From the NCBI RefSeq assembly GCF_009749465.1, contig NZ_WBIS01000008.1, positions 62,001 to 126,000 of the forward strand: a stretch of DNA of 64,000 nt, written 5' to 3'. The notes beneath the pieces were generated by a model, which worked only from the letters and a program-made list of their open reading frames with translations, was not told the DNA's origin and searched no databases. The position numbers were made by a program, and so were the translations under genes. Each line of letters starts with the position of its first letter. Within the stretch, counting starts at the first letter, position 1. This DNA comes from Agromyces terreus (GTDB taxonomy: Bacteria; Actinomycetota; Actinomycetes; Actinomycetales; Microbacteriaceae). Positions 1 through 64,000 of this stretch are shown piece after piece.

Positions 1-124
1 CGGGCATGGTCGACGGGCTCACGTGAACCTCCACTCGCGACGGCGACGTCGGATGCGTCCCCTGGTCGGAGCGTACCTCCGGAGGACTCGCGCGAAAAGC
101 ATGGCTTCGCCGCCGAATCGGGTC

Positions 125-130
125 TAGGTT
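125..130 (+). promoter_or_regulatory. Possible -10 box of the MFS gene (TAGGTT)
   Basis: TAGGTT sits about 36 nt upstream of the GTG start, leaving a short leader that carries the AGAGGAG ribosome binding site. No convincing -35 is visible. The first 120 bases of the window hold nothing else that I recognise. Confidence 0.35.
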
Positions 131-166
131 GGCCCCAACAGAGGACGCCGGCTCAGAGGAGACCCC

Positions 167-1753
167 GTGAGTGCACCCGAGACGCCCGGCACGGCTTTCA
201 ACGGCAGGCTCGCTCTCCTGCTCGCCATGGCGATGTTCGTCCTCGTCGTCGACACGTCGATCATGAACGTGTCGATCTCGGCGGTCGTGGAGGACATCGG
301 CACCACCGTCAGCGGGGTGCAGGGCGCGATCGCGCTCGAGGCGCTCGTGTCGGCCGCGTTCATCCTCATCGGCGGCAAGGTCGGCGACCTCATCGGCCGC
401 AAGCGCGCCTACGTCATCGGCCTCCTCTGCTACGCCGCGGGCGCGGCGGCGATGACGCTCGCGCAGAGCCTCCTGCCGATCATCGTCTTCTGGGCCGTCA
501 TCGGGGGGCTCGGCGCCTCGATGCTCCTGCCGTCGATGCAGTCGCTCATCCACGGCAACTTCGAGGGCAAGGCGCAGACGCGGGTGTACGCGATGGTCGG
601 GGCATCCGCCGCCATCGCCGCCGCCGTGGGTCCGCTGATCGGCGGGGTCATCACGACGTTCCTGTCGTGGCGCGTCTCGTTCCTGCTCGAGGCGCTCGTC
701 ATCGTGGTGGTGCTCAGCGGCATCCGCCTCGTGCGCGACGTGCCGTACACGGGTCCGCGACGAATCGACGTCGTCGGGTCGATCCTCTCGGTGCTCGGCA
801 TGGGCGGCGTCGTCATCGGCATCCTCGTATGGCAGGAGGGCGGCGAGGCGGTCGGCATCCTGATCGCCGTCGGGCTCGTCGGGCTCGGAAGCCTGGCGTA
901 CTGGCTCGTGCGCCGCAAGCGGCTGGGCAAGCCGACGCTCATCGATCCGGCGCTGTTCGTCTCGAAGCTGTTCCGGCTGGGCATCACCGGGCAGTTGCTG
1001 CAGCAGATCGCGCTCGGCGGGACGATGATCGTGCTACCGATCTACCTGCAGATGGTGCTCGGCTACAACGCGCTGTTCGCGGGCCTGTCGATCGCCCCGC
1101 TCTCGCTCAGCATGTTCGTCGTGGCCATGCTCGTCGGCCGCCGCGCCGGCTCCCGGAGGCCGGCGAACCTGATCCTCTCGGGCTTCGCGCTCCTGACCCT
1201 CGGGCTCGTCATCCTGCTTCCCGTCGTGCCGCGCGCGGACTCGGGGTGGTGGCTCTTCGCCCCGCTCGTCGTCGCCGGCACCGGGCTCGGCCTGCTCGTC
1301 TCCCAGTTGAACAACTACACGCTGTCGCCGATCTCGAACGAGCGCGTGAGCGAGGCGGCGGGCGTGAACTCCGCGGCGGGATCGTTCGGCCTGTCGTTCG
1401 GGCTCGCCTTCGCGGGCGCGATCATGCTCGCGGTGCTCTCGTTGACGTTCACGAGCATGACGAACGCGAGCGAGGTGCTGCCGTCCGACGACAAGGAGCA
1501 GGTCGCCCAGGTCCTCCAGGAGGACGCCGAGATCATGTCCGACGCGCTGCTCGTCGACCTCCTCGCCGACGAGCCCGAAGAGATCTCCGACGAGATCGTG
1601 CGCATCAACACGGAGGCGCGCCCGATCGCCCTTCAGATCGCCCTGCTGATCCCGCTCGTCGCGGCGCTCCTCGGCCTGTTGAACGGCTTCCGCATGCGGC
1701 GCCAGCCCGATCCGAAGGCGAACGGCGCGGCCGAGGGCATGCTCCTCGGCTGA
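167..1753 (+). CDS. MFS transporter, DHA2 (14-helix) drug exporter type
   Basis: Proton-driven multidrug or metabolite exporter of the inner membrane; 528 residues, the usual size for DHA2 members. Seen: a long run of hydrophobic helices starting near residue 15, and the MFS loop signature GGKVGDLIGRKR after helix 2 (near residue 66). The motif region LPSMQSLIHGNF follows helix 4, and a longer polar loop rich in Asp/Glu (about residues 440-485) precedes the last helix. GTG start chosen because AGAGGAG lies 5 nt upstream. The substrate cannot be read from sequence; DHA2 proteins often confer resistance to cationic drugs or antibiotics. It stands alone, with a tRNA gene on the opposite strand downstream. 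Confidence 0.85.
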   Translation: MSAPETPGTAFNGRLALLLAMAMFVLVVDTSIMNVSISAVVEDIGTTVSGVQGAIALEALVSAAFILIGGKVGDLIGRKRAYVIGLLCYAAGAAAMTLAQSLLPIIVFWAVIGGLGASMLLPSMQSLIHGNFEGKAQTRVYAMVGASAAIAAAVGPLIGGVITTFLSWRVSFLLEALVIVVVLSGIRLVRDVPYTGPRRIDVVGSILSVLGMGGVVIGILVWQEGGEAVGILIAVGLVGLGSLAYWLVRRKRLGKPTLIDPALFVSKLFRLGITGQLLQQIALGGTMIVLPIYLQMVLGYNALFAGLSIAPLSLSMFVVAMLVGRRAGSRRPANLILSGFALLTLGLVILLPVVPRADSGWWLFAPLVVAGTGLGLLVSQLNNYTLSPISNERVSEAAGVNSAAGSFGLSFGLAFAGAIMLAVLSLTFTSMTNASEVLPSDDKEQVAQVLQEDAEIMSDALLVDLLADEPEEISDEIVRINTEARPIALQIALLIPLVAALLGLLNGFRMRRQPDPKANGAAEGMLLG

Positions 1754-1788
1754 CCCGGCAGGCCTGGCCGGCCCGGTTCCGGAACGGC

Positions 1789-1827
1789 GAACGCCCCGGC
1801 CCCCAGCGAGTGGGAGTCGGGGCGTTC
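1789..1827 (-). terminator. Hairpin between the MFS gene and tRNA-Ser
   Basis: GAACGCCCCG pairs with CGGGGCGTTC around a 19-nt loop. It lies directly after the 3' end of tRNA-Ser on the minus strand and after the MFS stop on the plus strand, so it can serve both. There is no U-tract, as is common in actinobacteria. Confidence 0.5.
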
Positions 1828-1829
1828 TG

Positions 1830-1919
1830 TGGCGGTACCGGTGGGATTTGAACCCACGGTGCGCTTTCACGCACACAACTTTTCGAGAGTTGCACCTTCG
1901 GCCGCTCGGACACGGTACC
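1830..1919 (-). tRNA. tRNA-Ser(CGA), CCA encoded
   Basis: Acceptor stem GGTACCG/CGGTACC, discriminator G followed by an encoded CCA. The anticodon stem CAACT/AGTTG carries loop CTCGAAA, so the anticodon is CGA, reading UCG serine codons. The long variable arm (GTGCG...CGCAC) is typical of class II serine tRNAs, and the T-arm contains GGTTCAAATCC. UCG is the main serine codon in the neighbouring genes, so this tRNA fits the codon bias. Confidence 0.95.
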
Positions 1920-2045
1920 GAGGTCAATGGTAGACGACACCGCGCAATCGTCCAAAACGAGCCGGGCGGGCGACCGGAGGGCATGGCGGCGAGCGGATGC
2001 CGCGGCGCGGCGTCGTCGGCGGACGCGGATGTCGGCGGCGGCCCT

Positions 2046-2051
2046 TACGCT
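2046..2051 (+). promoter_or_regulatory. Leaderless -10 box of radA (TACGCT)
   Basis: TACGCT is followed by exactly 6 nt and then the ATG of radA. With transcription starting 6-7 nt after the -10 box, the mRNA would begin at or next to the start codon; no Shine-Dalgarno is present. Confidence 0.6.
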
Positions 2052-2057
2052 CTCCCC

Positions 2058-3419
2058 ATGGCCAAACCCGTCTCCGCGTTCCGTTGCACCGAGTGCGGCT
2101 GGAGCACCGTCAAGTGGGTCGGCCGCTGCGCCGAGTGCCAGCAGTGGGGCACGGTCGTCGAGGCCGGCGCACCGTCGGGCATCACGCGCACGCTGAAGCC
2201 CGTCGCGGTCGGCGCGACGCAGGTCGCGCGATCGATCACCGAGGTGACCACCGAGGAGCGCGGGCACTGGCCGAGCGGCGTCGGCGAGTTCGATCGCGTG
2301 CTGGGCGGCGGCATCGTCCCCGGCGCGGCCATCCTCCTGAGCGGCGAGCCGGGCGTCGGCAAGTCCACGCTCCTCCTCGACGTCGCGGCGCGCGTCGCGG
2401 CATCCGGTCGTCGAGTGCTCTACGTGAGCGCCGAAGAGTCGGTCGCCCAGGTGCGGCTGCGCGCGGGTCGCACCGGCGCGCTGCAGCCCGAGCTGTTCCT
2501 CGCCGCCGAGACCGATCTCGCGACCGTCATCGGGCAGGTCGACGCAGTGTCGCCCGAGTTGCTCATCGTCGACTCGGTGCAGACGGTCTCGAGCTCGCAG
2601 AACGAGGGCATCGCGGGCCAGCCGGGCCAGGTGCGCGAGGTCGCGTCCACGCTCATCCGCCTCGCGAAGGAGCGGGAGCTGCCCGTCCTCCTCGTCGGCC
2701 ACGTCACGAAAGACGGCACCATCGCGGGGCCGCGCCTGCTCGAGCACCTCGTCGACGTCGTGTGCCAGTTCGAGGGCGACCGGCAGACCGCGCTGCGTTT
2801 CGTTCGGGCGCTCAAGAACCGTTTCGGCCCGACCGACGAGGTCGGTTGCTTCGAGATGACCGGCGACGGCATCGCCGAGGTGCCCGATCCGAGCGGCCTC
2901 TTCCTCAGCCGCGGCGCGGGGGTCAGCGGCACGTGCGTCACCGTCGCGCTCGAGGGCCGTCGCGCCCTCCCCGTCGAGGTGCAGGCCCTCGTGGTCGCCA
3001 CCAGGGCGCCGCAGCCGCGACGCGTGGTGAACGGGGTCGACCCGTCGCGCGTCGCGATGATCCTCGCGGTGCTCGAGCGCCGCGCCGGGCTCCGTCAGAT
3101 CGGCGAGCACGACGTCTACGTCTCGACGGTCGGCGGGGTCCGACTCGTCGAGCCGGGCGCCGATCTCGCCATCGCCATCGCCATCGCGTCGGCCATGCGC
3201 GACCGCGCCGTGCCGCACGACCTCGCCGCCTACGGCGAGATCAGCCTCGCCGGCGAGGTGCGACCGGTGAACTCGGCCAGGCAGCGCGGCAGCGAGGCGC
3301 GGCGTCTGGGCTACGCCACGATCCTCGACGTCGAGGCGGGCAGCGTGCAGGCCGCCGTCGGCCGGGCACTCGCCGCCGGTTCCTCCGTTCGCGAACGCGA
3401 GCTCGACGCCGCGTTCTGA
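2058..3419 (+). CDS. radA: DNA repair protein RadA (Sms)
   Basis: RecA-like ATPase that promotes branch migration and processing of recombination intermediates; cytoplasmic. 453 residues, normal length. Seen: an N-terminal C4 zinc finger (FRCTECGW...GRCAECQQWG, residues 9-30), Walker A GEPGVGKST (near residue 97), the RadA-specific KNRFGPTDEVG motif (near residue 255), and a C-terminal Lon-protease-like domain ending in GEISLAGEVRPV. The frame is open further upstream, but that extension runs through tRNA-Ser; the ATG used here begins the conserved MAKPVSAFRC and follows a leaderless -10 box. The stop lies in a small repeat (TCTGACGGCGC, three imperfect copies). Confidence 0.95.
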   Translation: MAKPVSAFRCTECGWSTVKWVGRCAECQQWGTVVEAGAPSGITRTLKPVAVGATQVARSITEVTTEERGHWPSGVGEFDRVLGGGIVPGAAILLSGEPGVGKSTLLLDVAARVAASGRRVLYVSAEESVAQVRLRAGRTGALQPELFLAAETDLATVIGQVDAVSPELLIVDSVQTVSSSQNEGIAGQPGQVREVASTLIRLAKERELPVLLVGHVTKDGTIAGPRLLEHLVDVVCQFEGDRQTALRFVRALKNRFGPTDEVGCFEMTGDGIAEVPDPSGLFLSRGAGVSGTCVTVALEGRRALPVEVQALVVATRAPQPRRVVNGVDPSRVAMILAVLERRAGLRQIGEHDVYVSTVGGVRLVEPGADLAIAIAIASAMRDRAVPHDLAAYGEISLAGEVRPVNSARQRGSEARRLGYATILDVEAGSVQAAVGRALAAGSSVRERELDAAF

Positions 3420-3477
3420 CGGCGCCCCTCTGACGGCGCGTTCTGAGGGCGCCGAACCCGCCGACGGGCCTGGGCCG

Positions 3478-3897
3478 TCAGACCTCGAGCGCCCGCAGGA
3501 GCTCGGCGGGCGGCGCCTGCATCGGGTGGGGCCCGGCGATGTCGAGGAACACGGTCGTGATCGTCGACTCGTAGCGCTTGAGAAAGGTGCGCAGCCAGGC
3601 GGGGCTCTGCAGCCCGACCGCGGGCGGCAGGTTGTCGGGCTTGTTCGCGGCGTCGCTGAAGAGCAGCAGCGCCACGTCGCCGGTGTTCGGGTCGCGGTAG
3701 GTCCACACCTCGCCGCCGTCGAGCGGCTTGTCGCGCGGGCCGGGCTTCACGAGCGGCACGACGGTGTTGCCGTGGCGCAGCGCGAACGCGACCGCGGCCA
3801 TGTCCTGCTTCTCGAGCGCCTCGGCGAGCGCCTCGGACCGGAACTCCACGGGCTCGGCGGCCTTGCCCGGCCTGCCCGACTTCTTGCGCTGCGCCAT
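3478..3897 (-). CDS. Conserved hypothetical protein, SseB-like
   Basis: 139 residues, soluble, no signal peptide. The N-terminus is basic and low-complexity (AQRKKSGRPGKAAEP), followed by a compact alpha/beta region with FRSEALAEAL, VWTYRDPNTGDVALLLFSD and TVFLDIAGPHPMQAPP. It resembles short actinobacterial proteins often labelled SseB-family or misnamed dehydrogenase; function unknown. The start is supported by a TACGCT -10 box 6 nt upstream. It is convergent with radA, about 60 nt away. Confidence 0.75.
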   Translation of the reverse strand: MAQRKKSGRPGKAAEPVEFRSEALAEALEKQDMAAVAFALRHGNTVVPLVKPGPRDKPLDGGEVWTYRDPNTGDVALLLFSDAANKPDNLPPAVGLQSPAWLRTFLKRYESTITTVFLDIAGPHPMQAPPAELLRALEV

Positions 3898-3903
3898 CCC
3901 CCA

Positions 3904-3909
3904 AGCGTA
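3904..3909 (-). promoter_or_regulatory. Leaderless -10 box (TACGCT)
   Basis: On the minus strand TACGCT is followed by 6 nt (TGGGGG) and the ATG of the downstream hypothetical gene. Same architecture as at radA. Confidence 0.55.
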
Positions 3910-3940
3910 CCGAGCCGTACCCGACCCTCCGGCAACGACG

Positions 3941-4029
3941 CTTTTCAGGAAGGGGTGTGGGCACGCGCGACGATTTCGCCCGGAACGAAGCCGAGACGCA
4001 CCCGAGTCGCCACACCCCCTCCTGAAAAG
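3941..4029. repeat. Long inverted repeat, 20-bp arms
   Basis: CTTTTCAGGAAGGGGTGTGG (3941-3960) is matched by its reverse complement at 4010-4029 with 19 of 20 positions identical, around a 49-nt spacer. It lies after the stop of the 4.1-kb gene and before the promoter of the 3.5-kb gene. It could be a terminator for the upstream gene or a small palindromic mobile or REP-like element. Confidence 0.8.
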
Positions 4030-4090
4030 TGAACACGGCGGAGGTGTGCCGCACCGCAGTGCAGCAAGCGACCGCGACCGCGACCGCGAC

Positions 4091-4726
4091 TCAGTACAGT
4101 TGGAACTGCTTCGTCAGGTCGTCGGATGCGTACCCGTCGACCGAGACCGACAGATGGTACGAGGCACCCCCGGCCGGCACGGCTTCGCGCGCCCCCTCGC
4201 AGGTCTCGGGGCTCGAGCGGGTGCGGTCCCAGACGATCGGCGCGGCCGAGCTGACCGGCGTGCCGGGTTTCAGCGACACCTCGGCGTCGATGGCGTCGGT
4301 CTGGCAGTCGGTCGAGATCCAGTACTGCTCGTCGCCGCTGGAGATGGTGAAGACCTGGGCGGAGGTGCCGGCGTTCAGCACGCACACGTTCTTGCCGGTG
4401 TTCGTGATCGTCACCGAGAGCTGCGGCTGCTCCCCGGCCTCGTAGACCGTCTTGTCGGTGACGGGTTCGACGGTGATCTGCTCGGGCGAGCACGGGTCGC
4501 CGTCGAGCGCGGTCGACTCGGTCGGGATCGTCGTCGGCTCGGGGGTGCTCGACGCGACCGCGCTCGGCGTGGCGGTCGCGCCCGGCTCGCCCTGCGCGCC
4601 GCCCGGGCGCACGATGATGAGCACGACCGCGACGATCACCGCGATCAGTCCGAGCAGCACGACGAGCCGTCGCCGACGGTAGACCTGCGGCGAGTGCCGT
4701 CGGGCCGGTGCCTGATTCGTCGACAT
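4091..4726 (-). CDS. Hypothetical membrane-anchored extracytoplasmic protein
   Basis: About 211 residues. A basic N-terminus (RRRR) precedes one hydrophobic helix (VVLLGLIAVIVAVVLIIV), then a Gly/Pro/Thr-rich linker and an outer domain with three cysteines (GDPCSPEQ, KNVCVLN, TDCQTD) and a fourth in SPETCEG. The pattern SVTITNTGKNVCVLN...SGDEQYWIST...LSVSVDGY suggests an immunoglobulin-like beta fold with disulfides. The ATG was preferred to the GTG two codons earlier because TACCCT plus 6 nt precedes the ATG exactly. No function is assigned. Confidence 0.75.
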   Translation of the reverse strand: MSTNQAPARRHSPQVYRRRRLVVLLGLIAVIVAVVLIIVRPGGAQGEPGATATPSAVASSTPEPTTIPTESTALDGDPCSPEQITVEPVTDKTVYEAGEQPQLSVTITNTGKNVCVLNAGTSAQVFTISSGDEQYWISTDCQTDAIDAEVSLKPGTPVSSAAPIVWDRTRSSPETCEGAREAVPAGGASYHLSVSVDGYASDDLTKQFQLY

Positions 4727-4732
4727 GTTCAC

Positions 4733-4738
4733 AGGGTA
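4733..4738 (-). promoter_or_regulatory. Leaderless -10 box (TACCCT)
   Basis: TACCCT, 6 nt (GTGAAC), then ATG on the minus strand. It decides the start codon of the membrane-anchored protein. Confidence 0.55.
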
Positions 4739-4812
4739 CGACCGGCGAGCGGATGCCGCGGGCGCGCGCCCGGCGTGCCGAAATGCCCGGTGAAGCGGTG
4801 GTTCACCGCTGG

Positions 4813-5319
4813 TCAGAACCGTTTGAGCATGCGAGTGTTGCCGAGCGTGTTCTGCTTGACGCGTGCGAGGTCGAGGAACTCGGCGACGCCGTCGTCGTGC
4901 GAGCGCACGAGTTCGGCGTACACCTCGGGTGCGACGGTCTCTTCGCCCATGTCCTCGAAGCCGTGGCGGGCGAAGAAATCGACCTCGAACGTGAGGCAGA
5001 ACAGCCTGCTGAGCCCCAGCTCACGGGCGTCGGCGACGAGGCGTTCGACGAGCGCATGGCCGACGCCGTGCCCGAGCCACTCGTCGGCGACGACGAGGGT
5101 GCGCACCTCGCCGAGGTCCTCCCACATGGCGTGCAGGGCGCCGGCGCCGATGATTCGGTCGCCGTCGGGCGCCTCGGCGACGCGGAACTCCTGGATCGCC
5201 CCGTACAGGTCGACGCGCTCCTTGCCGAGCAGGATGCGTCGGGACACGAGCGGTTCGACCAGCGAGATGATCTGCGGAACGTCGCTCGTGCGCGCCGGGC
5301 GCACTCTGAACTGGGTCAT
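4813..5319 (-). CDS. GNAT acetyltransferase, amino-acid N-acetyltransferase type
   Basis: Probable N-acetylglutamate synthase of the short, single-domain actinobacterial type (like M. tuberculosis Rv2747), which acetylates glutamate with acetyl-CoA in the first step of arginine synthesis. 168 residues. Seen: N-terminal RVRPARTSDVPQI, core strand VRTLVVADEWLGHGVGHALVERL with the acetyl-CoA-binding loop, and LFCLTFEVDFFARHGF, all typical of ArgA-like GNAT domains. The amino-acid kinase domain of classical ArgA is absent, as in this subclass. No arginine gene is adjacent, so substrate specificity is inferred from similarity only. Confidence 0.75.
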   Translation of the reverse strand: MTQFRVRPARTSDVPQIISLVEPLVSRRILLGKERVDLYGAIQEFRVAEAPDGDRIIGAGALHAMWEDLGEVRTLVVADEWLGHGVGHALVERLVADARELGLSRLFCLTFEVDFFARHGFEDMGEETVAPEVYAELVRSHDDGVAEFLDLARVKQNTLGNTRMLKRF

Positions 5320-5325
5320 CCGTTC

Positions 5326-5331
5326 ATCGTA
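5326..5331 (-). promoter_or_regulatory. Leaderless -10 box of the acetyltransferase gene (TACGAT)
   Basis: TACGAT, 6 nt (GAACGG), then ATG on the minus strand; no ribosome binding site. Confidence 0.55.
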
Positions 5332-5353
5332 TTCTGCCGGGGCGAGTCAGCCG

Positions 5354-5423
5354 GATTCGGAGAATCGGCGACACGCCGGGCGACGCCGGCCGTGACGCGG
5401 CGTGTCGCCAGGACGTCCGAATC
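5354..5423. repeat. Two-part inverted repeat
   Basis: Outer arms GATTCGGA/TCCGAATC (8 bp, perfect) enclose inner arms GGCGACACGCCG/CGGCGTGTCGCC (12 bp, perfect) with a 19-nt GC-rich loop. It lies between the clpC terminator and the acetyltransferase promoter and abuts a 14-bp tandem repeat. Confidence 0.8.
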
Positions 5424-5490
5424 GGGCAGCGAGCCCCGGGCAGCGAGCCGCGGGCAGCGAGCCCCGGGCAGCGAGCCGCGGGCAGTGAGG
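5424..5490. repeat. 14-bp tandem repeat, about 4.7 copies
   Basis: GGGCAGCGAGCCCC alternates with GGGCAGCGAGCCGC, so there is also a 28-bp period; the last copy is partial. It is intergenic, between the clpC terminator and the inverted repeat. Such arrays can vary in copy number between strains. Confidence 0.85.
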
Positions 5491-5500
5491 GCACGACGAA

Positions 5501-5526
5501 GGGGCCGGGCCCGAAGGCCCGACCCC
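5501..5526 (-). terminator. clpC terminator hairpin
   Basis: On the minus strand GGGGTCGGGCC and GGCCCGGCCCC pair around a short TTCG-type loop (one G-T wobble), followed by TTCGTCGTGCC. It lies about 40 nt after the clpC stop. Confidence 0.7.
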
Positions 5527-5565
5527 GGTCGGTGAAGCGGATGCCTCGTCGGTCGGCGAACCCGA

Positions 5566-8091
5566 TCAGTCGGCCGTGGCCGCGAGATCGGGCGTGGCCG
5601 GGCCGGTGCCGATGGCGGCACCCGTGTTGACGCCGATGCCCACGGGCAGCGCGCGCTGCGTGGTCGTGAAGACGAACTTGCCGTCGAGGAAGTCGACGTG
5701 CACGTGGTCGCCCGAGTTGAGCTCGCCGTGCAGGATCTTCTCGGACAGCGTGTCTTCGACCTCGCGCTGCACGGCACGGCGCAGCGGCCGGGCGCCGAGC
5801 GCGGGGTCGTAGCCGACCTCGATGAGGCGCTCCTTCGCGGGCACCGTCAGCTCGACGGTCATGTCGCGGTCGAGCATGCGGTCGCTGAGGCGCTTCACGA
5901 AGAGGTCGACGATCTGCAGCAGCTCGGGCTTGGAGAGCTGCGGGAACACGATGATCTCGTCGACGCGGTTCAGGAACTCGGGCTTGAAGTGCTTCTTCAG
6001 CTCCTCCTTCACCTTGCCGCGCATGAGGTCGTACCCGGTGCGGGTGTCGCCCTCGAGCGCGAAGCCGACGGGCCCGCTCGAGATGTCCTTCGTGCCGAGG
6101 TTGGTCGTCATGATGATGACCGTGTTCTTGAAGTCGACCACTCGGCCCTGACCGTCGGTCAGGCGACCCTCTTCGAGGATCTGGAGCAGCGAGTTGAAGA
6201 TGTCGGGGTGCGCCTTCTCGATCTCGTCGAACAGCACGACCGAGAACGGCTTGCGGCGCACCTTCTCGGTGAGCTGGCCGCCCTCTTCGAAACCGACGAA
6301 CCCGGGAGGGGCGCCGAACAGGCGGGAGACGGTGTGCTTCTCGCCGTACTCCGACATGTCGAGCGAGATCATCGCGGCCTCGTCGTCGAAGAGGAACTCG
6401 GCGAGCGCCTTGGCGAGCTCGGTCTTGCCGACGCCCGTGGGGCCGGCGAAGATGAACGAGCCCGAGGGGCGGTGCGGGTCCTTCAGTCCGGCGCGGGTGC
6501 GGCGGATCGTCTTCGACAGTGCCGAGATCGCCTCCTCCTGGCCGATGACGCGCTCGTGCAGCGCCTTCTCCATGAAGACGAGCCGCGAGCTCTCCTCTTC
6601 GGTGAGCTTGAAGACGGGGATGCCGGTGGCCTGTGCGAGCACCTCGGCGATCAGGCCCTCGTCGACGACCGCGGTCGTCTTGACGTCGCCGGCCTTCCAC
6701 TGCTTCTCGAGGCGCAACCGCTCGCCGAGGAGGTTCTTCTCCTCGTCGCGCAGGGACGCGGCCTTCTCGAAGTCCTGCTCCTCGATGGCCGTCTCCTTCG
6801 CGGCGCGGACGACGGCGATCTTCTCGTCGAACTCGCGCAGCTCGGGCGGCGAGGACAGGATCGACAGGCGCAGACGTGCGCCGGCCTCGTCGATCAGGTC
6901 GATGGCCTTGTCGGGCAGGAAGCGGTCGCTGATGTACCGGTCGGCGAGGTTCGCCGCGGCCACGATGGCGCCGTCGGTGATCGACACCTTGTGGTGCGCC
7001 TCGTAGCGGTCGCGCAGGCCCTTGAGGATGTTGATGGCGTGGGGCAGCGACGGCTCCTGCACCTGGATCGGCTGGAAGCGGCGCTCGAGCGCGGCATCCT
7101 TCTCGAAGTGCTTGCGGTACTCGTCGAGCGTGGTCGCGCCGATGGTCTGGAGCTCGCCTCGTGCGAGCAGCGGCTTCAGGATCGAGGCGGCGTCGATCGC
7201 GCCCTCTGCGGCACCGGCCCCCACGAGGGTGTGGATCTCGTCGATGAAGACGATGATGTCGCCGCGCGTGCGGATCTCTTTGGTGACCTTCTTCAGGCGC
7301 TCCTCGAAGTCACCGCGGTAGCGGGACCCGGCGATGAGCGAACCGAGGTCGAGCGAGTAGAGCTGCTTGTCCTTCAGCGTCTCGGGGACCTCGTTCTTCA
7401 CGATCGCCTGCGCGAGGCCCTCGACGACGGCGGTCTTGCCGACGCCGGGCTCGCCGATGAGGACGGGGTTGTTCTTGGAGCGGCGCGAGAGGATCTGCAT
7501 GACCCGCTCGATCTCCTTCTCGCGGCCGATCACGGGGTCGAGCTTCGACTCGCGTGCGGCCTGCGTGAGGTTGCGGCCGAACTGGTCGAGGATCTGCGAC
7601 CCGCCCTGCGGCTGCTGCTGGTCGTTCGCGCCGACCTGCACCTGCTCCTTGCCCTGGTAGCCCGAGAGCAGCTGGATGACCTGCTGGCGCACGCGGTTCA
7701 GGTCGGCGCCCAGCTTGACGAGCACCTGGGCGGCGACGCCCTCGCCCTCGCGGATGAGCCCGAGCAGGATGTGCTCGGTGCCGATGTAGTTGTGGCCGAG
7801 CTGCAGCGCCTCGCGGAGCGAGAGCTCGAGCACCTTCTTGGCCCGCGGCGTGAACGGGATGTGCCCGGTCGGCTGCTGCTGACCCTGGCCGATGATGTCC
7901 TGCACCTGCTCGCGCACCGCGTCGAGCGAGATGCCGAGCGATTCGAGCGCCTTGGCGGCGACCCCTTCACCCTCGTGGATGAGCCCGAGCAGGATGTGCT
8001 CGGTGCCGATGTAGTTGTGATTGAGCATCTTGGCCTCTTCTTGGGCCAGGACGACGACACGACGGGCTCGGTCGGTGAATCTCTCGAACAT
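5566..8091 (-). CDS. clpC: ATP-dependent Clp protease ATPase subunit ClpC
   Basis: Hsp100 unfoldase that feeds substrates to ClpP; essential in many actinobacteria. 841 residues, full length. Seen: two Clp N repeats ([31 protein letters not shown] appears twice), AAA-1 with Walker A GEPGVGKT (about residue 213), a UVR-type coiled insert ([12 protein letters not shown]), AAA-2 with Walker A GPTGVGKT (about 548), and a ClpP-docking VGF in [12 protein letters not shown]. The start is supported by AGGAG 6 nt upstream. clpP is not in the window. A ClgR-type box lies upstream and the gene has its own terminator, so it is probably monocistronic. Confidence 0.97.
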
Positions 8092-8170
8092 GCTCTACTC
8101 CTCTCGACCCCTCAGGGCAGGGGGCGCCGATACATCGAGCGTAACCAGCGCGGATGCCGCGTGGGCCGGT

Positions 8171-8184
8171 GTTCGCCGTGGGCG
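8171..8184. promoter_or_regulatory. Candidate ClgR binding site upstream of clpC
   Basis: GTTCGC-N5-GCG, matching the published Streptomyces ClgR consensus as I remember it, about 80 nt upstream of the clpC start. ClgR activates clp genes in Streptomyces, Corynebacterium and Mycobacterium. A 9-base match in GC-rich DNA can arise by chance. Confidence 0.4.
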
Positions 8185-8221
8185 CACCGCCGAGGAGAGG
8201 ATCGGGGCGGAGAGAAGCGGA

Positions 8222-8674
8222 CTACTTGACCGGGACGGTGACCGACTCGTCGCCGACCTCGACGACGAGGGGCTCGGTCGTGGTGACGTACACCGGGCTC
8301 CAGAAGACCGTGGTGTGCGGCACGAGATCCATGGTGCAGGGCTGGTCGGCGGGGATCTCGGCCACGTCGACGGAGACGCGGTTGCCTTCGCCGGCGGGCT
8401 CGACCACGTTGATGCGCGTTCCGATCTCGGGGCAGGTCGAGCTGCCCGGGATCGTGACGGCGAGCTGGCCGCCCTGGCCGACCCACGCGGCCGAGAGGCC
8501 CTCGCCGGCGGGCTCGTCGGTGTGGCCCTCGGCGTCGCCCTCGTGGTCGCTCACGGGCAGCCCGGTGAAGTCCTCGACGGGGCGAGGGCTCGGGTTGCAC
8601 GCGGAGAGCAGGAAGACGGATGCCGCGGCCACGGCCACGACGCCTGCACGACGGAGGATGAGGGAGGAGCGCAT
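8222..8674 (-). CDS. Small lipoprotein of unknown function
   Basis: 150 residues. Signal peptide MRSSLILRRAGVVAVAAASV followed by the lipobox LLSAC (Cys near residue 25), so it should be lipidated and surface-exposed. The mature part begins with a polar Pro/Glu/His linker (DHEGDAEGHTDEP). It then forms a small beta-rich domain with two cysteines (STCPEIG, QPCTMD) and repeated valines (EPLVVEVGDESVTVPVK). I do not recognise the family. It is divergent from the pirin gene and transcribed towards clpC. Confidence 0.8.
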   Translation of the reverse strand: MRSSLILRRAGVVAVAAASVFLLSACNPSPRPVEDFTGLPVSDHEGDAEGHTDEPAGEGLSAAWVGQGGQLAVTIPGSSTCPEIGTRINVVEPAGEGNRVSVDVAEIPADQPCTMDLVPHTTVFWSPVYVTTTEPLVVEVGDESVTVPVK

Positions 8675-8681
8675 GCGGATA

Positions 8682-8687
8682 ATGGTA
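8682..8687 (-). promoter_or_regulatory. -10 box of the lipoprotein gene (TACCAT)
   Basis: TACCAT lies 7 nt before the ATG on the minus strand; back-to-back with the pirin -10 box, giving a compact divergent promoter region of about 57 nt. Confidence 0.5.
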
Positions 8688-8719
8688 TCGGTTCGACCGC
8701 GCTCGGCGCGCGTCGGCGC

Positions 8720-8725
8720 TACCAT
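8720..8725 (+). promoter_or_regulatory. Leaderless -10 box of the pirin gene (TACCAT)
   Basis: TACCAT, 6 nt (GCGGGC), then ATG. It supports the chosen start in a frame that is open further upstream. Confidence 0.55.
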
Positions 8726-8731
8726 GCGGGC

Positions 8732-9805
8732 ATGAGCAATCTCGAGCGCGATCCGGTCGAGTCGGTGAGCGGCCCCGAACCGACGCACGCGGCCGCGATC
8801 CAGGTGCTCGCCCCGCGCGACGTGCCGCTCGGCGGCCCCCGGGCGATGCGCGTGCGACGCACGCTTCCGCAGCGCGGCCGTACGACGATCGGCGCCTGGT
8901 GCTTCGTCGACCACTACGGCCCCGACGACGTGGCGGCCTCCGGGGGAATGCTCGTGCCGCCGCATCCGCACACCGGCCTGCAGACCGTGAGCTGGCTCTT
9001 CGAGGGCGAGATCGAGCACCGCGACAGCACCGGCAGCGCCGAGTTCGTGCGACCGGGCGCCGTCAACCTGATGACCGCCGGCCGCGGCATCGCCCACTCC
9101 GAGGTGTCGACGCCCGCGACGACGCGCCTGCACGGGGTGCAACTCTGGATCGCCCTGCCCGACGCCTCGCGCGGCATCGCCCCGTTCTTCGAGCACGCGC
9201 AGGTCGAGCCGGTCGTCGTCGACGACGCCGAGGTGCGCGTGTTCGCCGGGTCGCTCCCGGGCGTCGAGGCATCCGACGGTCTCGACCAGGAAGGCGCCGT
9301 CACCGTCTTCTCGCCGCTCGTGGGCGCACAGGTCGAGCTCCCCGCCGGGGGCGAGGCGTGGATCGAGCTCGACCCCGCGTTCGAGCACGGCCTGCTCGTC
9401 GACCTCGGCCCGCTGACGGCGACGATCCCGGCGCTCGACGACGAACCCGACGACGCCCGCCCCGACGCCGACCCGCTCGCCGTCGCCGGGCACACGACCG
9501 GGCTCGCCCGAGGCGAGCTCGGCTACATCGGCGTCGGGCACGAGGGCGTCCGGCTCCGGGCCGGTGCCGACGCGCCCGCGCGCGCGGTGCTCATCGGCGG
9601 CACGCCGTTCGGCGAGGAGCTCGTCATGTGGTGGAACTTCATCGGCCGCGACCACGACGAGATCGCCGAGTTCCGACGCCAGTGGCAGGCCGACGTCATC
9701 GCCGCCGGCGACGCCGACGGCCGCTTCGGCACCGTCGACGGGTTCGATGGGGCCCCGCTGCCGGCGCCCGAGCTGCCCACGGTGCGCCTCAAGCCGCGAT
9801 CGTAG
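8732..9805 (+). CDS. Pirin family cupin protein
   Basis: Double-cupin protein; characterised relatives include quercetin-dioxygenase-like enzymes and regulators. 357 residues. Seen: RAMRVRRTLPQRGRTTIGAW, WCFVDHYGP, the metal-site motif VPPHPHTGLQTVSWLFEGE and GAVNLMTAGRGIAHSE, which together supply the His/His/His/Glu metal ligands of the N-terminal cupin. The C-terminal half contains LIGGTPFGEELVMWWNFIGR, the conserved end of pirins. Cytoplasmic, no signal peptide. The substrate is not predictable; it is convergent with cardiolipin synthase. Confidence 0.9.
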   Translation: MSNLERDPVESVSGPEPTHAAAIQVLAPRDVPLGGPRAMRVRRTLPQRGRTTIGAWCFVDHYGPDDVAASGGMLVPPHPHTGLQTVSWLFEGEIEHRDSTGSAEFVRPGAVNLMTAGRGIAHSEVSTPATTRLHGVQLWIALPDASRGIAPFFEHAQVEPVVVDDAEVRVFAGSLPGVEASDGLDQEGAVTVFSPLVGAQVELPAGGEAWIELDPAFEHGLLVDLGPLTATIPALDDEPDDARPDADPLAVAGHTTGLARGELGYIGVGHEGVRLRAGADAPARAVLIGGTPFGEELVMWWNFIGRDHDEIAEFRRQWQADVIAAGDADGRFGTVDGFDGAPLPAPELPTVRLKPRS

Positions 9806-9835
9806 GGCGGGCGCGCGGTCGCGGCATCCGCCCCG

Positions 9836-11311
9836 CTACTGCAGCGCCGAGGTGAGCCGCGCGAGGTTGTCGAGCACCGTCGAGCGGATCGGCTGCCGCA
9901 GCCACTCGTCGAGCGTGAGCTCGCGGCTGTCGGTGCGGTACCCGTCTTCGACCGAGCGGAGCTCCTCGACGAAGGAACGCCCACGCACGAGGAGGGAGAC
10001 CTCCATGTTGAGCTCGAACGAGCGGATGTCCATGTTGCTCGAGCCGATGACCGCGACGTCGTCGTCGATCGTGAAGTGCTTGGCGTGCAGGATGTACGGC
10101 GCCTTGTACATGTAGATCTTGACGCCCGAACGCAGGAGCGCCTCGTAGTAGGAGCGCTGCGCGTGGTAGACGAGGGCCTGGTCGCCGATCTCGGAGACGA
10201 AGAGCTCGACGTGCACGCCCCGCTGCGTGGCACCGCTGATGGCCATCAGCATCGCCTCGTCGGGCACGAAGTACGGGCTCGTGATGATGAGCCGCTCCTT
10301 CGCCGCGTACAGCAGCGCCAGGAACAGGCGGAGGTTGTTGCGGCTCGGATAGCCGGGGCCGCTCGGCACGACCTGGCAGTCGAGGTTCTGCGCCTCGGCC
10401 GGCTGCTCGAAGGAGTCCGAGATGTCGCGGGTGAGCTCTTCGCCGGACTCGAGGTACCAGTCGGTGCGGAAGATGGCGTCGAGGCCCGACACGATCGGCC
10501 CCTCGACGCGGGCGACGAGCTCCTTCCACTTCAGCCCGCGACGGATGTTGCCGCGCTTGTTGTAGCTGCGGTCGATCATGTTCTGCGACCCCATGAACGC
10601 GACGTCGCCGTCGACGACGAGGATCTTGCGGTGGTTGCGGAGGTCGGGGCGCTGGTACTTGCCCTTGAACGGCTGCACCGGCAGCATGAGGTGCCAGTCG
10701 ACGCCCATCTTCGTCAGCCGGCGGAGCGTGCGCCGATAGCCCTTCGATCGCAGCGACGCCACGTGGTCGAGCAGCAGGCGCACCGTGACCCCGCGCTCGA
10801 CGGCGTCGCCGAGCGCGTCGAAGAACGGCTCGGTCGTGTCGTCGAGCGCGAGGATGTAGAACTCGACGTGCACGTAGCGTTCGGCGCCGCGCACCGCGTC
10901 GGTCATCTGGTCGAGGGAGTCCTGATATCCGCCGATGAGGCTCGCGCTGTTCGACCCGATGAGGGGCATGGCCCCGAGGTTGCGGTTCAGCTGCACGACG
11001 CCCGCGAACCACGAGGGCCAGCCGCGCGAATCGCTGACGCGCTCGAAGCCGTGCGTCGAGTCGCGGATCACCTCGTCGACCTGGGCCTGCTTGCGGCGGC
11101 GCTTCTTCGGCAGCTTCGGATTGCCGATGAGGAGGAAGAAGAGCACGCCGAGGTACGGGATGAAGAAGATCGCGAGCAGCCAGGCCATGCCCGCCGTCGG
11201 ACGGCGGTTGCGCGGCACGACGATGATCGCGACCACGCGGATGACGAGGTCGATCGCGAGCAGCGCGAAGGTCACGATCGCCGTGACCATCGCGGTCTGC
11301 TCCGACGTCAT
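9836..11311 (-). CDS. cls: Cardiolipin synthase, phospholipase D type
   Basis: Membrane enzyme that makes cardiolipin by phosphatidyl transfer. 491 residues. Seen: two N-terminal transmembrane helices (MVTAIVTFALLAIDLVIRVV; WLLAIFFIPYLGVLFFLLIG), then two PLD domains with complete HKD motifs, HRKILVVDGDVAFMGSQN (about residue 225) and HAKHFTIDDDVAVIGSSN (about 405). The upstream 66-residue gene ends 5 nt before this start, so the two are co-transcribed. Confidence 0.92.
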   Translation of the reverse strand: MTSEQTAMVTAIVTFALLAIDLVIRVVAIIVVPRNRRPTAGMAWLLAIFFIPYLGVLFFLLIGNPKLPKKRRRKQAQVDEVIRDSTHGFERVSDSRGWPSWFAGVVQLNRNLGAMPLIGSNSASLIGGYQDSLDQMTDAVRGAERYVHVEFYILALDDTTEPFFDALGDAVERGVTVRLLLDHVASLRSKGYRRTLRRLTKMGVDWHLMLPVQPFKGKYQRPDLRNHRKILVVDGDVAFMGSQNMIDRSYNKRGNIRRGLKWKELVARVEGPIVSGLDAIFRTDWYLESGEELTRDISDSFEQPAEAQNLDCQVVPSGPGYPSRNNLRLFLALLYAAKERLIITSPYFVPDEAMLMAISGATQRGVHVELFVSEIGDQALVYHAQRSYYEALLRSGVKIYMYKAPYILHAKHFTIDDDVAVIGSSNMDIRSFELNMEVSLLVRGRSFVEELRSVEDGYRTDSRELTLDEWLRQPIRSTVLDNLARLTSALQ

Positions 11312-11316
11312 CGAGG

Positions 11317-11517
11317 TCAGTCGGCGGTGCGTTCGGCGCCGAGATCGGGGCGGCGCTCGAGCCCCAGCTTCGCGCGCTCCTCGGCCTCGATCTGGGCGTA
11401 CGCGGCACGCTCCGTGCGGTCGGCGCGCAGGATCGACCGCATCACGAACCAGAAGATGAGTCCGATGAGCACGGTCGGCGCGAGCGACCAGATCGCATTC
11501 GCCCAGAAATCATTCAT
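11317..11517 (-). CDS. Small membrane protein upstream of cls
   Basis: 66 residues: one hydrophobic helix (APTVLIGLIFWFVMRSIL) followed by a charged, helical cytoplasmic tail (RADRTERAAYAQIEAEERAK). Function unknown. The 5-nt gap to cls implies a shared transcript and perhaps a partner role. A TATCCT box lies 8 nt before the ATG. Confidence 0.75.
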   Translation of the reverse strand: MNDFWANAIWSLAPTVLIGLIFWFVMRSILRADRTERAAYAQIEAEERAKLGLERRPDLGAERTAD

Positions 11518-11525
11518 AGGCCTTC

Positions 11526-11531
11526 AGGATA
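11526..11531 (-). promoter_or_regulatory. -10 box of the small protein-cls operon (TATCCT)
   Basis: TATCCT on the minus strand with 8 nt to the ATG; near-leaderless. Confidence 0.45.
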
Positions 11532-11597
11532 CGCGGTTCGGCTGGGAATGCGGATGTCGCGGCATCCGCCCGTATCAGGCCGGGCACGAAACCGTTG

Positions 11598-11616
11598 CCA
11601 TTATGTTACGTAATGG
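11598..11616. promoter_or_regulatory. Palindromic operator before lysR
   Basis: CCATTA-N7-TAATGG with perfect 6-bp arms, containing the T-N11-A arrangement typical of LysR-type regulator sites. It sits in an AT-rich patch (11600-11640) that contrasts with the GC-rich surroundings and overlaps the expected -35 position of the lysR promoter, as expected for autoregulation. Confidence 0.65.
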
Positions 11617-11631
11617 AAACAAGGATTTATA

Positions 11632-11637
11632 TAGCCT
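11632..11637 (+). promoter_or_regulatory. Leaderless -10 box of lysR (TAGCCT)
   Basis: TAGCCT, 6 nt (TTCGCT), then ATG; an overlapping TATATA lies 4 nt earlier. It probably drives the whole lysR-transporter-peptidase operon. Confidence 0.55.
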
Positions 11638-11643
11638 TTCGCT

Positions 11644-12792
11644 ATGCAGCGCCCAAACGCAGACCTCGAGTCACTCACGCGAGCCCTCGACCTGCACAGC
11701 CTGCGAATCCTCTCGGCGATCGAACGCACCGGCTCCATCAGCGGCGCGGCCCGTGACCTGGGCTACTCGCAACCGGCGATCACCCAGCACCTCCAACGCC
11801 TCGAGGCCCGCATCGGCGCGCAGCTCGTGAACCGCACCGGCCGCGCGGCTCGGCTCTCGCCCGCGGGCCAGCTGCTCGCGCGCCACACCCCCCGCATCGA
11901 GGCGAGCCTCACGGCCGCCGCCGCCGAGCTGGCCGAGGTGCTCGGGCGGCGCGCAGACTCCCTCCGCATCGCCGCCTTCCCCTCCGCGCTCGCGGGCGTC
12001 GTCGCCCCGCTGCTCGCCCGCCTCGACCTCGAGGCCCCCGACGTCGACATCGACATCGTCGAGGCCGACACCGATCAGGCGCTCGCCCTCGTGCGCGACG
12101 GCCGGGCCGACATCGCCGTGCTGAGCACCCCCGCCGGAGCGCACGCACATGCCTCGCACGTGCGCCGCGAGGGCCTGCGCAGCAGCTTCCTCTTCGCCGA
12201 CGACGTGCTCGCCGTGGTTCCCGCGAGCTTCCGGGGCGACCCCGGCGCCGCGGAGGCGCTCGGCGACGCGGCGCCCGGCGGAGCGAGCGCATCGACGGTG
12301 GCCGGCGGCAGCCGCGTGGGCATCGAGGCCCTCGCGGACCTCCCGTGGATCGGCGGCGCGGCGACCTGCACGGCGCAGGCCGCCGACGCGGCGACCGCGC
12401 GCGGCATCGCCCACACCGTGGCGTTCGAGGTGACCACGCCGCAGGCCGCGCTCGCCCTCGTCGACCGCGGGCGGGGCGTCGCCTTCCTCTCGACCACCGC
12501 CCTGCACTCGGTCGCCCTGCCCGAGGGCGTCCGCGTGCTCGGCCTCGCCCCGCGCATCCGACGCCGGGTGCTGGCCGTCTCGCTCGCCGAGTCCGCGTCG
12601 ATCCCGGCCATCGCCGATGCCCTGCGCCTGCTCGCCGGCCGGCCCGCGGTCGCCCCCGCGCTGCTCACCCTCATCACCCCCATGCACCCGGTGTCGCACA
12701 GCCACCGGACGCGCCTCAGCAGTGCGCCCTTCCGCACCGCCTTCGGCGCACCCGCCACGACCACCCCGCACCTCGAACTGGAGACCGCCGAC
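11644..12792 (+). CDS. LysR-family transcriptional regulator, no stop codon of its own
   Basis: Probable regulator of the downstream peptide transporter operon. Seen: an N-terminal winged helix-turn-helix (LHSLRILSAIERTGSISGAA, SQPAITQHLQRLEARIGAQL, residues 16-75), then a LysR substrate-binding domain (SLRIAAFPSALAGVVAPLL to about residue 335). After this come roughly 50 residues of unstructured Pro/Thr/His-rich sequence. The reading frame does not stop: it continues in frame into the substrate-binding lipoprotein, and the other two frames are also open here, so a single indel would not reveal a stop nearby. The boundary given is the ATG of the next gene. Confidence 0.75.
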
Positions 12793-14394
12793 ATGCCCTC
12801 GACCACCCTCACTCGCGGAGCGCGCGCCGGCGCTGCCGCGGCCGGCGTGCTGCTGCTCGCAGCATGCACCGCCGGCTCCCCCGCCGACGCGCCCGCCGTC
12901 GACAGCGGCGCCGAGATCGACTCGATCACCGTCGCCCTGCCCGGATCCCTTTCGAACCTGTACGTGGGTCAGGAGAGCGGCATCCTCAACTACTACATCG
13001 CGTCGATCACCCAGGAGGGCCTCGTCTCGGTCGATGCAGACGGCAAGCTCCAGCCCGGCCTCGCCGAGTCGTGGACCCAGCCCGACGACGTGACCTACGT
13101 CTACGAGCTCCGCGACGACGCCGAGTTCCAGGACGGCACGCCGGTCACCGCCGACGACGTGGTGTTCAGCCTCGAGCAGGCGCGCGACGAGACCAGCTCG
13201 CCCGGCCTGTCGTACTACCTCGGCGGCGTCGACACGGTCGAGAAGACCGGCGACCACGAGGTCACCATCACGCTCGCCGCTCCCGACGCCGCCTTCGCCG
13301 CGAACATGAGCACCGGCGGCGCCGCGTTCATCACGTCGAAGGCGTTCTGGGAGGCCAACGACGGCGCGGTGGGCACGAGCAGCTCGCTGCTGCTCGGCTC
13401 CGGCCCGTACGAGGTCACCGAGTTCGTGCCCGACTCGCACGTGAGCTTCGACCGCGTCGACACCTGGTGGGGCGAACTGCCCAAGGTCAAGCACATCGAC
13501 GTGCAGTTCATCCCCGACGAGAGCACGCGCCTGCTCGCCGCCCAGAAGGGCGACGTCGACGTCGCGTTCAACGTGCCGCTCGCCCAGTCGACCCAGTGGG
13601 AGAACCTCGACGGCATGCGCGTCGACTACGTGAACGACCTCTCGTACGTGGGCCTCTACTTCAACACCGCCATCGAGCCGTTCGACGACCCCAAGGTGCG
13701 CGAGGCCTTCGCGCACAGCGTCGACCGCGACGCGATCGTCGACAAGCTGCTGCGCGGCCACGGCGAGGCCGCGACCGCGATCGCGACGCCCGAGTCCCTC
13801 GGTTCCGTCTACTCCGCCGACGAGGCCCGCGACCTGCTCGCCGAGACGCCGCAATGGGACTTCGACCTCGACGCGGCCAAGGCGGCGCTCGCGGCATCCG
13901 ACCACCCCGACGGCTTCGAGACCGAGATCCTCACGCCGAACACCGGCCCCCAGCTCGGCACGGCCGCGCAGTCGCTCGCCGAGAACCTCGCGAAGATCGG
14001 CATCACCCTCACCGTGCGCGAGGTGCCCATCGAGGAGTGGCTCGCGAGCCTCGAGCCCGACGCCGAGTACGGCGTGGGCATGATGTGGTACTTCTCGACG
14101 CTCGGCGACCCCGCCGAGGTCTCGAGCTACATGCTCGGCGCCGACAACGTGTCGAACTACGCCAACCCCGAGATCGACGACCTGTTCGCGCAGGCCGGCG
14201 CCGAGTCCGACCCGGCGACCCGTATCGACCTCCTCCTCGAGGCCGAGAAGCTGCAGGCCGAAGACGTCATCAACGTGCCGCTCTGGTGGGGCCAGTCGGC
14301 GACCGCGTTCGCCGACGACCTCGGCATGGACGACTACTCCTCGTTCGCGTTCATCTCGGCCTGGCCGACGACCCTCTACCGCATCGCCGGCTGA
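12793..14394 (+). CDS. ABC transporter substrate-binding lipoprotein, peptide family (SBP_bac_5)
   Basis: Surface-anchored binding protein of a Dpp/Opp/Nik-type importer. 533 residues from the internal ATG. Seen: signal peptide TRGARAGAAAAGVLLLAAC with lipobox LAAC (Cys25). The family core includes LQPGLAESWTQPDDVTYVYE, LRDDAEFQDGTPVTADDVVF, the VREAFAHSVDRDAIVDKLL region and C-terminal NYANPEIDDLFAQAG. GGAG 9 nt before the ATG suggests internal initiation, which the signal peptide also requires. It overlaps the next gene by 1 nt (TGATG). The ligand could be oligopeptide, dipeptide or a metal complex; the peptidase in the operon favours peptides. Confidence 0.88.
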   Translation: MPSTTLTRGARAGAAAAGVLLLAACTAGSPADAPAVDSGAEIDSITVALPGSLSNLYVGQESGILNYYIASITQEGLVSVDADGKLQPGLAESWTQPDDVTYVYELRDDAEFQDGTPVTADDVVFSLEQARDETSSPGLSYYLGGVDTVEKTGDHEVTITLAAPDAAFAANMSTGGAAFITSKAFWEANDGAVGTSSSLLLGSGPYEVTEFVPDSHVSFDRVDTWWGELPKVKHIDVQFIPDESTRLLAAQKGDVDVAFNVPLAQSTQWENLDGMRVDYVNDLSYVGLYFNTAIEPFDDPKVREAFAHSVDRDAIVDKLLRGHGEAATAIATPESLGSVYSADEARDLLAETPQWDFDLDAAKAALAASDHPDGFETEILTPNTGPQLGTAAQSLAENLAKIGITLTVREVPIEEWLASLEPDAEYGVGMMWYFSTLGDPAEVSSYMLGADNVSNYANPEIDDLFAQAGAESDPATRIDLLLEAEKLQAEDVINVPLWWGQSATAFADDLGMDDYSSFAFISAWPTTLYRIAG

Positions 14395-15386
14395 TGACCG
14401 TCACCACCCCTCGAGCGCGCGCATCGCGAGCCCGGCCCCTCGGCCGGATGCTCGCGGTGCGCGTGCTCGGCATGCTCGCGATCCTGCTGGTGCTCTCGTT
14501 CATCGTCTTCTCGATGATGTACCTGGCACCCGGCGACCTCGTGAAGACGTTGCTCGGCAACCGGCCCGCCTCCCCCGAGGCGGTCGCCGCGATCCGCGAG
14601 CAGTACCACCTCGACGACCCGTTCCTCGTGCAGTACTTCACCTGGCTGGGCGGGGTGCTCACGGGCGACCTCGGCGAGTCGATCCGCCTCCAGGTGCCCG
14701 TGGCCGACGCGATCGCATCGCGCCTGCCCGTCACCCTGGCGCTCTGCGCCGTCGCGTTCGTGCTGGCCCTCGCGGTGTCGATCCCCCTCGGCGTCGCGAG
14801 CGCCGTGCACGCGGGCCGGCCCGTCGACCGGGTCGGCAGCGCGCTCGGCATCGTCGGGCTGAGCGCGCCCACGTTCGCGGTGGGCCTCCTGCTGCTCTAC
14901 GTGTTCGCGTACTACGTGCCGATCTTCCCGGTCTACGGGGCCGGCGACGGCGGGCTCGACACGCTCTACCACCTCGTGCTGCCGGGCATCACGCTCGCGC
15001 TCGGCCTCGGCGCCATCGTGCTGAAGCTCACGCGCACCGCGCTGCTGCGCGAACTCGACGCCGACTACGTCACCTCGGCACGGGCCCGCGGCATCGACGA
15101 CCGCGTCGTGCACCGTCTGGCGCTGCGCAACGCGCTGATCCCCATCGTGACCGGCGCGAGCCTCGTGCTCACCTTCCTCGTCGGCGGCACCGTGCTCGCC
15201 GAGACCACGTTCGCGCTGCCCGGCATCGGCCTGCTGCTGCAGGACTCGGTGCTGTTCAAGGACATCGCGGTCGTGCAGGCGCTGACGCTGCTCATCGCCG
15301 TGGCGATCGCGGTGATCGCGCTGCTCGCCGACCTCGCCTACCTGCTGCTCGATCCGCGCGTCCGCGCGAAGGGGGTGCCCGCATGA
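14394..15386 (+). CDS. ABC transporter permease, DppB/OppB type
   Basis: First membrane subunit of the importer; 330 residues with an N-terminal helix (VRVLGMLAILLVLSFIVF) and about six helices. Seen: the family opening MYLAPGD, then PEAVAAIREQYHLDDPFLVQY, LPVTLALC, and the ATPase-contact EAA-like loop VTSARARGIDDRVVHRLALR. It overlaps the neighbours at both ends (TGATG upstream, ATGA downstream), indicating translational coupling. Confidence 0.93.
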   Translation: MTVTTPRARASRARPLGRMLAVRVLGMLAILLVLSFIVFSMMYLAPGDLVKTLLGNRPASPEAVAAIREQYHLDDPFLVQYFTWLGGVLTGDLGESIRLQVPVADAIASRLPVTLALCAVAFVLALAVSIPLGVASAVHAGRPVDRVGSALGIVGLSAPTFAVGLLLLYVFAYYVPIFPVYGAGDGGLDTLYHLVLPGITLALGLGAIVLKLTRTALLRELDADYVTSARARGIDDRVVHRLALRNALIPIVTGASLVLTFLVGGTVLAETTFALPGIGLLLQDSVLFKDIAVVQALTLLIAVAIAVIALLADLAYLLLDPRVRAKGVPA

Positions 15387-16261
15387 GCACGAGCACCACC
15401 GCGCGTGCCGTCGTCGACGGCCCCGTCGGCGTCGAGTTCCGCTCGAAGCACCGGGTGCCGATCGTCGTGGCCATCTCGCTCGGGTTCCTCGCGATCGTCA
15501 TGTTCTTCGTCGTCGCGGCACCGTTCCTCGTGCCGAACGCGACGGAGCAGGACATCCTCTCGAGCCTGCTCCCGCCCGGCACCCCCGGGCATCCGCTCGG
15601 CACCGACGAGCTCGGCCGCGACATCCTCGCCCTGACGATCGCCGGGGCGACCTCGGCGCTCGTGGGGCCCTGCATCGTCGCCGTCGGATCGATGCTCATC
15701 GGCGTGCTGCTCGGCACCGTCGCCGGTTACGAGCGCGGCTGGGTCGACTTCCTCGTCAGCCGTTGGACCGACCTGCTGCTCGCCCTGCCCGTGCTGCTCG
15801 CCGCCATCGTGGTGGCGGGCGTCTTCGGCGGCGGCTACTGGACGACGACGCTGCTGCTCATCGTGCTGTTCTCGCCGTCCGACATCCGCATCGTGCGCGC
15901 GGGCGTGCTCGAGCAGTCGGCGCGGCCGTACATCGAGGCGGCGCAGATGCTGTCGCTTTCGCGGTGGCGGGTCATGTTCCGGCACATCCTGCCGAACGTG
16001 TCGACGCTCGTCATCACGAACGCGATGCTCAACGTGGCCTTCGCGATCGTCGCGTTCTCGTCGCTGTCGTTCCTCGGCGTCGGCGTGCCGGCCGGCACCG
16101 CCGACTGGGGGCGCCAGCTCACCGACGCGCGCTCCATCATGTTCGACAACCCGGCTGCGGCGATCGTGCCCGCGCTGCTCATCATCGCGGTCGCGTGCGC
16201 CGTGAACCTCGTCGGCGACTGGCTCGGCCAGCGCCTGACCCGCACCGGAGGTGTCGCATGA
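15383..16261 (+). CDS. ABC transporter permease, DppC/OppC type
   Basis: Second membrane subunit; 292 residues. Seen: the N-terminal helix, the family hallmark HPLGTDELGRDILALTIAGA, the EAA loop RPYIEAAQMLSLSRWRVMFR followed by HILPN, and the C-terminal DWLGQRL. It starts and ends with ATGA overlaps, so the four transporter genes are read as one translational unit. Confidence 0.93.
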   Translation: MSTSTTARAVVDGPVGVEFRSKHRVPIVVAISLGFLAIVMFFVVAAPFLVPNATEQDILSSLLPPGTPGHPLGTDELGRDILALTIAGATSALVGPCIVAVGSMLIGVLLGTVAGYERGWVDFLVSRWTDLLLALPVLLAAIVVAGVFGGGYWTTTLLLIVLFSPSDIRIVRAGVLEQSARPYIEAAQMLSLSRWRVMFRHILPNVSTLVITNAMLNVAFAIVAFSSLSFLGVGVPAGTADWGRQLTDARSIMFDNPAAAIVPALLIIAVACAVNLVGDWLGQRLTRTGGVA

Positions 16262-17895
16262 CCGCGGTCTCGATCCACGCCCGCGGCCTGACCGTGCTCG
16301 CGCCCGACGGCCGCACGATGGTGCAGCCGCTCGACCTCGACCTCGTCGGCGGCGAGACCGTCGCCCTCATCGGCGAGTCGGGCTCGGGCAAGACGCTCAC
16401 CGCGAAGTCGCTCATCGGCCTGCTGCCGCCCGGCTTCCGCGCACAGGGCGAGGTGCGGTACGGCGAGCAGGCCTTCGAGCTGTCGATGCCGGATGCCGCG
16501 TGGCGGCCGTTGCGCGGACGCACCGTGTCGCTGCTGCTGCAGGACCCGTTCACGAGCCTCTCGCCCGTGCACCGGTGCGGCGAGCAGATCGCGTGGACCA
16601 TCGAGGCGGCCACCGGTCGACGCCTGCGCGGCGCGGCCCGCACGTCGGCCATCGCCGCGCGCCTCGCCGAGGTGCGTCTGCCCGAGCGCGTCGCCCGCGC
16701 CTACCCGCACGAGCTCTCGGGCGGCATGCGGCAGCGCGTCGCGATCGCGGCGGCCCTCGCGAGCGACCCCGTGCTGCTCATCGCCGACGAGCCCACGACG
16801 GCGCTCGACGCGAGCAACCAGGCCGAGATCCTCGACCTGCTGCACGGCATCCAGACGGCGCGCGGCATGGCGGTGCTGCTCATCTCCCACGACCTCGGGC
16901 TCGTGCGCGGCCGCACCGACCGCGTGCTCGTCATGCGCTCGGGCGAGATCGTCGAGCGCGGCGACACGGCCACCGTGCTCGCCGCACCCGAGCACGCGTA
17001 CACGCGCGCCCTCATCGAGGTCGACCCTGCCATGCGGGCGCTCGCGGCCGACGACGGCTCGACCGCCGACGGCTCGGCCGACGACGGCTCGACACCCGCC
17101 CTCGCGGCGGGCACCGACCGGCCGACGGCTGTGCTCGAGGCATCCGGCATCGTCAAGCGATTCGGCGAGCGCACGGTGCTCGACGACGTCTCGATCGCGC
17201 TCCGCCCGGGCGAGGTCACGGGCGTCGTCGGCGAGTCGGGTTCGGGCAAGAGCACGCTCGCGCGCTGCATCGCCGGCCTCGAGCGCGAGGACGGCGGCGA
17301 GATCCGGTTCGAGGGCGTCGTGCTCGCCCCCGGCCGCGGCTCGCGCACCCCCGCGCAGATGCAGATCGTCTTCCAGGACCCGTACTCCTCGCTCAACCCG
17401 ATGATGTCGATCGGGGCGATCCTGCGCGAGGCGCTGCACGTCGCGCGCCGGCCCGCGGCCGACGTGGCCGTGCTGCTCGAGACCGTCGGGCTTCCGGCCG
17501 ACTTCGCGGGCAAGCGCCCGGCCCAGCTCTCGGGCGGGCAACGGCAGCGCGTGGCCATCGCGCGCGCTCTCGCGCCGCGCCCCAGCGTGCTCATCTGCGA
17601 CGAGTCGGTCTCGGCCCTCGACGTGTCGGTGCAGGCCCAGGTGCTCGCCCTGCTCGCGCAGCTGCGCGACGAGCTCGGTCTCGCGATCCTGTTCATCTCG
17701 CACGACCTGGCCGTGGTGCGCGAGATCGCCGACACGGTCACCGTCCTCTGGGACGGCCGCGTCGTCGAGCAGGGCGAGTGCGCCCGCGTGCTCACCGCCC
17801 CCGAACACGAGTACACCCGGCTGCTGATCGCGGCCGGCCGCCGCGAGAACCCTCGCGCCGCGGCATCCGATCTCGCCTCGAAAGGAACCCGGTGA
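16258..17895 (+). CDS. ABC transporter ATPase with two nucleotide-binding domains (DppD-DppF fusion)
   Basis: Energises the importer; 545 residues comprising two fused ATPases. NBD1: Walker A GESGSGKT (about residue 39), signature LSGGMRQRVAI, Walker B LLIADEPTTALD, switch LLISHDLGLV. NBD2: Walker A GESGSGKST (about 325), signature LSGGQRQRVAIARA, Walker B VLICDESVSALD, switch LFISHDLAVV. The linker between them (about 260-290) is a low-complexity Asp/Gly/Ser repeat encoded by CGACGGCTCG units. The CX-rich C-terminal segment of some DppD proteins is missing, consistent with fusion. The next gene overlaps by 4 nt (GTGA). Confidence 0.93.
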   Translation: MTAVSIHARGLTVLAPDGRTMVQPLDLDLVGGETVALIGESGSGKTLTAKSLIGLLPPGFRAQGEVRYGEQAFELSMPDAAWRPLRGRTVSLLLQDPFTSLSPVHRCGEQIAWTIEAATGRRLRGAARTSAIAARLAEVRLPERVARAYPHELSGGMRQRVAIAAALASDPVLLIADEPTTALDASNQAEILDLLHGIQTARGMAVLLISHDLGLVRGRTDRVLVMRSGEIVERGDTATVLAAPEHAYTRALIEVDPAMRALAADDGSTADGSADDGSTPALAAGTDRPTAVLEASGIVKRFGERTVLDDVSIALRPGEVTGVVGESGSGKSTLARCIAGLEREDGGEIRFEGVVLAPGRGSRTPAQMQIVFQDPYSSLNPMMSIGAILREALHVARRPAADVAVLLETVGLPADFAGKRPAQLSGGQRQRVAIARALAPRPSVLICDESVSALDVSVQAQVLALLAQLRDELGLAILFISHDLAVVREIADTVTVLWDGRVVEQGECARVLTAPEHEYTRLLIAAGRRENPRAAASDLASKGTR

Positions 17896-18998
17896 GCCAG
17901 GTATCCACCGCCCCCACCACCCTCGACGCTCCAGCAGCCGTGCCCGCCGGAGCGCCCGGGTGGGAGCCCGACGCGTGGCTGCGCGACTTCCTCGGGGCGG
18001 AGCGCACCGCGTTCTGGCAGCGTTCGCGCACCCCCTACTCGCCCACCGTGCACGTCGAGCGCGCGGCCGACGGCGAGCCGCTCGCCGCGGTGCTCACCAC
18101 GCGTCGGCCGAGCACCGCCGCGGTCAAGATCGTCGAACTGCACCACACGGATGCCGCGGCGGCCCGCCGCGCGATCGAGCACGTCGTCGCCGACTCGGCC
18201 GAACGGGGCGACGCCGCCGTGAAGTGGGAGCTGCGCGGCGAGACCGCCCCGCCCGCGCTCGCCGCCGAGCTCGGGTTCGCACCGATGCGCGCGCCGCACC
18301 CGTCGGCCGACGGCACCGTCGGGGTGCGCGGACTCGTGCGCTGGCACCGGCCCGTCCCCCACGACGAGGCGCCGTACTACGGGCAGACCACGCTCTACAC
18401 CTGCGGCGCGGTCGCGGGCCTGCTCGCGGCGACCCTCGCCGGGGCGTCCGGCTTCACCGGCGATGCCGGAGACCGCGACCTCGAGTTCGCCTTCTGGCGC
18501 CGCGCGAGCAACTACCCCGCATGCGAGCCCGTGGGCCTCGCCGTCGCGATGCGCGAGACCGTGGGCGAGGGCCGCACGGTCGAGGTGCACCTCGACACCG
18601 ATGAGCCCGTGCTGCTCGAGGAGTACACCGGGTTCGAGCACGACTTCCGTGCCGAGCTGCAACAGGAATCCCGTCGGCGGGCCGCCGCGCTTTCGGTGCC
18701 GGTCGTCACCGAGCGCATCGCGATCGACGAGGTCGTCCGACGCATCGCCGGCGGCGAGTCGGCGCTGCTGCTCATCGACGAGGCGCCCATGCACGGCGAG
18801 ACCGGGCCGCACTGGGTGCTCGCGCACGCCGTCGTTCCGGGCGAAGCGGTCGTGCTCATCCAGGACCCGTGGATCACGTCGGAGCGCGGCGAGACCTGGG
18901 TCGACACGCACGATCTCCCCGTCGCGGCATCCGACCTCGACCGCATGATCGCGTGGGGGCCCTCGGCGACCCGCGGCGTCGTCTTCGTCGGACGCTGA
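17892..18998 (+). CDS. GNAT-like plus C39-type cysteine peptidase fusion (DUF3335-like)
   Basis: 368 residues, no signal peptide, so cytosolic. The first half (about 40-140) has an acetyltransferase-like pattern: AAVKIVELHHTDAAAARRAI, then AELGFAPM, though no clear acetyl-CoA loop is seen, so it may be degenerate. The second half is papain-like: YYGQTTLYTCGAVAGLLAAT gives Gln165 and Cys171, GPHWVLAHAV gives His307 or His313, and IQDPW gives Asp325. This order matches the C39-like family (PF11814, from memory). The gene ends a translationally coupled peptide-transporter operon, suggesting it trims imported peptides or amide conjugates. Substrate unknown. GTG start, GTGA overlap; an earlier in-frame extension would run through the ATPase gene. 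Confidence 0.75.
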   Translation: MSQVSTAPTTLDAPAAVPAGAPGWEPDAWLRDFLGAERTAFWQRSRTPYSPTVHVERAADGEPLAAVLTTRRPSTAAVKIVELHHTDAAAARRAIEHVVADSAERGDAAVKWELRGETAPPALAAELGFAPMRAPHPSADGTVGVRGLVRWHRPVPHDEAPYYGQTTLYTCGAVAGLLAATLAGASGFTGDAGDRDLEFAFWRRASNYPACEPVGLAVAMRETVGEGRTVEVHLDTDEPVLLEEYTGFEHDFRAELQQESRRRAAALSVPVVTERIAIDEVVRRIAGGESALLLIDEAPMHGETGPHWVLAHAVVPGEAVVLIQDPWITSERGETWVDTHDLPVAASDLDRMIAWGPSATRGVVFVGR

Positions 18999-19023
18999 GC
19001 GGCGGGCGGGCGGAACGGCTCGG

Positions 19024-19048
19024 CTCAGCTCAGCTCAGCTCAGCTCAG
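19024..19048. repeat. CTCAG pentamer repeat, 5 copies
   Basis: Five perfect CTCAG units end inside the last codons of the 47-residue gene and include its stop. Because the stop comes at the edge, slippage would not change the protein. Confidence 0.9.
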
Positions 19049-19188
19049 GTGAGCAGGCCCCAGATGCCCGACCCCAGAAGGTAGGCGCCGATCGCCCCGA
19101 CGACGATCCAGATCGCGAGGCGGGCGTTCGACGGGCGCTTGGGGTCGGGCTCGGGCTCGAGTTCGCTCTTCGGGAGGTAGTCGTTCAT
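19045..19188 (-). CDS. 47-residue single-helix membrane protein
   Basis: MNDYLPKSELEPEPDPKRPS, then one transmembrane helix (RLAIWIVVGAIGAYLLGSGI) and a short end WGLLT. The acidic/proline N-terminus would face the cytoplasm. It lies 31 nt after lysS and is probably the last gene of that transcript. Similar tiny proteins follow lysS-like genes in relatives only as far as I can guess; function unknown. Confidence 0.65.
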   Translation of the reverse strand: MNDYLPKSELEPEPDPKRPSNARLAIWIVVGAIGAYLLGSGIWGLLT

Positions 19189-19219
19189 CTGCGGCATCCG
19201 CTCGTCTCGGTTCGGGCCG

Positions 19220-20761
19220 CTACTTGACGAGCGGGAAGAGGATGGTCTCGCGGATGCCGAGACCCGTGAGCGCCATGAGAAGGCGGTCGATGCCCATGCC
19301 CATGCCGCCCGACGGCGGCATGCCGAACTCGAGCGCGCGCAAGAACTCCTCGTCGAGGCGCATGGCCTCGGGGTCGCCGCCCGCGGCGAGCTTCGCCTGC
19401 TCGACGAAGCGCTCGCGCTGCACGACGGGGTCGACGAGCTCGGAGTAGCCGGTGGCCAGCTCGAAGCCGCGCACGTAGAGATCCCACTTCTCGACCACGC
19501 CGGGCGTGCTGCGGTGCCCGCGCACGAGCGGGGAGGTGTCGAGCGGGAAGTCCATCACGAAGGTGGGCCGTTCGAGCCCGCCCTTGATGTGGTGCTCCCA
19601 CAGCTCTTCGACGTACTTACCGGGCAGGGGGTGCTCGACCTCGACGCCCGCCTCGTCGGCGAGCTGCTTCAGGCGCTCGATCGGGGTCTCGGCCGTGATC
19701 TGCTCGCCGACCGCCTCGGAGAGCGTGCCGTACATCGAGATGCGGTCCCACTCGCCGCCGAGGTCGAACTCGGTGCCGTCGGCCCAGGTGACCACGTGCG
19801 AACCGCTCGTCTCGAGCGCGGCGTCTTGGATGAGGCGCTGCGTGAGGTCGGCCATGGTCGTGTAGTCGCCGTAGGCCTCGTACGCCTCAAGCATCGCGAA
19901 CTCGGGGCTGTGCGTAGAGTCGGCGCCCTCGTTGCGGAAGTTGCGGTTGATCTCGAACACCCGGTCGATGCCGCCGACCACGGCGCGCTTGAGGTACAGC
20001 TCGGGGGCGATGCGCAGATAGAGCTCGGTGTCGAACGCGTTCGAGTGGGTCACGAACGGACGAGCGGATGCCCCGCCGTGCATGACCTGGAGCATGGGCG
20101 TCTCGACCTCGACGAACCCGAGCCCGGCGAACGTGCGGCGCAGGCTCGCGTTGGTCTTGGCGCGGTCGAGCACGTTCTTGCGCGCCTGCTCGCGGGCGAT
20201 GAGGTCGAGGTAGCGGCTGCGCACCCGGGTCTCTTCGCTGAGGTCGTTGTGCAGGTTCGGCAGCGGCAGGATCGCCTTGGACGCGATCTGCCACTCGTTC
20301 ACCATGATCGAGAGCTCGCCGCGGCGGCTCGTGATGACCTCGCCGGCGACGAACACGTGGTCGCCCAGGTCGACGAGCTCCTTCCAGTCGGCCAGCGACT
20401 GCTCGCCGACCTCGGCGAGCGAGACCATCGCCTGCACGCGGCTGCCGTCGCCCGACTGGAGGGTCGCGAAGCAGAGCTTGCCCGTGTTGCGCGAGAACAC
20501 GACGCGCCCCGCGAGGCCGACCTGCTCGCCGCTGGCCTCGTCGACGCCGAGGCCCACGAAGCGGTCGCGCACCTGCGGGATGGTCGTGGTGATCGGCAGG
20601 CGCACCGGATAGGCGCCGCCGCCGAGGTCGTCGGAAGCCGCGATCAGCCGCTCGCGCTTGGCGAGCCGCACGACCTTCTGCTCGGAGATCTCGGCCGCGG
20701 TGGGCTCGTCGGCGGGCTGTGCGGCACCCTGGGGGGCGGCATCCGTCTGGGTCTCGGCCAT
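19220..20761 (-). CDS. lysS: Lysyl-tRNA synthetase, class II
   Basis: Charges tRNA-Lys; 513 residues. Seen: an N-terminal Ala/Glu-rich extension (about 25 residues), an OB-fold anticodon-binding domain (VGLAGRVVFSRNTGKLCFAT), class II motif 1 GFVEVETPML, motif 2 FRNEGADSTHSPEF, and motif 3 GMGMGIDRLLMALTG near the C-terminus. Actinobacterial gene order (panC then lysS) is kept, but with a 74-nt gap, so it likely has its own promoter. Confidence 0.96.
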   Translation of the reverse strand: MAETQTDAAPQGAAQPADEPTAAEISEQKVVRLAKRERLIAASDDLGGGAYPVRLPITTTIPQVRDRFVGLGVDEASGEQVGLAGRVVFSRNTGKLCFATLQSGDGSRVQAMVSLAEVGEQSLADWKELVDLGDHVFVAGEVITSRRGELSIMVNEWQIASKAILPLPNLHNDLSEETRVRSRYLDLIAREQARKNVLDRAKTNASLRRTFAGLGFVEVETPMLQVMHGGASARPFVTHSNAFDTELYLRIAPELYLKRAVVGGIDRVFEINRNFRNEGADSTHSPEFAMLEAYEAYGDYTTMADLTQRLIQDAALETSGSHVVTWADGTEFDLGGEWDRISMYGTLSEAVGEQITAETPIERLKQLADEAGVEVEHPLPGKYVEELWEHHIKGGLERPTFVMDFPLDTSPLVRGHRSTPGVVEKWDLYVRGFELATGYSELVDPVVQRERFVEQAKLAAGGDPEAMRLDEEFLRALEFGMPPSGGMGMGIDRLLMALTGLGIRETILFPLVK

Positions 20762-20794
20762 CGTTCTCTCTCGTCGCGGGGCACGTGCCCGACC

Positions 20795-20800
20795 AGCCTA
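20795..20800 (-). promoter_or_regulatory. -10 box of lysS (TAGGCT)
   Basis: TAGGCT in the panC-lysS gap, about 33 nt before the lysS ATG. The short leader contains a GAGAGAG purine run that may act as ribosome binding site. Confidence 0.4.
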
Positions 20801-20835
20801 CTCAGCCCGGGCTGGACGCACGCTCCGCGCGGCGG

Positions 20836-21714
20836 CTACGACGCGAGGATCACGGCGCGGTTGTCGATGAGGCGGGTCGACCCGACGTTCGCGGCGACGA
20901 GCGCGAGCGCGGGGCCCGACGCGTCGGCGGCGACCGGGAGGAAGGTCTCGGGGTCGACGATCACGAAGTAGTCGAGCTCGACGCCGTCGTGGTCGCCGAA
21001 CGCCGCGACCGCCTCGGCCAGTGCCTCGTCGACGCCCTCCCCCGCGGAATCGGCGGCCGCGCCGAGCGCCTCCGAGAGCACGAGCGCCGCCCGGCGCCCG
21101 GTGTCGTCGAGGAACCGGTTGCGACTCGAGAGCGCGAGGCCGTCGGCCTCGCGCACGGTCGGCACGACGTCGACCTCGAGCCGCAGGTCGAGGTCGCGGA
21201 CCATGCGGCGCACAAGGAAGACCTGCTGGGCGTCCTTCTGCCCGAACACGGCGACGTCGGGCTGCGCGATCGAGAAGAGCTTCGCGACGACCGTGAGCAT
21301 GCCGTCGAAGTGCCCGGGCCGCGAGGCGCCCTCGTAGAGCCCGCCGACCGAGCCGGCCACGACGCGCGTCGGGCTCGCCCCGGCGGGGTACATCTCGGCG
21401 ACGGACGGCGCGAACACGACCTCGACGCCGAGCCCGGCCAGGGCCGCCACGTCGGCGTCGAGCGTGCGCGGGTACCGGTCGAGGTCTTCGCTCGGGCCGA
21501 ACTGCAGCGGGTTCACGAAGATCGACACGACGACCACGTCGGCGAGCTCGCGGGCCCGTCGCACGAGCGCGAGATGCCCCTCGTGCAGCGCGCCCATGGT
21601 CGGCACCAGGGCGACGGATGCCCCGCCCCGGCGTCGCTCGTCGAGGGCCGCTCGCAGCCCGGAGATGGTGCTCACGACGCGGGTCGCCTCTGCGCGCTTC
21701 GCCGCCTCGGTCAC
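20836..21714 (-). CDS. panC: Pantothenate synthetase PanC
   Basis: Joins pantoate and beta-alanine to form pantothenate, the coenzyme A precursor. 292 residues. Seen: VPTMGALHEGHLALVRRARE with the HxGH nucleotide-binding motif, IFVNPLQFGPSEDLDRYPRT, VFGQKDAQQ, and SSRNRFLDD. GTG start chosen at the GTGA overlap with the DUF2520 gene. panD, which often follows panC in actinobacteria, is not here. Confidence 0.95.
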   Translation of the reverse strand: MTEAAKRAEATRVVSTISGLRAALDERRRGGASVALVPTMGALHEGHLALVRRARELADVVVVSIFVNPLQFGPSEDLDRYPRTLDADVAALAGLGVEVVFAPSVAEMYPAGASPTRVVAGSVGGLYEGASRPGHFDGMLTVVAKLFSIAQPDVAVFGQKDAQQVFLVRRMVRDLDLRLEVDVVPTVREADGLALSSRNRFLDDTGRRAALVLSEALGAAADSAGEGVDEALAEAVAAFGDHDGVELDYFVIVDPETFLPVAADASGPALALVAANVGSTRLIDNRAVILAS

Positions 21715-22466
21715 GTGGCCCCTCCCAGCGGCCGATCGTCGTCGGCCCCGTCGATCGTACTCGCACCGTCGAGGCGCGGCCCCGGGTCGTGCCTGGCGAG
21801 GGCGTTCTCGACGGCGCTGCGCACGAGCGGCGCGAGCACCGCGCCCGGCCGGGTCACGCCGATGCCGTCGAGGAGCCCGCTGGCCTGATCGACGATCGCG
21901 CTCGAGAACGAGACGGCCGTGTCGATCGCCTCGCCGTAGGCGGCGCGGTCGGCCTCGCCGACGATGAACGGTTCGCCGCCCATCTCGACGACGAGCGCCT
22001 GACCGATCGGCAGCACGGGGGCCGGCGCGGTCACGGCGAACCACGTGCCCGGCAGCCGCGCGAGGTCGATGCTCGTGCCGGTGAAGGTCATCGCGGGGTG
22101 CACCGCGAGCGGGATCGCGCCCGCTCGCCGCGCGGGATCGAGCACGGCCGTGCCGTGCCGGGCGTTCGTGTGGAGCACGAGCTGCCCCGGCTGCCAGACC
22201 CCTGCCTCGGCGAGGCCCGCGACCAGGCCGGCGAGTTCGGATTCGGCCACCGCGAGCAGCACGAGCTCGCTGCGCTCGACGATCTCGGGAACCGTGAGCA
22301 CGGGCACCGAGGGGAGCATGGCGGCGGCCCGCTCGCGGCTCGCCGCCGAGACCGCGGCGATGCCGGTGAGCCCGTGGCCAGCGCCCGCGAGGGCCGCGGC
22401 CAGCACGGCGCCCACCCGTCCGGCGCCGATGGTTCCGACGCCGAGGCGCCCCGGTCGTTCGCTCAT
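21711..22466 (-). CDS. Rossmann-like and DUF2520 domain protein
   Basis: 251 residues. N-terminal NAD(P)-binding fold with GVGTIGAGRVGAVLAAALAG, then a helical DUF2520 domain (HPAMTFTGTSIDLARLPGTW; ALVVEMGGEPF; GLLDGIGVTRPGAVLAPLV). It corresponds in position to M. tuberculosis Rv3603c, directly upstream of panC. Ketopantoate reductase is a tempting guess because of the neighbour, but the fold differs from PanE; the reaction is unknown. It is overlapped by 4 nt at both ends. Confidence 0.85.
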   Translation of the reverse strand: MSERPGRLGVGTIGAGRVGAVLAAALAGAGHGLTGIAAVSAASRERAAAMLPSVPVLTVPEIVERSELVLLAVAESELAGLVAGLAEAGVWQPGQLVLHTNARHGTAVLDPARRAGAIPLAVHPAMTFTGTSIDLARLPGTWFAVTAPAPVLPIGQALVVEMGGEPFIVGEADRAAYGEAIDTAVSFSSAIVDQASGLLDGIGVTRPGAVLAPLVRSAVENALARHDPGPRLDGASTIDGADDDRPLGGAT

Positions 22467-24199
22467 GCGGGTGCCTCCGTCCGCGCGATCGCGCCCCAGT
22501 GATGGCTCTCGTCGGATGCCGCCCAGGTCACGGCGTCGGCGGCGAGCCGCTCGAACAGGTCGCGGCCCTCGGCGGTCTCGATGACCGGCAGCACGACCTG
22601 CACCGGACCCGAGACGGTGTGCACGCGCACCGCCGCGAGGTCGAGCAGACGACCGACCGGGCCGCGCGAGAGCGCGACGGACTGCACGCGGGCGAGCGGC
22701 ATGAGCACGAGCGAACGCGTGAGCGCGCCCGTGCGGAACAGGGCGACGCCCGAACCGGCGGCCCAGCCGATGCGACGCCTCGAGAACGGCCGCAGCCAGG
22801 CCGCGCGCCGCGGCGTCGCCGTGAACCCGCCGCCGGCGCCGCGCCCGGTGAGCCCGACCGCGACGAGCGGCTCGACGGCGCCCGCCGACTCGGGCAGCAG
22901 CAGCGCGAGCACGCGCCCCACGTCGGCCGCCGACCCGACGGGCAGCACGATCGTGCGCTGCGCCTGCTCGCTCGACGCGCTCATCGACTGCCCAGCGAGG
23001 TTGACCTTGACGCTCCACCAGCCGAACGGGCGCCAGAGGATCCACTGGGTCACCGAGACGGCGTGCACCCGCCCGGGCGGGATGGTCTGGTTCGCGGTCG
23101 AGAGCAGGCCGTAGCCGATGCGCACGCCGTCGGGCGTGCCGGCGATCGAGTACCGCAGCGATTTCGTGATGCGCGACCACAGGTAGCCGACGAGGCCGAT
23201 GACGGCGGGGATGAACGAGAAGATGACCCAGCTCTGCCCGTTGGCGATGCCCACGACGATGACGGCGACGAACACGAGGATCGAGATGGTCGTGCCGCCG
23301 AGCAGCGTCGAGGCGATCACGCGCCCGACCGAGAGGTGCACGACCGACGCGGGCGGCGCCAGCGACGGGTCGAGCTCCGGCGCGAGGAACTCGTCGACCC
23401 GCCGGCCGATGACGGCCGAGACGGGGCCGTGGGCGGATGCCGCGGGCGAGCCGGTGCCCGCGGGATCGCCCGGCACCGCGACATCTCCCGGCACCGAGGC
23501 ATCCGTCGCCCCCGCGGCATCGACCGGCATCGAGGCATCCGTCGCCCCCGCGACGCTCACCGTGATGCCCGCGACGCCCGGGGCCGCCGCCTTCGAGCGT
23601 TCGGCCCGCGCACCCGAGGCCAACCGCAGGATGTCGGCGCGCAGCCCGTCGGCCAGCGCCGACGCGAGGTAGGAGAGCTGCACGTTGCCGGACTGCCCCG
23701 CGACCGAGACGTCGAGCTTCGCAGTGCCGAAGAGCCGCGCGAACAGTGGCCGCGCGATGTTGACCCCCTGCACCCGATCGAGCCGCGCCGACCGGTGCGA
23801 ACGGAACAGGATGCCGCTGCGGACCTCGACCGCCTCGCCCGTGATGCGGAACGTGTGCATGCGCCACGACAACCAGAACCCGACGATGACCGCGATCACG
23901 ACCGCCGCGACCGCGAGCAGCGCCCAGCCGACCTGGCCGTTCAGCACGATCGCGCCGACCGGGTCGTTCGCCCAGTCGTTCTGCCACTCGCCGTAGTTCG
24001 AATCCAACTCGTCGCCGAGGTCGGGCACGAAGACGAAGACGAACATGTCGACGATGCGCTCGCGCAGATTCGCGATGACGAACCCGAGCACGGCGATGAA
24101 CACGAGCCCACCCCGCAGGAGCGGACTCGCCGGATGCAGCCGATGCCATTCGCCGTCGGCGAGCGGCGTGACCGTCTTCGGGGGGACCGGAGCGGTCAC
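22463..24199 (-). CDS. PH-domain membrane protein (YdbT-like)
   Basis: 578 residues. Several transmembrane helices alternate with bacterial PH domains (bPH2): HTFRITGEAVEVRSGILFRS with RLDRVQGVNIARPLFARLFG, and RYSIAGTPDGVRIGYGLLST with HAVSVTQWILWRPFGWWSV. A third is near the C-terminus (SLVLMPLARVQSVALSRGPV). Between the first two lies a roughly 60-residue low-complexity segment rich in VAGATDASMP-like repeats that is probably disordered. Bacillus YdbS/YdbT relatives affect sensitivity to cell-envelope stress. GTG start at the GTGA overlap with the smaller PH gene. Confidence 0.85.
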   Translation of the reverse strand: MTAPVPPKTVTPLADGEWHRLHPASPLLRGGLVFIAVLGFVIANLRERIVDMFVFVFVPDLGDELDSNYGEWQNDWANDPVGAIVLNGQVGWALLAVAAVVIAVIVGFWLSWRMHTFRITGEAVEVRSGILFRSHRSARLDRVQGVNIARPLFARLFGTAKLDVSVAGQSGNVQLSYLASALADGLRADILRLASGARAERSKAAAPGVAGITVSVAGATDASMPVDAAGATDASVPGDVAVPGDPAGTGSPAASAHGPVSAVIGRRVDEFLAPELDPSLAPPASVVHLSVGRVIASTLLGGTTISILVFVAVIVVGIANGQSWVIFSFIPAVIGLVGYLWSRITKSLRYSIAGTPDGVRIGYGLLSTANQTIPPGRVHAVSVTQWILWRPFGWWSVKVNLAGQSMSASSEQAQRTIVLPVGSAADVGRVLALLLPESAGAVEPLVAVGLTGRGAGGGFTATPRRAAWLRPFSRRRIGWAAGSGVALFRTGALTRSLVLMPLARVQSVALSRGPVGRLLDLAAVRVHTVSGPVQVVLPVIETAEGRDLFERLAADAVTWAASDESHHWGAIARTEAPA

Positions 24200-24786
24200 A
24201 GGCCCGCCCGTCGGGACTCGGCCAGCGCCACCAGTTCGTCGCGCAGCCGCTCGGCGTCCTCGATCGGGAGGCCCGGCACCGACACCGCGGTCGCGGCCGC
24301 GGCGGTGACGAACTTCAGGTCGGCGAGTCCGAGCGCGCGCGCGACCGGGCCGCGCGTGACATCGACGAGCTGCATGCGCCCGTAGGGCACCGCCACCTGC
24401 CGCTGGTACATGATGCCGCGGCGGAACAGCAGGTCGTCGTCGCGCAGGCGGTAGCCGATCGAGCGCACGCGGCGCGGCTCGAACGCGATCGTCACGAGCG
24501 AGATCGCGCCCACCGCGATCGCGGCCCAGAGCGCCCACCACCAGTCGAACAGGAAGTACGCGACCAGGAACGCCGCGACGAAGAGCGCCGTGCCGACGAG
24601 CGAGCCGACGACCTCGACGATCACGTACTTGGGCGAGACCCGCTTCCATTCCTCGGAGCCGGATGCCTCCACCGCCGGCACGTCGTCGGCGGATGCCTCG
24701 GGGCTCGATGACTCGGGGCCGGCTGCCTCGGGGCTCGGCCAGGCCGACGGGTCGGCGTCGGGGTGCGGCACGTCGGAGTCAGGCAT
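24196..24786 (-). CDS. PH-domain membrane protein, small (YdbS-like)
   Basis: 196 residues: an acidic, Pro/Ser/Glu-rich cytoplasmic N-terminus (about 55 residues), two helices (VVGSLVGTALFVAAFLVAYF; WWALWAAIAVGAISLVTIAF), then one bPH2 domain (VRSIGYRLRDDDLLFRRGIM, RMQLVDVTRGPVARALGLAD). It pairs with the larger YdbT-like gene downstream. Equivalent to M. tuberculosis Rv3604c by position only. Confidence 0.82.
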   Translation of the reverse strand: MPDSDVPHPDADPSAWPSPEAAGPESSSPEASADDVPAVEASGSEEWKRVSPKYVIVEVVGSLVGTALFVAAFLVAYFLFDWWWALWAAIAVGAISLVTIAFEPRRVRSIGYRLRDDDLLFRRGIMYQRQVAVPYGRMQLVDVTRGPVARALGLADLKFVTAAAATAVSVPGLPIEDAERLRDELVALAESRRAGL

Positions 24787-25252
24787 GCGCGTGCTCGTCC
24801 TTCTCGGCTTCGGGGTCGTCGGGCGGGAGCGTGCAGAACTGCTCGGCGAGCAGCCCGCCCACGAGCAGCAGGGCCGCGCCGATGGCCGACGCGACGGCGA
24901 GCCACACCGTCGATGCCGACGGCAGCACCGTGCGCGTGAGCAGGAAGAGGGTGATGCCAACGCCGAATCCCAGCATCAGGGCGCCGCTGAGGCTGCTCGC
25001 CTTGGCGAGCACGGCGATGCGCATCGCGCGGAACGGATCGAGGTGCTTCGTCGAGTGCTGCCTGACGGCGCGGCGGATGGGCCAGGCCAGCGCCACGATG
25101 ATCGCCGCGACGCCGACGAGGGTGATCGACAGCGAGAGCGGGGGGACGATGGCCTTGCCGCCCCACGACACGACCGCGAGGTCGACGAGGTAGCCGAGCG
25201 CGGCGCCCACGATGACCGCGAACACCACGGCGCTCGGGTGGGTTCGCCTCAT
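24779..25252 (-). CDS. DUF3180 membrane protein
   Basis: 157 residues with four predicted transmembrane helices in two pairs (AVVFAVIVGAALGYLVDLAV; LSITLVGVAAIIVALAWPIR; SGALMLGFGVGITLFLLTR; LAVASAIGAALLLVGGLLAE) and a charged C-terminus. The family always sits after folK in actinobacteria (Rv3605c position in M. tuberculosis); no function is known. It overlaps folK by 4 nt and the next gene by 8 nt. Confidence 0.85.
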   Translation of the reverse strand: MRRTHPSAVVFAVIVGAALGYLVDLAVVSWGGKAIVPPLSLSITLVGVAAIIVALAWPIRRAVRQHSTKHLDPFRAMRIAVLAKASSLSGALMLGFGVGITLFLLTRTVLPSASTVWLAVASAIGAALLLVGGLLAEQFCTLPPDDPEAEKDEHAHA

Positions 25253-25737
25253 CGACGGGTCACCTCGTCGTGCGCCTGCGCGCGGAGGTCGGCGACGCGC
25301 CCCCGACCGGGGATGACCGCGTCGGGGTCGACGTCGAGCCAGGGCTGCAGCACGAAGGCGCGCTGCCAGGCCCTCGGGTGCGGCAGCTGCAGCCCGGTGT
25401 CGTCGATGACGAGCCCGTCGACGTCGATGAGGTCGAGGTCGAGCGTGCGATCGCCCCAGTGCTTCAGCCGCTGTCGGCCGTGCGCGGCCTCGATGTCGTG
25501 CAGCGCCGCGAGCAGCTGGTGCGGGGTGTGCGCGGTGGTCTCGAGCACGACGACGCCGTTGAGGTAGCCGGGTGCGTCGCGGTCGACGCCCGCGTCGGTG
25601 AGCGCGGGCGTCTCGTAGACGGGCGAGATGGCGACGAGCTCGACCCCGTCGAGCTCGGCCAGCTCGCGCATGGCCTCGGCGACGGTGGTCTCGCGGTCGC
25701 CGAGGTTGGCCCCGAACGCGATGACGGCGCGGCTCAT
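25249..25737 (-). CDS. folK: Hydroxymethyldihydropterin pyrophosphokinase FolK
   Basis: Transfers pyrophosphate from ATP to 6-hydroxymethyl-7,8-dihydropterin in folate synthesis. 162 residues. Seen: AFGANLGDRETTV, SPVYETPALTD, LHDIEAAHGRQRLKHWGDRT, LDLDLIDVDG and LPHPRAWQRAFVLQPW, the full HPPK signature set. ATGA overlap with folB upstream. Confidence 0.95.
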   Translation of the reverse strand: MSRAVIAFGANLGDRETTVAEAMRELAELDGVELVAISPVYETPALTDAGVDRDAPGYLNGVVVLETTAHTPHQLLAALHDIEAAHGRQRLKHWGDRTLDLDLIDVDGLVIDDTGLQLPHPRAWQRAFVLQPWLDVDPDAVIPGRGRVADLRAQAHDEVTRR

Positions 25738-26129
25738 GCTCGCCCCCGCACGATCGACACCGCGACATCCGCGAACGGGACGGTGATGGGCGCCTGCGGC
25801 TTGTGCACCGTCACCGCCGCCTCGATGGTCGCGGGGTAGGAGAGCGCGACCTCGGCCACGCGCTCGGCGACGGTCTCGATGAGGTCGACCGGATCGCCTT
25901 CGACGGCTGCGACGACCGCCTCGGCGAGTTCGCCGTAGTGCACGGTCTGCGCGAGATCGTCAGCGGATGCCGCAGCGCGGAGGTCGACGAGGACGGAGAC
26001 GTCGATGACGAACTCCTGCCCCTGCTCGCGCTCGAAGTCGAAGACGCCGTGGTTCGCCTGCACCCTGAGCCCGGTCAGGGTGATCCGGTCGCCCGGTCGT
26101 CGATCTCGCGGTTCAGCCACGGCTTCCAC
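25734..26129 (-). CDS. folB: Dihydroneopterin aldolase FolB
   Basis: Converts dihydroneopterin to hydroxymethyldihydropterin. 131 residues. Seen: ITLTGLRVQANHGVFDFERE with the catalytic Glu of the FolB opening, HYGELAEAVVAAVEG, and the C-terminal VTVHKPQAPI. The ATG start makes a 17-nt overlap with folP, longer than the 4-nt overlaps elsewhere in this operon; no better start lies inside the conserved part. Confidence 0.92.
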   Translation of the reverse strand: MEAVAEPRDRRPGDRITLTGLRVQANHGVFDFEREQGQEFVIDVSVLVDLRAAASADDLAQTVHYGELAEAVVAAVEGDPVDLIETVAERVAEVALSYPATIEAAVTVHKPQAPITVPFADVAVSIVRGRA

Positions 26130-26931
26130 TCTGCCACGCCCCGACGACGTCGAGGGCGCGGCGCGTGGCCTGCACGTCGTGGACGCGCACGCCCCAGGCC
26201 CCGGCCTGCGCGGAGAGGGCGCTCACGACCGCGGTGGGCAGGTCGCGTTCGGCCATGGTCGCGTCGTCGGGCAGCAGCGAGCCGATGAAGCGCTTGCGGG
26301 AGGCGCCGACGAGCACGGGGAACCCGAGGCCGGTGAGCACGTCGAGGCGGCGGAGCACCTCCCAGTTCTGCTCGCCCGTCTTGGAGAACCCCAGACCCGG
26401 GTCGAGGATGATGCGCTCGGATGCCACGCCGGCCGCGGTCAGCGCCTCGACGCGCCGCGCGAGCTCGTCTCGCACGTCGACCGCGACGTCGGCGTACTCG
26501 GTGAGCGAGTCCATGCGGTCGGAGTGCCCGCGCCAGTGCATCGCGACGTAGGCGGCCCCGGTGTCGGCGACGGTCGGGACCATCGCTTCGTCGGCGAGCC
26601 CCGCCGACACGTCGTTCACGATCTCGGCGCCGGCCTCGACCGCGGCCCGCGCCGTCGCCGCCCGCATCGTGTCGACGCTCACCCGGATGCCGCGTGCGGC
26701 GAGCTCGCGCACGACCGGCACGACCCGGCGCAGCTCTTCGGCGGGCTCGACGCGCGCCGCGCCCGGACGCGTCGACTCGCCGCCGACGTCGAGGATGTCG
26801 GCGCCGTCGGCGACCAGGTCGAGTCCGTGGGCGACCGCCCGGTCGACGTCGAACCACTCGCCGCCGTCGCTGAACGAGTCGGGCGTCACGTTGATGACGC
26901 CCATCACGAGGGTGGATCGCCCGTCGCTCAT
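26113..26931 (-). CDS. folP: Dihydropteroate synthase FolP
   Basis: Condenses p-aminobenzoate with the pterin pyrophosphate; the sulfonamide target. 272 residues. Seen: VMGVINVTPDSFSDGGEW, ADILDVGGESTRPGA, SVDTMRAATARAAVEAGAEI, NDVSAGLAD, ILDPGLGFSKTGEQNW and LVGASRKRFIG, a complete set of pterin and pABA site motifs. 4-nt overlap with folE. Confidence 0.96.
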   Translation of the reverse strand: MSDGRSTLVMGVINVTPDSFSDGGEWFDVDRAVAHGLDLVADGADILDVGGESTRPGAARVEPAEELRRVVPVVRELAARGIRVSVDTMRAATARAAVEAGAEIVNDVSAGLADEAMVPTVADTGAAYVAMHWRGHSDRMDSLTEYADVAVDVRDELARRVEALTAAGVASERIILDPGLGFSKTGEQNWEVLRRLDVLTGLGFPVLVGASRKRFIGSLLPDDATMAERDLPTAVVSALSAQAGAWGVRVHDVQATRRALDVVGAWQSGSRG

Positions 26932-27518
26932 GCCCCGCCGCCGATGAGCGCGATGATCTCGGCACGGGCGGCGGGTTCGGAGAGCGCCCCACGACCGACG
27001 ATCGTGATGGTCGAACTGCGCTCCTGCCGCGACCCGCGCGTGGTCACGCAACGATGCTGCGCGTCGAGGACGACGAGCACGCCCCTCGGGTCGAGACCCG
27101 TCTCGAGGGCGTCGGCGATCTCCTCGGCGAGCCGCTCCTGGAGCTGCGGGCGTGCGGCGAGCGTGTCGACCACGGCCGGGATGCGCCCGAGCCCGACGAC
27201 CCGGTCGCCCGGGAGGTAGGCGATGTGCGCGGTGCCGACGAACGGCAGCAGGTGGTGCTCGCACACCGACCGGAACGCGAGGTCGCGGAGTACGACGGCG
27301 TCGGAGGTCGCCGGGACCCCGGCGTCGGATGCCCCGATCGGCACGGTGTCGGCGAGGTGGCTCAGCGGGTCGACCGCGAGCCCGCCGAAGAAGTCGGCGT
27401 ACGCCTCGGCCACGCGCTGCGGGGTGCGCCGGAGCCCGGCGCGCTCCGGATCCTCGCCGATGGCGAGGAGGATCTCGAGCACGGCGCGTTCGATGCGTTC
27501 GGTGTCGACACCGGCCAT
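26928..27518 (-). CDS. folE: GTP cyclohydrolase I FolE
   Basis: First step of folate synthesis, GTP to dihydroneopterin triphosphate. 196 residues. Seen: zinc ligands in SVCEHHLLPFVGTAHIAYLP and QHRCVTTRG, and the LRRTPQRVAEAYADFFGGL helix. It starts 40 nt after ftsH, so it is probably on the ftsH transcript. Confidence 0.96.
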   Translation of the reverse strand: MAGVDTERIERAVLEILLAIGEDPERAGLRRTPQRVAEAYADFFGGLAVDPLSHLADTVPIGASDAGVPATSDAVVLRDLAFRSVCEHHLLPFVGTAHIAYLPGDRVVGLGRIPAVVDTLAARPQLQERLAEEIADALETGLDPRGVLVVLDAQHRCVTTRGSRQERSSTITIVGRGALSEPAARAEIIALIGGGA

Positions 27519-27558
27519 GGCGGGCCCTCTCAGGTCGGCGGTGGGCGCCGACGGCGCG

Positions 27559-29577
<2,019 letters not shown>

Positions 29578-29586
29578 GGTGTTGAC

Positions 29587-29592
29587 AGGCTA
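29587..29592 (-). promoter_or_regulatory. -10 box of the ftsH-fol operon (TAGCCT)
   Basis: TAGCCT on the minus strand with 9 nt to the ftsH ATG; no ribosome binding site. Probably the main promoter for the roughly 8-kb ftsH-to-panC block. Confidence 0.5.
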
Positions 29593-29646
29593 CCCCGCGG
29601 AAACCGACCGCCGGCCGAGTGTTCGCTGTGGGCCGACGGAGACGCC

Positions 29647-29806
29647 CGCCGGTCGGGTAGCGCAGCGTCTCGAGACCCCGCCCGCCGGTCGAGGAGCGAA
29701 GCGTCTCAACACCCGCCGGTCGAGGAGCGAAGCGTCTCGAGACCCGCCGGTCGAGGAGCGAAGCGTCTCGAGATCCGCCGGTCGAGGAGCGCAGCGTCTC
29801 GAGACC
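29647..29806. repeat. 31-bp repeat array A, 5 copies
   Basis: Unit begins CGCCGGTCGAGGAG, has a short core (CGAAGCG or CGCAGCG) and ends TCTCGAGACC. Copies 2-5 are perfectly in phase from 29683; copy 1 is more diverged and set off by 5 bp. The last copy ends 2 bp from the hpt stop codon. Confidence 0.95.
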
Positions 29807-29808
29807 CC

Positions 29809-30360
29809 TCAGGAGTAGACGTGCGGCGCGAGGATCGCCACGTCGCGGAGGTTGCGGTACCGCTCGGCGAAGTCGAGCCCGTACCCGACCACGAACTGGT
29901 TCGGGATGTCGAAGCCGAGGTACTTGACGTCGATCGCGACCTTGGCCGCGTCGGGCTTGCGCAGGAGCGCGCAGATCTCGATGGAGGCGGCGCCGCGCGA
30001 TTCGAGGTTCTCGAGCAGCCACGCGAGCGTCAGGCCCGAGTCGATGATGTCCTCGGCGATGAGCACGTGCCGGCCGGTGAGGTCGGTGTCGAGGTCCTTC
30101 AGGATCTTCACGACGCCCGACGACTTCGTGCCCGCCCCGTAGCTGGACACGGCCATCCAGTCCATGCTGATGTGCGAGCGGAGTTCGCGTGCGAGGTCGG
30201 CCATGACCATGACCGCGCCCTTCAGCACGCCGACGATGAGCAGGTCCTCGCCCTCGTAGTCGGCCTCGATGCGCCGCGCGAGCTCGGCGAGCTTCGCGTG
30301 GATCTCGGCTTCGGTGACGAGCACCTCGGTCAGGTCTGCTTCGATCTCGCTCGCGTTCAT
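29809..30360 (-). CDS. hpt: Hypoxanthine phosphoribosyltransferase
   Basis: Purine salvage: hypoxanthine or guanine plus PRPP to the nucleotide. 183 residues. Seen: LLIVGVLKGAVMVMADLARE, SYGAGTKSSG and the PRPP loop VLIAEDIIDSGLTLAWLLEN (about residue 100), then KYLGFDIPNQFVVGYGLDFA. The start has GGAGGAG upstream; a longer in-frame reading would run into repeat array B and tilS. It sits between two repeat arrays. Confidence 0.95.
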   Translation of the reverse strand: MNASEIEADLTEVLVTEAEIHAKLAELARRIEADYEGEDLLIVGVLKGAVMVMADLARELRSHISMDWMAVSSYGAGTKSSGVVKILKDLDTDLTGRHVLIAEDIIDSGLTLAWLLENLESRGAASIEICALLRKPDAAKVAIDVKYLGFDIPNQFVVGYGLDFAERYRNLRDVAILAPHVYS

Positions 30361-30463
30361 GGGCGCTCCTCCGGTGCGTGGTGGTCGAGACCCGGACGCC
30401 GTGGGTGCGCGGCGAACGGATGCCACGAGCCTAATCGCCGCGGCCCGCGACCGTACCCCCGAT

Positions 30464-30566
30464 CGCCGGTCGAGGAGCGAAGCGCCACGCCGGTCGAGGA
30501 GCGAAGCGCCACGCCGGTCGAGGAGCGAAGCGCCACGCCGGTCGAGGAGCGAAGCGTCTCGAGACC
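30464..30566. repeat. Repeat array B, 3 short plus 1 full unit
   Basis: Three 24-bp units (CGCCGGTCGAGGAG plus CGAAGCGCCA, lacking the TCTCGAGACC end) are followed by one complete 31-bp unit, identical to those in array A. Located between tilS and hpt. Confidence 0.95.
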
Positions 30567-30577
30567 CTGCCGGCGCT

Positions 30578-30623
30578 GGTCTCGAGACGGCGGCTCCTCC
30601 GTCGCGGCAGCGCTCGACCGCCG
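30578..30623. repeat. Inverted copy of the repeat with long core
   Basis: GGTCTCGAGAC begins and CTCGACCGCCG ends this segment: the reverse complement of the array unit ends around a longer GC-rich core. It lies 11 bp after array B, facing it, and 6 bp from the tilS stop codon. Confidence 0.75.
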
Positions 30624-30629
30624 AGCCCG

Positions 30630-31679
30630 TCAGTGGTCGTGCGGCAGCACCTCGGTCGAACCGGTGGTCGAGAACACGAGGTGCCGTCCGGCCCGGGTGA
30701 CGCGCACGCCGTCGGGCAGCTCGAGCGGCCCCTGCCCGTGCCAGTCGGTGACGAGGCGTGCGACGTCGAGCGTCTGCACGCGCGAGAGCGAGACGCCGAA
30801 CTCGCTGCCGACGACGTGCCGGATGATGCGTTGCCGCAGTGCCGCCGGGTTCGCGGCGAGCGCCCCGACCGAGATCGCGATACCCGCCTCGGCGGGTTCG
30901 CAGATCTCCTCGATGAGCTCGTCGATCTGCGCCTCGAACGCGTCGTCGTCTTCGCGGAGCTGCTCGGCGGTGCGCACGAGCGCCTCGGCGATGCCGGGCC
31001 CGAGTTCGGCCTCGAGCACGGGCAGCACCCGTTCGCGCACCCGCACGCGCGCGTACGAGGGGTCGGCGTTGTGCGGATCCGTCCACGGCTCGAGCCCGGC
31101 GTCGGCGCACGCCTGCACGGTCGTCGCACGGCGGATGCCGAGCAGCGGCCGCACGTATCGCCCCGCGCGGGCGGGCATGCCGGCGAGGCTCGCCGCCCCG
31201 GATCCGCGCGCGAGCCCCAGCAGCACCGTCTCGGCCTGGTCGTCGAGCGTGTGCCCGAGCAGCACGCACGCGGCATCCGTCGACCGCGCGGCCTCGTCGA
31301 GCGCGGCGTAGCGGGCACGGCGGGCGGATGACTCGGGGCCGCCCTCGCCCGTGACCTCGACGCGCGTGACGAGCACCGGGTCGAGCCCGAGCGCACGCGC
31401 CTGCTCGGCCGCGCGCGCCGCGACCTCGGCCGAGCCCGGCTGCAGCCCGTGGTCCACGATCACGGCGCCCGCGCGCAGGCCGGCACGCGGCGCCTCGAAC
31501 GCGGCGGCCGCGGCGAGCGCGAGCGAATCGGGACCGCCCGAGAGCGCCACGAGCACGAGTCCGTCGGCGGGCAGCACGGCCCGCACCGCCCGCCGCACGT
31601 CGGCGATCGGGGGCGTCAGCCGGGGGCGGCGGCCGTCGGCGGCATCCGTCGTCTCATCCGATTCGGTTCCTGAGGGCAT
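30630..31679 (-). CDS. tilS: tRNA(Ile)-lysidine synthase TilS
   Basis: Converts C34 of the CAU isoleucine tRNA to lysidine, needed to read AUA. 349 residues. Seen: PP-loop [53 protein letters not shown], and the C-terminal substrate domain. ATG chosen over the TTG one codon earlier because TAAGGT lies exactly 6 nt before it. Divergent from ppa. Confidence 0.94.
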
Positions 31680-31685
31680 CAAGTA

Positions 31686-31691
31686 ACCTTA
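31686..31691 (-). promoter_or_regulatory. Leaderless -10 box of tilS (TAAGGT)
   Basis: TAAGGT, 6 nt (TACTTG), then ATG on the minus strand; in an AT-richer patch between tilS and ppa. Confidence 0.55.
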
Positions 31692-31768
31692 TTCCGCCGC
31701 TCGCGACAGGCCGAGGCCCGTGCCGGCGCACGATTCACACCGTGCTTCCACAACCAAGGAGAACCCAC

Positions 31769-32254
31769 ATGGGCGAGTACGCCGCCGTCATCGAGATCCC
31801 CAAGGGGAGCCGCAACAAGTTCGAGGTCGACCACGAGACCGGTCGCGTGTTCCTCGACCGCGTGCTCTACACGACCTTCGTGTACCCCACCGACTACGGC
31901 TACTTCGAGAACACGCTCGGCCTCGACGGCGACCCGGTCGACGTGCTCGTGCTGCTCGACTACCCGCTGTTCCCGGGCGTGGGCGTCAAGGTGCGCCCCG
32001 TGGGCGTGTTCAACATGACCGACGACGGCGGCAGCGACGCCAAGGTCATCGCCGTGCCCGCGGGCGACCCGCGCTGGGCGCACATCACCGACGTGGACTC
32101 GATCCCCGAGTACACGCGCAAGGAGATCGAGCACTTCTTCGAGCACTACAAGGACCTCGAGCCCGGCAAGTGGGTCAAGACCGAGGGCTGGGGCGACGCC
32201 GCCGAGGCCGAGGCCATCATCCAGGCCGGCATCGAGGCGTTCCCCGGTCACTGA
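31769..32254 (+). CDS. ppa: Inorganic pyrophosphatase, family I
   Basis: Hydrolyses pyrophosphate and so drives biosynthesis. 161 residues. Seen: [37 protein letters not shown] with the [10 protein letters not shown] metal-binding segment, and [24 protein letters not shown] lies 7 nt before the ATG, a classical leader unlike many neighbours. Gene order hpt-tilS-ppa with ppa divergent is as in M. tuberculosis. Confidence 0.96.
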
Positions 32255-32265
32255 CCGATCGGCAT

Positions 32266-32349
32266 CGCCGGTCGAGGAGGCGCCCCGGCGCCGTCTCGAG
32301 ACCCCGGATGCCGCCGGTCGAGGAGGCGCCCCGGCGCCGTCTCGAGACC
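32266..32349. repeat. Repeat array C, 2 units of 38 bp with long core
   Basis: Two identical units start CGCCGGTCGAGGAG and end TCTCGAGACC, but the core is GCGCCCCGGCGCCG, itself a perfect small hairpin. Period 46 bp. Directly after ppa. Confidence 0.95.
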
Positions 32350-32376
32350 AGCGGATGCCGCAGCATCCGTGAACCG

Positions 32377-32406
32377 AAGGGGCGGGCCGCCACGGCCCGC
32401 CCCTTT
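32377..32406 (+). terminator. ppa terminator
   Basis: AAGGGGCGGGCC pairs perfectly with GGCCCGCCCCTT around GCCAC, followed by TCG. Strong 12-bp stem. Confidence 0.8.
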
Positions 32407-32649
32407 CGCGTCCCCGGCGGCGAGCACCGCGCCGTGACCGCGCGCGATGTACGTCTCGGCTGGGCTTCCGGCCGACACGCCGGAGCCGGTGATCGGACTC
32501 CGGCGCGCCGGAGGGGATCCCAGCCCGGAGTGGCGCTGGGGTCGGGCCCGGGGCAGGGATCCGGGATCAGGGGTCGGGCCCGGGGCAGGGTCGGGGTCGG
32601 GGTCGGGCCCGGGCACGGGCCGAGACACCGTCGGCCGAACGGACGTCCG
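32407..32649. other. Intergenic region with GC-rich imperfect repeats
   Basis: Convergent gap between ppa and the NlpC/P60 gene. It holds three imperfect copies of GGTCGGGCCCGGGGCAGGG (about 32540-32620) and otherwise nothing that I can support as a gene. Confidence 0.6.
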
Positions 32650-33987
32650 TCAGCCCGCAGGCCGGGCCGCCGCGGCGGGCGAACCCCAGATGAAGTAGTC
32701 GCGCACGGGCACGCCCTCGCGCGGCGCCTCGAGGATGCGTCCGCCGCCGAGGTAGATCGCGACGTGGTAGTAGTCGCCGCCTCCACCCCAGAAGAGCAGG
32801 TCGCCGCGCTGGATCTGCGAGAGCGGCACGGCCTTTCCGCGCGCGGCGAGCGTGTGGTACTGGTTCGTCGCCGAGTGCGTGCCGATGCCGATGCCCGCGT
32901 AGCCGTATGCCGCCTGCGTGAGGCCCGAGCAGTCCCAGACGCCGGGTCCGGCGCCGCCGAGCACGTAGGGCTCGCCGAGCTGCTGGCTCGCGAACCAGAT
33001 GGCCGCCTCGACCGCGCTCGCGTTCGGCGGGGCCGGCGCCGGGGCGCTTCCCCCACCGGAACCCGAACCGGAGCCGCCGCCCGACCCGGAGCCGCCCCCG
33101 GAGCCGCCCCCGGAGTTCTCCGCCGCAGCCGCCTCAGCCGCCTCGGCCGCCGCAGCCGCCGCAGCGGCCGCAGCGGCCTCCGCAGCCGCCCGCGCCGCAG
33201 CCGCCGCCTCGGCCGCCTCGCGCGCCTGCCCCTCGGCACGTTCCCGTTCGAGCTGCGCCGTGGTGCCCTGCAGGCTCGCGAGCTGCGCGTACAGCTCCTC
33301 GGACCGCTGCTGCTGCGTCGCCACGGCGGCGTTCGCCGCGTCCGCGGCGGCGGCCGCCTCGTCGGCGCGGGCCTCGGCGAGCGTGGCGAGACGTTCACGC
33401 TCGGTCGCGGCATCCGCCGCCTGTTCGCGCAGCGACTCCGCCGTGTTCCGATCGGCCGTCGCCTGCTCGTAGACCTCGTTCGCCTGGGCGCCGAGGCGGT
33501 CGGCCATGCCGAGCTGCTGCAGGAGTCCGGCCGCGTCGTCGCCCGTGAACACGAGCTCGGCCGACAGGTCGTTGCCCGCGGTCTTCGCGAGGTGCGCGGC
33601 GAGCAGCCCCGCCCGCATCTTCGAGATCTCGGCGACGGCATCGGCCTCGTCGGCCTGCTTGCCGAGGCGTTGCTCGCGCTCGGCCGCCTGATCGCGTTCG
33701 TCGACGGCGACCCGCCACGCCTCGTCGGCGCGCATGGAGGCCTCGGCCGCGGCATCCGCTGCCGTCTGGAGCCCGGCGAGGAGTTCGCCGACCCGATCGA
33801 TCTCGGCCTGCTTGGTCTGCTCGTTCTGCTTGGCCTGCTCGATGTCGCTCCACGACGGGTAGTCGGGATCGGCCATGGCCGGCCCGCCCGCCGCGACGAC
33901 GGATGCCGTGACCGCGCCGATCGCGACGGTGGAGAACACGGTCGCGGGCTTCACGCGCGACAGCGGCCTCGTGCGGTTGTCAACCAA
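32650..33987 (-). CDS. Secreted NlpC/P60 peptidoglycan endopeptidase with coiled coil
   Basis: Cell-wall hydrolase of the RipA/Cgl-type group. 445 residues. Seen: a signal peptide (VFSTVAIGAVTASVVAAGGPAMA), the mature start DYPSWSDIEQAK, a coiled coil to about residue 230, an Ala-rich then Gly/Ser-Pro linker, and an NlpC/P60 domain with catalytic Cys in WDCSGLTQAAYGYAG and His in YYHVAIYLGGGRI. The linker's GSGGGSGSG stretch is a flexible tether. The likely start is a TTG overlapping the M23 gene by 8 nt; a GTG 11 codons in is an alternative. Confidence 0.88.
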   Translation of the reverse strand: MVDNRTRPLSRVKPATVFSTVAIGAVTASVVAAGGPAMADPDYPSWSDIEQAKQNEQTKQAEIDRVGELLAGLQTAADAAAEASMRADEAWRVAVDERDQAAEREQRLGKQADEADAVAEISKMRAGLLAAHLAKTAGNDLSAELVFTGDDAAGLLQQLGMADRLGAQANEVYEQATADRNTAESLREQAADAATERERLATLAEARADEAAAAADAANAAVATQQQRSEELYAQLASLQGTTAQLERERAEGQAREAAEAAAAARAAAEAAAAAAAAAAAEAAEAAAAENSGGGSGGGSGSGGGSGSGSGGGSAPAPAPPNASAVEAAIWFASQQLGEPYVLGGAGPGVWDCSGLTQAAYGYAGIGIGTHSATNQYHTLAARGKAVPLSQIQRGDLLFWGGGGDYYHVAIYLGGGRILEAPREGVPVRDYFIWGSPAAAARPAG

Positions 33988-35281
33988 GTCTCACTCCCCG
34001 ATCCGCCATGAAGGGGATCGGATCGATGCGTCCACCCCCGACGAAGACCTCGAAATGCAGGTGGCATCCGGTCGACGCCCCCGTGGTTCCGCTCGACGCG
34101 ATGTTCTGCCCGGCCTCGACCCATTGGCCGGTGCCGACGTACGTGCCGCCGTCGCGGATGTGCGCGTAGCCCGTCCAGACGCCGCCGCCGTGGTCGATCT
34201 GGACGTAGTTGCCGTACGTGCCCGACCATCCGGCGTAGCGGACGACGCCGCTGTTCGCCGCGAAGATGGGGGCGTCGCATCCGGTGCCGAGGTCGACCGC
34301 GTAGTGGAAGCTGTTCGAGCAGCCCCCTGAGGTGCAGATCGACGCCCGCGGGCCGAAGTCACCGGTGATGTAGCCCCAGGCGGGCAGCGCCCAACCCGAG
34401 CTCGCGATCGTTCCCGGCGAGCCCTGGCTCAGCGCCTCCTGCCGGCGGCGCTCCTCCTCCTTGCGGCGGCGCTCCTCCTCTTCCTTGCGCTTGCGCTCGC
34501 CTTCTTCGTAGGCCGCGGTCGTCTTCGCCTCGGTGTCCTTCAGGAACTTCAGCTGCTGGTCGAGCTCGATCTTCTTCGCCTGCGACTCCGCGAGGGCGGC
34601 CTCGGCTGCGGCCTGCGCCGCCTGGGCCGCGGCGAGCGCCTCCTCGGCGGCGATGCGCAGGCGCTCGCGCTCCCCCCGGGCGACCTCGGCCTGGTCGGCC
34701 AGCGAGGACGCCGCGTTCGCCTTCTCGTTCGCCTCGTCGTAGATGGCCGACGTGCGCTCGACCATCTTCTCCATACTGCCGAGCTTGCCGAGCAGGGCCT
34801 CGGTCGCGGCCGAGTCGCCCGCGTCGAGGAACAGGCTCACGCCCACGTCGGCCGTGCCCGAGCGGTAGAGCTGCGCGGCCACCTGACCGGCGTTCGCCTC
34901 GGCCGTGGCGGCCTCCTCGGCCGCGGCATCCGCCTGCGCCTGGATCTGATCGGCCCGCAGCACGGCGTCGTCGTACTCCTGCTGGGCGACCATGAGCTCG
35001 TCGGTGCGCCGCTCCGCCTCGGCGCGGGTCGCGGCCACGTTGTCCTCGAGCTGCGCGATGAGCCCCGTGATCTCCTCCACCGCGGCGGCTCCGGCCTTGG
35101 TGTTCGCCTTGGCCTCCTGCAGTTCGTCCCATGTGGGGTAGTCGGCCGCCCACGCCGCCTGCGGATCGGTGCCCGACTGCACGACGCCGAACACCGCGAC
35201 GGCGACCACCGCCATCGACGCGATGACACGTCGGATCCGGGCCTTCGCCGGCGGTGATGTGCGCGTGGTGGTGCGTGTCAT
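33980..35281 (-). CDS. Secreted M23 peptidase with coiled coil (EnvC/RipB-like partner)
   Basis: 433 residues. Signal peptide (VIASMAVVAVAVFGVVQSG...AAWAA), mature start DYPTWDELQEAK, a long coiled coil with an Arg/Glu-rich stretch (EEGERKRKEEEERRRKEEER), then an M23 LytM domain with NSFHYAVDLGTG and the second metal motif TGCHLHFEVFVGG, so the HxxxD and HxH zinc ligands are intact and it should be active. The start of the mature protein matches that of the NlpC/P60 protein next door, pointing to duplication with a swapped catalytic domain. Likely acts in daughter-cell separation. Confidence 0.88.
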   Translation of the reverse strand: MTRTTTRTSPPAKARIRRVIASMAVVAVAVFGVVQSGTDPQAAWAADYPTWDELQEAKANTKAGAAAVEEITGLIAQLEDNVAATRAEAERRTDELMVAQQEYDDAVLRADQIQAQADAAAEEAATAEANAGQVAAQLYRSGTADVGVSLFLDAGDSAATEALLGKLGSMEKMVERTSAIYDEANEKANAASSLADQAEVARGERERLRIAAEEALAAAQAAQAAAEAALAESQAKKIELDQQLKFLKDTEAKTTAAYEEGERKRKEEEERRRKEEERRRQEALSQGSPGTIASSGWALPAWGYITGDFGPRASICTSGGCSNSFHYAVDLGTGCDAPIFAANSGVVRYAGWSGTYGNYVQIDHGGGVWTGYAHIRDGGTYVGTGQWVEAGQNIASSGTTGASTGCHLHFEVFVGGGRIDPIPFMADRGVRLG

Positions 35282-35522
35282 GAGTCCTCGTGCAGGCGTG
35301 CTCCGCCCGGTGCTCCTCGATCTTCCATGCAGGGTGGCAGGCTCACCCTAGGCTGGGGTTCGGCGCGATTCCGGCAATTCCGGGGCGTGTGGCGGATGCC
35401 GCGGCCGCGCGCCCGGGGCATCCGCTCGGGTCGTTCGGGGTCGATCTGCCGTCGTTTCGGGGTCGATCTGCCGTCGTTTCGGGGGTGTTCTACGGCCGTC
35501 CGCGGCTCGTTCCGCGCTCGTT
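35282..35522. other. Upstream region of the wall-hydrolase operon
   Basis: Gap of about 300 nt with no gene. On the minus strand TAGGGT (35345-35350) is a possible -10 for the hydrolase operon; a 6-bp hairpin AGGGTG/CACCCT (35331-35349) overlaps it. A 22-bp tandem repeat (TCGTTTCGGGGTCGATCTGCC core, about 2.5 copies) covers 35431-35485. I looked for a c-di-AMP (ydaO) riboswitch and did not see one. Confidence 0.5.
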
Positions 35523-35551
35523 TTGCCAATGCGGCGATTGGCACGTATGCT
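35523..35551 (+). promoter_or_regulatory. tRNA operon promoter with embedded palindrome
   Basis: -35 TTGCCA, 17-nt spacer, -10 TATGCT: the best housekeeping-type promoter in the window. TGCCAAT-N6-ATTGGCA, a perfect 7-bp-arm palindrome, spans the -35 and spacer (35524-35543) and could be an operator. Confidence 0.75.
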
Positions 35552-35586
35552 TGCTTCTCGGCGGTCATGCCCCAGGCAAGACCTCC

Positions 35587-35659
35587 GGCCCCATCGTTTA
35601 GTGGCCTAGGACACCGCCCTTTCACGGCGGCAGCACGGGTTCGAATCCCGTTGGGGTCA
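35587..35659 (+). tRNA. tRNA-Glu(TTC)
   Basis: Acceptor GGCCCCA/TGGGGTC, discriminator A, anticodon stem CCGCC/GGCGG with loop CTTTCAC (anticodon TTC), T-arm GGTTCGAATCC. CCA is not encoded. Confidence 0.95.
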
Positions 35660-35716
35660 CTCCACGAAGGTCAAGTACAATCAAATTGAATACTCGGGTG
35701 CGCAAGCACCTATCGA

Positions 35717-35790
35717 GGCCCTGTAGCGCAGTTGGTTAGCGTGCCGCCCTGTCACGGCGGAGGTCGCGGGTTCAAGTCCCGTCAGGGTCG
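35717..35790 (+). tRNA. tRNA-Asp(GTC)
   Basis: Acceptor GGCCCTG/CAGGGTC, discriminator G, anticodon loop CTGTCAC (GTC), T-arm GGTTCAAGTCC. CCA is not encoded. Probably co-transcribed with tRNA-Glu; an AT-rich 57-nt spacer separates them. Confidence 0.95.
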
Positions 35791-35800
35791 CTCAGGCGAC

Positions 35801-35837
35801 AAGCCCTTTCCCTTACGAGAGAAGGGGCTTTCTCCTT
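35801..35837 (+). terminator. Terminator after tRNA-Asp
   Basis: AAGCCCTTTC pairs with GAAGGGGCTT (one wobble) around a 10-nt loop, followed by TCTCCTT. Confidence 0.65.
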
Positions 35838-35876
35838 ATTCGAGGCCGATACCGATCAAATCGGCGGATGCCTCGA

Positions 35877-35949
35877 GGCTCTGTAGCTCAGTTGGTAGAG
35901 CGTTCGACTGAAAATCGAAAGGTCACCGGATCGATGCCGGTCGGAGCCA
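35877..35949 (+). tRNA. tRNA-Phe(GAA)
   Basis: Acceptor GGCTCTG/CGGAGCC, discriminator A, D-arm TAGCTCAGTTGGTAGAGC, anticodon stem TTCGA/TCGAA with loop CTGAAAA (GAA). CCA is not encoded. Confidence 0.95.
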
Positions 35950-35954
35950 CAACC

Positions 35955-35982
35955 AAAACCCCCGGGAGACCCGGGGGTTTTC
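35955..35982 (+). terminator. Terminator after tRNA-Phe
   Basis: AAAACCCCCGGG/CCCGGGGGTTTT, a perfect 12-bp stem with an AGA loop and a U-run formed by the stem end. Works on both strands. Confidence 0.9.
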
Positions 35983-36008
35983 GTGTTTCATATCAAGCGA
36001 GCGCACGT

Positions 36009-36065
36009 TGGGGGCCGGCCCGTTCTCGGACCGGCCCCCACTGCTCGACTCAGAACGACTGAGTC
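36009..36065 (-). terminator. Double hairpin after the GH95 gene
   Basis: Two perfect hairpins follow the stop on the minus strand: GACTCAG/CTGAGTC (36047-36065) and TGGGGGCCGG/CCGGCCCCCA (36009-36040). Confidence 0.7.
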
Positions 36066-36078
36066 ACGAGATCAGCCG

Positions 36079-39000
36079 TCAGTACGCCCCCAAATCCCGC
36101 CACGGGCCGTTCGAGTCGCCGGGCGCCTGGTTGCGGCTCCACCACTTGGCGGTCCAGGTATGGCCCTCATACGCGACGGTTTCACCACCGGTGTAGACCC
36201 AGGTCGCCGTCCACTCGCGCACGCCGTCACCCGCTGCGGGCACGAGGTCGCCGCGCTCCATCCACGAGCCGGTACGGCTGCTGCCGGGCTTCTCGTTCTT
36301 CGTCCACCACTGCGCGACGTAGGCGGCACCGTCGTATGAGACCTCATCTCCTCGGTCGTAGACCGTGGTTGCGGCCCAGGCCGGCGGCATGGGCTCGACG
36401 AGCGTGAACGACACGCTGGTCTCGTTGCCCGCGACGTCGGCGACGACGAGTTCGTTGGCACCGAGTTCGGCGCCGTACGCACCGGGCTTGACGCCGTCGA
36501 GGTCGATCGCCGTGGCGTCGGCGAGGTCGGTCGCGACCCCGTTGACGCTCACCCGGTCGACCTTGAACTCGTCGGCGAGCGCGAACGAGACGACCTCGTA
36601 TCCGCCTGCGGCCGTGCCGACGGTGCCGGCGCCGGACTTCACGCTGGCCGTCGGCCCGGTGACGTCGAGCACGAACGAGAGCGTGGTGACGTTGCCGGCG
36701 ACGTCGTACACCTTCAGCTCGTTGCTGCCGGCCTTGCCGCCGAACGCGCCGGGCTTCACGCCGTTGAGGTCCGACCAGGTGTTGTCGGTCAGGTCCTTGG
36801 CGACGCCGTTGAGTTCCAGCCGATCGATCCATCCCTCGTCGAAGAGCTTGAACGAGACGGTGCGGTACACGCCATCGCGTCCCTTCGTGTCGGGCTTGAC
36901 GGTCACGGTCGGTGCGGTCGTGTCGCCCGAGGCCTCGATTCGGTACGTCTCCCCGGCTTCGCCCTCGAACCGGATGGTGCGGCCGTCCTGGTCGCCGTCG
37001 TAGTTCGCGACCTTCTGCACACGGATGCGGGTGCCGTCGGAGTCGGTCACCTTCATGCGGGTGAGGTCGACGCCCTTGACGGTGAGCGTCTGCGCGACAT
37101 CCGGCGTCAGCACGGCTTGGGCGAGGGTGCCGCCCGACCAGGCGAGGTCGACGCCGACGTCGCCGCGCGCCCGGAGGCCGGTGACCGACCCGTCGCTCCA
37201 GACCTCGGGCAAGGCCGGAAGCAGTTCGATCGCGTCGCCCTGCGACTGCAGGAGCATCTCGGTCGCGCCTGCGGTTCCGCCGAAGTTGCCGTCGATCTGG
37301 AACGGCGGGTGGGCGTCCCACAGGTTGTCGTACGTGCCCTGCTTGAGCAGGGTGCTGTACAGCACGTGGGCGCGGTCCCCGTCGCGCACGCGGGCCCAGA
37401 AGTTGAGCTTCCACGCCATCGACCAGCCGGTCGAGGAGTCGCCGCGCGTGTTCAGGGTGACCTTCATCGCGTCGACGAGGGCGTCCTCCTCGGCGCTGCG
37501 TCCGGCGACGACCTGGTCGCCCGGGTGCAGCGCGTAGAGGTGGTTGGTGTGGCGGTGGCTGCCGTCGCCCGTGAAGTCGATGGCGATGGGGTTCTGCCAT
37601 TCCTGCAGTTGACCGCCCTGGTAGGTGCGTCCACCCTGCGTGTACGTTCCCTTCGGCGCGATCTGCAGGCCGAGTATGCCGGCGTTCGCCGTCTCGATCT
37701 CGTCGAGGTATGCGTCTTCGGCGTCGCGGCCTTCCAACCCGCTCGCTTCGTCGGACTCGTCGAGCCGGTCGCCCAGCACGTCGTGCGCCTCGGCGACGTC
37801 CTCGAAGAGTCCGCTCACGACCGACTGCGGTTCGGTTGCGCCCGCCGAGTACGGTCCGTGTTCGGGCGAGTACGACGGGCTCACGACGAGCTTGCCGGAT
37901 GTCGGGTCGAGCACGAGCGAGTCGACCCAGAACAGCGCCGCGTCGCGCAGCAGGTCATAGTGCTCCTCGAGGAAGTCGAGGTCCTGCGTGTACCGATAGT
38001 GCTCCCAGATGTGCTGCGCGAGCCAGGCGCCGTCCTCGGGGCTGAAGAACGCGCCGGAGACCGCCGGGGCGGTGTTGCCCCACGTGTTGTTCTCATGCCA
38101 GGTCGTCCACCCGCGCGTCCCCTCGCCGAAGACGCGCTCGACGCCTTCGGTGCCGCGGGGCACCAGGCTGTCGATGTAGCTGATGAGCGGCTCGGTGAGC
38201 TCCGAGAGGTTCGTCTGCTCGGCCAGCCAGTAGTTCATCTGCAGGTTGATGTTGGCGTGGTAGTCGCTCGCCCATGGCGGGTTGGTGCCGTAGGCCCAGA
38301 TGCCTTGGAGGTTCGCCGGGAGCGACCCTTCGCGCGACGACGCGATGAGCAGGTAGCGGCCGAACTGGTAGTAGAGCGTCTCGAGGTACAGGTTCTCGTC
38401 GGCCGTGTTGGTGCCGTCCCGATAGCCCTTCAGCAGTTCGGGTGTCGTCTTCGACGTTGCGGATGCCACGTCGCCGAGGTTGAGCTGCACGCGGTCGTAG
38501 AGCTCGCTGTAGTCGGCGAGGTGCGTCTCGTAGAGTTCGTCGAAGCCCTTGGCGGATGCCGCGTCGATGCGCTCCTCGACCTCGGGGAGCGGGTCTTCGC
38601 CGTCGAAGTAGTTGTTCAGCGGGTCTTCGCCGGGGTGCGGCTCGTCGGCGGTGATGTCCTCCTGGTAGTTCGTGTTGGTGGCGGTGAGCAGCACGACGGA
38701 GTCGGCGTTCTCGACGCGGATCGCGTTGCCCGACTTCACGATCTTGGCGTTCTCCCCCTGCGGGATGACCTTGAGCTGCTGCGCGTAGTGCAGCGCGTCG
38801 TTGAACAGGTTGACATCGTCGGCACCCGCGGTGTGGCCGCCGACCCAGCCGGTGGCGGTGATGGTGTCGCCGTCGACGGTGAGCTTCTGAGGGTCGATGG
38901 GCTTGATCGAGAACGCCTGCGTGATCGCGCCGGGCTCGTCGGCGGTGAGGCGGACGGCCATCACCTGGTCGGGGTTCGACACGAAGTACTCGCGTTCGAA

Positions 39001-40584
39001 GCCGATGCCGTCGCGCGTGTACGAGACCGAGGCCCTGCCGCCGTCGAGGTCGAGCTCGCGGCGGTAGTCGCTGACCGGGTCTTCCTCGGGCGTCGTCACT
39101 GGCAGCACGTCGATCTCCGACATCTGCGGGTTCTGACTGGCCTGCGCGAGCGCGGTGACCGTCATGCGGAATGCGCTGAACGTGCCGGGCACGTCGGCGT
39201 CGAACTGCTTGTAGGCCTTGCGCGCGGAGCCGAAAGCGGCATCCGTCACGGTGTCGATCAGCGACCACTCGCCAGAGTCCGACTTGCCGTACAGCTTCCA
39301 GGCCTTGAAGTCGCGGCCGGGGACGTCGTTGCCCGTGGCGAGGCGATAGGTCGTCACCGCGACGGGGGCGGAGTACGACCAGTCGACCTGGTACGGGTTG
39401 GCCTCGGTGATCGGGCCGGCTGCGTGCGCGTACATCTTCGAACCGGTGTCGCCGTCGAACAGCGACGGCGAGCGCTCGGCCGCGTTATCGGGGTGCTCCT
39501 TGTTGGCCGTCGACGAGACGAACTTCGGTGCGCTGCTCGCCGGGATCGTCACCTCGAGCTCGGACATCTGGGGGTCGCCGCCGCTCGCGGTCGCCGTCAC
39601 CGACATCCGGAACTGGTCGTACGAGCCCGGCACGTCGAACGTGAACGACTTGTACGTCAGGCGGGCGGCGCCGAACGCGGCATCCGCCACGGTGTCGACG
39701 ACGGCCCATGCGCCGTCGCCCTTGCGCGCCTCGAGCACCCAGGTCTTGAAGTCGCGGCCGGGGCTGTCATTGCCCGTCGCGAGCCGATACGCCGAGGCGT
39801 CGAACGCCTTCGAGTACGACCACTCGACCACGTAGGGATTCGTCGCGGTCGGCGCCCCGAACTTGTCGGCGTACATCTTGGTCTGCGTCGTGCCGTCGAA
39901 GAGCGACCGCGTGGTTTCGCCGGCGTTGTTCGGGTTCGTGTAGTTCGCCGAGTACTCAGCGAGCTCGACGACGTCGCCCGAGTTCATGATGATCGAACTG
40001 AGCTGTCGGTAACTTCCGAAGTTCGCCTTGCTGCCGACGAGTTGGTTCACGACGCCTGTGATCTCGTTCATCTTCGCCGAGCTCGGCGTCGTCGCGGGCG
40101 TGATGTTGCCGTTCGCATCGACCGTCGCGGGCGAGGTCTCGTCCCAGGCCGCCTGGATGAGGTCTTGGGCCTTCTTGATGTTGGCGGCGTTCTCCTCCGA
40201 CGTCTTCGAGCTGAAGCCGCCGTCGTACGCCGGGTTCTGCCCCGGGCCGCCGGTCCAGTAGGTGTGGTCGTTGATGACGATCTCGTCGCTGTCGACGCCG
40301 CCGAGGATACTGGCGCCCAGGTAGCCGTTGCCGAGGGGGATGCTCTCCTTCTCCCACGCGCCCGCCTTGTCGTTCGCCGGGCCCGCGGGTGCGGAGTACC
40401 ACGCTTTGAGGGCCGGTTGTTCGCCGAACCCATCGGCTTCGGCGGCTGCCGCCGACGTTCCGCCCAGGGTGACGACGGCTCCCGAGCCGAGTGCGAGGGC
40501 GAGGGCGCTCGCGACCCAACTCCTCGCTCGTCGCCGCCGCCGTCGGGCGGTCGCGCCATTGATGTCGTGGTCGGCCGTGTACAC
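36079..40584 (-). CDS. Secreted multi-domain GH95 enzyme (alpha-L-fucosidase type)
   Basis: 1501 residues. Order: signal peptide ([17 protein letters not shown]); GH95 N-domain (about 50-215); two tandem discoidin-like beta domains (about 220-341 and 355-491) inserted in it; N-domain resumes at [12 protein letters not shown]; helical barrel with NIN (about 778), SPEHG (about 904), [14 protein letters not shown] and [10 protein letters not shown] (about 1100), matching the Asn/Asn, Glu and Asp catalytic residues of Bifidobacterium AfcA; two Ig-like repeats sharing DLNGVKPGA; two CBM5/12-type modules ([40 protein letters not shown]). It should release fucose or galactose from polysaccharide outside the cell. 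GTG start with AAGGAG 6 nt upstream; the frame stays open far upstream but without domain content. Confidence 0.9.
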
Positions 40585-41041
40585 AGAGCTCTCCTTCGAT
40601 CGGGCGCGTCCGAGCCGCGCCGGTACTGCGTTGCCTGATCGGGTGCGGATGGCCATCGGGCACGTCGAGTCGACGTGCAGCGCGTGAAGTGGCACCCGGA
40701 CGCTGCGCGAGGCCGATGGGGTGTTCGCCGAGACCCGCGACGGAATCGCCGCGGGGCTTCGGTCTAGTCGTGCAGGTCTACGGACTGCAGGTCTACGGAC
40801 ATCGGTTCGGCGAGCGAAGGCGTCGGACGCGGACCGCGGTGTCGTTGCTGGTGCACGGTGGTTCCTCTCGTCGTTGAGATCAACGCTCACGAGCGTAGCA
40901 GTCATCGGATGTTTAATCACTACTTCGTCGAGTTGCTCCTGATTTTGTTGCACTAATGAGGTATCGATCAGACCTTTGCGCAACCCTCTCACTTCGGAGA
41001 TGGCCGCACCGTAGTCTGAGCCCACGAAAACAGGAGGGCCG
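40585..41041. other. Divergent regulatory region between GH95 and DUF308-DUF389 genes
   Basis: 457 nt without a gene. It contains a perfect 15-bp tandem duplication (TGCAGGTCTACGGAC, 40771-40800) and two adjoining palindromes, GTTGAGATCAAC (40873-40884, 5-bp arms) and ACGCTCACGAGCGT (40883-40896, 6-bp arms). An AT-rich patch follows at 40905-40965, which probably holds the GH95 promoter. For the plus strand, TAGTCT (41012-41017) is a likely -10. Confidence 0.6.
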
Positions 41042-42703
41042 ATGACGTCGACCGACGACGAAGCGCTGGCGATCGAACCGCGTACGAACGAACGCATGCG
41101 CGACCGGTTCCGCTCGGCGACCGCGATGCTGTCGACCGCGGTGGCCCTGCGCGGGCTCGCCGCCATCGTCGCCGGAACGGCCGTGCTGCTCCTGCCCGAC
41201 GCCACCACCACGCTGGTGACGGTCATCGTCGTCGTGCTCTTCGCGATCGGCGGCGTCGCCGACCTCGTCTTCGCGGTCAGCGGGCACCGGTGGCTGCGGC
41301 GGCCCATCAACCGGTGGCTCGCCGCCCTGCGCGGGCTCGCGGCACTCCTCGCCACCGCGGTGCTCGGCCTGATCGCGTTCGCCGGATCCGGCGAGATCAC
41401 GCTCGTGATCGTCGTCGCGGTGCTGGGCGTGTACATCGGCATCCGCGGCGTGGTCGCCGTCATCGCGGCGCTGCTGCGTCGACGCGACCGCGACCCGCTC
41501 CCCCGCCTCGCCGCCGGGTCGATCGCGATTGTGGCGGGCGTGCTCGCGTTCGTGGTGCCGGCCTCGCTCGCCGCGACCGTGATCATCGCCGGCGCGACCG
41601 TGTCCCTCCTCGTCGGCCTCGTGCTCATCGCCTGGAGCGTGCGGCGAGCCGGCCAGGAGACCGGGCTCGACCCCTCGACGGCCACGATCACCGAGGTGGT
41701 CTGGGACTGGATCGAGGGATCCGACCTCGGCCGGGCGACGCGCGCCGAACAGGCATCCGGTCTCTACTTCGAGAACCCGAGCCGCGCGACGAAGCTCGGC
41801 ACCTGGTGGGTGATGCTGCTGCTCTCGGTCGCTATCGCGACGTTCGCGGTGCTCGCCGACTCCACGGCCGTGGTCATCGGCGCCATGCTCGTCGCGCCGC
41901 TCATGACCCCGATCCTCGGCCTCTCGGGCGCGCTCGTGAACGGGTGGGGCCGACGCGCCGTCGAGTCGTCGCTGCTCGTGCTCGCCGGCGCGGTGGTCGC
42001 CGTCGCGCTCGCCTACGGCATCGCCGCCTGGGCTCCGGTCGCGATCTCGTTCGACACGAACACGCAGATCATCTCCCGGGTGTCGCCGAACACCATCGAC
42101 ATGCTCATCGCCCTCGCGGCCGGCGCCGCGGGCGCGTTCGCGACGGTGAACACCCGCGTGGCGAGCGGCATCGCCGGCGTCGCGATCGCCGTCGCGCTGG
42201 TGCCGCCGCTGGCCGTGGTCGGCGTGAGCCTCAACGGCGGACGCTTCGACGACGCGGGCGGGGCGTCGCTGCTGTTCCTCACGAACTTCGTCGCGATCGT
42301 GCTCGCCGCCGCCGCGGTCTTCGTGCTGACCGGCTTCGCCCGTCCGTTCGCCCTGCGCAAGCGCCCGCGGCAGATCCTGCAGACCGTCGCCCCCTTCGTC
42401 GCACTCGCCGGCATCGTGATGGTGCCGCTCATGCTGACCTCCGAGGGCCTGCTCCAGTCCGACACGCGCCTGCGCGACGCACAGGAGACCGCCGTGACCT
42501 GGCTCGGCGACGACAGCGACTTCATCGTCACCGACGTCCGGATCGACGGCGACCAGGTGCAGGTCACGATCAGCGGCGGCGGCGATCCGCCGTCGGCGAG
42601 TTCGCTGCGCGACGCCCTCCAGGCCGACTTCGACGAGCCCGTCGGCCTGCGGCTCGCGGTCGTCCCGGTCGACGTCACCGTGATCCCCGCCCCCGTCGGC
42701 TGA
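41042..42703 (+). CDS. DUF308 (HdeD-like) plus DUF389 membrane protein
   Basis: 553 residues, largely membrane-embedded. Residues 25-195 hold six helices in HdeD/DUF308 style ([39 protein letters not shown]). Residues 245-420 are DUF389 ([60 protein letters not shown]). A soluble C-terminal domain of about 100 residues follows. DUF389 proteins are uncharacterised transport-like proteins; HdeD relates to acid resistance. GGAGGG precedes the ATG. Confidence 0.85.
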
Positions 42704-42731
42704 ACCTGCGCACGCTGCGCCGAGGGTCGTC

Positions 42732-42756
42732 GATCGGCGGGCGCCGACCGCCGATC
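42732..42756 (+). terminator. Hairpin after the DUF389 gene
   Basis: GATCGGCGG/CCGCCGATC, perfect 9 bp with a 7-nt loop, 28 nt after the stop; no U-tract. Confidence 0.45.
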
Positions 42757-42812
42757 CGGCGGCCGCCGACCTGACCCCCGGCAGGGGCCTTGTCGCCCGC
42801 CCGTGCACGCGC

Positions 42813-42818
42813 GAGAAT
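42813..42818 (+). promoter_or_regulatory. Weak leaderless -10 box of nhaA (GAGAAT)
   Basis: GAGAAT with 6 nt to the ATG. It keeps the A2 and T6 of the -10 consensus and the usual spacing. Confidence 0.35.
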
Positions 42819-42824
42819 TCGGCG

Positions 42825-44705
42825 ATGACGAACCTCACGATCATCGGGCGCTCGCCGGACCCCGAGCAGGTGCAGGCGCGCAGTCGCACCCGACGGTCGA
42901 TCGCGGCGCGCATCCGCAACGTGGGGCAGAACCGCATCGGCGCGCTCCTGCTGCTCGTCGCCACGGCCGCGGCGATCGTCTGGGCGAACGTGTCGACGGG
43001 TTCGTACGAGAGCTTCTGGGAGACCCACCTGTCGATCGGCGTCGGAGACATCCAGCTCGACTTCACCCTGCACGCCCTCGTGAACGACGCGCTCATGGCG
43101 ATCTTCTTCTTCACCGTCGGGCTCGAGGTGCGCCGGGAGTTCGCGATCGGCGAGCTCACGAGCTGGTCGCGCGCGGTCGTGCCCGTGGTCGCGGCGATCG
43201 CGGGCCTGGCCGTTCCGGCCGCGCTGTTCCTGCTCATCGCCGGCGGATCGGGCGAGGCGCACGCCTGGGGCATCGTGATCTCGACCGACACCGCGTTCCT
43301 CGTGGGCGCCCTCGCGCTCATCGGCCCGCGCGTGCCGGGGCGCCTGAGGGTGTTCCTGCTCGCCCTCGCCGTCGTCGACGACATCGGCGCGCTCAGCATC
43401 ATCGCGCTGGTCTACACGTCGGACTTCACGCCCGCTCCGCTCATCATCGCCGCGCTCGGGCTCGTGGGCGTGTACTTCACCCGGTACCTGCGGGGCGGCC
43501 GCGGTCCGGTGTACGCGACGCTGTCGGTCATCGTGTGGATGTCGTTCCTCGCCTCGGGCGTGCACCCGACGCTCGCGGGCGTCGCCATCGCACTGCTCGT
43601 GCCCGTGTACCGCCCCAACCGCCGCGACGTCGAGCACGCCCTCGACCTCGCTCACACGTTCCGGCAATCACCGAACACCGAGTACGCCAGGGCTGCGGCG
43701 AACAGCCTGCGCGAGTCGATCTCGATCAACGAGCGCCTGCAGTCGGCCTACGCGCCGTACGTCGCCTACGTGATCCTGCCGCTCTTCGCCCTCGCGAACG
43801 CGGGGGTGCGCATCACGCCCGAGATCCTGGCGGGCGCGCTCGCGTCCTCGCTCACCTGGGGCATCGTGGCGGGGCTCGTGGCCGGAAAGCTCATCGGCGT
43901 CTTCGGTTCGACGGCGCTGCTGCGCGTCCTGCGCATCGGGGAGTTCGGTCCGGGCCTCACGCTCGACCGCATCGCGGGCGGGGCGGCGCTCTGCGGCATC
44001 GGCTTCACGATCTCCCTGTTCATCGTCGACCTCGCGATCACCGACGAGAACGCCCAGAACGAGGCGAGAGTGGGCGTGCTCGCGGCATCCGTCATCGCGT
44101 TCGTGCTCGCCACGGTGATCTTCAGGATCTCGGATGCCGCGCGCCCCGACCTCGACGCCGGTCAGACGCTCGCCCGGCCGATCGATCCGAAGCGCGACCA
44201 CGTGTTCGGCCCCGACGACGCCCCGTACACGATCGTCGAGTACGGGGACTTCCAGTGCGGATTCTGCCTCAAGGCGTCGGGATCGATCCAGGAGGTCAAG
44301 GCCGAGCTCGGCGACCGCCTGCGGTACGTCTGGCGGCACGCACCGCTCACGCAGTACCACCCGAACGCGCTCGCGGGCGCCGAAGCCGCGGAGGCCGCGT
44401 CGTTGCAGGGGAAGTTCTTCGAGTTCGAGCGCGGGCTCTTCGCCGATCAGGAGAACCAGCGCCCCTCCGACATCCTCCGCCTGGCGGGCGAGCTCGGCCT
44501 CGACGTCGAGCGGTTCGAGGCCGACCTCACGAACCCGAAGGTCACCGGTCGGGTGCGCGACGACATGCTCGACGCCGAGGTGATGGGCATCGCCGCGGTG
44601 CCGACGCTGTTCATCAACGGCCGCCGGCACAGCGGGCCGTACGACGCGCAATCGCTGATCCGTGCGCTCGCGGCGGACGACGGATCGGCCGCGCCCGTCG
44701 GCTGA
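42825..44705 (+). CDS. nhaA: Na+/H+ antiporter NhaA fused to a DsbA-like thioredoxin domain
   Basis: 626 residues; ordinary NhaA has about 390-440. Residues 1-445 are NhaA with some 12 helices: MAIFFFTVGLEVRREFAIGE, the ion-binding STDTAFLVGALALIG, and ALAVVDDIGALSIIALVYTS with the paired Asp of the transport site. Residues 465-620 are a DsbA/thioredoxin fold: YTIVEYGDFQCGFCLKASGS with a CGFC redox centre (about 478-481) and the cis-Pro loop GIAAVPTLFINGRRHSGPY. It exports Na+ for protons; the redox domain may sense or protect. The location of the appended domain depends on helix count and is unresolved. Confidence 0.92.
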   Translation: MTNLTIIGRSPDPEQVQARSRTRRSIAARIRNVGQNRIGALLLLVATAAAIVWANVSTGSYESFWETHLSIGVGDIQLDFTLHALVNDALMAIFFFTVGLEVRREFAIGELTSWSRAVVPVVAAIAGLAVPAALFLLIAGGSGEAHAWGIVISTDTAFLVGALALIGPRVPGRLRVFLLALAVVDDIGALSIIALVYTSDFTPAPLIIAALGLVGVYFTRYLRGGRGPVYATLSVIVWMSFLASGVHPTLAGVAIALLVPVYRPNRRDVEHALDLAHTFRQSPNTEYARAAANSLRESISINERLQSAYAPYVAYVILPLFALANAGVRITPEILAGALASSLTWGIVAGLVAGKLIGVFGSTALLRVLRIGEFGPGLTLDRIAGGAALCGIGFTISLFIVDLAITDENAQNEARVGVLAASVIAFVLATVIFRISDAARPDLDAGQTLARPIDPKRDHVFGPDDAPYTIVEYGDFQCGFCLKASGSIQEVKAELGDRLRYVWRHAPLTQYHPNALAGAEAAEAASLQGKFFEFERGLFADQENQRPSDILRLAGELGLDVERFEADLTNPKVTGRVRDDMLDAEVMGIAAVPTLFINGRRHSGPYDAQSLIRALAADDGSAAPVG

Positions 44706-44752
44706 CTCCGTCCGACCGCTGCCGAAGCCGACCGCGCCGGCGGCGCGCCGTG

Positions 44753-44758
44753 TAGGTT
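44753..44758 (+). promoter_or_regulatory. Possible -10 box of the DUF3467 gene (TAGGTT)
   Basis: TAGGTT about 67 nt before the ATG; the leader ends in a GAGGGGG ribosome binding site. Confidence 0.35.
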
Positions 44759-44825
44759 CGTTCGTGGCAGGGGCGGCCGCGGTCCGCAGGCGGCGCGTCC
44801 CGGCATCCGCAATCGAGGGGGCACC

Positions 44826-45158
44826 ATGACCGACGACCACCTTCCGCGCCGATTCCAGATCGAGCTGCCCGCCGACCGTGCGCAGGGGGTCTTCGCCGAC
44901 TTCGCGCGCGTCTGGCACACGCCGAACGTGTTCGTCATGGACTACGTCGCCCTCACCCAGCCGCCCTCGCAGGTCGAGGACGCCGACGGCACGAGGGCGG
45001 TCGCCGTGCCCGGGCAGATCGTGAGCCGCATCCGCATCCCTCCCGAGCAGGTGTTCGAGCTCGCGAAGGCGCTCACCCAGCAGCTCGAGGCCTGGGAGCA
45101 GGAGACCGGCCGCAAGCCGCCCGAGAAGCCGCTGTTCGGCGGGCACTCCACGCCGTAG
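44826..45158 (+). CDS. DUF3467 family protein
   Basis: 110 residues, small soluble protein. Seen: RRFQIELPADRAQGVFADFA, WHTPNVFVMDYV, and RIRIPPEQVFELAKALTQQL, the three strands/helix pattern of DUF3467. Function unknown in all organisms I know of. GAGGGGG precedes the ATG. Confidence 0.85.
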   Translation: MTDDHLPRRFQIELPADRAQGVFADFARVWHTPNVFVMDYVALTQPPSQVEDADGTRAVAVPGQIVSRIRIPPEQVFELAKALTQQLEAWEQETGRKPPEKPLFGGHSTP

Positions 45159-45208
45159 CGGGTCGACGGCAGGGCGAGCGGATGTCTCGCAACCCCCTTG
45201 TCCGGTGA

Positions 45209-46105
<897 letters not shown>

Positions 46106-46225
46106 GGGCGGCCGGCGGCACCGCGTCGTGACGTGCCGGCCGCGCAGGCGGCGTCGACGGTCGCGGGCCGCGGTAGGCGACGCCGCCGCCCGCGTCAAGG
46201 GGTTTGCCGTGCCGCCCACGCTTGC

Positions 46226-46231
46226 GAGCAT
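46226..46231 (+). promoter_or_regulatory. Weak leaderless promoter (TTGCCG...GAGCAT)
   Basis: GAGCAT with 6 nt to the ATG; TTGCCG lies 16 nt upstream as a plausible -35 (46204-46209). Confidence 0.4.
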
Positions 46232-46237
46232 CGTCGT

Positions 46238-46483
46238 ATGAGCGACCACGAGCACGACGCGACCACGCCCGACGCGACCACCGCACCGGTTCAGGAGGGC
46301 AGCCTCACCGATGCCGACGACGGCGAGCGGCTCGAGGGCGTCGTCGAGCAGGTTCGCGGCGACCTGCTGTCGGGGCACGTCGACGACCTGCAGCGCATGG
46401 TGCGCGAGCGGCTCGAGCAGGCCGGACTCGCGGCATCCCCCAACGACGTCGACGCGGTCGTGTCGGCGGTGCAGACGCCCTGA
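46238..46483 (+). CDS. Small acidic protein, 81 residues
   Basis: A His/Asp/Thr-rich disordered N-terminus (MSDHEHDATTPDATTAP) precedes a helical part (ERLEGVVEQVRGDLLSGHVD; LQRMVRERLEQAGLAASPND). No transmembrane helix, no known motif. Hypothetical. Confidence 0.65.
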   Translation: MSDHEHDATTPDATTAPVQEGSLTDADDGERLEGVVEQVRGDLLSGHVDDLQRMVRERLEQAGLAASPNDVDAVVSAVQTP

Positions 46484-46496
46484 TCCGAGTCACGGT

Positions 46497-46554
46497 TGCA
46501 GGAAACGAGGACCCATCCCCCTCTGACAGCGAGGATGCGTCCTCGTTTCCTGCA
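46497..46554. repeat. Long near-perfect inverted repeat, 22-bp arms
   Basis: TGCAGGAAACGAGGAC then CCATCC (46497-46518) matches the reverse complement of 46533-46554 at 21 of 22 positions; loop 14 nt. It lies in the gap between two convergent genes. It could be a bidirectional terminator, although no T-run follows, or a palindromic element. Confidence 0.85.
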
Positions 46555-46639
46555 TCTCGAACGCGAGCGGATGCCGCGAGCCGAGGTTGCGCGCACGTGA
46601 GCGCCCTGCGAGCGCGAGTGCAAACGCGAGCGCCGCAGC

Positions 46640-47671
46640 TCAGCGCCGCGCGGCCCACTCGAGCAGCTGCTCCGCGGGCCACGTGTTGACGATGCGCTCG
46701 GCGGGCACCCCGCTCGCCTCCGCGCGCGCGGCCCCGAGCTCGAGGAACGCGAAGTGCCCCGGCGCGTGCGCGTCGCTGTCGATCGAGAAGCGGCATCCGG
46801 CGTCGAGCGCGAGCGCGATGAGGTCGTCGGGCGGGTCCTGCCGCTCGGGGCGCGAGTTGATCTCGACGGCCACGTCGTGCTCGGCGCAGGCGGCGAACAC
46901 GGCCCTCGCGTCGAACGTGGATTGCGGGCGCGTGCCGCGCGAGCCCTCGACCAGACGGCCGGTGCAGTGCCCGAGCACGTTCGTGCGCGGGTTGCGGACG
47001 GCACGGAGCATCCGCTCGGTCAGCTCCTTCGACTCGGTGCGGAGCTTCGAGTGCACGCTCGCGACGACCACGTCGAGCCGTTCGAGCATCTCGGGGGCCT
47101 GGTCGAGCGATCCGTCGAGCAGGATGTCGACCTCGATGCCGGTGAGCAGGCGGATGCCGCGGCCGTCGCCCGTCTCGGCCGGGGTGCGGTTCAGCCGCTC
47201 GATCACGTCGAGCTGGTCGAGGAGGCGTTCGACGCTGAGCCCGTTGGCGATCGTGAGGTTCGGCGAGTGGTCGCTGACCACGAGGTAGTCGAGGCCGACG
47301 GATGCCGCGGCGCGGGCCATCGTCGAGATGGGCGTCGTGCCGTCGGACCAGTCGGTGTGGCTGTGCAGGTCGCCGCGGAGCTTCGCGCGGAGCCCCTCGA
47401 CCGAGCCCGCGGCAGGGCCGTCCTGCTCGCGCAGCGCGACGAGGTGGCTCGGCACGGCGCCGCCGACCGCCTCGGAGATCACGCCGAACGTGGTGTCGCC
47501 GATGCCCGCGGTGCGCTTCAGGCGTCCGTCGCGCACGCGTTCGGCGAGCTCGTCGGCGGGGAGGTCGCCGATGATGCCCGCCGCCTTGCGGAACGCCTTC
47601 GACTTGAACGCCGAGGCCCGGTCGCGCTCGAGCAGGAAGGCGATCTCCTCGAGCGCCGCGATCGGATCCAT
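46640..47671 (-). CDS. PHP-domain phosphoesterase with PolX-like N-terminus
   Basis: 343 residues. The N-terminal 90 residues form a helix-hairpin-helix region as in PolX (AFKSKAFRKAAGIIGDLPAD, TAGIGDTTFGVI). The PHP metal sites follow: GDLHSHTDWSDG (about 100), VVSDHSP, GIEVDILLDGS, VVASVHSK, NVLGHCTGRLV and SIDSDAHAPGHF. All ligands are present, so an active phosphoesterase or nuclease is likely. The polymerase part of PolX is absent. CAGAAT plus 6 nt precedes the ATG. Confidence 0.9.
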   Translation of the reverse strand: MDPIAALEEIAFLLERDRASAFKSKAFRKAAGIIGDLPADELAERVRDGRLKRTAGIGDTTFGVISEAVGGAVPSHLVALREQDGPAAGSVEGLRAKLRGDLHSHTDWSDGTTPISTMARAAASVGLDYLVVSDHSPNLTIANGLSVERLLDQLDVIERLNRTPAETGDGRGIRLLTGIEVDILLDGSLDQAPEMLERLDVVVASVHSKLRTESKELTERMLRAVRNPRTNVLGHCTGRLVEGSRGTRPQSTFDARAVFAACAEHDVAVEINSRPERQDPPDDLIALALDAGCRFSIDSDAHAPGHFAFLELGAARAEASGVPAERIVNTWPAEQLLEWAARR

Positions 47672-47677
47672 GCGCCC

Positions 47678-47683
47678 ATTCTG
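47678..47683 (-). promoter_or_regulatory. Leaderless -10 box of the PHP gene (CAGAAT)
   Basis: CAGAAT, 6 nt (GGGCGC), then ATG on the minus strand; back-to-back with the metallopeptidase promoter. Confidence 0.5.
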
Positions 47684-47750
47684 GCGCGGGCGCGCGGGTT
47701 TCGGCAGCCCCACCGGGCAGACGGCGCGCGGACGCCGCGGGCCGGTGCAG

Positions 47751-47756
47751 TAGCTT
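47751..47756 (+). promoter_or_regulatory. Leaderless -10 box of the metallopeptidase gene (TAGCTT)
   Basis: TAGCTT, 6 nt, then ATG. Confidence 0.55.
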
Positions 47757-47762
47757 CGGAAC

Positions 47763-48644
47763 ATGACGTTCAACCCGAACGCCGACATCAGCGGCGGCAA
47801 GACCTCCAAGCGCGGACGGAACACGGGCATCGCCGTCGGCGGCGGGCTCGGCGTGGTCGCCCTCGTCATCGTCGCGCAGCTGCTCGGCGTCGACCTGACG
47901 GGCCTGCTCGGCGGCGGCGAGAGCCAGGAGTCGGCGCCCGACACGAGCATCGAGCAGTGCCTCACCGGGCAGGACGCGAACGAGCGCGTCGACTGCCGCA
48001 TGCGCGGCGCCGCCGCGTCGCTCGAGGACTACTGGGCGGCCGCCGCACCCCAGGAACTCGGCATCGACTACGCCGCGCCCCAGGACTTCGCGCTGTTCAC
48101 CCAGTCGGTGTCCACGGCCTGCGGCTCGGCGACGAGCGCGACCGGACCCTTCTACTGCCCGCCCGACCAGATCATCTACGTCGACGTGACGTTCTTCGAC
48201 GAGCTCGAGTCGCAGTTCGGCGCGAGCGGCGGCTCGCTCGCCCAGATGTACGTCGTGGCGCACGAGTGGGGTCACCACGTGCAGAACCTCGCCGGCACGT
48301 TGCAGGCCGCGCAGGACGGGCAGACCGGCCCGACCTCGAACAGCGTGCGCACCGAACTGCAGGCCGACTGCTTCGCCGGCGCATGGGTCGGCGCCGCCGC
48401 CGAGACGCGCGACGACGACGGGGTGCCGTTCCTGCAGCAGCCGACGGTCGCCGAGGTGGCCGACGCGTTGAGCGCGGCCGCCGCCGTCGGCGACGACCGC
48501 ATCCAGGAGGCGACGCAGGGGCAGGTCAGCCCGCACACGTTCACCCACGGCACGAGCGAGCAGCGCCAGCGCTGGTTCACCGTCGGGTACGAGCAGGGGC
48601 CGACGGCCTGCGACACGTTCGGCATCGACGGCGCGCAGCTCTGA
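47763..48644 (+). CDS. Putative neutral zinc metallopeptidase (YpfJ family)
   Basis: 293 residues, membrane-anchored. Seen: MTFNPNADISGGKTSKRG, one helix (IAVGGGLGVVALVIVAQLLG), then an extracytoplasmic domain with the zinc motif VVAHEWGHHVQNLAGT (about residue 165), a third ligand region ELQADCFAGAWVG, and four cysteines (EQCLTG, VDCRMRG, TACGSA, FYCPPD) that could form disulfides. Matches PF04228-type proteins in order. Substrate unknown. The stop lies in a 20-bp tandem duplication. Confidence 0.9.
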   Translation: MTFNPNADISGGKTSKRGRNTGIAVGGGLGVVALVIVAQLLGVDLTGLLGGGESQESAPDTSIEQCLTGQDANERVDCRMRGAAASLEDYWAAAAPQELGIDYAAPQDFALFTQSVSTACGSATSATGPFYCPPDQIIYVDVTFFDELESQFGASGGSLAQMYVVAHEWGHHVQNLAGTLQAAQDGQTGPTSNSVRTELQADCFAGAWVGAAAETRDDDGVPFLQQPTVAEVADALSAAAAVGDDRIQEATQGQVSPHTFTHGTSEQRQRWFTVGYEQGPTACDTFGIDGAQL

Positions 48645-48665
48645 CCGACGGCGCGCAGCGCTGAC
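48626..48665. repeat. 20-bp tandem duplication across a stop codon
   Basis: Two copies, CGACGGCGCGCAG followed by CTCTGAC or CGCTGAC, 19 of 20 identical. The first contains the stop codon of the metallopeptidase gene, the second is intergenic. Confidence 0.9.
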
Positions 48666-48715
48666 CCCGGGCGCCGGAGCTCGGGCCCCGAGCCCGCCCG
48701 GCTCGCGACCCGCCG

Positions 48716-49756
48716 CTACAGCTCGACGACCGTCATGCCCGACCCGGCCGCGCCGGCGCCCATCGAGGCGAGCGCGTCGGGCACCTCGTCGAGGCCGATG
48801 CGCCGGCCCACGAGCTCGATCGGCCGGAAGAACTCCGACGCCACGGCGTCGAGCATCGACGGGTACTCGTGGGCGGCCATGCCGTGGCTGCCGAGGATCT
48901 CGAGCTCGCCCGCGATGACGGCGTCCATGGGCATCGCGGCGAGCGCCGAGGTGCCGACCATGAGGCCGATCTGCACGTGGCGTCCGCGCTTCTTGAGGCT
49001 CCGGACCGAGGCGAACGAGGTCTCGCTGCTGCCGTACGCGTCGACCGAGACATCCACCCCGCCTCCGGATGCCTCGAGGATGCGCTCGGCGGCGCCCTCG
49101 CCGCCGCGCACGGGAACGGCGCCCAGCTTCTCGGCGGCCTGGAGTGCGGCGTCCGACACGTCGACGCCGTAGACCGTGACGCCCGCCGCGACCGAGATCA
49201 TGATCGCCGAGAGGCCGACCCCGCCGCATCCGTGCACCGCGATCTGCTCGCCGGGCGCGAGGCGGCTGCGCGAGACGATGGCGCGGTAGGCGGTGGCGAA
49301 GCGGCATCCGAGCGAGGCGGCCTCGACGAAGCCGAGGGCGTCGGGCAGGCGGATGAGGTTGAGCTCGGCCTCGTCGATCGCGACGAGTTCGGCGAACGAG
49401 CCCCACCGCGTGAAGCCGGGCTGCGACTGGGCGTCGCACACCTGCTCGTTGCCGGCGAGGCATTCGGCGCAGCGCCCGCACGCGCAGATGAACGGCGCGG
49501 TGACCCGGTCGCCGACGGCCCAGCCGGAGTCGGGGGCGACCTCGGAACCGAGCTCGACGATCTCGCCCGCGAACTCGTGCCCGGGCACGTGCGGGAGGGC
49601 GATGACGTCGTCGTGGCCCATCCAGCCGTGCCAGTCGCTGCGGCACACGCCGGTCGCCCGCACCCGGATGACAGCGCCCCGCGGCGGGCAGTCGGGTTCG
49701 GGCACGTCGGCGAGTTCGGGTCGCTCGCCGAAGGCGGTGAAGAGCACGGCACGCAC
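48716..49756 (-). CDS. Zinc-dependent alcohol dehydrogenase
   Basis: Medium-chain NAD(P)-dependent dehydrogenase; 346 residues. Seen: catalytic zinc Cys in TGVCRSDWHGWMG, VPGHEFAGEIVELG, structural zinc cysteines in CACGRCAECLAGNEQVC, and the nucleotide loop HGCGGVGLSAIMI. ICACGRCAEC and the C-terminal MAAHEYPSMLDAV resemble actinobacterial alcohol dehydrogenases of broad specificity. GTG start with GGAGGA 5 nt upstream; a longer frame upstream is low-complexity. Confidence 0.92.
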   Translation of the reverse strand: MRAVLFTAFGERPELADVPEPDCPPRGAVIRVRATGVCRSDWHGWMGHDDVIALPHVPGHEFAGEIVELGSEVAPDSGWAVGDRVTAPFICACGRCAECLAGNEQVCDAQSQPGFTRWGSFAELVAIDEAELNLIRLPDALGFVEAASLGCRFATAYRAIVSRSRLAPGEQIAVHGCGGVGLSAIMISVAAGVTVYGVDVSDAALQAAEKLGAVPVRGGEGAAERILEASGGGVDVSVDAYGSSETSFASVRSLKKRGRHVQIGLMVGTSALAAMPMDAVIAGELEILGSHGMAAHEYPSMLDAVASEFFRPIELVGRRIGLDEVPDALASMGAGAAGSGMTVVEL

Positions 49757-49954
49757 GGGTTCCTCCGTTGGGTCGACGGATGTCGCGGCTGCGAGCGGCG
49801 CGTCGGGTCGGCGGGCCGGGGGCTCCGCCACGCGGCTTCGCGGGCGACGCATGTGAGCCTACCGGCCCGTCGGGCGGGTGCCGGCCACGCCCACGGCCAC
49901 GGCCTCCGGAGCACGAGCGTCCGCCGCGAGACGGTCCGGGGCACGCTCCGCCAA

Positions 49955-49967
49955 ATTGTGGAACAAT
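49955..49967. promoter_or_regulatory. Palindrome and -10 box before the EamA gene
   Basis: ATTGT-N3-ACAAT, a perfect 5-bp-arm palindrome. Its right half forms a -10-like AACAAT that is 6 nt before the ATG, so a bound regulator would block the promoter. Confidence 0.45.
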
Positions 49968-49973
49968 CTGTGC

Positions 49974-51023
49974 ATGCGTTTCGTCGTGGCCGTGCTCCTC
50001 GCGTCCGTGTGCTTCGGCACCACGGGAACCGCGCAGGCGCTCGGCCCCGACGCCGACCCGCTCTCCGTCGGGGCCGCGCGCATCCTCATCGGCGGCGGCG
50101 CCCTCGCCCTCATCGCGGGTGCGAGCCTGCTCGTGCGGCGGTCCCGGCGACCAGGGGACGGGCGAGCGGATGCCCCGACGCGGCCGCAACCGGCGGCGCG
50201 CGCTCCGCGGCATCCGCTCGGTTCCCTCCTCGTCGTGCTCGTCGGCGCCCTCGGCGTGCTCGCCTACCAACCCGCGTTCTTCGCGGGAACCGCCGCGAAC
50301 GGCGTGGCCGTCGGCACGGTCGTCGCGCTCGGCTCCGCCCCCGTCATCACCGGCGCCCTCGACTGGGCGCTGCGGCGCCGGTATCCGGGCACCCGCTGGC
50401 TGGTCGCGACCGTGATCGCGACGGCCGGCGTCTCGGTGCTCGCCCTCGCGTCGGACTCGACGCAGGCCGCGGCCAGCCCGCTCGGCCTGCTCGCCTCGCT
50501 CGGGGCCGGCGCCTCCTACGCCGTCTACACGCTCTCCGCGAAGCAGCTGCTCGACCGGGGCTTCACCCCGACCGGGAGCATGGGCGCGCTCTTCGGCACC
50601 GCCGCGGTCGCGAGTCTGCCGATCCTGCTGGCGACGGATGCCTCGTGGCTCGCCACCGACGCCGGCCTCGCCATGGCGCTCTGGCTCGGGCTCGTCGCCA
50701 CCGCCCTGGCCTACGTGCTCTTCGGCGTCGGGCTCTCGGGGCTCGCGCCGGCCGTCGTGGCCACGCTCACGCTCGCGGAACCGCTGACCGCGGGGCTGCT
50801 CGGCGTCGTCGTGCTCGGCGAGACCCTGGCGCCGGCATCCGTGCTCGGACTCGCCATCCTGGCGCTCGGCATCGTCGTGCTCGCGACGGGCGGATGTCGG
50901 AGGTCGAACGTATCTTCGAGGACATGGACATCATCCTCATCCCCGGGTTCTGGCTCGACGCCGCGTCGTGGGGCGACGTCGTCCCCATCCTCGAAGAGGC
51001 CGGGCACCGCCCCCACCCCGTGA
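49974..51023 (+). CDS. EamA/DMT-family transporter
   Basis: 349 residues, ten hydrophobic helices in two EamA repeats (LLASVCFGTTGTAQALG; GLLASLGAGASYAVYTLSAK; ALWLGLVATALAYVLFGVGL; LAPAVVATLTLAEPLTAGLL). Likely exporter of a small metabolite. The last 42 or so residues after VVLATGG are Ser/Arg/Pro-rich low-complexity and are read out of frame over the start of the next gene. The real functional end is near residue 305. Confidence 0.8.
   Translation: MRFVVAVLLASVCFGTTGTAQALGPDADPLSVGAARILIGGGALALIAGASLLVRRSRRPGDGRADAPTRPQPAARAPRHPLGSLLVVLVGALGVLAYQPAFFAGTAANGVAVGTVVALGSAPVITGALDWALRRRYPGTRWLVATVIATAGVSVLALASDSTQAAASPLGLLASLGAGASYAVYTLSAKQLLDRGFTPTGSMGALFGTAAVASLPILLATDASWLATDAGLAMALWLGLVATALAYVLFGVGLSGLAPAVVATLTLAEPLTAGLLGVVVLGETLAPASVLGLAILALGIVVLATGGCRRSNVSSRTWTSSSSPGSGSTPRRGATSSPSSKRPGTAPTP
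50911..50916 (+). promoter_or_regulatory. -10 box inside the EamA gene (TATCTT)
   Basis: TATCTT with 7 nt to the ATG of the following hydrolase. It gives that gene its own start within the upstream reading frame. Confidence 0.45.
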
Positions 51024-51619
51024 CGCTGCCCGGGCTCGAGTCGGTCGACGCCGACCGCCGCGAGATCGGCCTGCGCGACCACATCGACGCCGTCGTGCGA
51101 CTCGTCGACACCTTCGCCGAGCCGGTCGTGCTCGTCGCGCACTCGGGCGGCGGCGCCGTCGCCCACGGGGTCGCCGACGCCCGCCCCGACCGCGTCGCCC
51201 GGGTGGTCTACGTCGACGCCGGCCCGCTCGCCGACGGCCAGGCGATCAACGACGAACTGCCCGTCGTCGACGGCGAGATCCCGCTGCCCGAATGGCAGGA
51301 CTTCGACGACGCCGACCTCGTCGACCTCGACGACGACCTGCGTGCGAGATTCCGCGCTCGGGCGGTGCCCGAGCCGGTGCGCGTCGCGACCGACCCGCTC
51401 GTGCTCCGCGACGACCGCCGCTACGACGTTCCCGTCACCGTCATCGCCTGCGAGTTCCCGAGCTCCACGCTCGTCGACTTCATCGCGGCCGACGCCGGGT
51501 TCACCCGCGAGCTCGCGCGCGTCCGCGAGGTCGCCTACATCGACCTGCCCACCGGCCACTGGCCCCAGTTCACGAAGCCGGTGCAGCTGGGGCAGGCGAT
51601 CGCCGCGGCCGTGCGGTGA
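50924..51619 (+). CDS. Alpha/beta hydrolase, esterase-like
   Basis: 231 residues. Seen: MDIILIPGFWLDAASWGDVV, nucleophile Ser in VVLVAHSGGGAVAHGVADA (about 72), and His in DLPTGHWPQFTKP near the C-terminus; the Asp is likely in the VTVIACEFPSSTLVDF region. Small cytosolic esterase-type protein, similar to the AB_hydrolase_6 group. A start ten codons earlier is possible; the inner ATG follows a -10 box and begins the conserved strand. It overlaps the EamA frame by 100 nt. Confidence 0.82.
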   Translation: MDIILIPGFWLDAASWGDVVPILEEAGHRPHPVTLPGLESVDADRREIGLRDHIDAVVRLVDTFAEPVVLVAHSGGGAVAHGVADARPDRVARVVYVDAGPLADGQAINDELPVVDGEIPLPEWQDFDDADLVDLDDDLRARFRARAVPEPVRVATDPLVLRDDRRYDVPVTVIACEFPSSTLVDFIAADAGFTRELARVREVAYIDLPTGHWPQFTKPVQLGQAIAAAVR

Positions 51620-51853
51620 TCCGGTCGCCCTTCGCACCGCCCGCGGGGGCGACGGGGCCGCCGGGCCGCGTGTACCAGTGATCGACTCCGCGGCTGCAGG
51701 TGCAGGCCGCCTCGACCTTCTCCTCCAGGCCCACCGCCTGGAAGAACTCACGGTGCGGGGCGGTAGGGGCGCTCGTGCGAGGCATCTTCGACTCCAGTCC
51801 ATCTCGGCACGCCGATCGCGTGCCTCATCTGGAGAGACGCCCGACCCCGCCGA
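51620..51853. other. Intergenic region, possible small remnant
   Basis: 234 nt between convergent genes. A 71-codon minus-strand frame (51570-51785) begins MPRTSAPTAPHREFFQAVGL and contains ACTCSRGVDHWYT. It overlaps the hydrolase end and becomes shadow-like, so I do not call it a gene; it might be a decayed fragment. Confidence 0.4.
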
Positions 51854-54198
<2,345 letters not shown>

Positions 54199-54230
54199 GC
54201 CGCGGGTTCGGGGCCGGCCGGCGCCCGACG

Positions 54231-54236
54231 TAGGCT
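54231..54236 (+). promoter_or_regulatory. Leaderless -10 box of the 56-residue gene (TAGGCT)
   Basis: TAGGCT, 6 nt (TGGCGC), then ATG; the same box and spacing as mdh. Confidence 0.55.
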
Positions 54237-54242
54237 TGGCGC

Positions 54243-54413
54243 ATGGCCAAGTCCCTCTCGCCCGCGCGCCGCAAGCAGCTCATCGTCGGCCTCGTGATGG
54301 GCGTCATCGTCGGCGTCGTCATCAGCCTGTTCACGGGCTTCTGGCTGTGGCTCGCCGCGGGCGTGGTCATGGGCCTCGCGACCGGGGCCATCATGAAGCC
54401 CCCGACCGAGTAG
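54243..54413 (+). CDS. Small membrane protein, 56 residues
   Basis: MAKSLSPARRKQLIVGLVMG, then two hydrophobic helices (GVIVGVVISLFTGFWLWLAA; GVVMGLATGAIM) and a short polar end KPPTE. Function unknown. The promoter spacing and a terminator right behind it support a real gene. Confidence 0.75.
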   Translation: MAKSLSPARRKQLIVGLVMGVIVGVVISLFTGFWLWLAAGVVMGLATGAIMKPPTE

Positions 54414-54446
54414 CGCGCGCCCGCCGTCGAGCGCCCGGCCGACAGC

Positions 54447-54480
54447 GAGAAGGCCTGGTTCCGACGAACCCGGCCTTCTC
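54447..54480. terminator. Bidirectional terminator
   Basis: GAGAAGGCC/GGCCTTCTC (perfect 9 bp), extended by TGGTTC/GAACC, between the convergent 56-residue gene and the acyl-CoA oxidase gene. Confidence 0.8.
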
Positions 54481-54491
54481 GAAGGGCAGCG

Positions 54492-56621
54492 CTACCGCTT
54501 CTTGCTCTTCTCGGCGGTGGGGAGCGTGCCGTCGGCGCGCCTGGCCGCGTAGTACGCGCGTGCCTCGTCCTGGCGCTCCTGCTCGGCACCCGACGCGATG
54601 TTCGCACGCAGGTGCTCGGGCCCGTAGCCGAAGGCGTCGACGAGGTCCTGCGCGTGGGGGCGCAGGCGCTCGATCAGCCGGTCGATGTAGGCGCTCACCG
54701 ACTGCGCGCGCTTGGGCGAGAGGCGCCCGTTCATCAGGTACCAGGCGGCGTGCTTCTCGATCAGGCCGAGACCGAACAGGTCGCGCACCCACGTGAGCAC
54801 CTGCTTCGTGTCCGCGTCGGCGACGCGCTCGAGGCCCCGGGTGAACGCCTCCCACTGCAGCAGCTCGGCGTGGGCGCGGGCGGCCTCGATGAGCTCGTTC
54901 TGGTTGCGGTTGAACAGCGCCGCGCCCTCGATCTTCGAGAGCTTGCGGGCCTCGCGCAGGCGCCCGGCGATCTCGGCCACCATCGTCTCGACGCGGTCGG
55001 TGAGCATCGAGCGCTGCGTGTCGGTGTCGCGCAGCTCCGCGACCGAGCGGGCGGTCGACCCGAGGTCCGCGATGTTCTGCCCGAGGCGGCGCAGGCCCGT
55101 GCCGTGGTACGCGCGCTCGGCCGTCTGCGAGACGACGTAGCGGGCCATGGCCCCGACATCCGCCTTCGCGAACTGCTTCGAGAAGTCGGTGAGCAGCCGC
55201 TTGGCGACGAGCTGGAGCAGCACGTTGTTGTCGCCCTCGAACGTGACGTACACGTCGAGGTCCTGGCGCAGGCCCACGAGCCGGTTCTCGGCGAGGAAGC
55301 CCGCGCCGCCGCACGCCTCGCGCGCCTCCTGGAGCGTCTCGAGCGCGTGCCACGTCGAGAGGGGCTTCAGTGAGGCCGCGATGGTCTCGAGATCCTGACG
55401 GTCGTCGTCGGTGTCGGCCGCCCCCGAGAACACGGCGTCGAATTTCACCAGGAACTCGTCGTGGGCGAAGATCTGCGCGTACGTCGTGGCGAGTTTGGGC
55501 AGGAGTCGGCGCTGGTGGCGCTGGTAGTCGAGCAGCACCTCTTCGTCGGTGTCGCTCGCGGCGTTGAACTGGCGGCGCTGGTTGCCGTAGGTCACGGCGA
55601 TGGCCAGGGCCATGGCGGATGCCGCGGTCGCGGCGCCGTCGAGGGAGACGCGGCCCTGCACGAGGGTGCCGAGCATCGTGAAGAAGCGTCGGCCGGGGCT
55701 CGCGATCGGGCTCGAGTACGTGCCGTCCTCGGCGACCGAGCCGTAGCGGTTCAGGAGGTTCTCACGCGGGACCCGCACGTTCGTGAAGTGCAGTCGCCCA
55801 TTGTCGATGCCGTTGAGGCCGCCCTTGAGGCCGTCGTCCTCGCCGCCGATGCCCTTGAGGAAGCCGCCCTTGGTGTTGCGCAGCGGCACGTAGAACGCGT
55901 GCACACCGTGGTTGACGCCCTTCGTGACGAGCTGCGCGAACACGACCGCGGCCGTGCCGTGGACGGCCGCGTTGCCGAGGTAGTCCTTCCACGCCCCGCG
56001 GAACGGGGTGTCGATCACGAACTGCTGCTTCTTCTCGTCGTACGTGGCGGTCGTGCCGATCGCCGCGACATCCGACCCGTGCCCCGTCTCGGTCATCGCG
56101 AACGCGCCGGGCACCTTGAGCGACATGATGTCGGGCAGGAACGTCTCGTGGTGGTACTCGGTGCCGAGGTGCAGCACGGCCGCGCCGAAGAGGCCCCACT
56201 GCACGCCGGACTTGATCTGCAGGCTCGGGTCGGCGACCACGAGCTCCTCGAAGGCGGCGATGTTGCCGCCGTGGTCGTCGCGGCCGCCGAGCGAGGTCGG
56301 GAACGCGCGGTGCACGGCGCCCTGGTCGACGAGGATCTTGAGCTGGCCGAGCACGCGCTCGCGGTGCTCCTCCTTCGACTGGCCCTCGATGCGCTGCAGC
56401 TTGGGGTCGGCCGCGCGCTTGCGCGCCTCGAGCCGGATGTCGGCCCAGGTGCCGAGGAGCTGGCGGCCGAGCGACTCGACGTCGATGCGCGGGGCGGTCG
56501 CGCCGCGGCTCGGGGGCGCGGTGATCGGGGATGCGGCGTCCTCCCGCGCGGGCCGCGCGGGAACGGTCGCGGGGGTCGTCGCGTCTTCGGACTTCGTGGT
56601 GCGGGATGCCGTGTCAACCAT
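54492..56621 (-). CDS. Acyl-CoA oxidase/dehydrogenase, ACOX type
   Basis: FAD enzyme for the first step of fatty acid beta-oxidation; 709 residues, longer than ordinary acyl-CoA dehydrogenases (about 390) because of the ACOX C-terminal domain. Seen: an unstructured N-terminus (about 45 residues), the FAD/substrate motif FAMTETGHGSDVAAIGTTAT, HGVHAFYVPLRNTKGG, GYGNQR-like VTYGNQRRQFN, EACGGAGFLAENRL, and the catalytic Glu in YVTFEGDNNVLLQLVAKRLL. Electron acceptor (oxygen or ETF) cannot be decided from motifs. Confidence 0.92.
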   Translation of the reverse strand: MVDTASRTTKSEDATTPATVPARPAREDAASPITAPPSRGATAPRIDVESLGRQLLGTWADIRLEARKRAADPKLQRIEGQSKEEHRERVLGQLKILVDQGAVHRAFPTSLGGRDDHGGNIAAFEELVVADPSLQIKSGVQWGLFGAAVLHLGTEYHHETFLPDIMSLKVPGAFAMTETGHGSDVAAIGTTATYDEKKQQFVIDTPFRGAWKDYLGNAAVHGTAAVVFAQLVTKGVNHGVHAFYVPLRNTKGGFLKGIGGEDDGLKGGLNGIDNGRLHFTNVRVPRENLLNRYGSVAEDGTYSSPIASPGRRFFTMLGTLVQGRVSLDGAATAASAMALAIAVTYGNQRRQFNAASDTDEEVLLDYQRHQRRLLPKLATTYAQIFAHDEFLVKFDAVFSGAADTDDDRQDLETIAASLKPLSTWHALETLQEAREACGGAGFLAENRLVGLRQDLDVYVTFEGDNNVLLQLVAKRLLTDFSKQFAKADVGAMARYVVSQTAERAYHGTGLRRLGQNIADLGSTARSVAELRDTDTQRSMLTDRVETMVAEIAGRLREARKLSKIEGAALFNRNQNELIEAARAHAELLQWEAFTRGLERVADADTKQVLTWVRDLFGLGLIEKHAAWYLMNGRLSPKRAQSVSAYIDRLIERLRPHAQDLVDAFGYGPEHLRANIASGAEQERQDEARAYYAARRADGTLPTAEKSKKR

Positions 56622-56863
56622 CGTCGGTCTCGTCCTTCGTGTGGAGCGGTCAGCTCATTCCAACGTACGACGGGCGCCCGAACGCGGGAAGCGCTGCATC
56701 CGGCGCCTACAAAGCCACGGCGCAACGGCTCCGATCAGCCTGTGACGAAGCTACAAAACGGATGCCGGGACGTTGTGATCTTCGCACCATCGGGCGCGCT
56801 TCTGCGGGTCGGCATCGAGCGGCTCCCCGCCCCTCGACCCCCGGCCGCCGAGCCGCCGAGCCG
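56622..56863. other. Intergenic region upstream of the acyl-CoA oxidase gene
   Basis: TACGTT (56662-56667, minus strand) is a possible -10 about 40 nt before the start; the leader contains AAGGACGAGA. No gene seen. Confidence 0.4.
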
Positions 56864-57265
56864 TCAGGCGCGGAAGAACTGGCTTGCGGCCTTGGTCCAG
56901 AGCAGGATCACGACGATGAGCGAGACGAGGATGCTGAACCATTCGCCGATCGGGTTGCCCATGTTCGCCACGGCGACGAACAGGGAGGAGATGATCGAGA
57001 GCACCTGCACGACCGTGACGATGAGCCGGGCCGCGGTGTTGCCGCCCAGAAGACCGCCGGCGACGATGATCGTGATGAGGCCGAGGATGATCGAGACGAT
57101 CGCCGACGTGTAGACGGCGCCGGCGCCGCCCCACTGCGGGTCGACGGCGATCGCGGTCGCCTGGAAGAGCATGATCGTGCCGACCACGACGTCGATCGCA
57201 CCGGAGATCCAGGCGATGACGGCGACGATCGTGACGCCGGCCGGACGAGCGGTGTGTTGTGCCAT
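56864..57265 (-). CDS. Four-helix membrane protein (DUF7144-like)
   Basis: 133 residues with four transmembrane helices: VTIVAVIAWISGAIDVVVGT, AIVSIILGLITIIVAGGLLG, AARLIVTVVQVLSIISSLFV and WFSILVSLIVVILLWTKAAS. Short loops, few charges. It resembles a common actinobacterial integral membrane family; function unknown. TACGAT about 53 nt upstream and GGAGG near the ATG suggest a normal leader. Confidence 0.78.
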   Translation of the reverse strand: MAQHTARPAGVTIVAVIAWISGAIDVVVGTIMLFQATAIAVDPQWGGAGAVYTSAIVSIILGLITIIVAGGLLGGNTAARLIVTVVQVLSIISSLFVAVANMGNPIGEWFSILVSLIVVILLWTKAASQFFRA

Positions 57266-57380
57266 GGCGACCTCCGAGCTCTCAGCCGGGAACGGCGAAT
57301 GCTCCCGCAGTCCTGATCGTAGCGAGCGGCGGGCCCGGATCACAGGATGCCGCGCATGAATCGGGAACGGCCCCGCGCTG

Positions 57381-59402
57381 CTACGACGCGTGCGCGTCGA
57401 CCACCGCGACGAGCGCCTCGCCGTAGGCCTCTCGCTTCTTGACGCCGATGCCCGAGATGCCGTCGAGCGAGGCGACCGACCGGGGCTTCGCCGTGGCCAC
57501 CGCCCGGAGGGTGGCGTCGCCGAACACGATGTACGCCGGGACCCCCTGCTCACGGGCCTCGCCGGCGCGCCACGCGCGGAGCGCCTCGAAGAGCTCGACG
57601 TCGGCCGGGCTGAGATCGGCCGACGCTGCGGCGGCCTTCGCGCTGCGTCGGGTGACCGCGCGTTCGGGCTCGGCGCGGAGCATGACCTTGCGCCGGCCCG
57701 CGAGCACGTCGGCCGCGGCATCCGTCACCGAGATGGTGCCGTACTCGCCGTGCGTGGCGAGCAGCCCCTGGGCGAGCAGCTGTCGGGCGACGCCGCGCCA
57801 CTGCTGCTCGGAGAGGTCGGCGCCGATGCCCCACGTGGTGAGGGAATCGTGGCCGTACTGGGAGACCCGCGGCGTCTGCTTGCCGCGCAGGATGTCGATG
57901 AGGTGGCCCGCGCCGAAGCGCTGACGCCGCTCTCGCTCGAGCCGCACGATGGTCGACATGAGCTTCTGCGCGGGCACCGTGCCGTCGAGCGCGGTGGGCG
58001 GCTCGAGGCAGGTGTCGCAGTTGCCGCAGGGCTCGCTCGGTTGCCCGAAGTAGCCGAGCAGGTTCTGCCGGCGGCACTCGACGGTCTCGCAGAGCGCGAG
58101 CATGGCGTCGAGGTGGGAGGCCAGACGCCGACGGTGCGCGAGGTCGCCAGGACTCTCGTCGATCATGCGGCGCTGCTGCACGACGTCTTGGAGCCCGTAG
58201 GCGAGCCACGCGGTGGCCGGCAGGCCGTCGCGGCCGGCGCGACCCGTCTCTTGGTAGTACCCCTCGACCGACTTCGGCAGGTCGACGTGGGCGACGAACC
58301 GCACGTCGGGCTTGTCGATGCCCATGCCGAACGCGATGGTCGCGACCACGACCACGCCGTCTTCGCGGAGGAACCGCTCCTGCGTGCGGCGGCGGACCGC
58401 CGCGTCGAGCCCCGCGTGGTACGGCAGCGCGTTCACGCCGTTCTGCGAGAGGAACGCGGCGAGCTTCTCGGTGCTCGCCCGCGAGAGGGCGTAGACGATG
58501 CCGGCGACGGGCGTGCCCTCGGCGTCGACCCCCTCGGTGCGCACGAAGTCGAGGAGCTGCTTGCGCACCTCGGACTTCGGCGCGATGCGGTACTGGATGT
58601 TCGGGCGGTCGAAGCTCGAGACGAAGTGCTCGGCGCCGTCGAGCGAGAGCCGGCTCGTGATCTCGCGGTGCGTCGCCTCGGTCGCGGTCGCCGTGAGCGC
58701 GATGCGCGGCACGTCGGGCCACAGCTCGGCGAGCTCGGAGAGGGCGAGGTAGTCGGGGCGGAAGTCGTGGCCCCACTGCGCCACGCAGTGCGCCTCGTCG
58801 ATCGCGAACAGCGCGATGCGGCCCTTCGCGAGGAAGCGCTTGGACGCCGCGGAGTTCAACCGCTCGGGCGCGATGTAGAGCAGGTCGAGCTCGCCGGCGA
58901 GGTAGGCGCGCTCGACCTCGGCGCGCTCGAACGCCTGCTGGCTCGAGTTGAGGTAGGCCGCGCGCACGCCGTTGCGCACGAGCGCGTCGACCTGGTCGTG
59001 CATGAGGGCGATGAGCGGGGAGACCACGACGCCCGTGCCCTCGCGGAGCAACGACGGGATCTGGTAGCAGAGGCTCTTGCCGCCGCCCGTGGGCATGAGC
59101 ACGACCGCGTCGCCGCCGCCGGCGACCTGCGCGATGATCTCGGCCTGCTCGCCGCGGAAGCTGTCGTAGCCGAACACGGTGTGCAGCGCCTCGGCCGCCG
59201 TCTCGAACCTGGCCGGAGCCGCGACGACGGGACCCGAGTAGCCGGCGGGCCCGGCCTCGGCCGACCCGGCCGCGACGACGTCGCCGCCGACCGGCGGGCC
59301 CCACGCCTCATCGGCGGGCGGAACCCACGCGTCGTCGGGCGGCGGTGCGAACTCGTCGTCCGGCCAGGGGACGTCGTCGTAGGGTTCGGGGTTCCGGCTC
59401 AC
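57381..59402 (-). CDS. recQ: ATP-dependent DNA helicase RecQ
   Basis: 3'-5' helicase in recombination and replication repair; 673 residues. Seen: an acidic Pro/Trp-rich N-terminal extension (about 60 residues), Walker A MPTGGGKSLCYQIPSLL (about 104), DEAH box FAIDEAHCVAQWGHDFRPDY, motif VI YYQETGRAGRDG, zinc cysteines CETVECRRQNLL and CGNCDTC, a winged helix, and a C-terminal HRDC domain (FEALRAWRAGEAREQGVPAY). GTG start supported by TACACT plus 6 nt. Confidence 0.96.
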   Translation of the reverse strand: MSRNPEPYDDVPWPDDEFAPPPDDAWVPPADEAWGPPVGGDVVAAGSAEAGPAGYSGPVVAAPARFETAAEALHTVFGYDSFRGEQAEIIAQVAGGGDAVVLMPTGGGKSLCYQIPSLLREGTGVVVSPLIALMHDQVDALVRNGVRAAYLNSSQQAFERAEVERAYLAGELDLLYIAPERLNSAASKRFLAKGRIALFAIDEAHCVAQWGHDFRPDYLALSELAELWPDVPRIALTATATEATHREITSRLSLDGAEHFVSSFDRPNIQYRIAPKSEVRKQLLDFVRTEGVDAEGTPVAGIVYALSRASTEKLAAFLSQNGVNALPYHAGLDAAVRRRTQERFLREDGVVVVATIAFGMGIDKPDVRFVAHVDLPKSVEGYYQETGRAGRDGLPATAWLAYGLQDVVQQRRMIDESPGDLAHRRRLASHLDAMLALCETVECRRQNLLGYFGQPSEPCGNCDTCLEPPTALDGTVPAQKLMSTIVRLERERRQRFGAGHLIDILRGKQTPRVSQYGHDSLTTWGIGADLSEQQWRGVARQLLAQGLLATHGEYGTISVTDAAADVLAGRRKVMLRAEPERAVTRRSAKAAAASADLSPADVELFEALRAWRAGEAREQGVPAYIVFGDATLRAVATAKPRSVASLDGISGIGVKKREAYGEALVAVVDAHAS

Positions 59403-59408
59403 CCGTCG

Positions 59409-59414
59409 AGTGTA
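59409..59414 (-). promoter_or_regulatory. Leaderless -10 box of recQ (TACACT)
   Basis: TACACT, 6 nt (CGACGG), then GTG on the minus strand; it shows that the leaderless start can be GTG. Confidence 0.55.
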
Positions 59415-59447
59415 ACGAGCACACCCGACAGGCGAGCCGGATCATCC

Positions 59448-60083
59448 TCAGGCCCTGCGCCGCACCACGAGCCACGTGGCGACGGCCGCGACGGCCGCGA
59501 CGAGCACGCCGCCGCCGAGCCACAGCAGGTCGGTCGGAACCGACGACGCCCCGGCCTCGTCGGACCCCCCGGAGCCTTCGGCGTCGCCGTCGTCGGCGGC
59601 GGTCGAGCCGGCCGCGTCGCCGCCGCAGGCGGGGGCATCCGTGCCCGTGCCGAGCGCCACGCCGTCGGCCGGCTGCCACTCGAAGGTCCACTCGCCCGAG
59701 ATCGGATGCCCGTCGGTCGAGACGACCTGCCAGAGCACCGTGTAGGTGCCGGCCTCGCCGAGATCGACGTCGGCGACCGCCGACGGCCCGTCGATGACCG
59801 CGCAGCCGTCGCCGTAGTACAGCCCGTCGGGCCCCTGCACGAGCAACGCGGCGCCCGTGCCGAGGTCGAGCAGCTCGTCGTTCGTCTGGAGCGAGACCTG
59901 GCCGGGCTGCTCGGTCACGACGGCGTCTTCGGCGGGCGTCGTCGAGACGACGTAGTTGTGCGCCGAGGCCGACATCGCGGGCACGGCGACGAGCAGGGCG
60001 GATGCCGCGACGAGCACCGCGGCGCCCACCACGCCCCGTGCTCGGCGCCGGTCTGCGCGGCCGAACCCGCGCCGGCCGCGCAT
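59448..60083 (-). CDS. CopC-domain copper protein with C-terminal anchor
   Basis: 211 residues. Signal peptide (GVVGAAVLVAASALLVAVPA), mature His in SASAHNYVVSTTPAED, the typical N-terminal copper-site start, then a CopC fold (QVSLQTNDELLDLG; YTVLWQVVSTDGHPISGEWT with the second His). A Gly/Asp-rich linker and one C-terminal helix (LLWLGGGVLVAAVAAVATWL) follow. Translation is coupled to the ycnI-like gene (TGATG). It probably handles copper at the outer membrane face. Confidence 0.88.
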   Translation of the reverse strand: MRGRRGFGRADRRRARGVVGAAVLVAASALLVAVPAMSASAHNYVVSTTPAEDAVVTEQPGQVSLQTNDELLDLGTGAALLVQGPDGLYYGDGCAVIDGPSAVADVDLGEAGTYTVLWQVVSTDGHPISGEWTFEWQPADGVALGTGTDAPACGGDAAGSTAADDGDAEGSGGSDEAGASSVPTDLLWLGGGVLVAAVAAVATWLVVRRRA

Positions 60084-60775
60084 CACGCGTCCTTGCGGGG
60101 GCGGCGTGCGGTGATCGCGAGCACGATGCCCACGACGCCGACCGCGAGACCGCCGATGCCGAGCACGCGTGCGACCGTGTCGCTCGAGTCGTCGGCCGCG
60201 GCATCCGCCTCGTGGTCGTGCTCCTCGGCCTCGTCGCCGTCGGTCGCGGCCGCGTGGCCGTGGCCGTCGCCCGCGACCGCCTCGGTCACGGTGATGCTCG
60301 GCGCGGGGTGCTCGGGCTCGTCTTCACCCTCGACGACCGGGTCGGCCCAGTTCGTCTCGCCGACCTCGCAGGTCTGCAGCACCGGGAACTCGAGCGTCGT
60401 GCCCGCGGCATCCTCCGGCAGGTGCACCTGCAGCGCGAAGGTGTCGCGGTACCCGTCGAGGAGCGGGGTGATCGCCGTGTAGACGACCTGGCCCGTGCGG
60501 TCGCCGTCGGCGACCTTCTCGATGGTCCAGTTCGGGTTCACCGTGGGGGTCACCGACTCGATCTCGTCGGGGATGTCGAACGTCAGCTTCGTCGTCGACG
60601 AGCCGTCGCAGCCGTGACCGACCGAGAACGTGAGCGCGGTGTAGCTGCCGGCGGCGGTGCCGCTCGGCGTGACCGTGACGTGGGCGCTCGCGGCGAGCGG
60701 TGCGGAGAGCGCGAGCAGGGCGCCGCCGAGGAGGGCGGACGCGGTGATGGCGGTGTTGCGTGCGGTACGGGACAT
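60083..60775 (-). CDS. YcnI-family (DUF1775) copper-associated protein
   Basis: 230 residues. Signal peptide (TAITASALLGGALLALSAPL), mature N-terminus ASAHVTVTPSGTAAGSYTAL with the copper-binding His1 typical of YcnI, then TKLTFDIPDEIESVTPTVNP, NWTIEKV and LPVLQTCEVGETNWADP-like strands. A His-rich linker (GDGHGHAAATDGDEAEEHDH) precedes a C-terminal helix. YcnI with CopC is a known copper-acquisition pair. GAGGAAC lies upstream of the ATG. Confidence 0.9.
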   Translation of the reverse strand: MSRTARNTAITASALLGGALLALSAPLAASAHVTVTPSGTAAGSYTALTFSVGHGCDGSSTTKLTFDIPDEIESVTPTVNPNWTIEKVADGDRTGQVVYTAITPLLDGYRDTFALQVHLPEDAAGTTLEFPVLQTCEVGETNWADPVVEGEDEPEHPAPSITVTEAVAGDGHGHAAATDGDEAEEHDHEADAAADDSSDTVARVLGIGGLAVGVVGIVLAITARRPRKDA

Positions 60776-60899
60776 GGCGATTGTTCCTCTTCGTGGGGTG
60801 CGCCGGCGACCGACCGGTCGGCGTGCGCGGTACAGGGTGGTTCGGAGCCGTCGGCCGTGCAGGTTGCGCGGGCGCTCTGCATCGGACGTCACGAGGACG

Positions 60900-61499
60900 T
60901 CAGGCGACGGCGAACCCCTGCGGCGGCCCCCGGTGCCGCATCACGGAGAGGTGGAGCAGGCTCGCGAGCGCGCGGGGCGCCGTGAAGCCCGAGCCCGAGG
61001 GCGTCGGAGCGGGGCGCTCGACGACCGGCGCGGGCACGGAGGGGAGGACGGATGCCACGGCCAGCAGCGCCGCGGCGAGCGAGGCGCGCAGCGCGGCGTC
61101 GCCGTGTCGGATGGCGAGCACCGTGACGACGACGGCGGCGAGGTGGGTGAGCAGCATCGACGCGTCGTAGGCGAACGGCGAGGCGGATGCCGCACCCGAC
61201 GGCAGCTCGAAGACGAGGTGGTGGTGCCCGCCGGCGGTCGGCACGGCGCCACCGCCCTGCACCGAGTAGAGCGCGTGGAGGGCGAACTGCGTCGTCGAGA
61301 CCGCGATCACCGTGCGCACGGCGGAGAGCCTGGCGCCCACGACGGCGATGCAGAGCAGCGCCGAGAACGCGAACGACAGCCCGACGGCGAGGGCGCCCGG
61401 GGCGGTGCCGCCGCCGAGGGTGTGCGAGAGGGCCGCGACGAACGTCGCGAACGCGGCGATCACGCCGCCGCGCGCGACGCGGGCCCACCTCGAGGTCAT
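60900..61499 (-). CDS. Membrane protein of the copper locus
   Basis: About 199 residues; helices at AFATFVAALSHTLGGGTAPG, ALAVGLSFAFSALLCIAVVG, VIAVSTTQFALHALYSV, MLLTHLAAVVVTVLAIRH and ALRASLAAALLAVASVLPSV. A GGHHHLVFEL loop and several other His residues could bind metal. It is 124 nt upstream of the ycnI-like gene on the same strand and likely belongs to the same transcript. A GTG two codons earlier is an alternative start. Confidence 0.72.
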   Translation of the reverse strand: MTSRWARVARGGVIAAFATFVAALSHTLGGGTAPGALAVGLSFAFSALLCIAVVGARLSAVRTVIAVSTTQFALHALYSVQGGGAVPTAGGHHHLVFELPSGAASASPFAYDASMLLTHLAAVVVTVLAIRHGDAALRASLAAALLAVASVLPSVPAPVVERPAPTPSGSGFTAPRALASLLHLSVMRHRGPPQGFAVA

Positions 61500-61533
61500 G
61501 CGCACCAGCCTAGACGAGTCCGGACACGCCGAA

Positions 61534-61560
61534 GGGCGGCGGGCACGAGGCCCGCCGCCC
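61534..61560 (-). terminator. Terminator of the nuclease/nucleotidase gene
   Basis: GGGCGGCGGGC/GCCCGCCGCCC, perfect 11-bp stem with a 5-nt loop, just after the stop on the minus strand. Confidence 0.85.
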
Positions 61561-61569
61561 TCCGTCGGC

Positions 61570-64000
61570 TCACCAGGCGAGCACGGGGATCTGGAACATC
61601 CTCGAGTCGGTGTAGGGCTCGGTTCCCTCGAAGCGCGCGCTCAGCAGGTGCACGCCGCGCGAGAGCTTCGGCACGGTGATGCCGACCCGACCGTTCTTCG
61701 CGTCGGCCGTGAGGTCGACCGTCGCGACGAGCTTCGAACCGTCGTACACCGAGACGGTGCCGACGGGCTTCGACCCGTCGAGCGCGAAGACCTGCGCGTT
61801 GTAGGTCACCGACGAGCCCGAACGCACCAGCAGCTTGCTCGGTGCGCCGACCGTGATCGTCCGGACCGGTGCCTGCGGCTCGGTGGTCTCGGCGACCGTG
61901 ATCGGCACGCTCACCGTGGTGCCGGTCGAGGCGACCGCGATCTCGAGCGTCGTCGCGCCGCTCAGCCCTTCGGGCACCGCGACCGTGAGCGTGGCGCGAC
62001 CCCCTTCGTCGGTCGTCACGACGGGCGTGCGGTCGACGGCCGCGGTGCCCACCTCGATGCCGCCGATCGAGACCGAGACCTGACCCGCGGCGACCTCGTT
62101 GGTGCTGAAGTCGAGCGAGCTGATCGCGAGGTCGAGCGACTCGCCGGGCTGGTACGCGACGCCGTCGGCCGGGGCGGGCAGCACCAGTCCGACCGAGCGC
62201 TGCGCCGTGTCGGGCGTGGCGGTCTTGTTGACGGCGAACCAGTCGACCATGGCCTGCAGGTCGACCTTGCCGGTGTCGACGCGGTCGCTGCCCGTGCCGA
62301 GGGTGGAGAAGTTGTCTCCACCGGTCGCGAGGAACGAGTTCACGACCACCCGGTACTCACCGGCGGGGTCGAGCTCGACCCCGTCGAGCGAGACGTGCGT
62401 GACATGCGAACCCGCCGCGGCCGTGGGGTCGTAGACGACCTTCAGCCCCTCGCTCGTGCCGAGCTTCAGGAACGGCCGTGCCGCACCAGCGGGCTGCCAC
62501 TGCTCCTCGAGCACCTGCGTGATCTGCGCGCCCGTGAGGGTCTGCGTGAACAGCGTGTTCGCGAACGGCTGCACGGATGCCGCCTCGGCGTACGTGACGG
62601 CGCCGGGTTGGGCCTTCGGGGTGCCGTCGGCGTTCGTCGCGAACTTCAGGTCGGTGCGAAGACCGCCCGGGTTCATGAACGCGATGTCGGCAGCGCCGTC
62701 CTGCTGGGCGGCCCAGAGCTGCACGTCGGCGACGAAGTTGCCGAGCGTGGACTCCGCGCCGCGGGCCTCGGAGTTGTTGGCCTCGCGTGCACGGTTGAAG
62801 TCGGCCGTGATGTCGCCGAGCTTGACCGCACCGGGCCCCGCGGCATCCGCCTTCGCCTGCGCGACGATGGCTGCGACCTCGGGGTCGGCGGGGTAGTTGG
62901 CCTTCGCGGGCACGGGCGGAGGCCCGACCTGCGCCGGCGTCGTGAGCGGCTTCAGCTCGTTGCTGATCGAGACGAGCTCGTCGGTGTTCGGGTCGAAGCG
63001 GATCGACATGAGCCCGAACTGCTCGCCGTACTGGCCGGCGGAGACGACCGGGCGACCGTCGATGACGTGGTTGTACGCCAGGTGCGTGTGCGCCGAGACG
63101 ATCGCGTCGACCGACGGGTCGATGCCCGCGACCAGCTTGCCGAACACGGAGTTGTCGGTCGCGGCGTCGATCGCGACCGTCGCGGCGCCCTCGTGCACGA
63201 GCAGGATCAGCACGTCGGCCTCGCCGTTGGCGGGGTCGCCGTCGGTGAGGTTCTCGGCCTGCGCGTTGACCGACTCCACGATCGGACGCACATCGAGGTC
63301 GGTGATGCCCCCGGGGCTCACCAGCGACGGGAGGTCCTCGGTGACGGCGCCGATGAAGCCGACCGTCACCCCCTCCATCTCCTTCGTGTAGTACGGCGCG
63401 AGCGCGGTCGTGTCGGTGCCCTTGAGGAAGACGTTCGAGCTGATGTACTCGAAGTCGGCCTCGTCCTGCACGCGGTCGCGCAGGTCGGCCCATCCACGGT
63501 CGAACTCGTGGTTGCCCGCGGCGCTCACCTCGAGTCCGGCCGCGTTGAGCGACTCGATCGTCGGGGTGTCCTTCTGGATGAACGACGTGAACGTCGAGGC
63601 GCCGATCAGGTCGCCCGCCGCGGCGAAGACCGTGTTCGGGTTCTGCGAGCGCACCCATTCGGCCGCACCGGCCAGCACGGCTGCGCCGCCGGCCGGGAAC
63701 GACTGCTCGATGCGGCCGTGGAAGTCGTTGATCGTCATCACGGAGATGTCGACCACGTCGGTGAGCTTCGAGCTGTCGAGCCCGATGAGCGTCGGGTCGT
63801 GGTCGCTCGAACGGTAGACCGAACCGTCGTCGGGCGAGCCGTTGTCGTACTGGCGGTCGCTCCACTCGGGCGAGTTGATCGCCCAGCGGCCGATGCCGGT
63901 GACGCCCTGCACGGCCGCGGCGTTGCCGAGCGCGTGGTCGAGCGATCCGAGCTCGCCGTCGAACGTGTACGTGTACTGGTCGTCGGTGAGGTCGGGCAGC
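61570..64000 (-). CDS. Secreted endonuclease (ExeM/NucH type) fused to 5'-nucleotidase, partial
   Basis: The start lies beyond the window edge; 809 C-terminal residues are visible. At the edge is the end of an EEP nuclease domain (GSLDHALGNAAAVQ and SSDHDPTLIGLD with the catalytic His-Asp). Then a metallophosphatase domain: VMTINDFHGRIEQS, AAGDLIGASTF, AAGNHEFDRGW, ILLVHEGAATV and AIVSAHTHLAYN, and a 5'-nucleotidase C domain (RVVVNSFLATGGDNFSTLG). Two Ig-like domains end the protein. It should degrade extracellular DNA to nucleosides and phosphate. Confidence 0.9.
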   Translation of the reverse strand, partial: LPDLTDDQYTYTFDGELGSLDHALGNAAAVQGVTGIGRWAINSPEWSDRQYDNGSPDDGSVYRSSDHDPTLIGLDSSKLTDVVDISVMTINDFHGRIEQSFPAGGAAVLAGAAEWVRSQNPNTVFAAAGDLIGASTFTSFIQKDTPTIESLNAAGLEVSAAGNHEFDRGWADLRDRVQDEADFEYISSNVFLKGTDTTALAPYYTKEMEGVTVGFIGAVTEDLPSLVSPGGITDLDVRPIVESVNAQAENLTDGDPANGEADVLILLVHEGAATVAIDAATDNSVFGKLVAGIDPSVDAIVSAHTHLAYNHVIDGRPVVSAGQYGEQFGLMSIRFDPNTDELVSISNELKPLTTPAQVGPPPVPAKANYPADPEVAAIVAQAKADAAGPGAVKLGDITADFNRAREANNSEARGAESTLGNFVADVQLWAAQQDGAADIAFMNPGGLRTDLKFATNADGTPKAQPGAVTYAEAASVQPFANTLFTQTLTGAQITQVLEEQWQPAGAARPFLKLGTSEGLKVVYDPTAAAGSHVTHVSLDGVELDPAGEYRVVVNSFLATGGDNFSTLGTGSDRVDTGKVDLQAMVDWFAVNKTATPDTAQRSVGLVLPAPADGVAYQPGESLDLAISSLDFSTNEVAAGQVSVSIGGIEVGTAAVDRTPVVTTDEGGRATLTVAVPEGLSGATTLEIAVASTGTTVSVPITVAETTEPQAPVRTITVGAPSKLLVRSGSSVTYNAQVFALDGSKPVGTVSVYDGSKLVATVDLTADAKNGRVGITVPKLSRGVHLLSARFEGTEPYTDSRMFQIPVLAW

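Follow-up and report, generated by a model that had tools for sequence, protein, structure and literature searches.

At the level of their sequence, lysR, encoding a LysR-type regulator, and the gene of a substrate-binding lipoprotein constitute one uninterrupted and conserved coding frame in Agromyces terreus. Within the window of 64,000 nt (the whole stretch of DNA analyzed here), the frame from the ATG at 11644 is stop-free to position 14394 and runs through the lipoprotein start at 12793, giving a single ORF of 916 aa. Translation that begins at the lysR ATG and is not aborted on the way must therefore produce a LysR-linker-lipoprotein fusion. The fused ORF is followed by genes for two permeases, a double ATPase and a DUF3335 protein. 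The features are:

11598..11616, + strand: palindrome CCATTA-TGTTACG-TAATGG, read directly, 27 nt before the lysR ATG
11628..11643, + strand: -10-like TATATAGC and start region; TATAG, AATAG or GATAG in relatives, by eye
11644..12792, + strand: LysR-type part, tail and linker; HTH_1 at residues 17-76, LysR_substrate at 103-331, no stop before the lipoprotein
12780..12783, + strand: GGAG, Shine-Dalgarno-like site of the internal lipoprotein start, read directly, 9 nt upstream of the ATG
12793..14394, + strand: solute-binding lipoprotein (SBP_bac_5, Pfam E 4.8e-84) from the internal ATG; its lipobox Cys is residue 408 of the fused ORF
14394..15386, + strand: inner-membrane permease 1, Opp/Nik B type (PF00528, BPD_transp_1, E 1.2e-34)
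15383..16261, + strand: inner-membrane permease 2, Opp/Nik C type (PF00528, BPD_transp_1, E 3.7e-30)
16258..17895, + strand: fused double ATP-binding subunit, two ABC_tran stretches (E 6.7e-58)
17892..18998, + strand: DUF3335 protein, 368 aa from a GTG (PF11814, E 7.5e-43), with an N-terminal GNAT fold and a C-terminal papain-like domain

A sequence-only reading of this DNA had described a tightly overlapping importer operon behind a regulator gene. The overlaps after the lipoprotein gene (1, 4, 4 and 4 nt, in order) and the Pfam domains bear out the operon; the regulator indeed carries HTH_1 and LysR_substrate domains, but it is not a separate gene, as its frame stays open into the lipoprotein instead of ending after the effector domain. 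With SBP_bac_5, two BPD_transp_1 and two ABC_tran domains (Pfam), the importer fits the Opp/Nik peptide/nickel class. It misses the NCBIfam equivalog cut-offs for NikA (159.2 of 600 bits), NikB (222.7 of 447) and NikC (182 of 358.45), and a permease reaches 282 bits against the Opp2B cut-off of 350; the double ATPase exceeds the NikD and NikE cut-offs with whole-protein scores that sum two domains. The solved structures nearest to the lipoprotein are mixed (AgaA, YliB, DppE/DppA, NikA and others). Like Opp, Dpp and Nik importers, the system has a lipoprotein, two permeases and two ATPase domains; unlike them, it has both ATPases in one chain, its binding protein is the tail of a regulator, and a DUF3335 gene follows. 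Scanning positions 11200-19300 against Rfam yielded no riboswitch or other family at gathering score.

A stop-free junction in one genome means little, because letter-shuffled tail and linker sequences were stop-free in 62% of the trials per locus, high-GC DNA being poor in stops. Since an annotation artefact is possible in such DNA, the argument rests on 37 genomes, on frame-keeping indels and on codon periodicity. The same one-ORF fusion recurs in 36 further genomes (L143, L145 and 34 named loci) from Agromyces, Salinibacterium, Microbacterium, Demequina and Mycobacteriaceae. Its linker spans 12-43 codons and occurs in ten distinct lengths among the 37 genomes, every one of them in frame, and its differences by codon position (0.076/0.064/0.212) follow a coding pattern. 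The tail preceding the linker mostly reads ARRRSxxHRARF; at a ratio of nonsynonymous to synonymous codons of 0.18, vs 0.45 for the LysR part, it is under the stronger protein-level constraint. In locus L045 a frameshift lies within the LysR effector domain, yet the junction is in frame and stop-free. Pfam recognized HTH_1 in 30 of 30 aligned fusion rows and LysR_substrate in 25 of them. All nine full-length fusions recovered by whole-protein searches run independently of DUF3335 belong to operons ending in DUF3335, seven of these nine being genomes already among the named loci; the seven other full-length relatives end in DUF3335 as well. The 37 genomes are related, and their rows cluster on the tree, where the label fused or separate requires three changes, with L045 scored as fused despite its interrupted ORF and L042 as separate even though the contig breaks off within the gene. 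Gulosibacter L077, a long branch that lacks LysR, is placed among the fused loci. A sequencing or assembly error as the source of the fusion was ruled out by its presence in 37 genomes from five groups. Among the literature matches listed (titles and beginnings of abstracts), none describes a LysR protein fused to a solute- or substrate-binding protein.

The internal lipoprotein start is preserved, too. Each of 34 relatives retains the ATG and the lipobox, with the ATG 23-28 codons before the Cys, and Cys408 is unvaried in the 30-row alignment. A Shine-Dalgarno sequence AGGAG(G) lies 6-9 nt upstream in 22 of these relatives, GGAG in one and the weaker GAAGA in four; the remaining seven, all Salinibacterium-type, showed none by the pattern used. 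An ATG and lipobox in every relative and a Shine-Dalgarno-like site in most resemble an ordinary lipoprotein gene. These features would suit a reading in which the frame merely holds a nested start: the binding protein would arise from the internal start, LysR would be separate and end in a short membrane tail, and any read-through would either be cleaved at the lipobox by signal peptidase II or be tolerated as a by-product, so that expression would be coupled but nothing sensed. We regard this as rather unlikely. For coupling by itself the stop would not have to be missing, the genes downstream use ordinary overlaps of 1-4 nt, and a stop-free linker that keeps its frame in 37 genomes, together with the codon periodicity, suggests that the joined product matters.

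We favor instead that the first ORF would yield two products: a free lipoprotein that feeds the importer, and a probably less abundant LysR fused to the same binding protein. The signal segment would anchor the fusion in the membrane, with LysR on the cytosolic side and the binding domain on the outer side or docked onto the permeases. Such a membrane-tethered LysR, with the solute-binding protein of the importer as its sensor, could read extracellular binding or transport at its own promoter; we hold this tentatively, at somewhat short of even chances. In the predicted structure of the fusion, the linker (residues 345-421) has a pLDDT below 50, a helix lies at the signal segment, and the halves on either side are better predicted; overall confidence of the model is moderate (pLDDT 66.1, pTM 0.44). 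Tethering requires that the internal signal segment be recognized, and signal peptidase II could cut there.

LysR_substrate has eleven matches in the genome, two of which share a frame, so that ten genes carry the domain. As a control, in eight of the others the open frame covers 316-394 aa, too short for a second protein, as judged by open-frame length. A second candidate fusion, with an open frame of 962 aa, was rejected: its upstream part is non-coding and a stop follows four codons after the domain. No PADLOC model matched the DUF3335 or fusion proteins, and plasmid records gave one match, to the binding-protein half only (E 1e-100).

LysR-type regulators form one of the largest families of bacterial regulators and are considered soluble sensors of the cytosol, where their ligands are normally found. 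Accordingly, the long form could also be imagined as an SgrR-like cytosolic sensor that ignores the internal signal and detects imported substrate with its binding-protein half; the short form would be exported. A C-terminal SBP_bac_5 domain on a DNA-binding protein, an SgrR trait, is present in the fused ORF (Pfam). Model PF12793, which we take to be the SgrR_N DNA-binding domain, had no match in the window ORF (Pfam, E up to 1) or in the 30 fusion rows (E up to 0.001), and the two halves are separated by an intact lipoprotein signal; both speak against this alternative, which we judge improbable. SgrR and its homologue DsvR of gamma-proteobacteria are known regulators with HTH and SBP_bac_5 domains (PMC13060122), and they share with the fused ORF the joining of a DNA-binding domain to a family-5 solute-binding domain. 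In contrast to them, the ORF found here encodes a complete LysR (HTH and effector domain), then a linker, a lipoprotein signal that has its own start, and the binding protein of the importer operon. If true, a conserved fusion joining LysR to an extracytoplasmic lipoprotein whose internal start is retained would constitute a one-gene route from binding outside the cell to a promoter.

The palindrome at 11598..11616 is likely a LysR box (T-N11-A), and an element like ATATTGTTACnCCATCGAAA was seen by eye at a similar distance from the ATG in other Agromyces and in most Microbacterium loci. TATAG, AATAG or GATAG about 9 nt before the ATG recurs in Agromyces and in most Microbacterium and Demequina loci, and Salinibacterium and Mycobacteriaceae depart from this start-region pattern (both by eye). 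The lysR transcript is probably leaderless. In the membrane-tethered reading, binding or transport would alter how LysR acts on the box that lies 27 nt ahead of its ATG.

For the last protein of the operon, the sequence-only reading had named a Gln165/Cys171/His307/Asp325 pattern in a C39-like peptidase domain behind an acetyltransferase-like front half, and both hold. The residues sit exactly at these positions, and among 45 aligned proteins Gln165, Cys171 and His307 are kept in all and Asp325 in 44 (Glu in L070). The PF11814 match reaches 146.9 bits against a cut-off of 25, and all 45 aligned members match as well. In the predicted structure (pLDDT 93.6), residues 10-154 match GNAT acetyltransferase folds and residues 157-368 match papain-like C39 and phytochelatin-synthase folds. 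Catalytic Cys-His-Asp, oxyanion Gln and papain-like fold place the protein in the papain-like C39 superfamily; it is not a C39 leader peptidase of ABC exporters (PF03412), as it contains no transporter domain and its neighbors are importer parts. Peptidase_C39_2 (PF13529) was not found in the genome. By sequence, phmmer detected no solved structure of a DUF3335 relative (up to E 10), and a DUF3335 profile gave four short matches to solved structures (E 0.9-1.5). The papain-like domain might also be a transferase like phytochelatin synthase, conjugating the imported compound rather than hydrolyzing it; we give this a low probability.

The acetylation once suggested for this protein is not borne out. 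The pattern [QR]xxGx[GA], which we take to be the acetyl-CoA loop motif between beta4 and alpha3 of GNAT acetyltransferases, is absent from that position (residues 74-96) in 45 of 45 proteins; acetylation is therefore unlikely. The pattern occurs elsewhere in the GNAT half in 17 of 45. Pfam returned no GNAT match in the DUF3335 protein of the window up to E 1, and two GNAT models matched one member of the 45 each (E 0.038). GNAT-DUF3335 fusions have been mentioned in print (PMC10318531); those GNAT/C39-like proteins belong to the same Pfam family (PF11814), and here the GNAT half lacks the CoA motif and stands in an importer operon.

Rather than lying mostly apart from transporter genes, DUF3335 was found directly behind an importer in 76 of 80 loci (the best 80 of 470 relatives, so that distant relatives lie outside this coverage) and in all 11 carriers, our own genome included, of a class-wide sample of 394 genomes. 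In the 80 loci, 42 importers are Opp-type and 34 Fhu-type, and four loci (L069, L072, L102, L105) have neither directly upstream; in L102 a short FhuB-like fragment lies on the opposite strand. Among the Opp-type loci, 34 are fused, L045 is frameshifted, three are cut by contig ends before lysR (L042, L043, L076), three have no lysR in the stretch (L075, L077, L078), and L084 has a divergent separate LysR. The Fhu-type loci, from Streptomyces and Nocardiopsis, carry AraC, FhuC, FhuD and FhuB in 33 cases and only FhuD and FhuB in L114. Their order of regulator, importer and DUF3335 protein (about 40-47% identical) is alike, but AraC takes the place of the LysR-lipoprotein fusion and the importer is ferric-hydroxamate-type. 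The uncharacterized DUF3335 family is thereby consistently located after importers of two unrelated types.

With the gene standing mostly next to transporters and its Cys and His invariant, import followed by processing in the cytosol is thus well supported as linkage; acetylation finds no support. The reading as a general importer for peptides that are then trimmed and acetylated by the last enzyme would draw on the Opp/Nik-family parts, the GNAT and papain folds and the kept catalytic residues; with the CoA-loop motif missing and the family also standing behind ferric-hydroxamate-type importers, we think it very improbable. Because of these importers, a chelator is no less likely than a peptide to be the imported substrate. 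We consider it an even chance that the locus is a self-regulated uptake-and-processing operon, with free lipoprotein and LysR-binding-protein fusion, control through its own box, and cleavage of the import by DUF3335. The substrate would probably be a metal-chelating or otherwise conjugated amide compound, which the DUF3335 protein would cleave in the cytosol while its GNAT-fold half holds it. The chelator assignment draws on the neighbors and on a Nik/Opp resemblance below family cut-offs.

Among the literature matches listed (titles and beginnings of abstracts), none describes C39 with siderophore transport. Searches for an iron box (up to 5 mismatches) gave no site close to the operon in five fused-type loci (L037, L047, L055, L066 and L045), which counts against a chelator, and none in L086, L091 and L095; one site lies between araC and fhuC in each of L085, L110, L111 and L080, overall a weak signal. 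The permease of L085 passes the FhuB model NF007867 (895.8 vs 849).

The sequence-only reading of this region, a LysR-controlled peptide importer operon ending in a C39-like peptidase, was largely right in that the gene order is present in the window, but lysR has no stop codon and lies in the frame of the lipoprotein gene. A stop-free frame of 916 codons extends from the ATG at 11644 to 14394 and takes in the lipoprotein start at 12793; the importer and DUF3335 genes overlap by 1-4 nt.

Genes following the fused frame, and one flanking gene
14394-15386, permease, expected Pfam domain present
15383-16261, permease, expected Pfam domain present
16258-17895, double ATPase, expected Pfam domain present
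17892-18998, DUF3335 protein, expected Pfam domain present
9836-11311, gene called PLD, cardiolipin-synthase-like (by eye), one flank of the operon

The other flank is a gene read as lysS. Gene order and genomic place are identical in seven further Agromyces genomes and in locus L145.

The conserved LysR-lipoprotein fusion is the more unusual feature of this operon. The stop was likewise missing in the first seven Agromyces relatives examined, and 9 of 60 Agromyces genomes, the window's own included, carry the full frame. Among the best 80 of 470 relatives from a genome-collection scan with DUF3335, 42 loci have an Opp-type importer, and in 34 of these LysR and binding protein form one ORF. 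Of the remaining eight, contig ends truncate three, another three lack lysR, and one has its LysR as a separate, divergent gene; in the last, L045 of Demequina sediminis (3804-6493), a frameshift inside the LysR effector domain, either sequencing error or decay, still leaves the tail and linker in frame with the binding protein. Whole-genome searches made without DUF3335 added two more uninterrupted fusions (L143 and L145). With the window counted, the total is 37 genomes, which belong to Agromyces, Salinibacterium, Microbacterium, Demequina and Mycobacteriaceae. Fused rows cluster on the binding-protein tree, which requires three label changes; the long-branched L077 falls inside the fused group, and L042 is labelled separate solely because its contig ends there. 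Among the ten LysR genes of the window's genome, only this one was found joined to its neighbour.

Shuffling the letters of the tail plus linker gave no stop in 62% of trials per locus, so one genome alone would be weak evidence. Over 34 loci, no stop occurred in 1040 tail-plus-linker codons, 184 of which are one change from a stop. The linker varies from 12 to 43 codons, with ten distinct lengths, and is in frame in 37/37. Within groups of close relatives, and excluding linker pairs of unequal length, it differs by 0.076/0.064/0.212 per codon at positions 1/2/3 (LysR: 0.095/0.056/0.342), which reads as a coding pattern. The ratio of nonsynonymous to synonymous codons is 0.18 in the tail, 0.45 in LysR and 0.68 in the linker. 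Given the variable-length in-frame linker, the codon pattern and the constrained tail, the missing stop would not be due to chance. The tail is mostly the basic motif ARRRSxxHRARF (e.g., L063, L056, L037), under strong protein-level constraint; Salinibacterium, L050 and the window have variant forms. The motif may provide membrane-side charge, DNA contact or something else.

The lipoprotein ATG, 23-28 codons ahead of the lipobox cysteine, is kept in 34/34 loci. It is preceded at 6-9 nt by AGGAG or AGGAGG in 22, by GGAG in one and by a weaker GAAGA in four; the seven with nothing clear are of the Salinibacterium type (L055, L060-L062, L065, L068, L101), so the balance of products may differ there. 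The lipoprotein thus appears to be a gene of its own besides being part of the fusion ORF, and from the conserved start, mostly with a Shine-Dalgarno-like site, two products would be expected, the free lipoprotein and the full-length fusion. A structural model of the latter (overall pLDDT 66.1, pTM 0.44) has two better-predicted halves flanking a very-low-confidence linker (345-421), within which the signal segment is modelled as a helix. This long form may be tethered to the membrane, may be cleaved by signal peptidase II or may stay in the cytosol.

Literature searches found no earlier description of a LysR-lipoprotein fusion. Among known designs SgrR/DsvR comes closest, with an HTH domain joined to a family-5 binding domain (PMC13060122); here the regulator is of another type (LysR) and an intact lipoprotein signal and start lie between the halves.

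A palindrome, CCATTA-TGTTACG-TAATGG, ends 27 nt ahead of the window's lysR ATG. By eye, a related element lies at similar distance in Agromyces and most Microbacterium loci, as does a TATAG/AATAG/GATAG box in these and in Demequina; the promoter region of Salinibacterium and Mycobacteriaceae loci differs. The operon may be autoregulated and its transcript leaderless.

The proposed linkage between importer and enzyme is strongly supported: an importer directly precedes DUF3335 in 76 of the best 80 loci (42 Opp/Nik-type, 34 AraC-FhuC-FhuD-FhuB-type) and in all 11 carriers among 394 genomes sampled evenly across the class (the window's own, eight Fhu-type, two Opp-type without LysR). That the last enzyme acetylates the imported compound found no support, and a peptide is one possible substrate. 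An enzyme common to ferric-hydroxamate-type and peptide/nickel-type importers points to import of a chelator or conjugate, which would be opened inside the cell. Solved relatives of the window's binding protein are mixed, and Nik models score below cut-off for its importer. In L085, a Fhu-type locus, the permease exceeds the FhuB model cut-off (895.8 vs 849 bits), while its partner binding protein and ATPase resemble Fhu/Fec proteins at scores below the respective cut-offs.

The Fhu-type loci, with a fused FhuB (L079-L083, L085-L100, L103, L104, L106-L116), are mostly from Streptomyces, some from Nocardiopsis, with Streptomonospora and others also among the hosts; L114 has FhuD and FhuB only. 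A literature search found no description of an AraC-FhuC-FhuD-FhuB-DUF3335 locus. In L083 (2975-6193), one open frame of 1073 codons covers both the DUF3335 protein and a FhuB-like part that matches only query residues 2-417, either a deletion or a fusion. The Agromyces genome that carries L016 (G024) has a divergent second importer-DUF3335 operon (L022, 6343-12745), its DUF3335 protein 33% identical and with no LysR match. In Microbacterium fluvii (L070, 9998-11056), the DUF3335 protein has Glu for the catalytic Asp325, the sole exception in 45.
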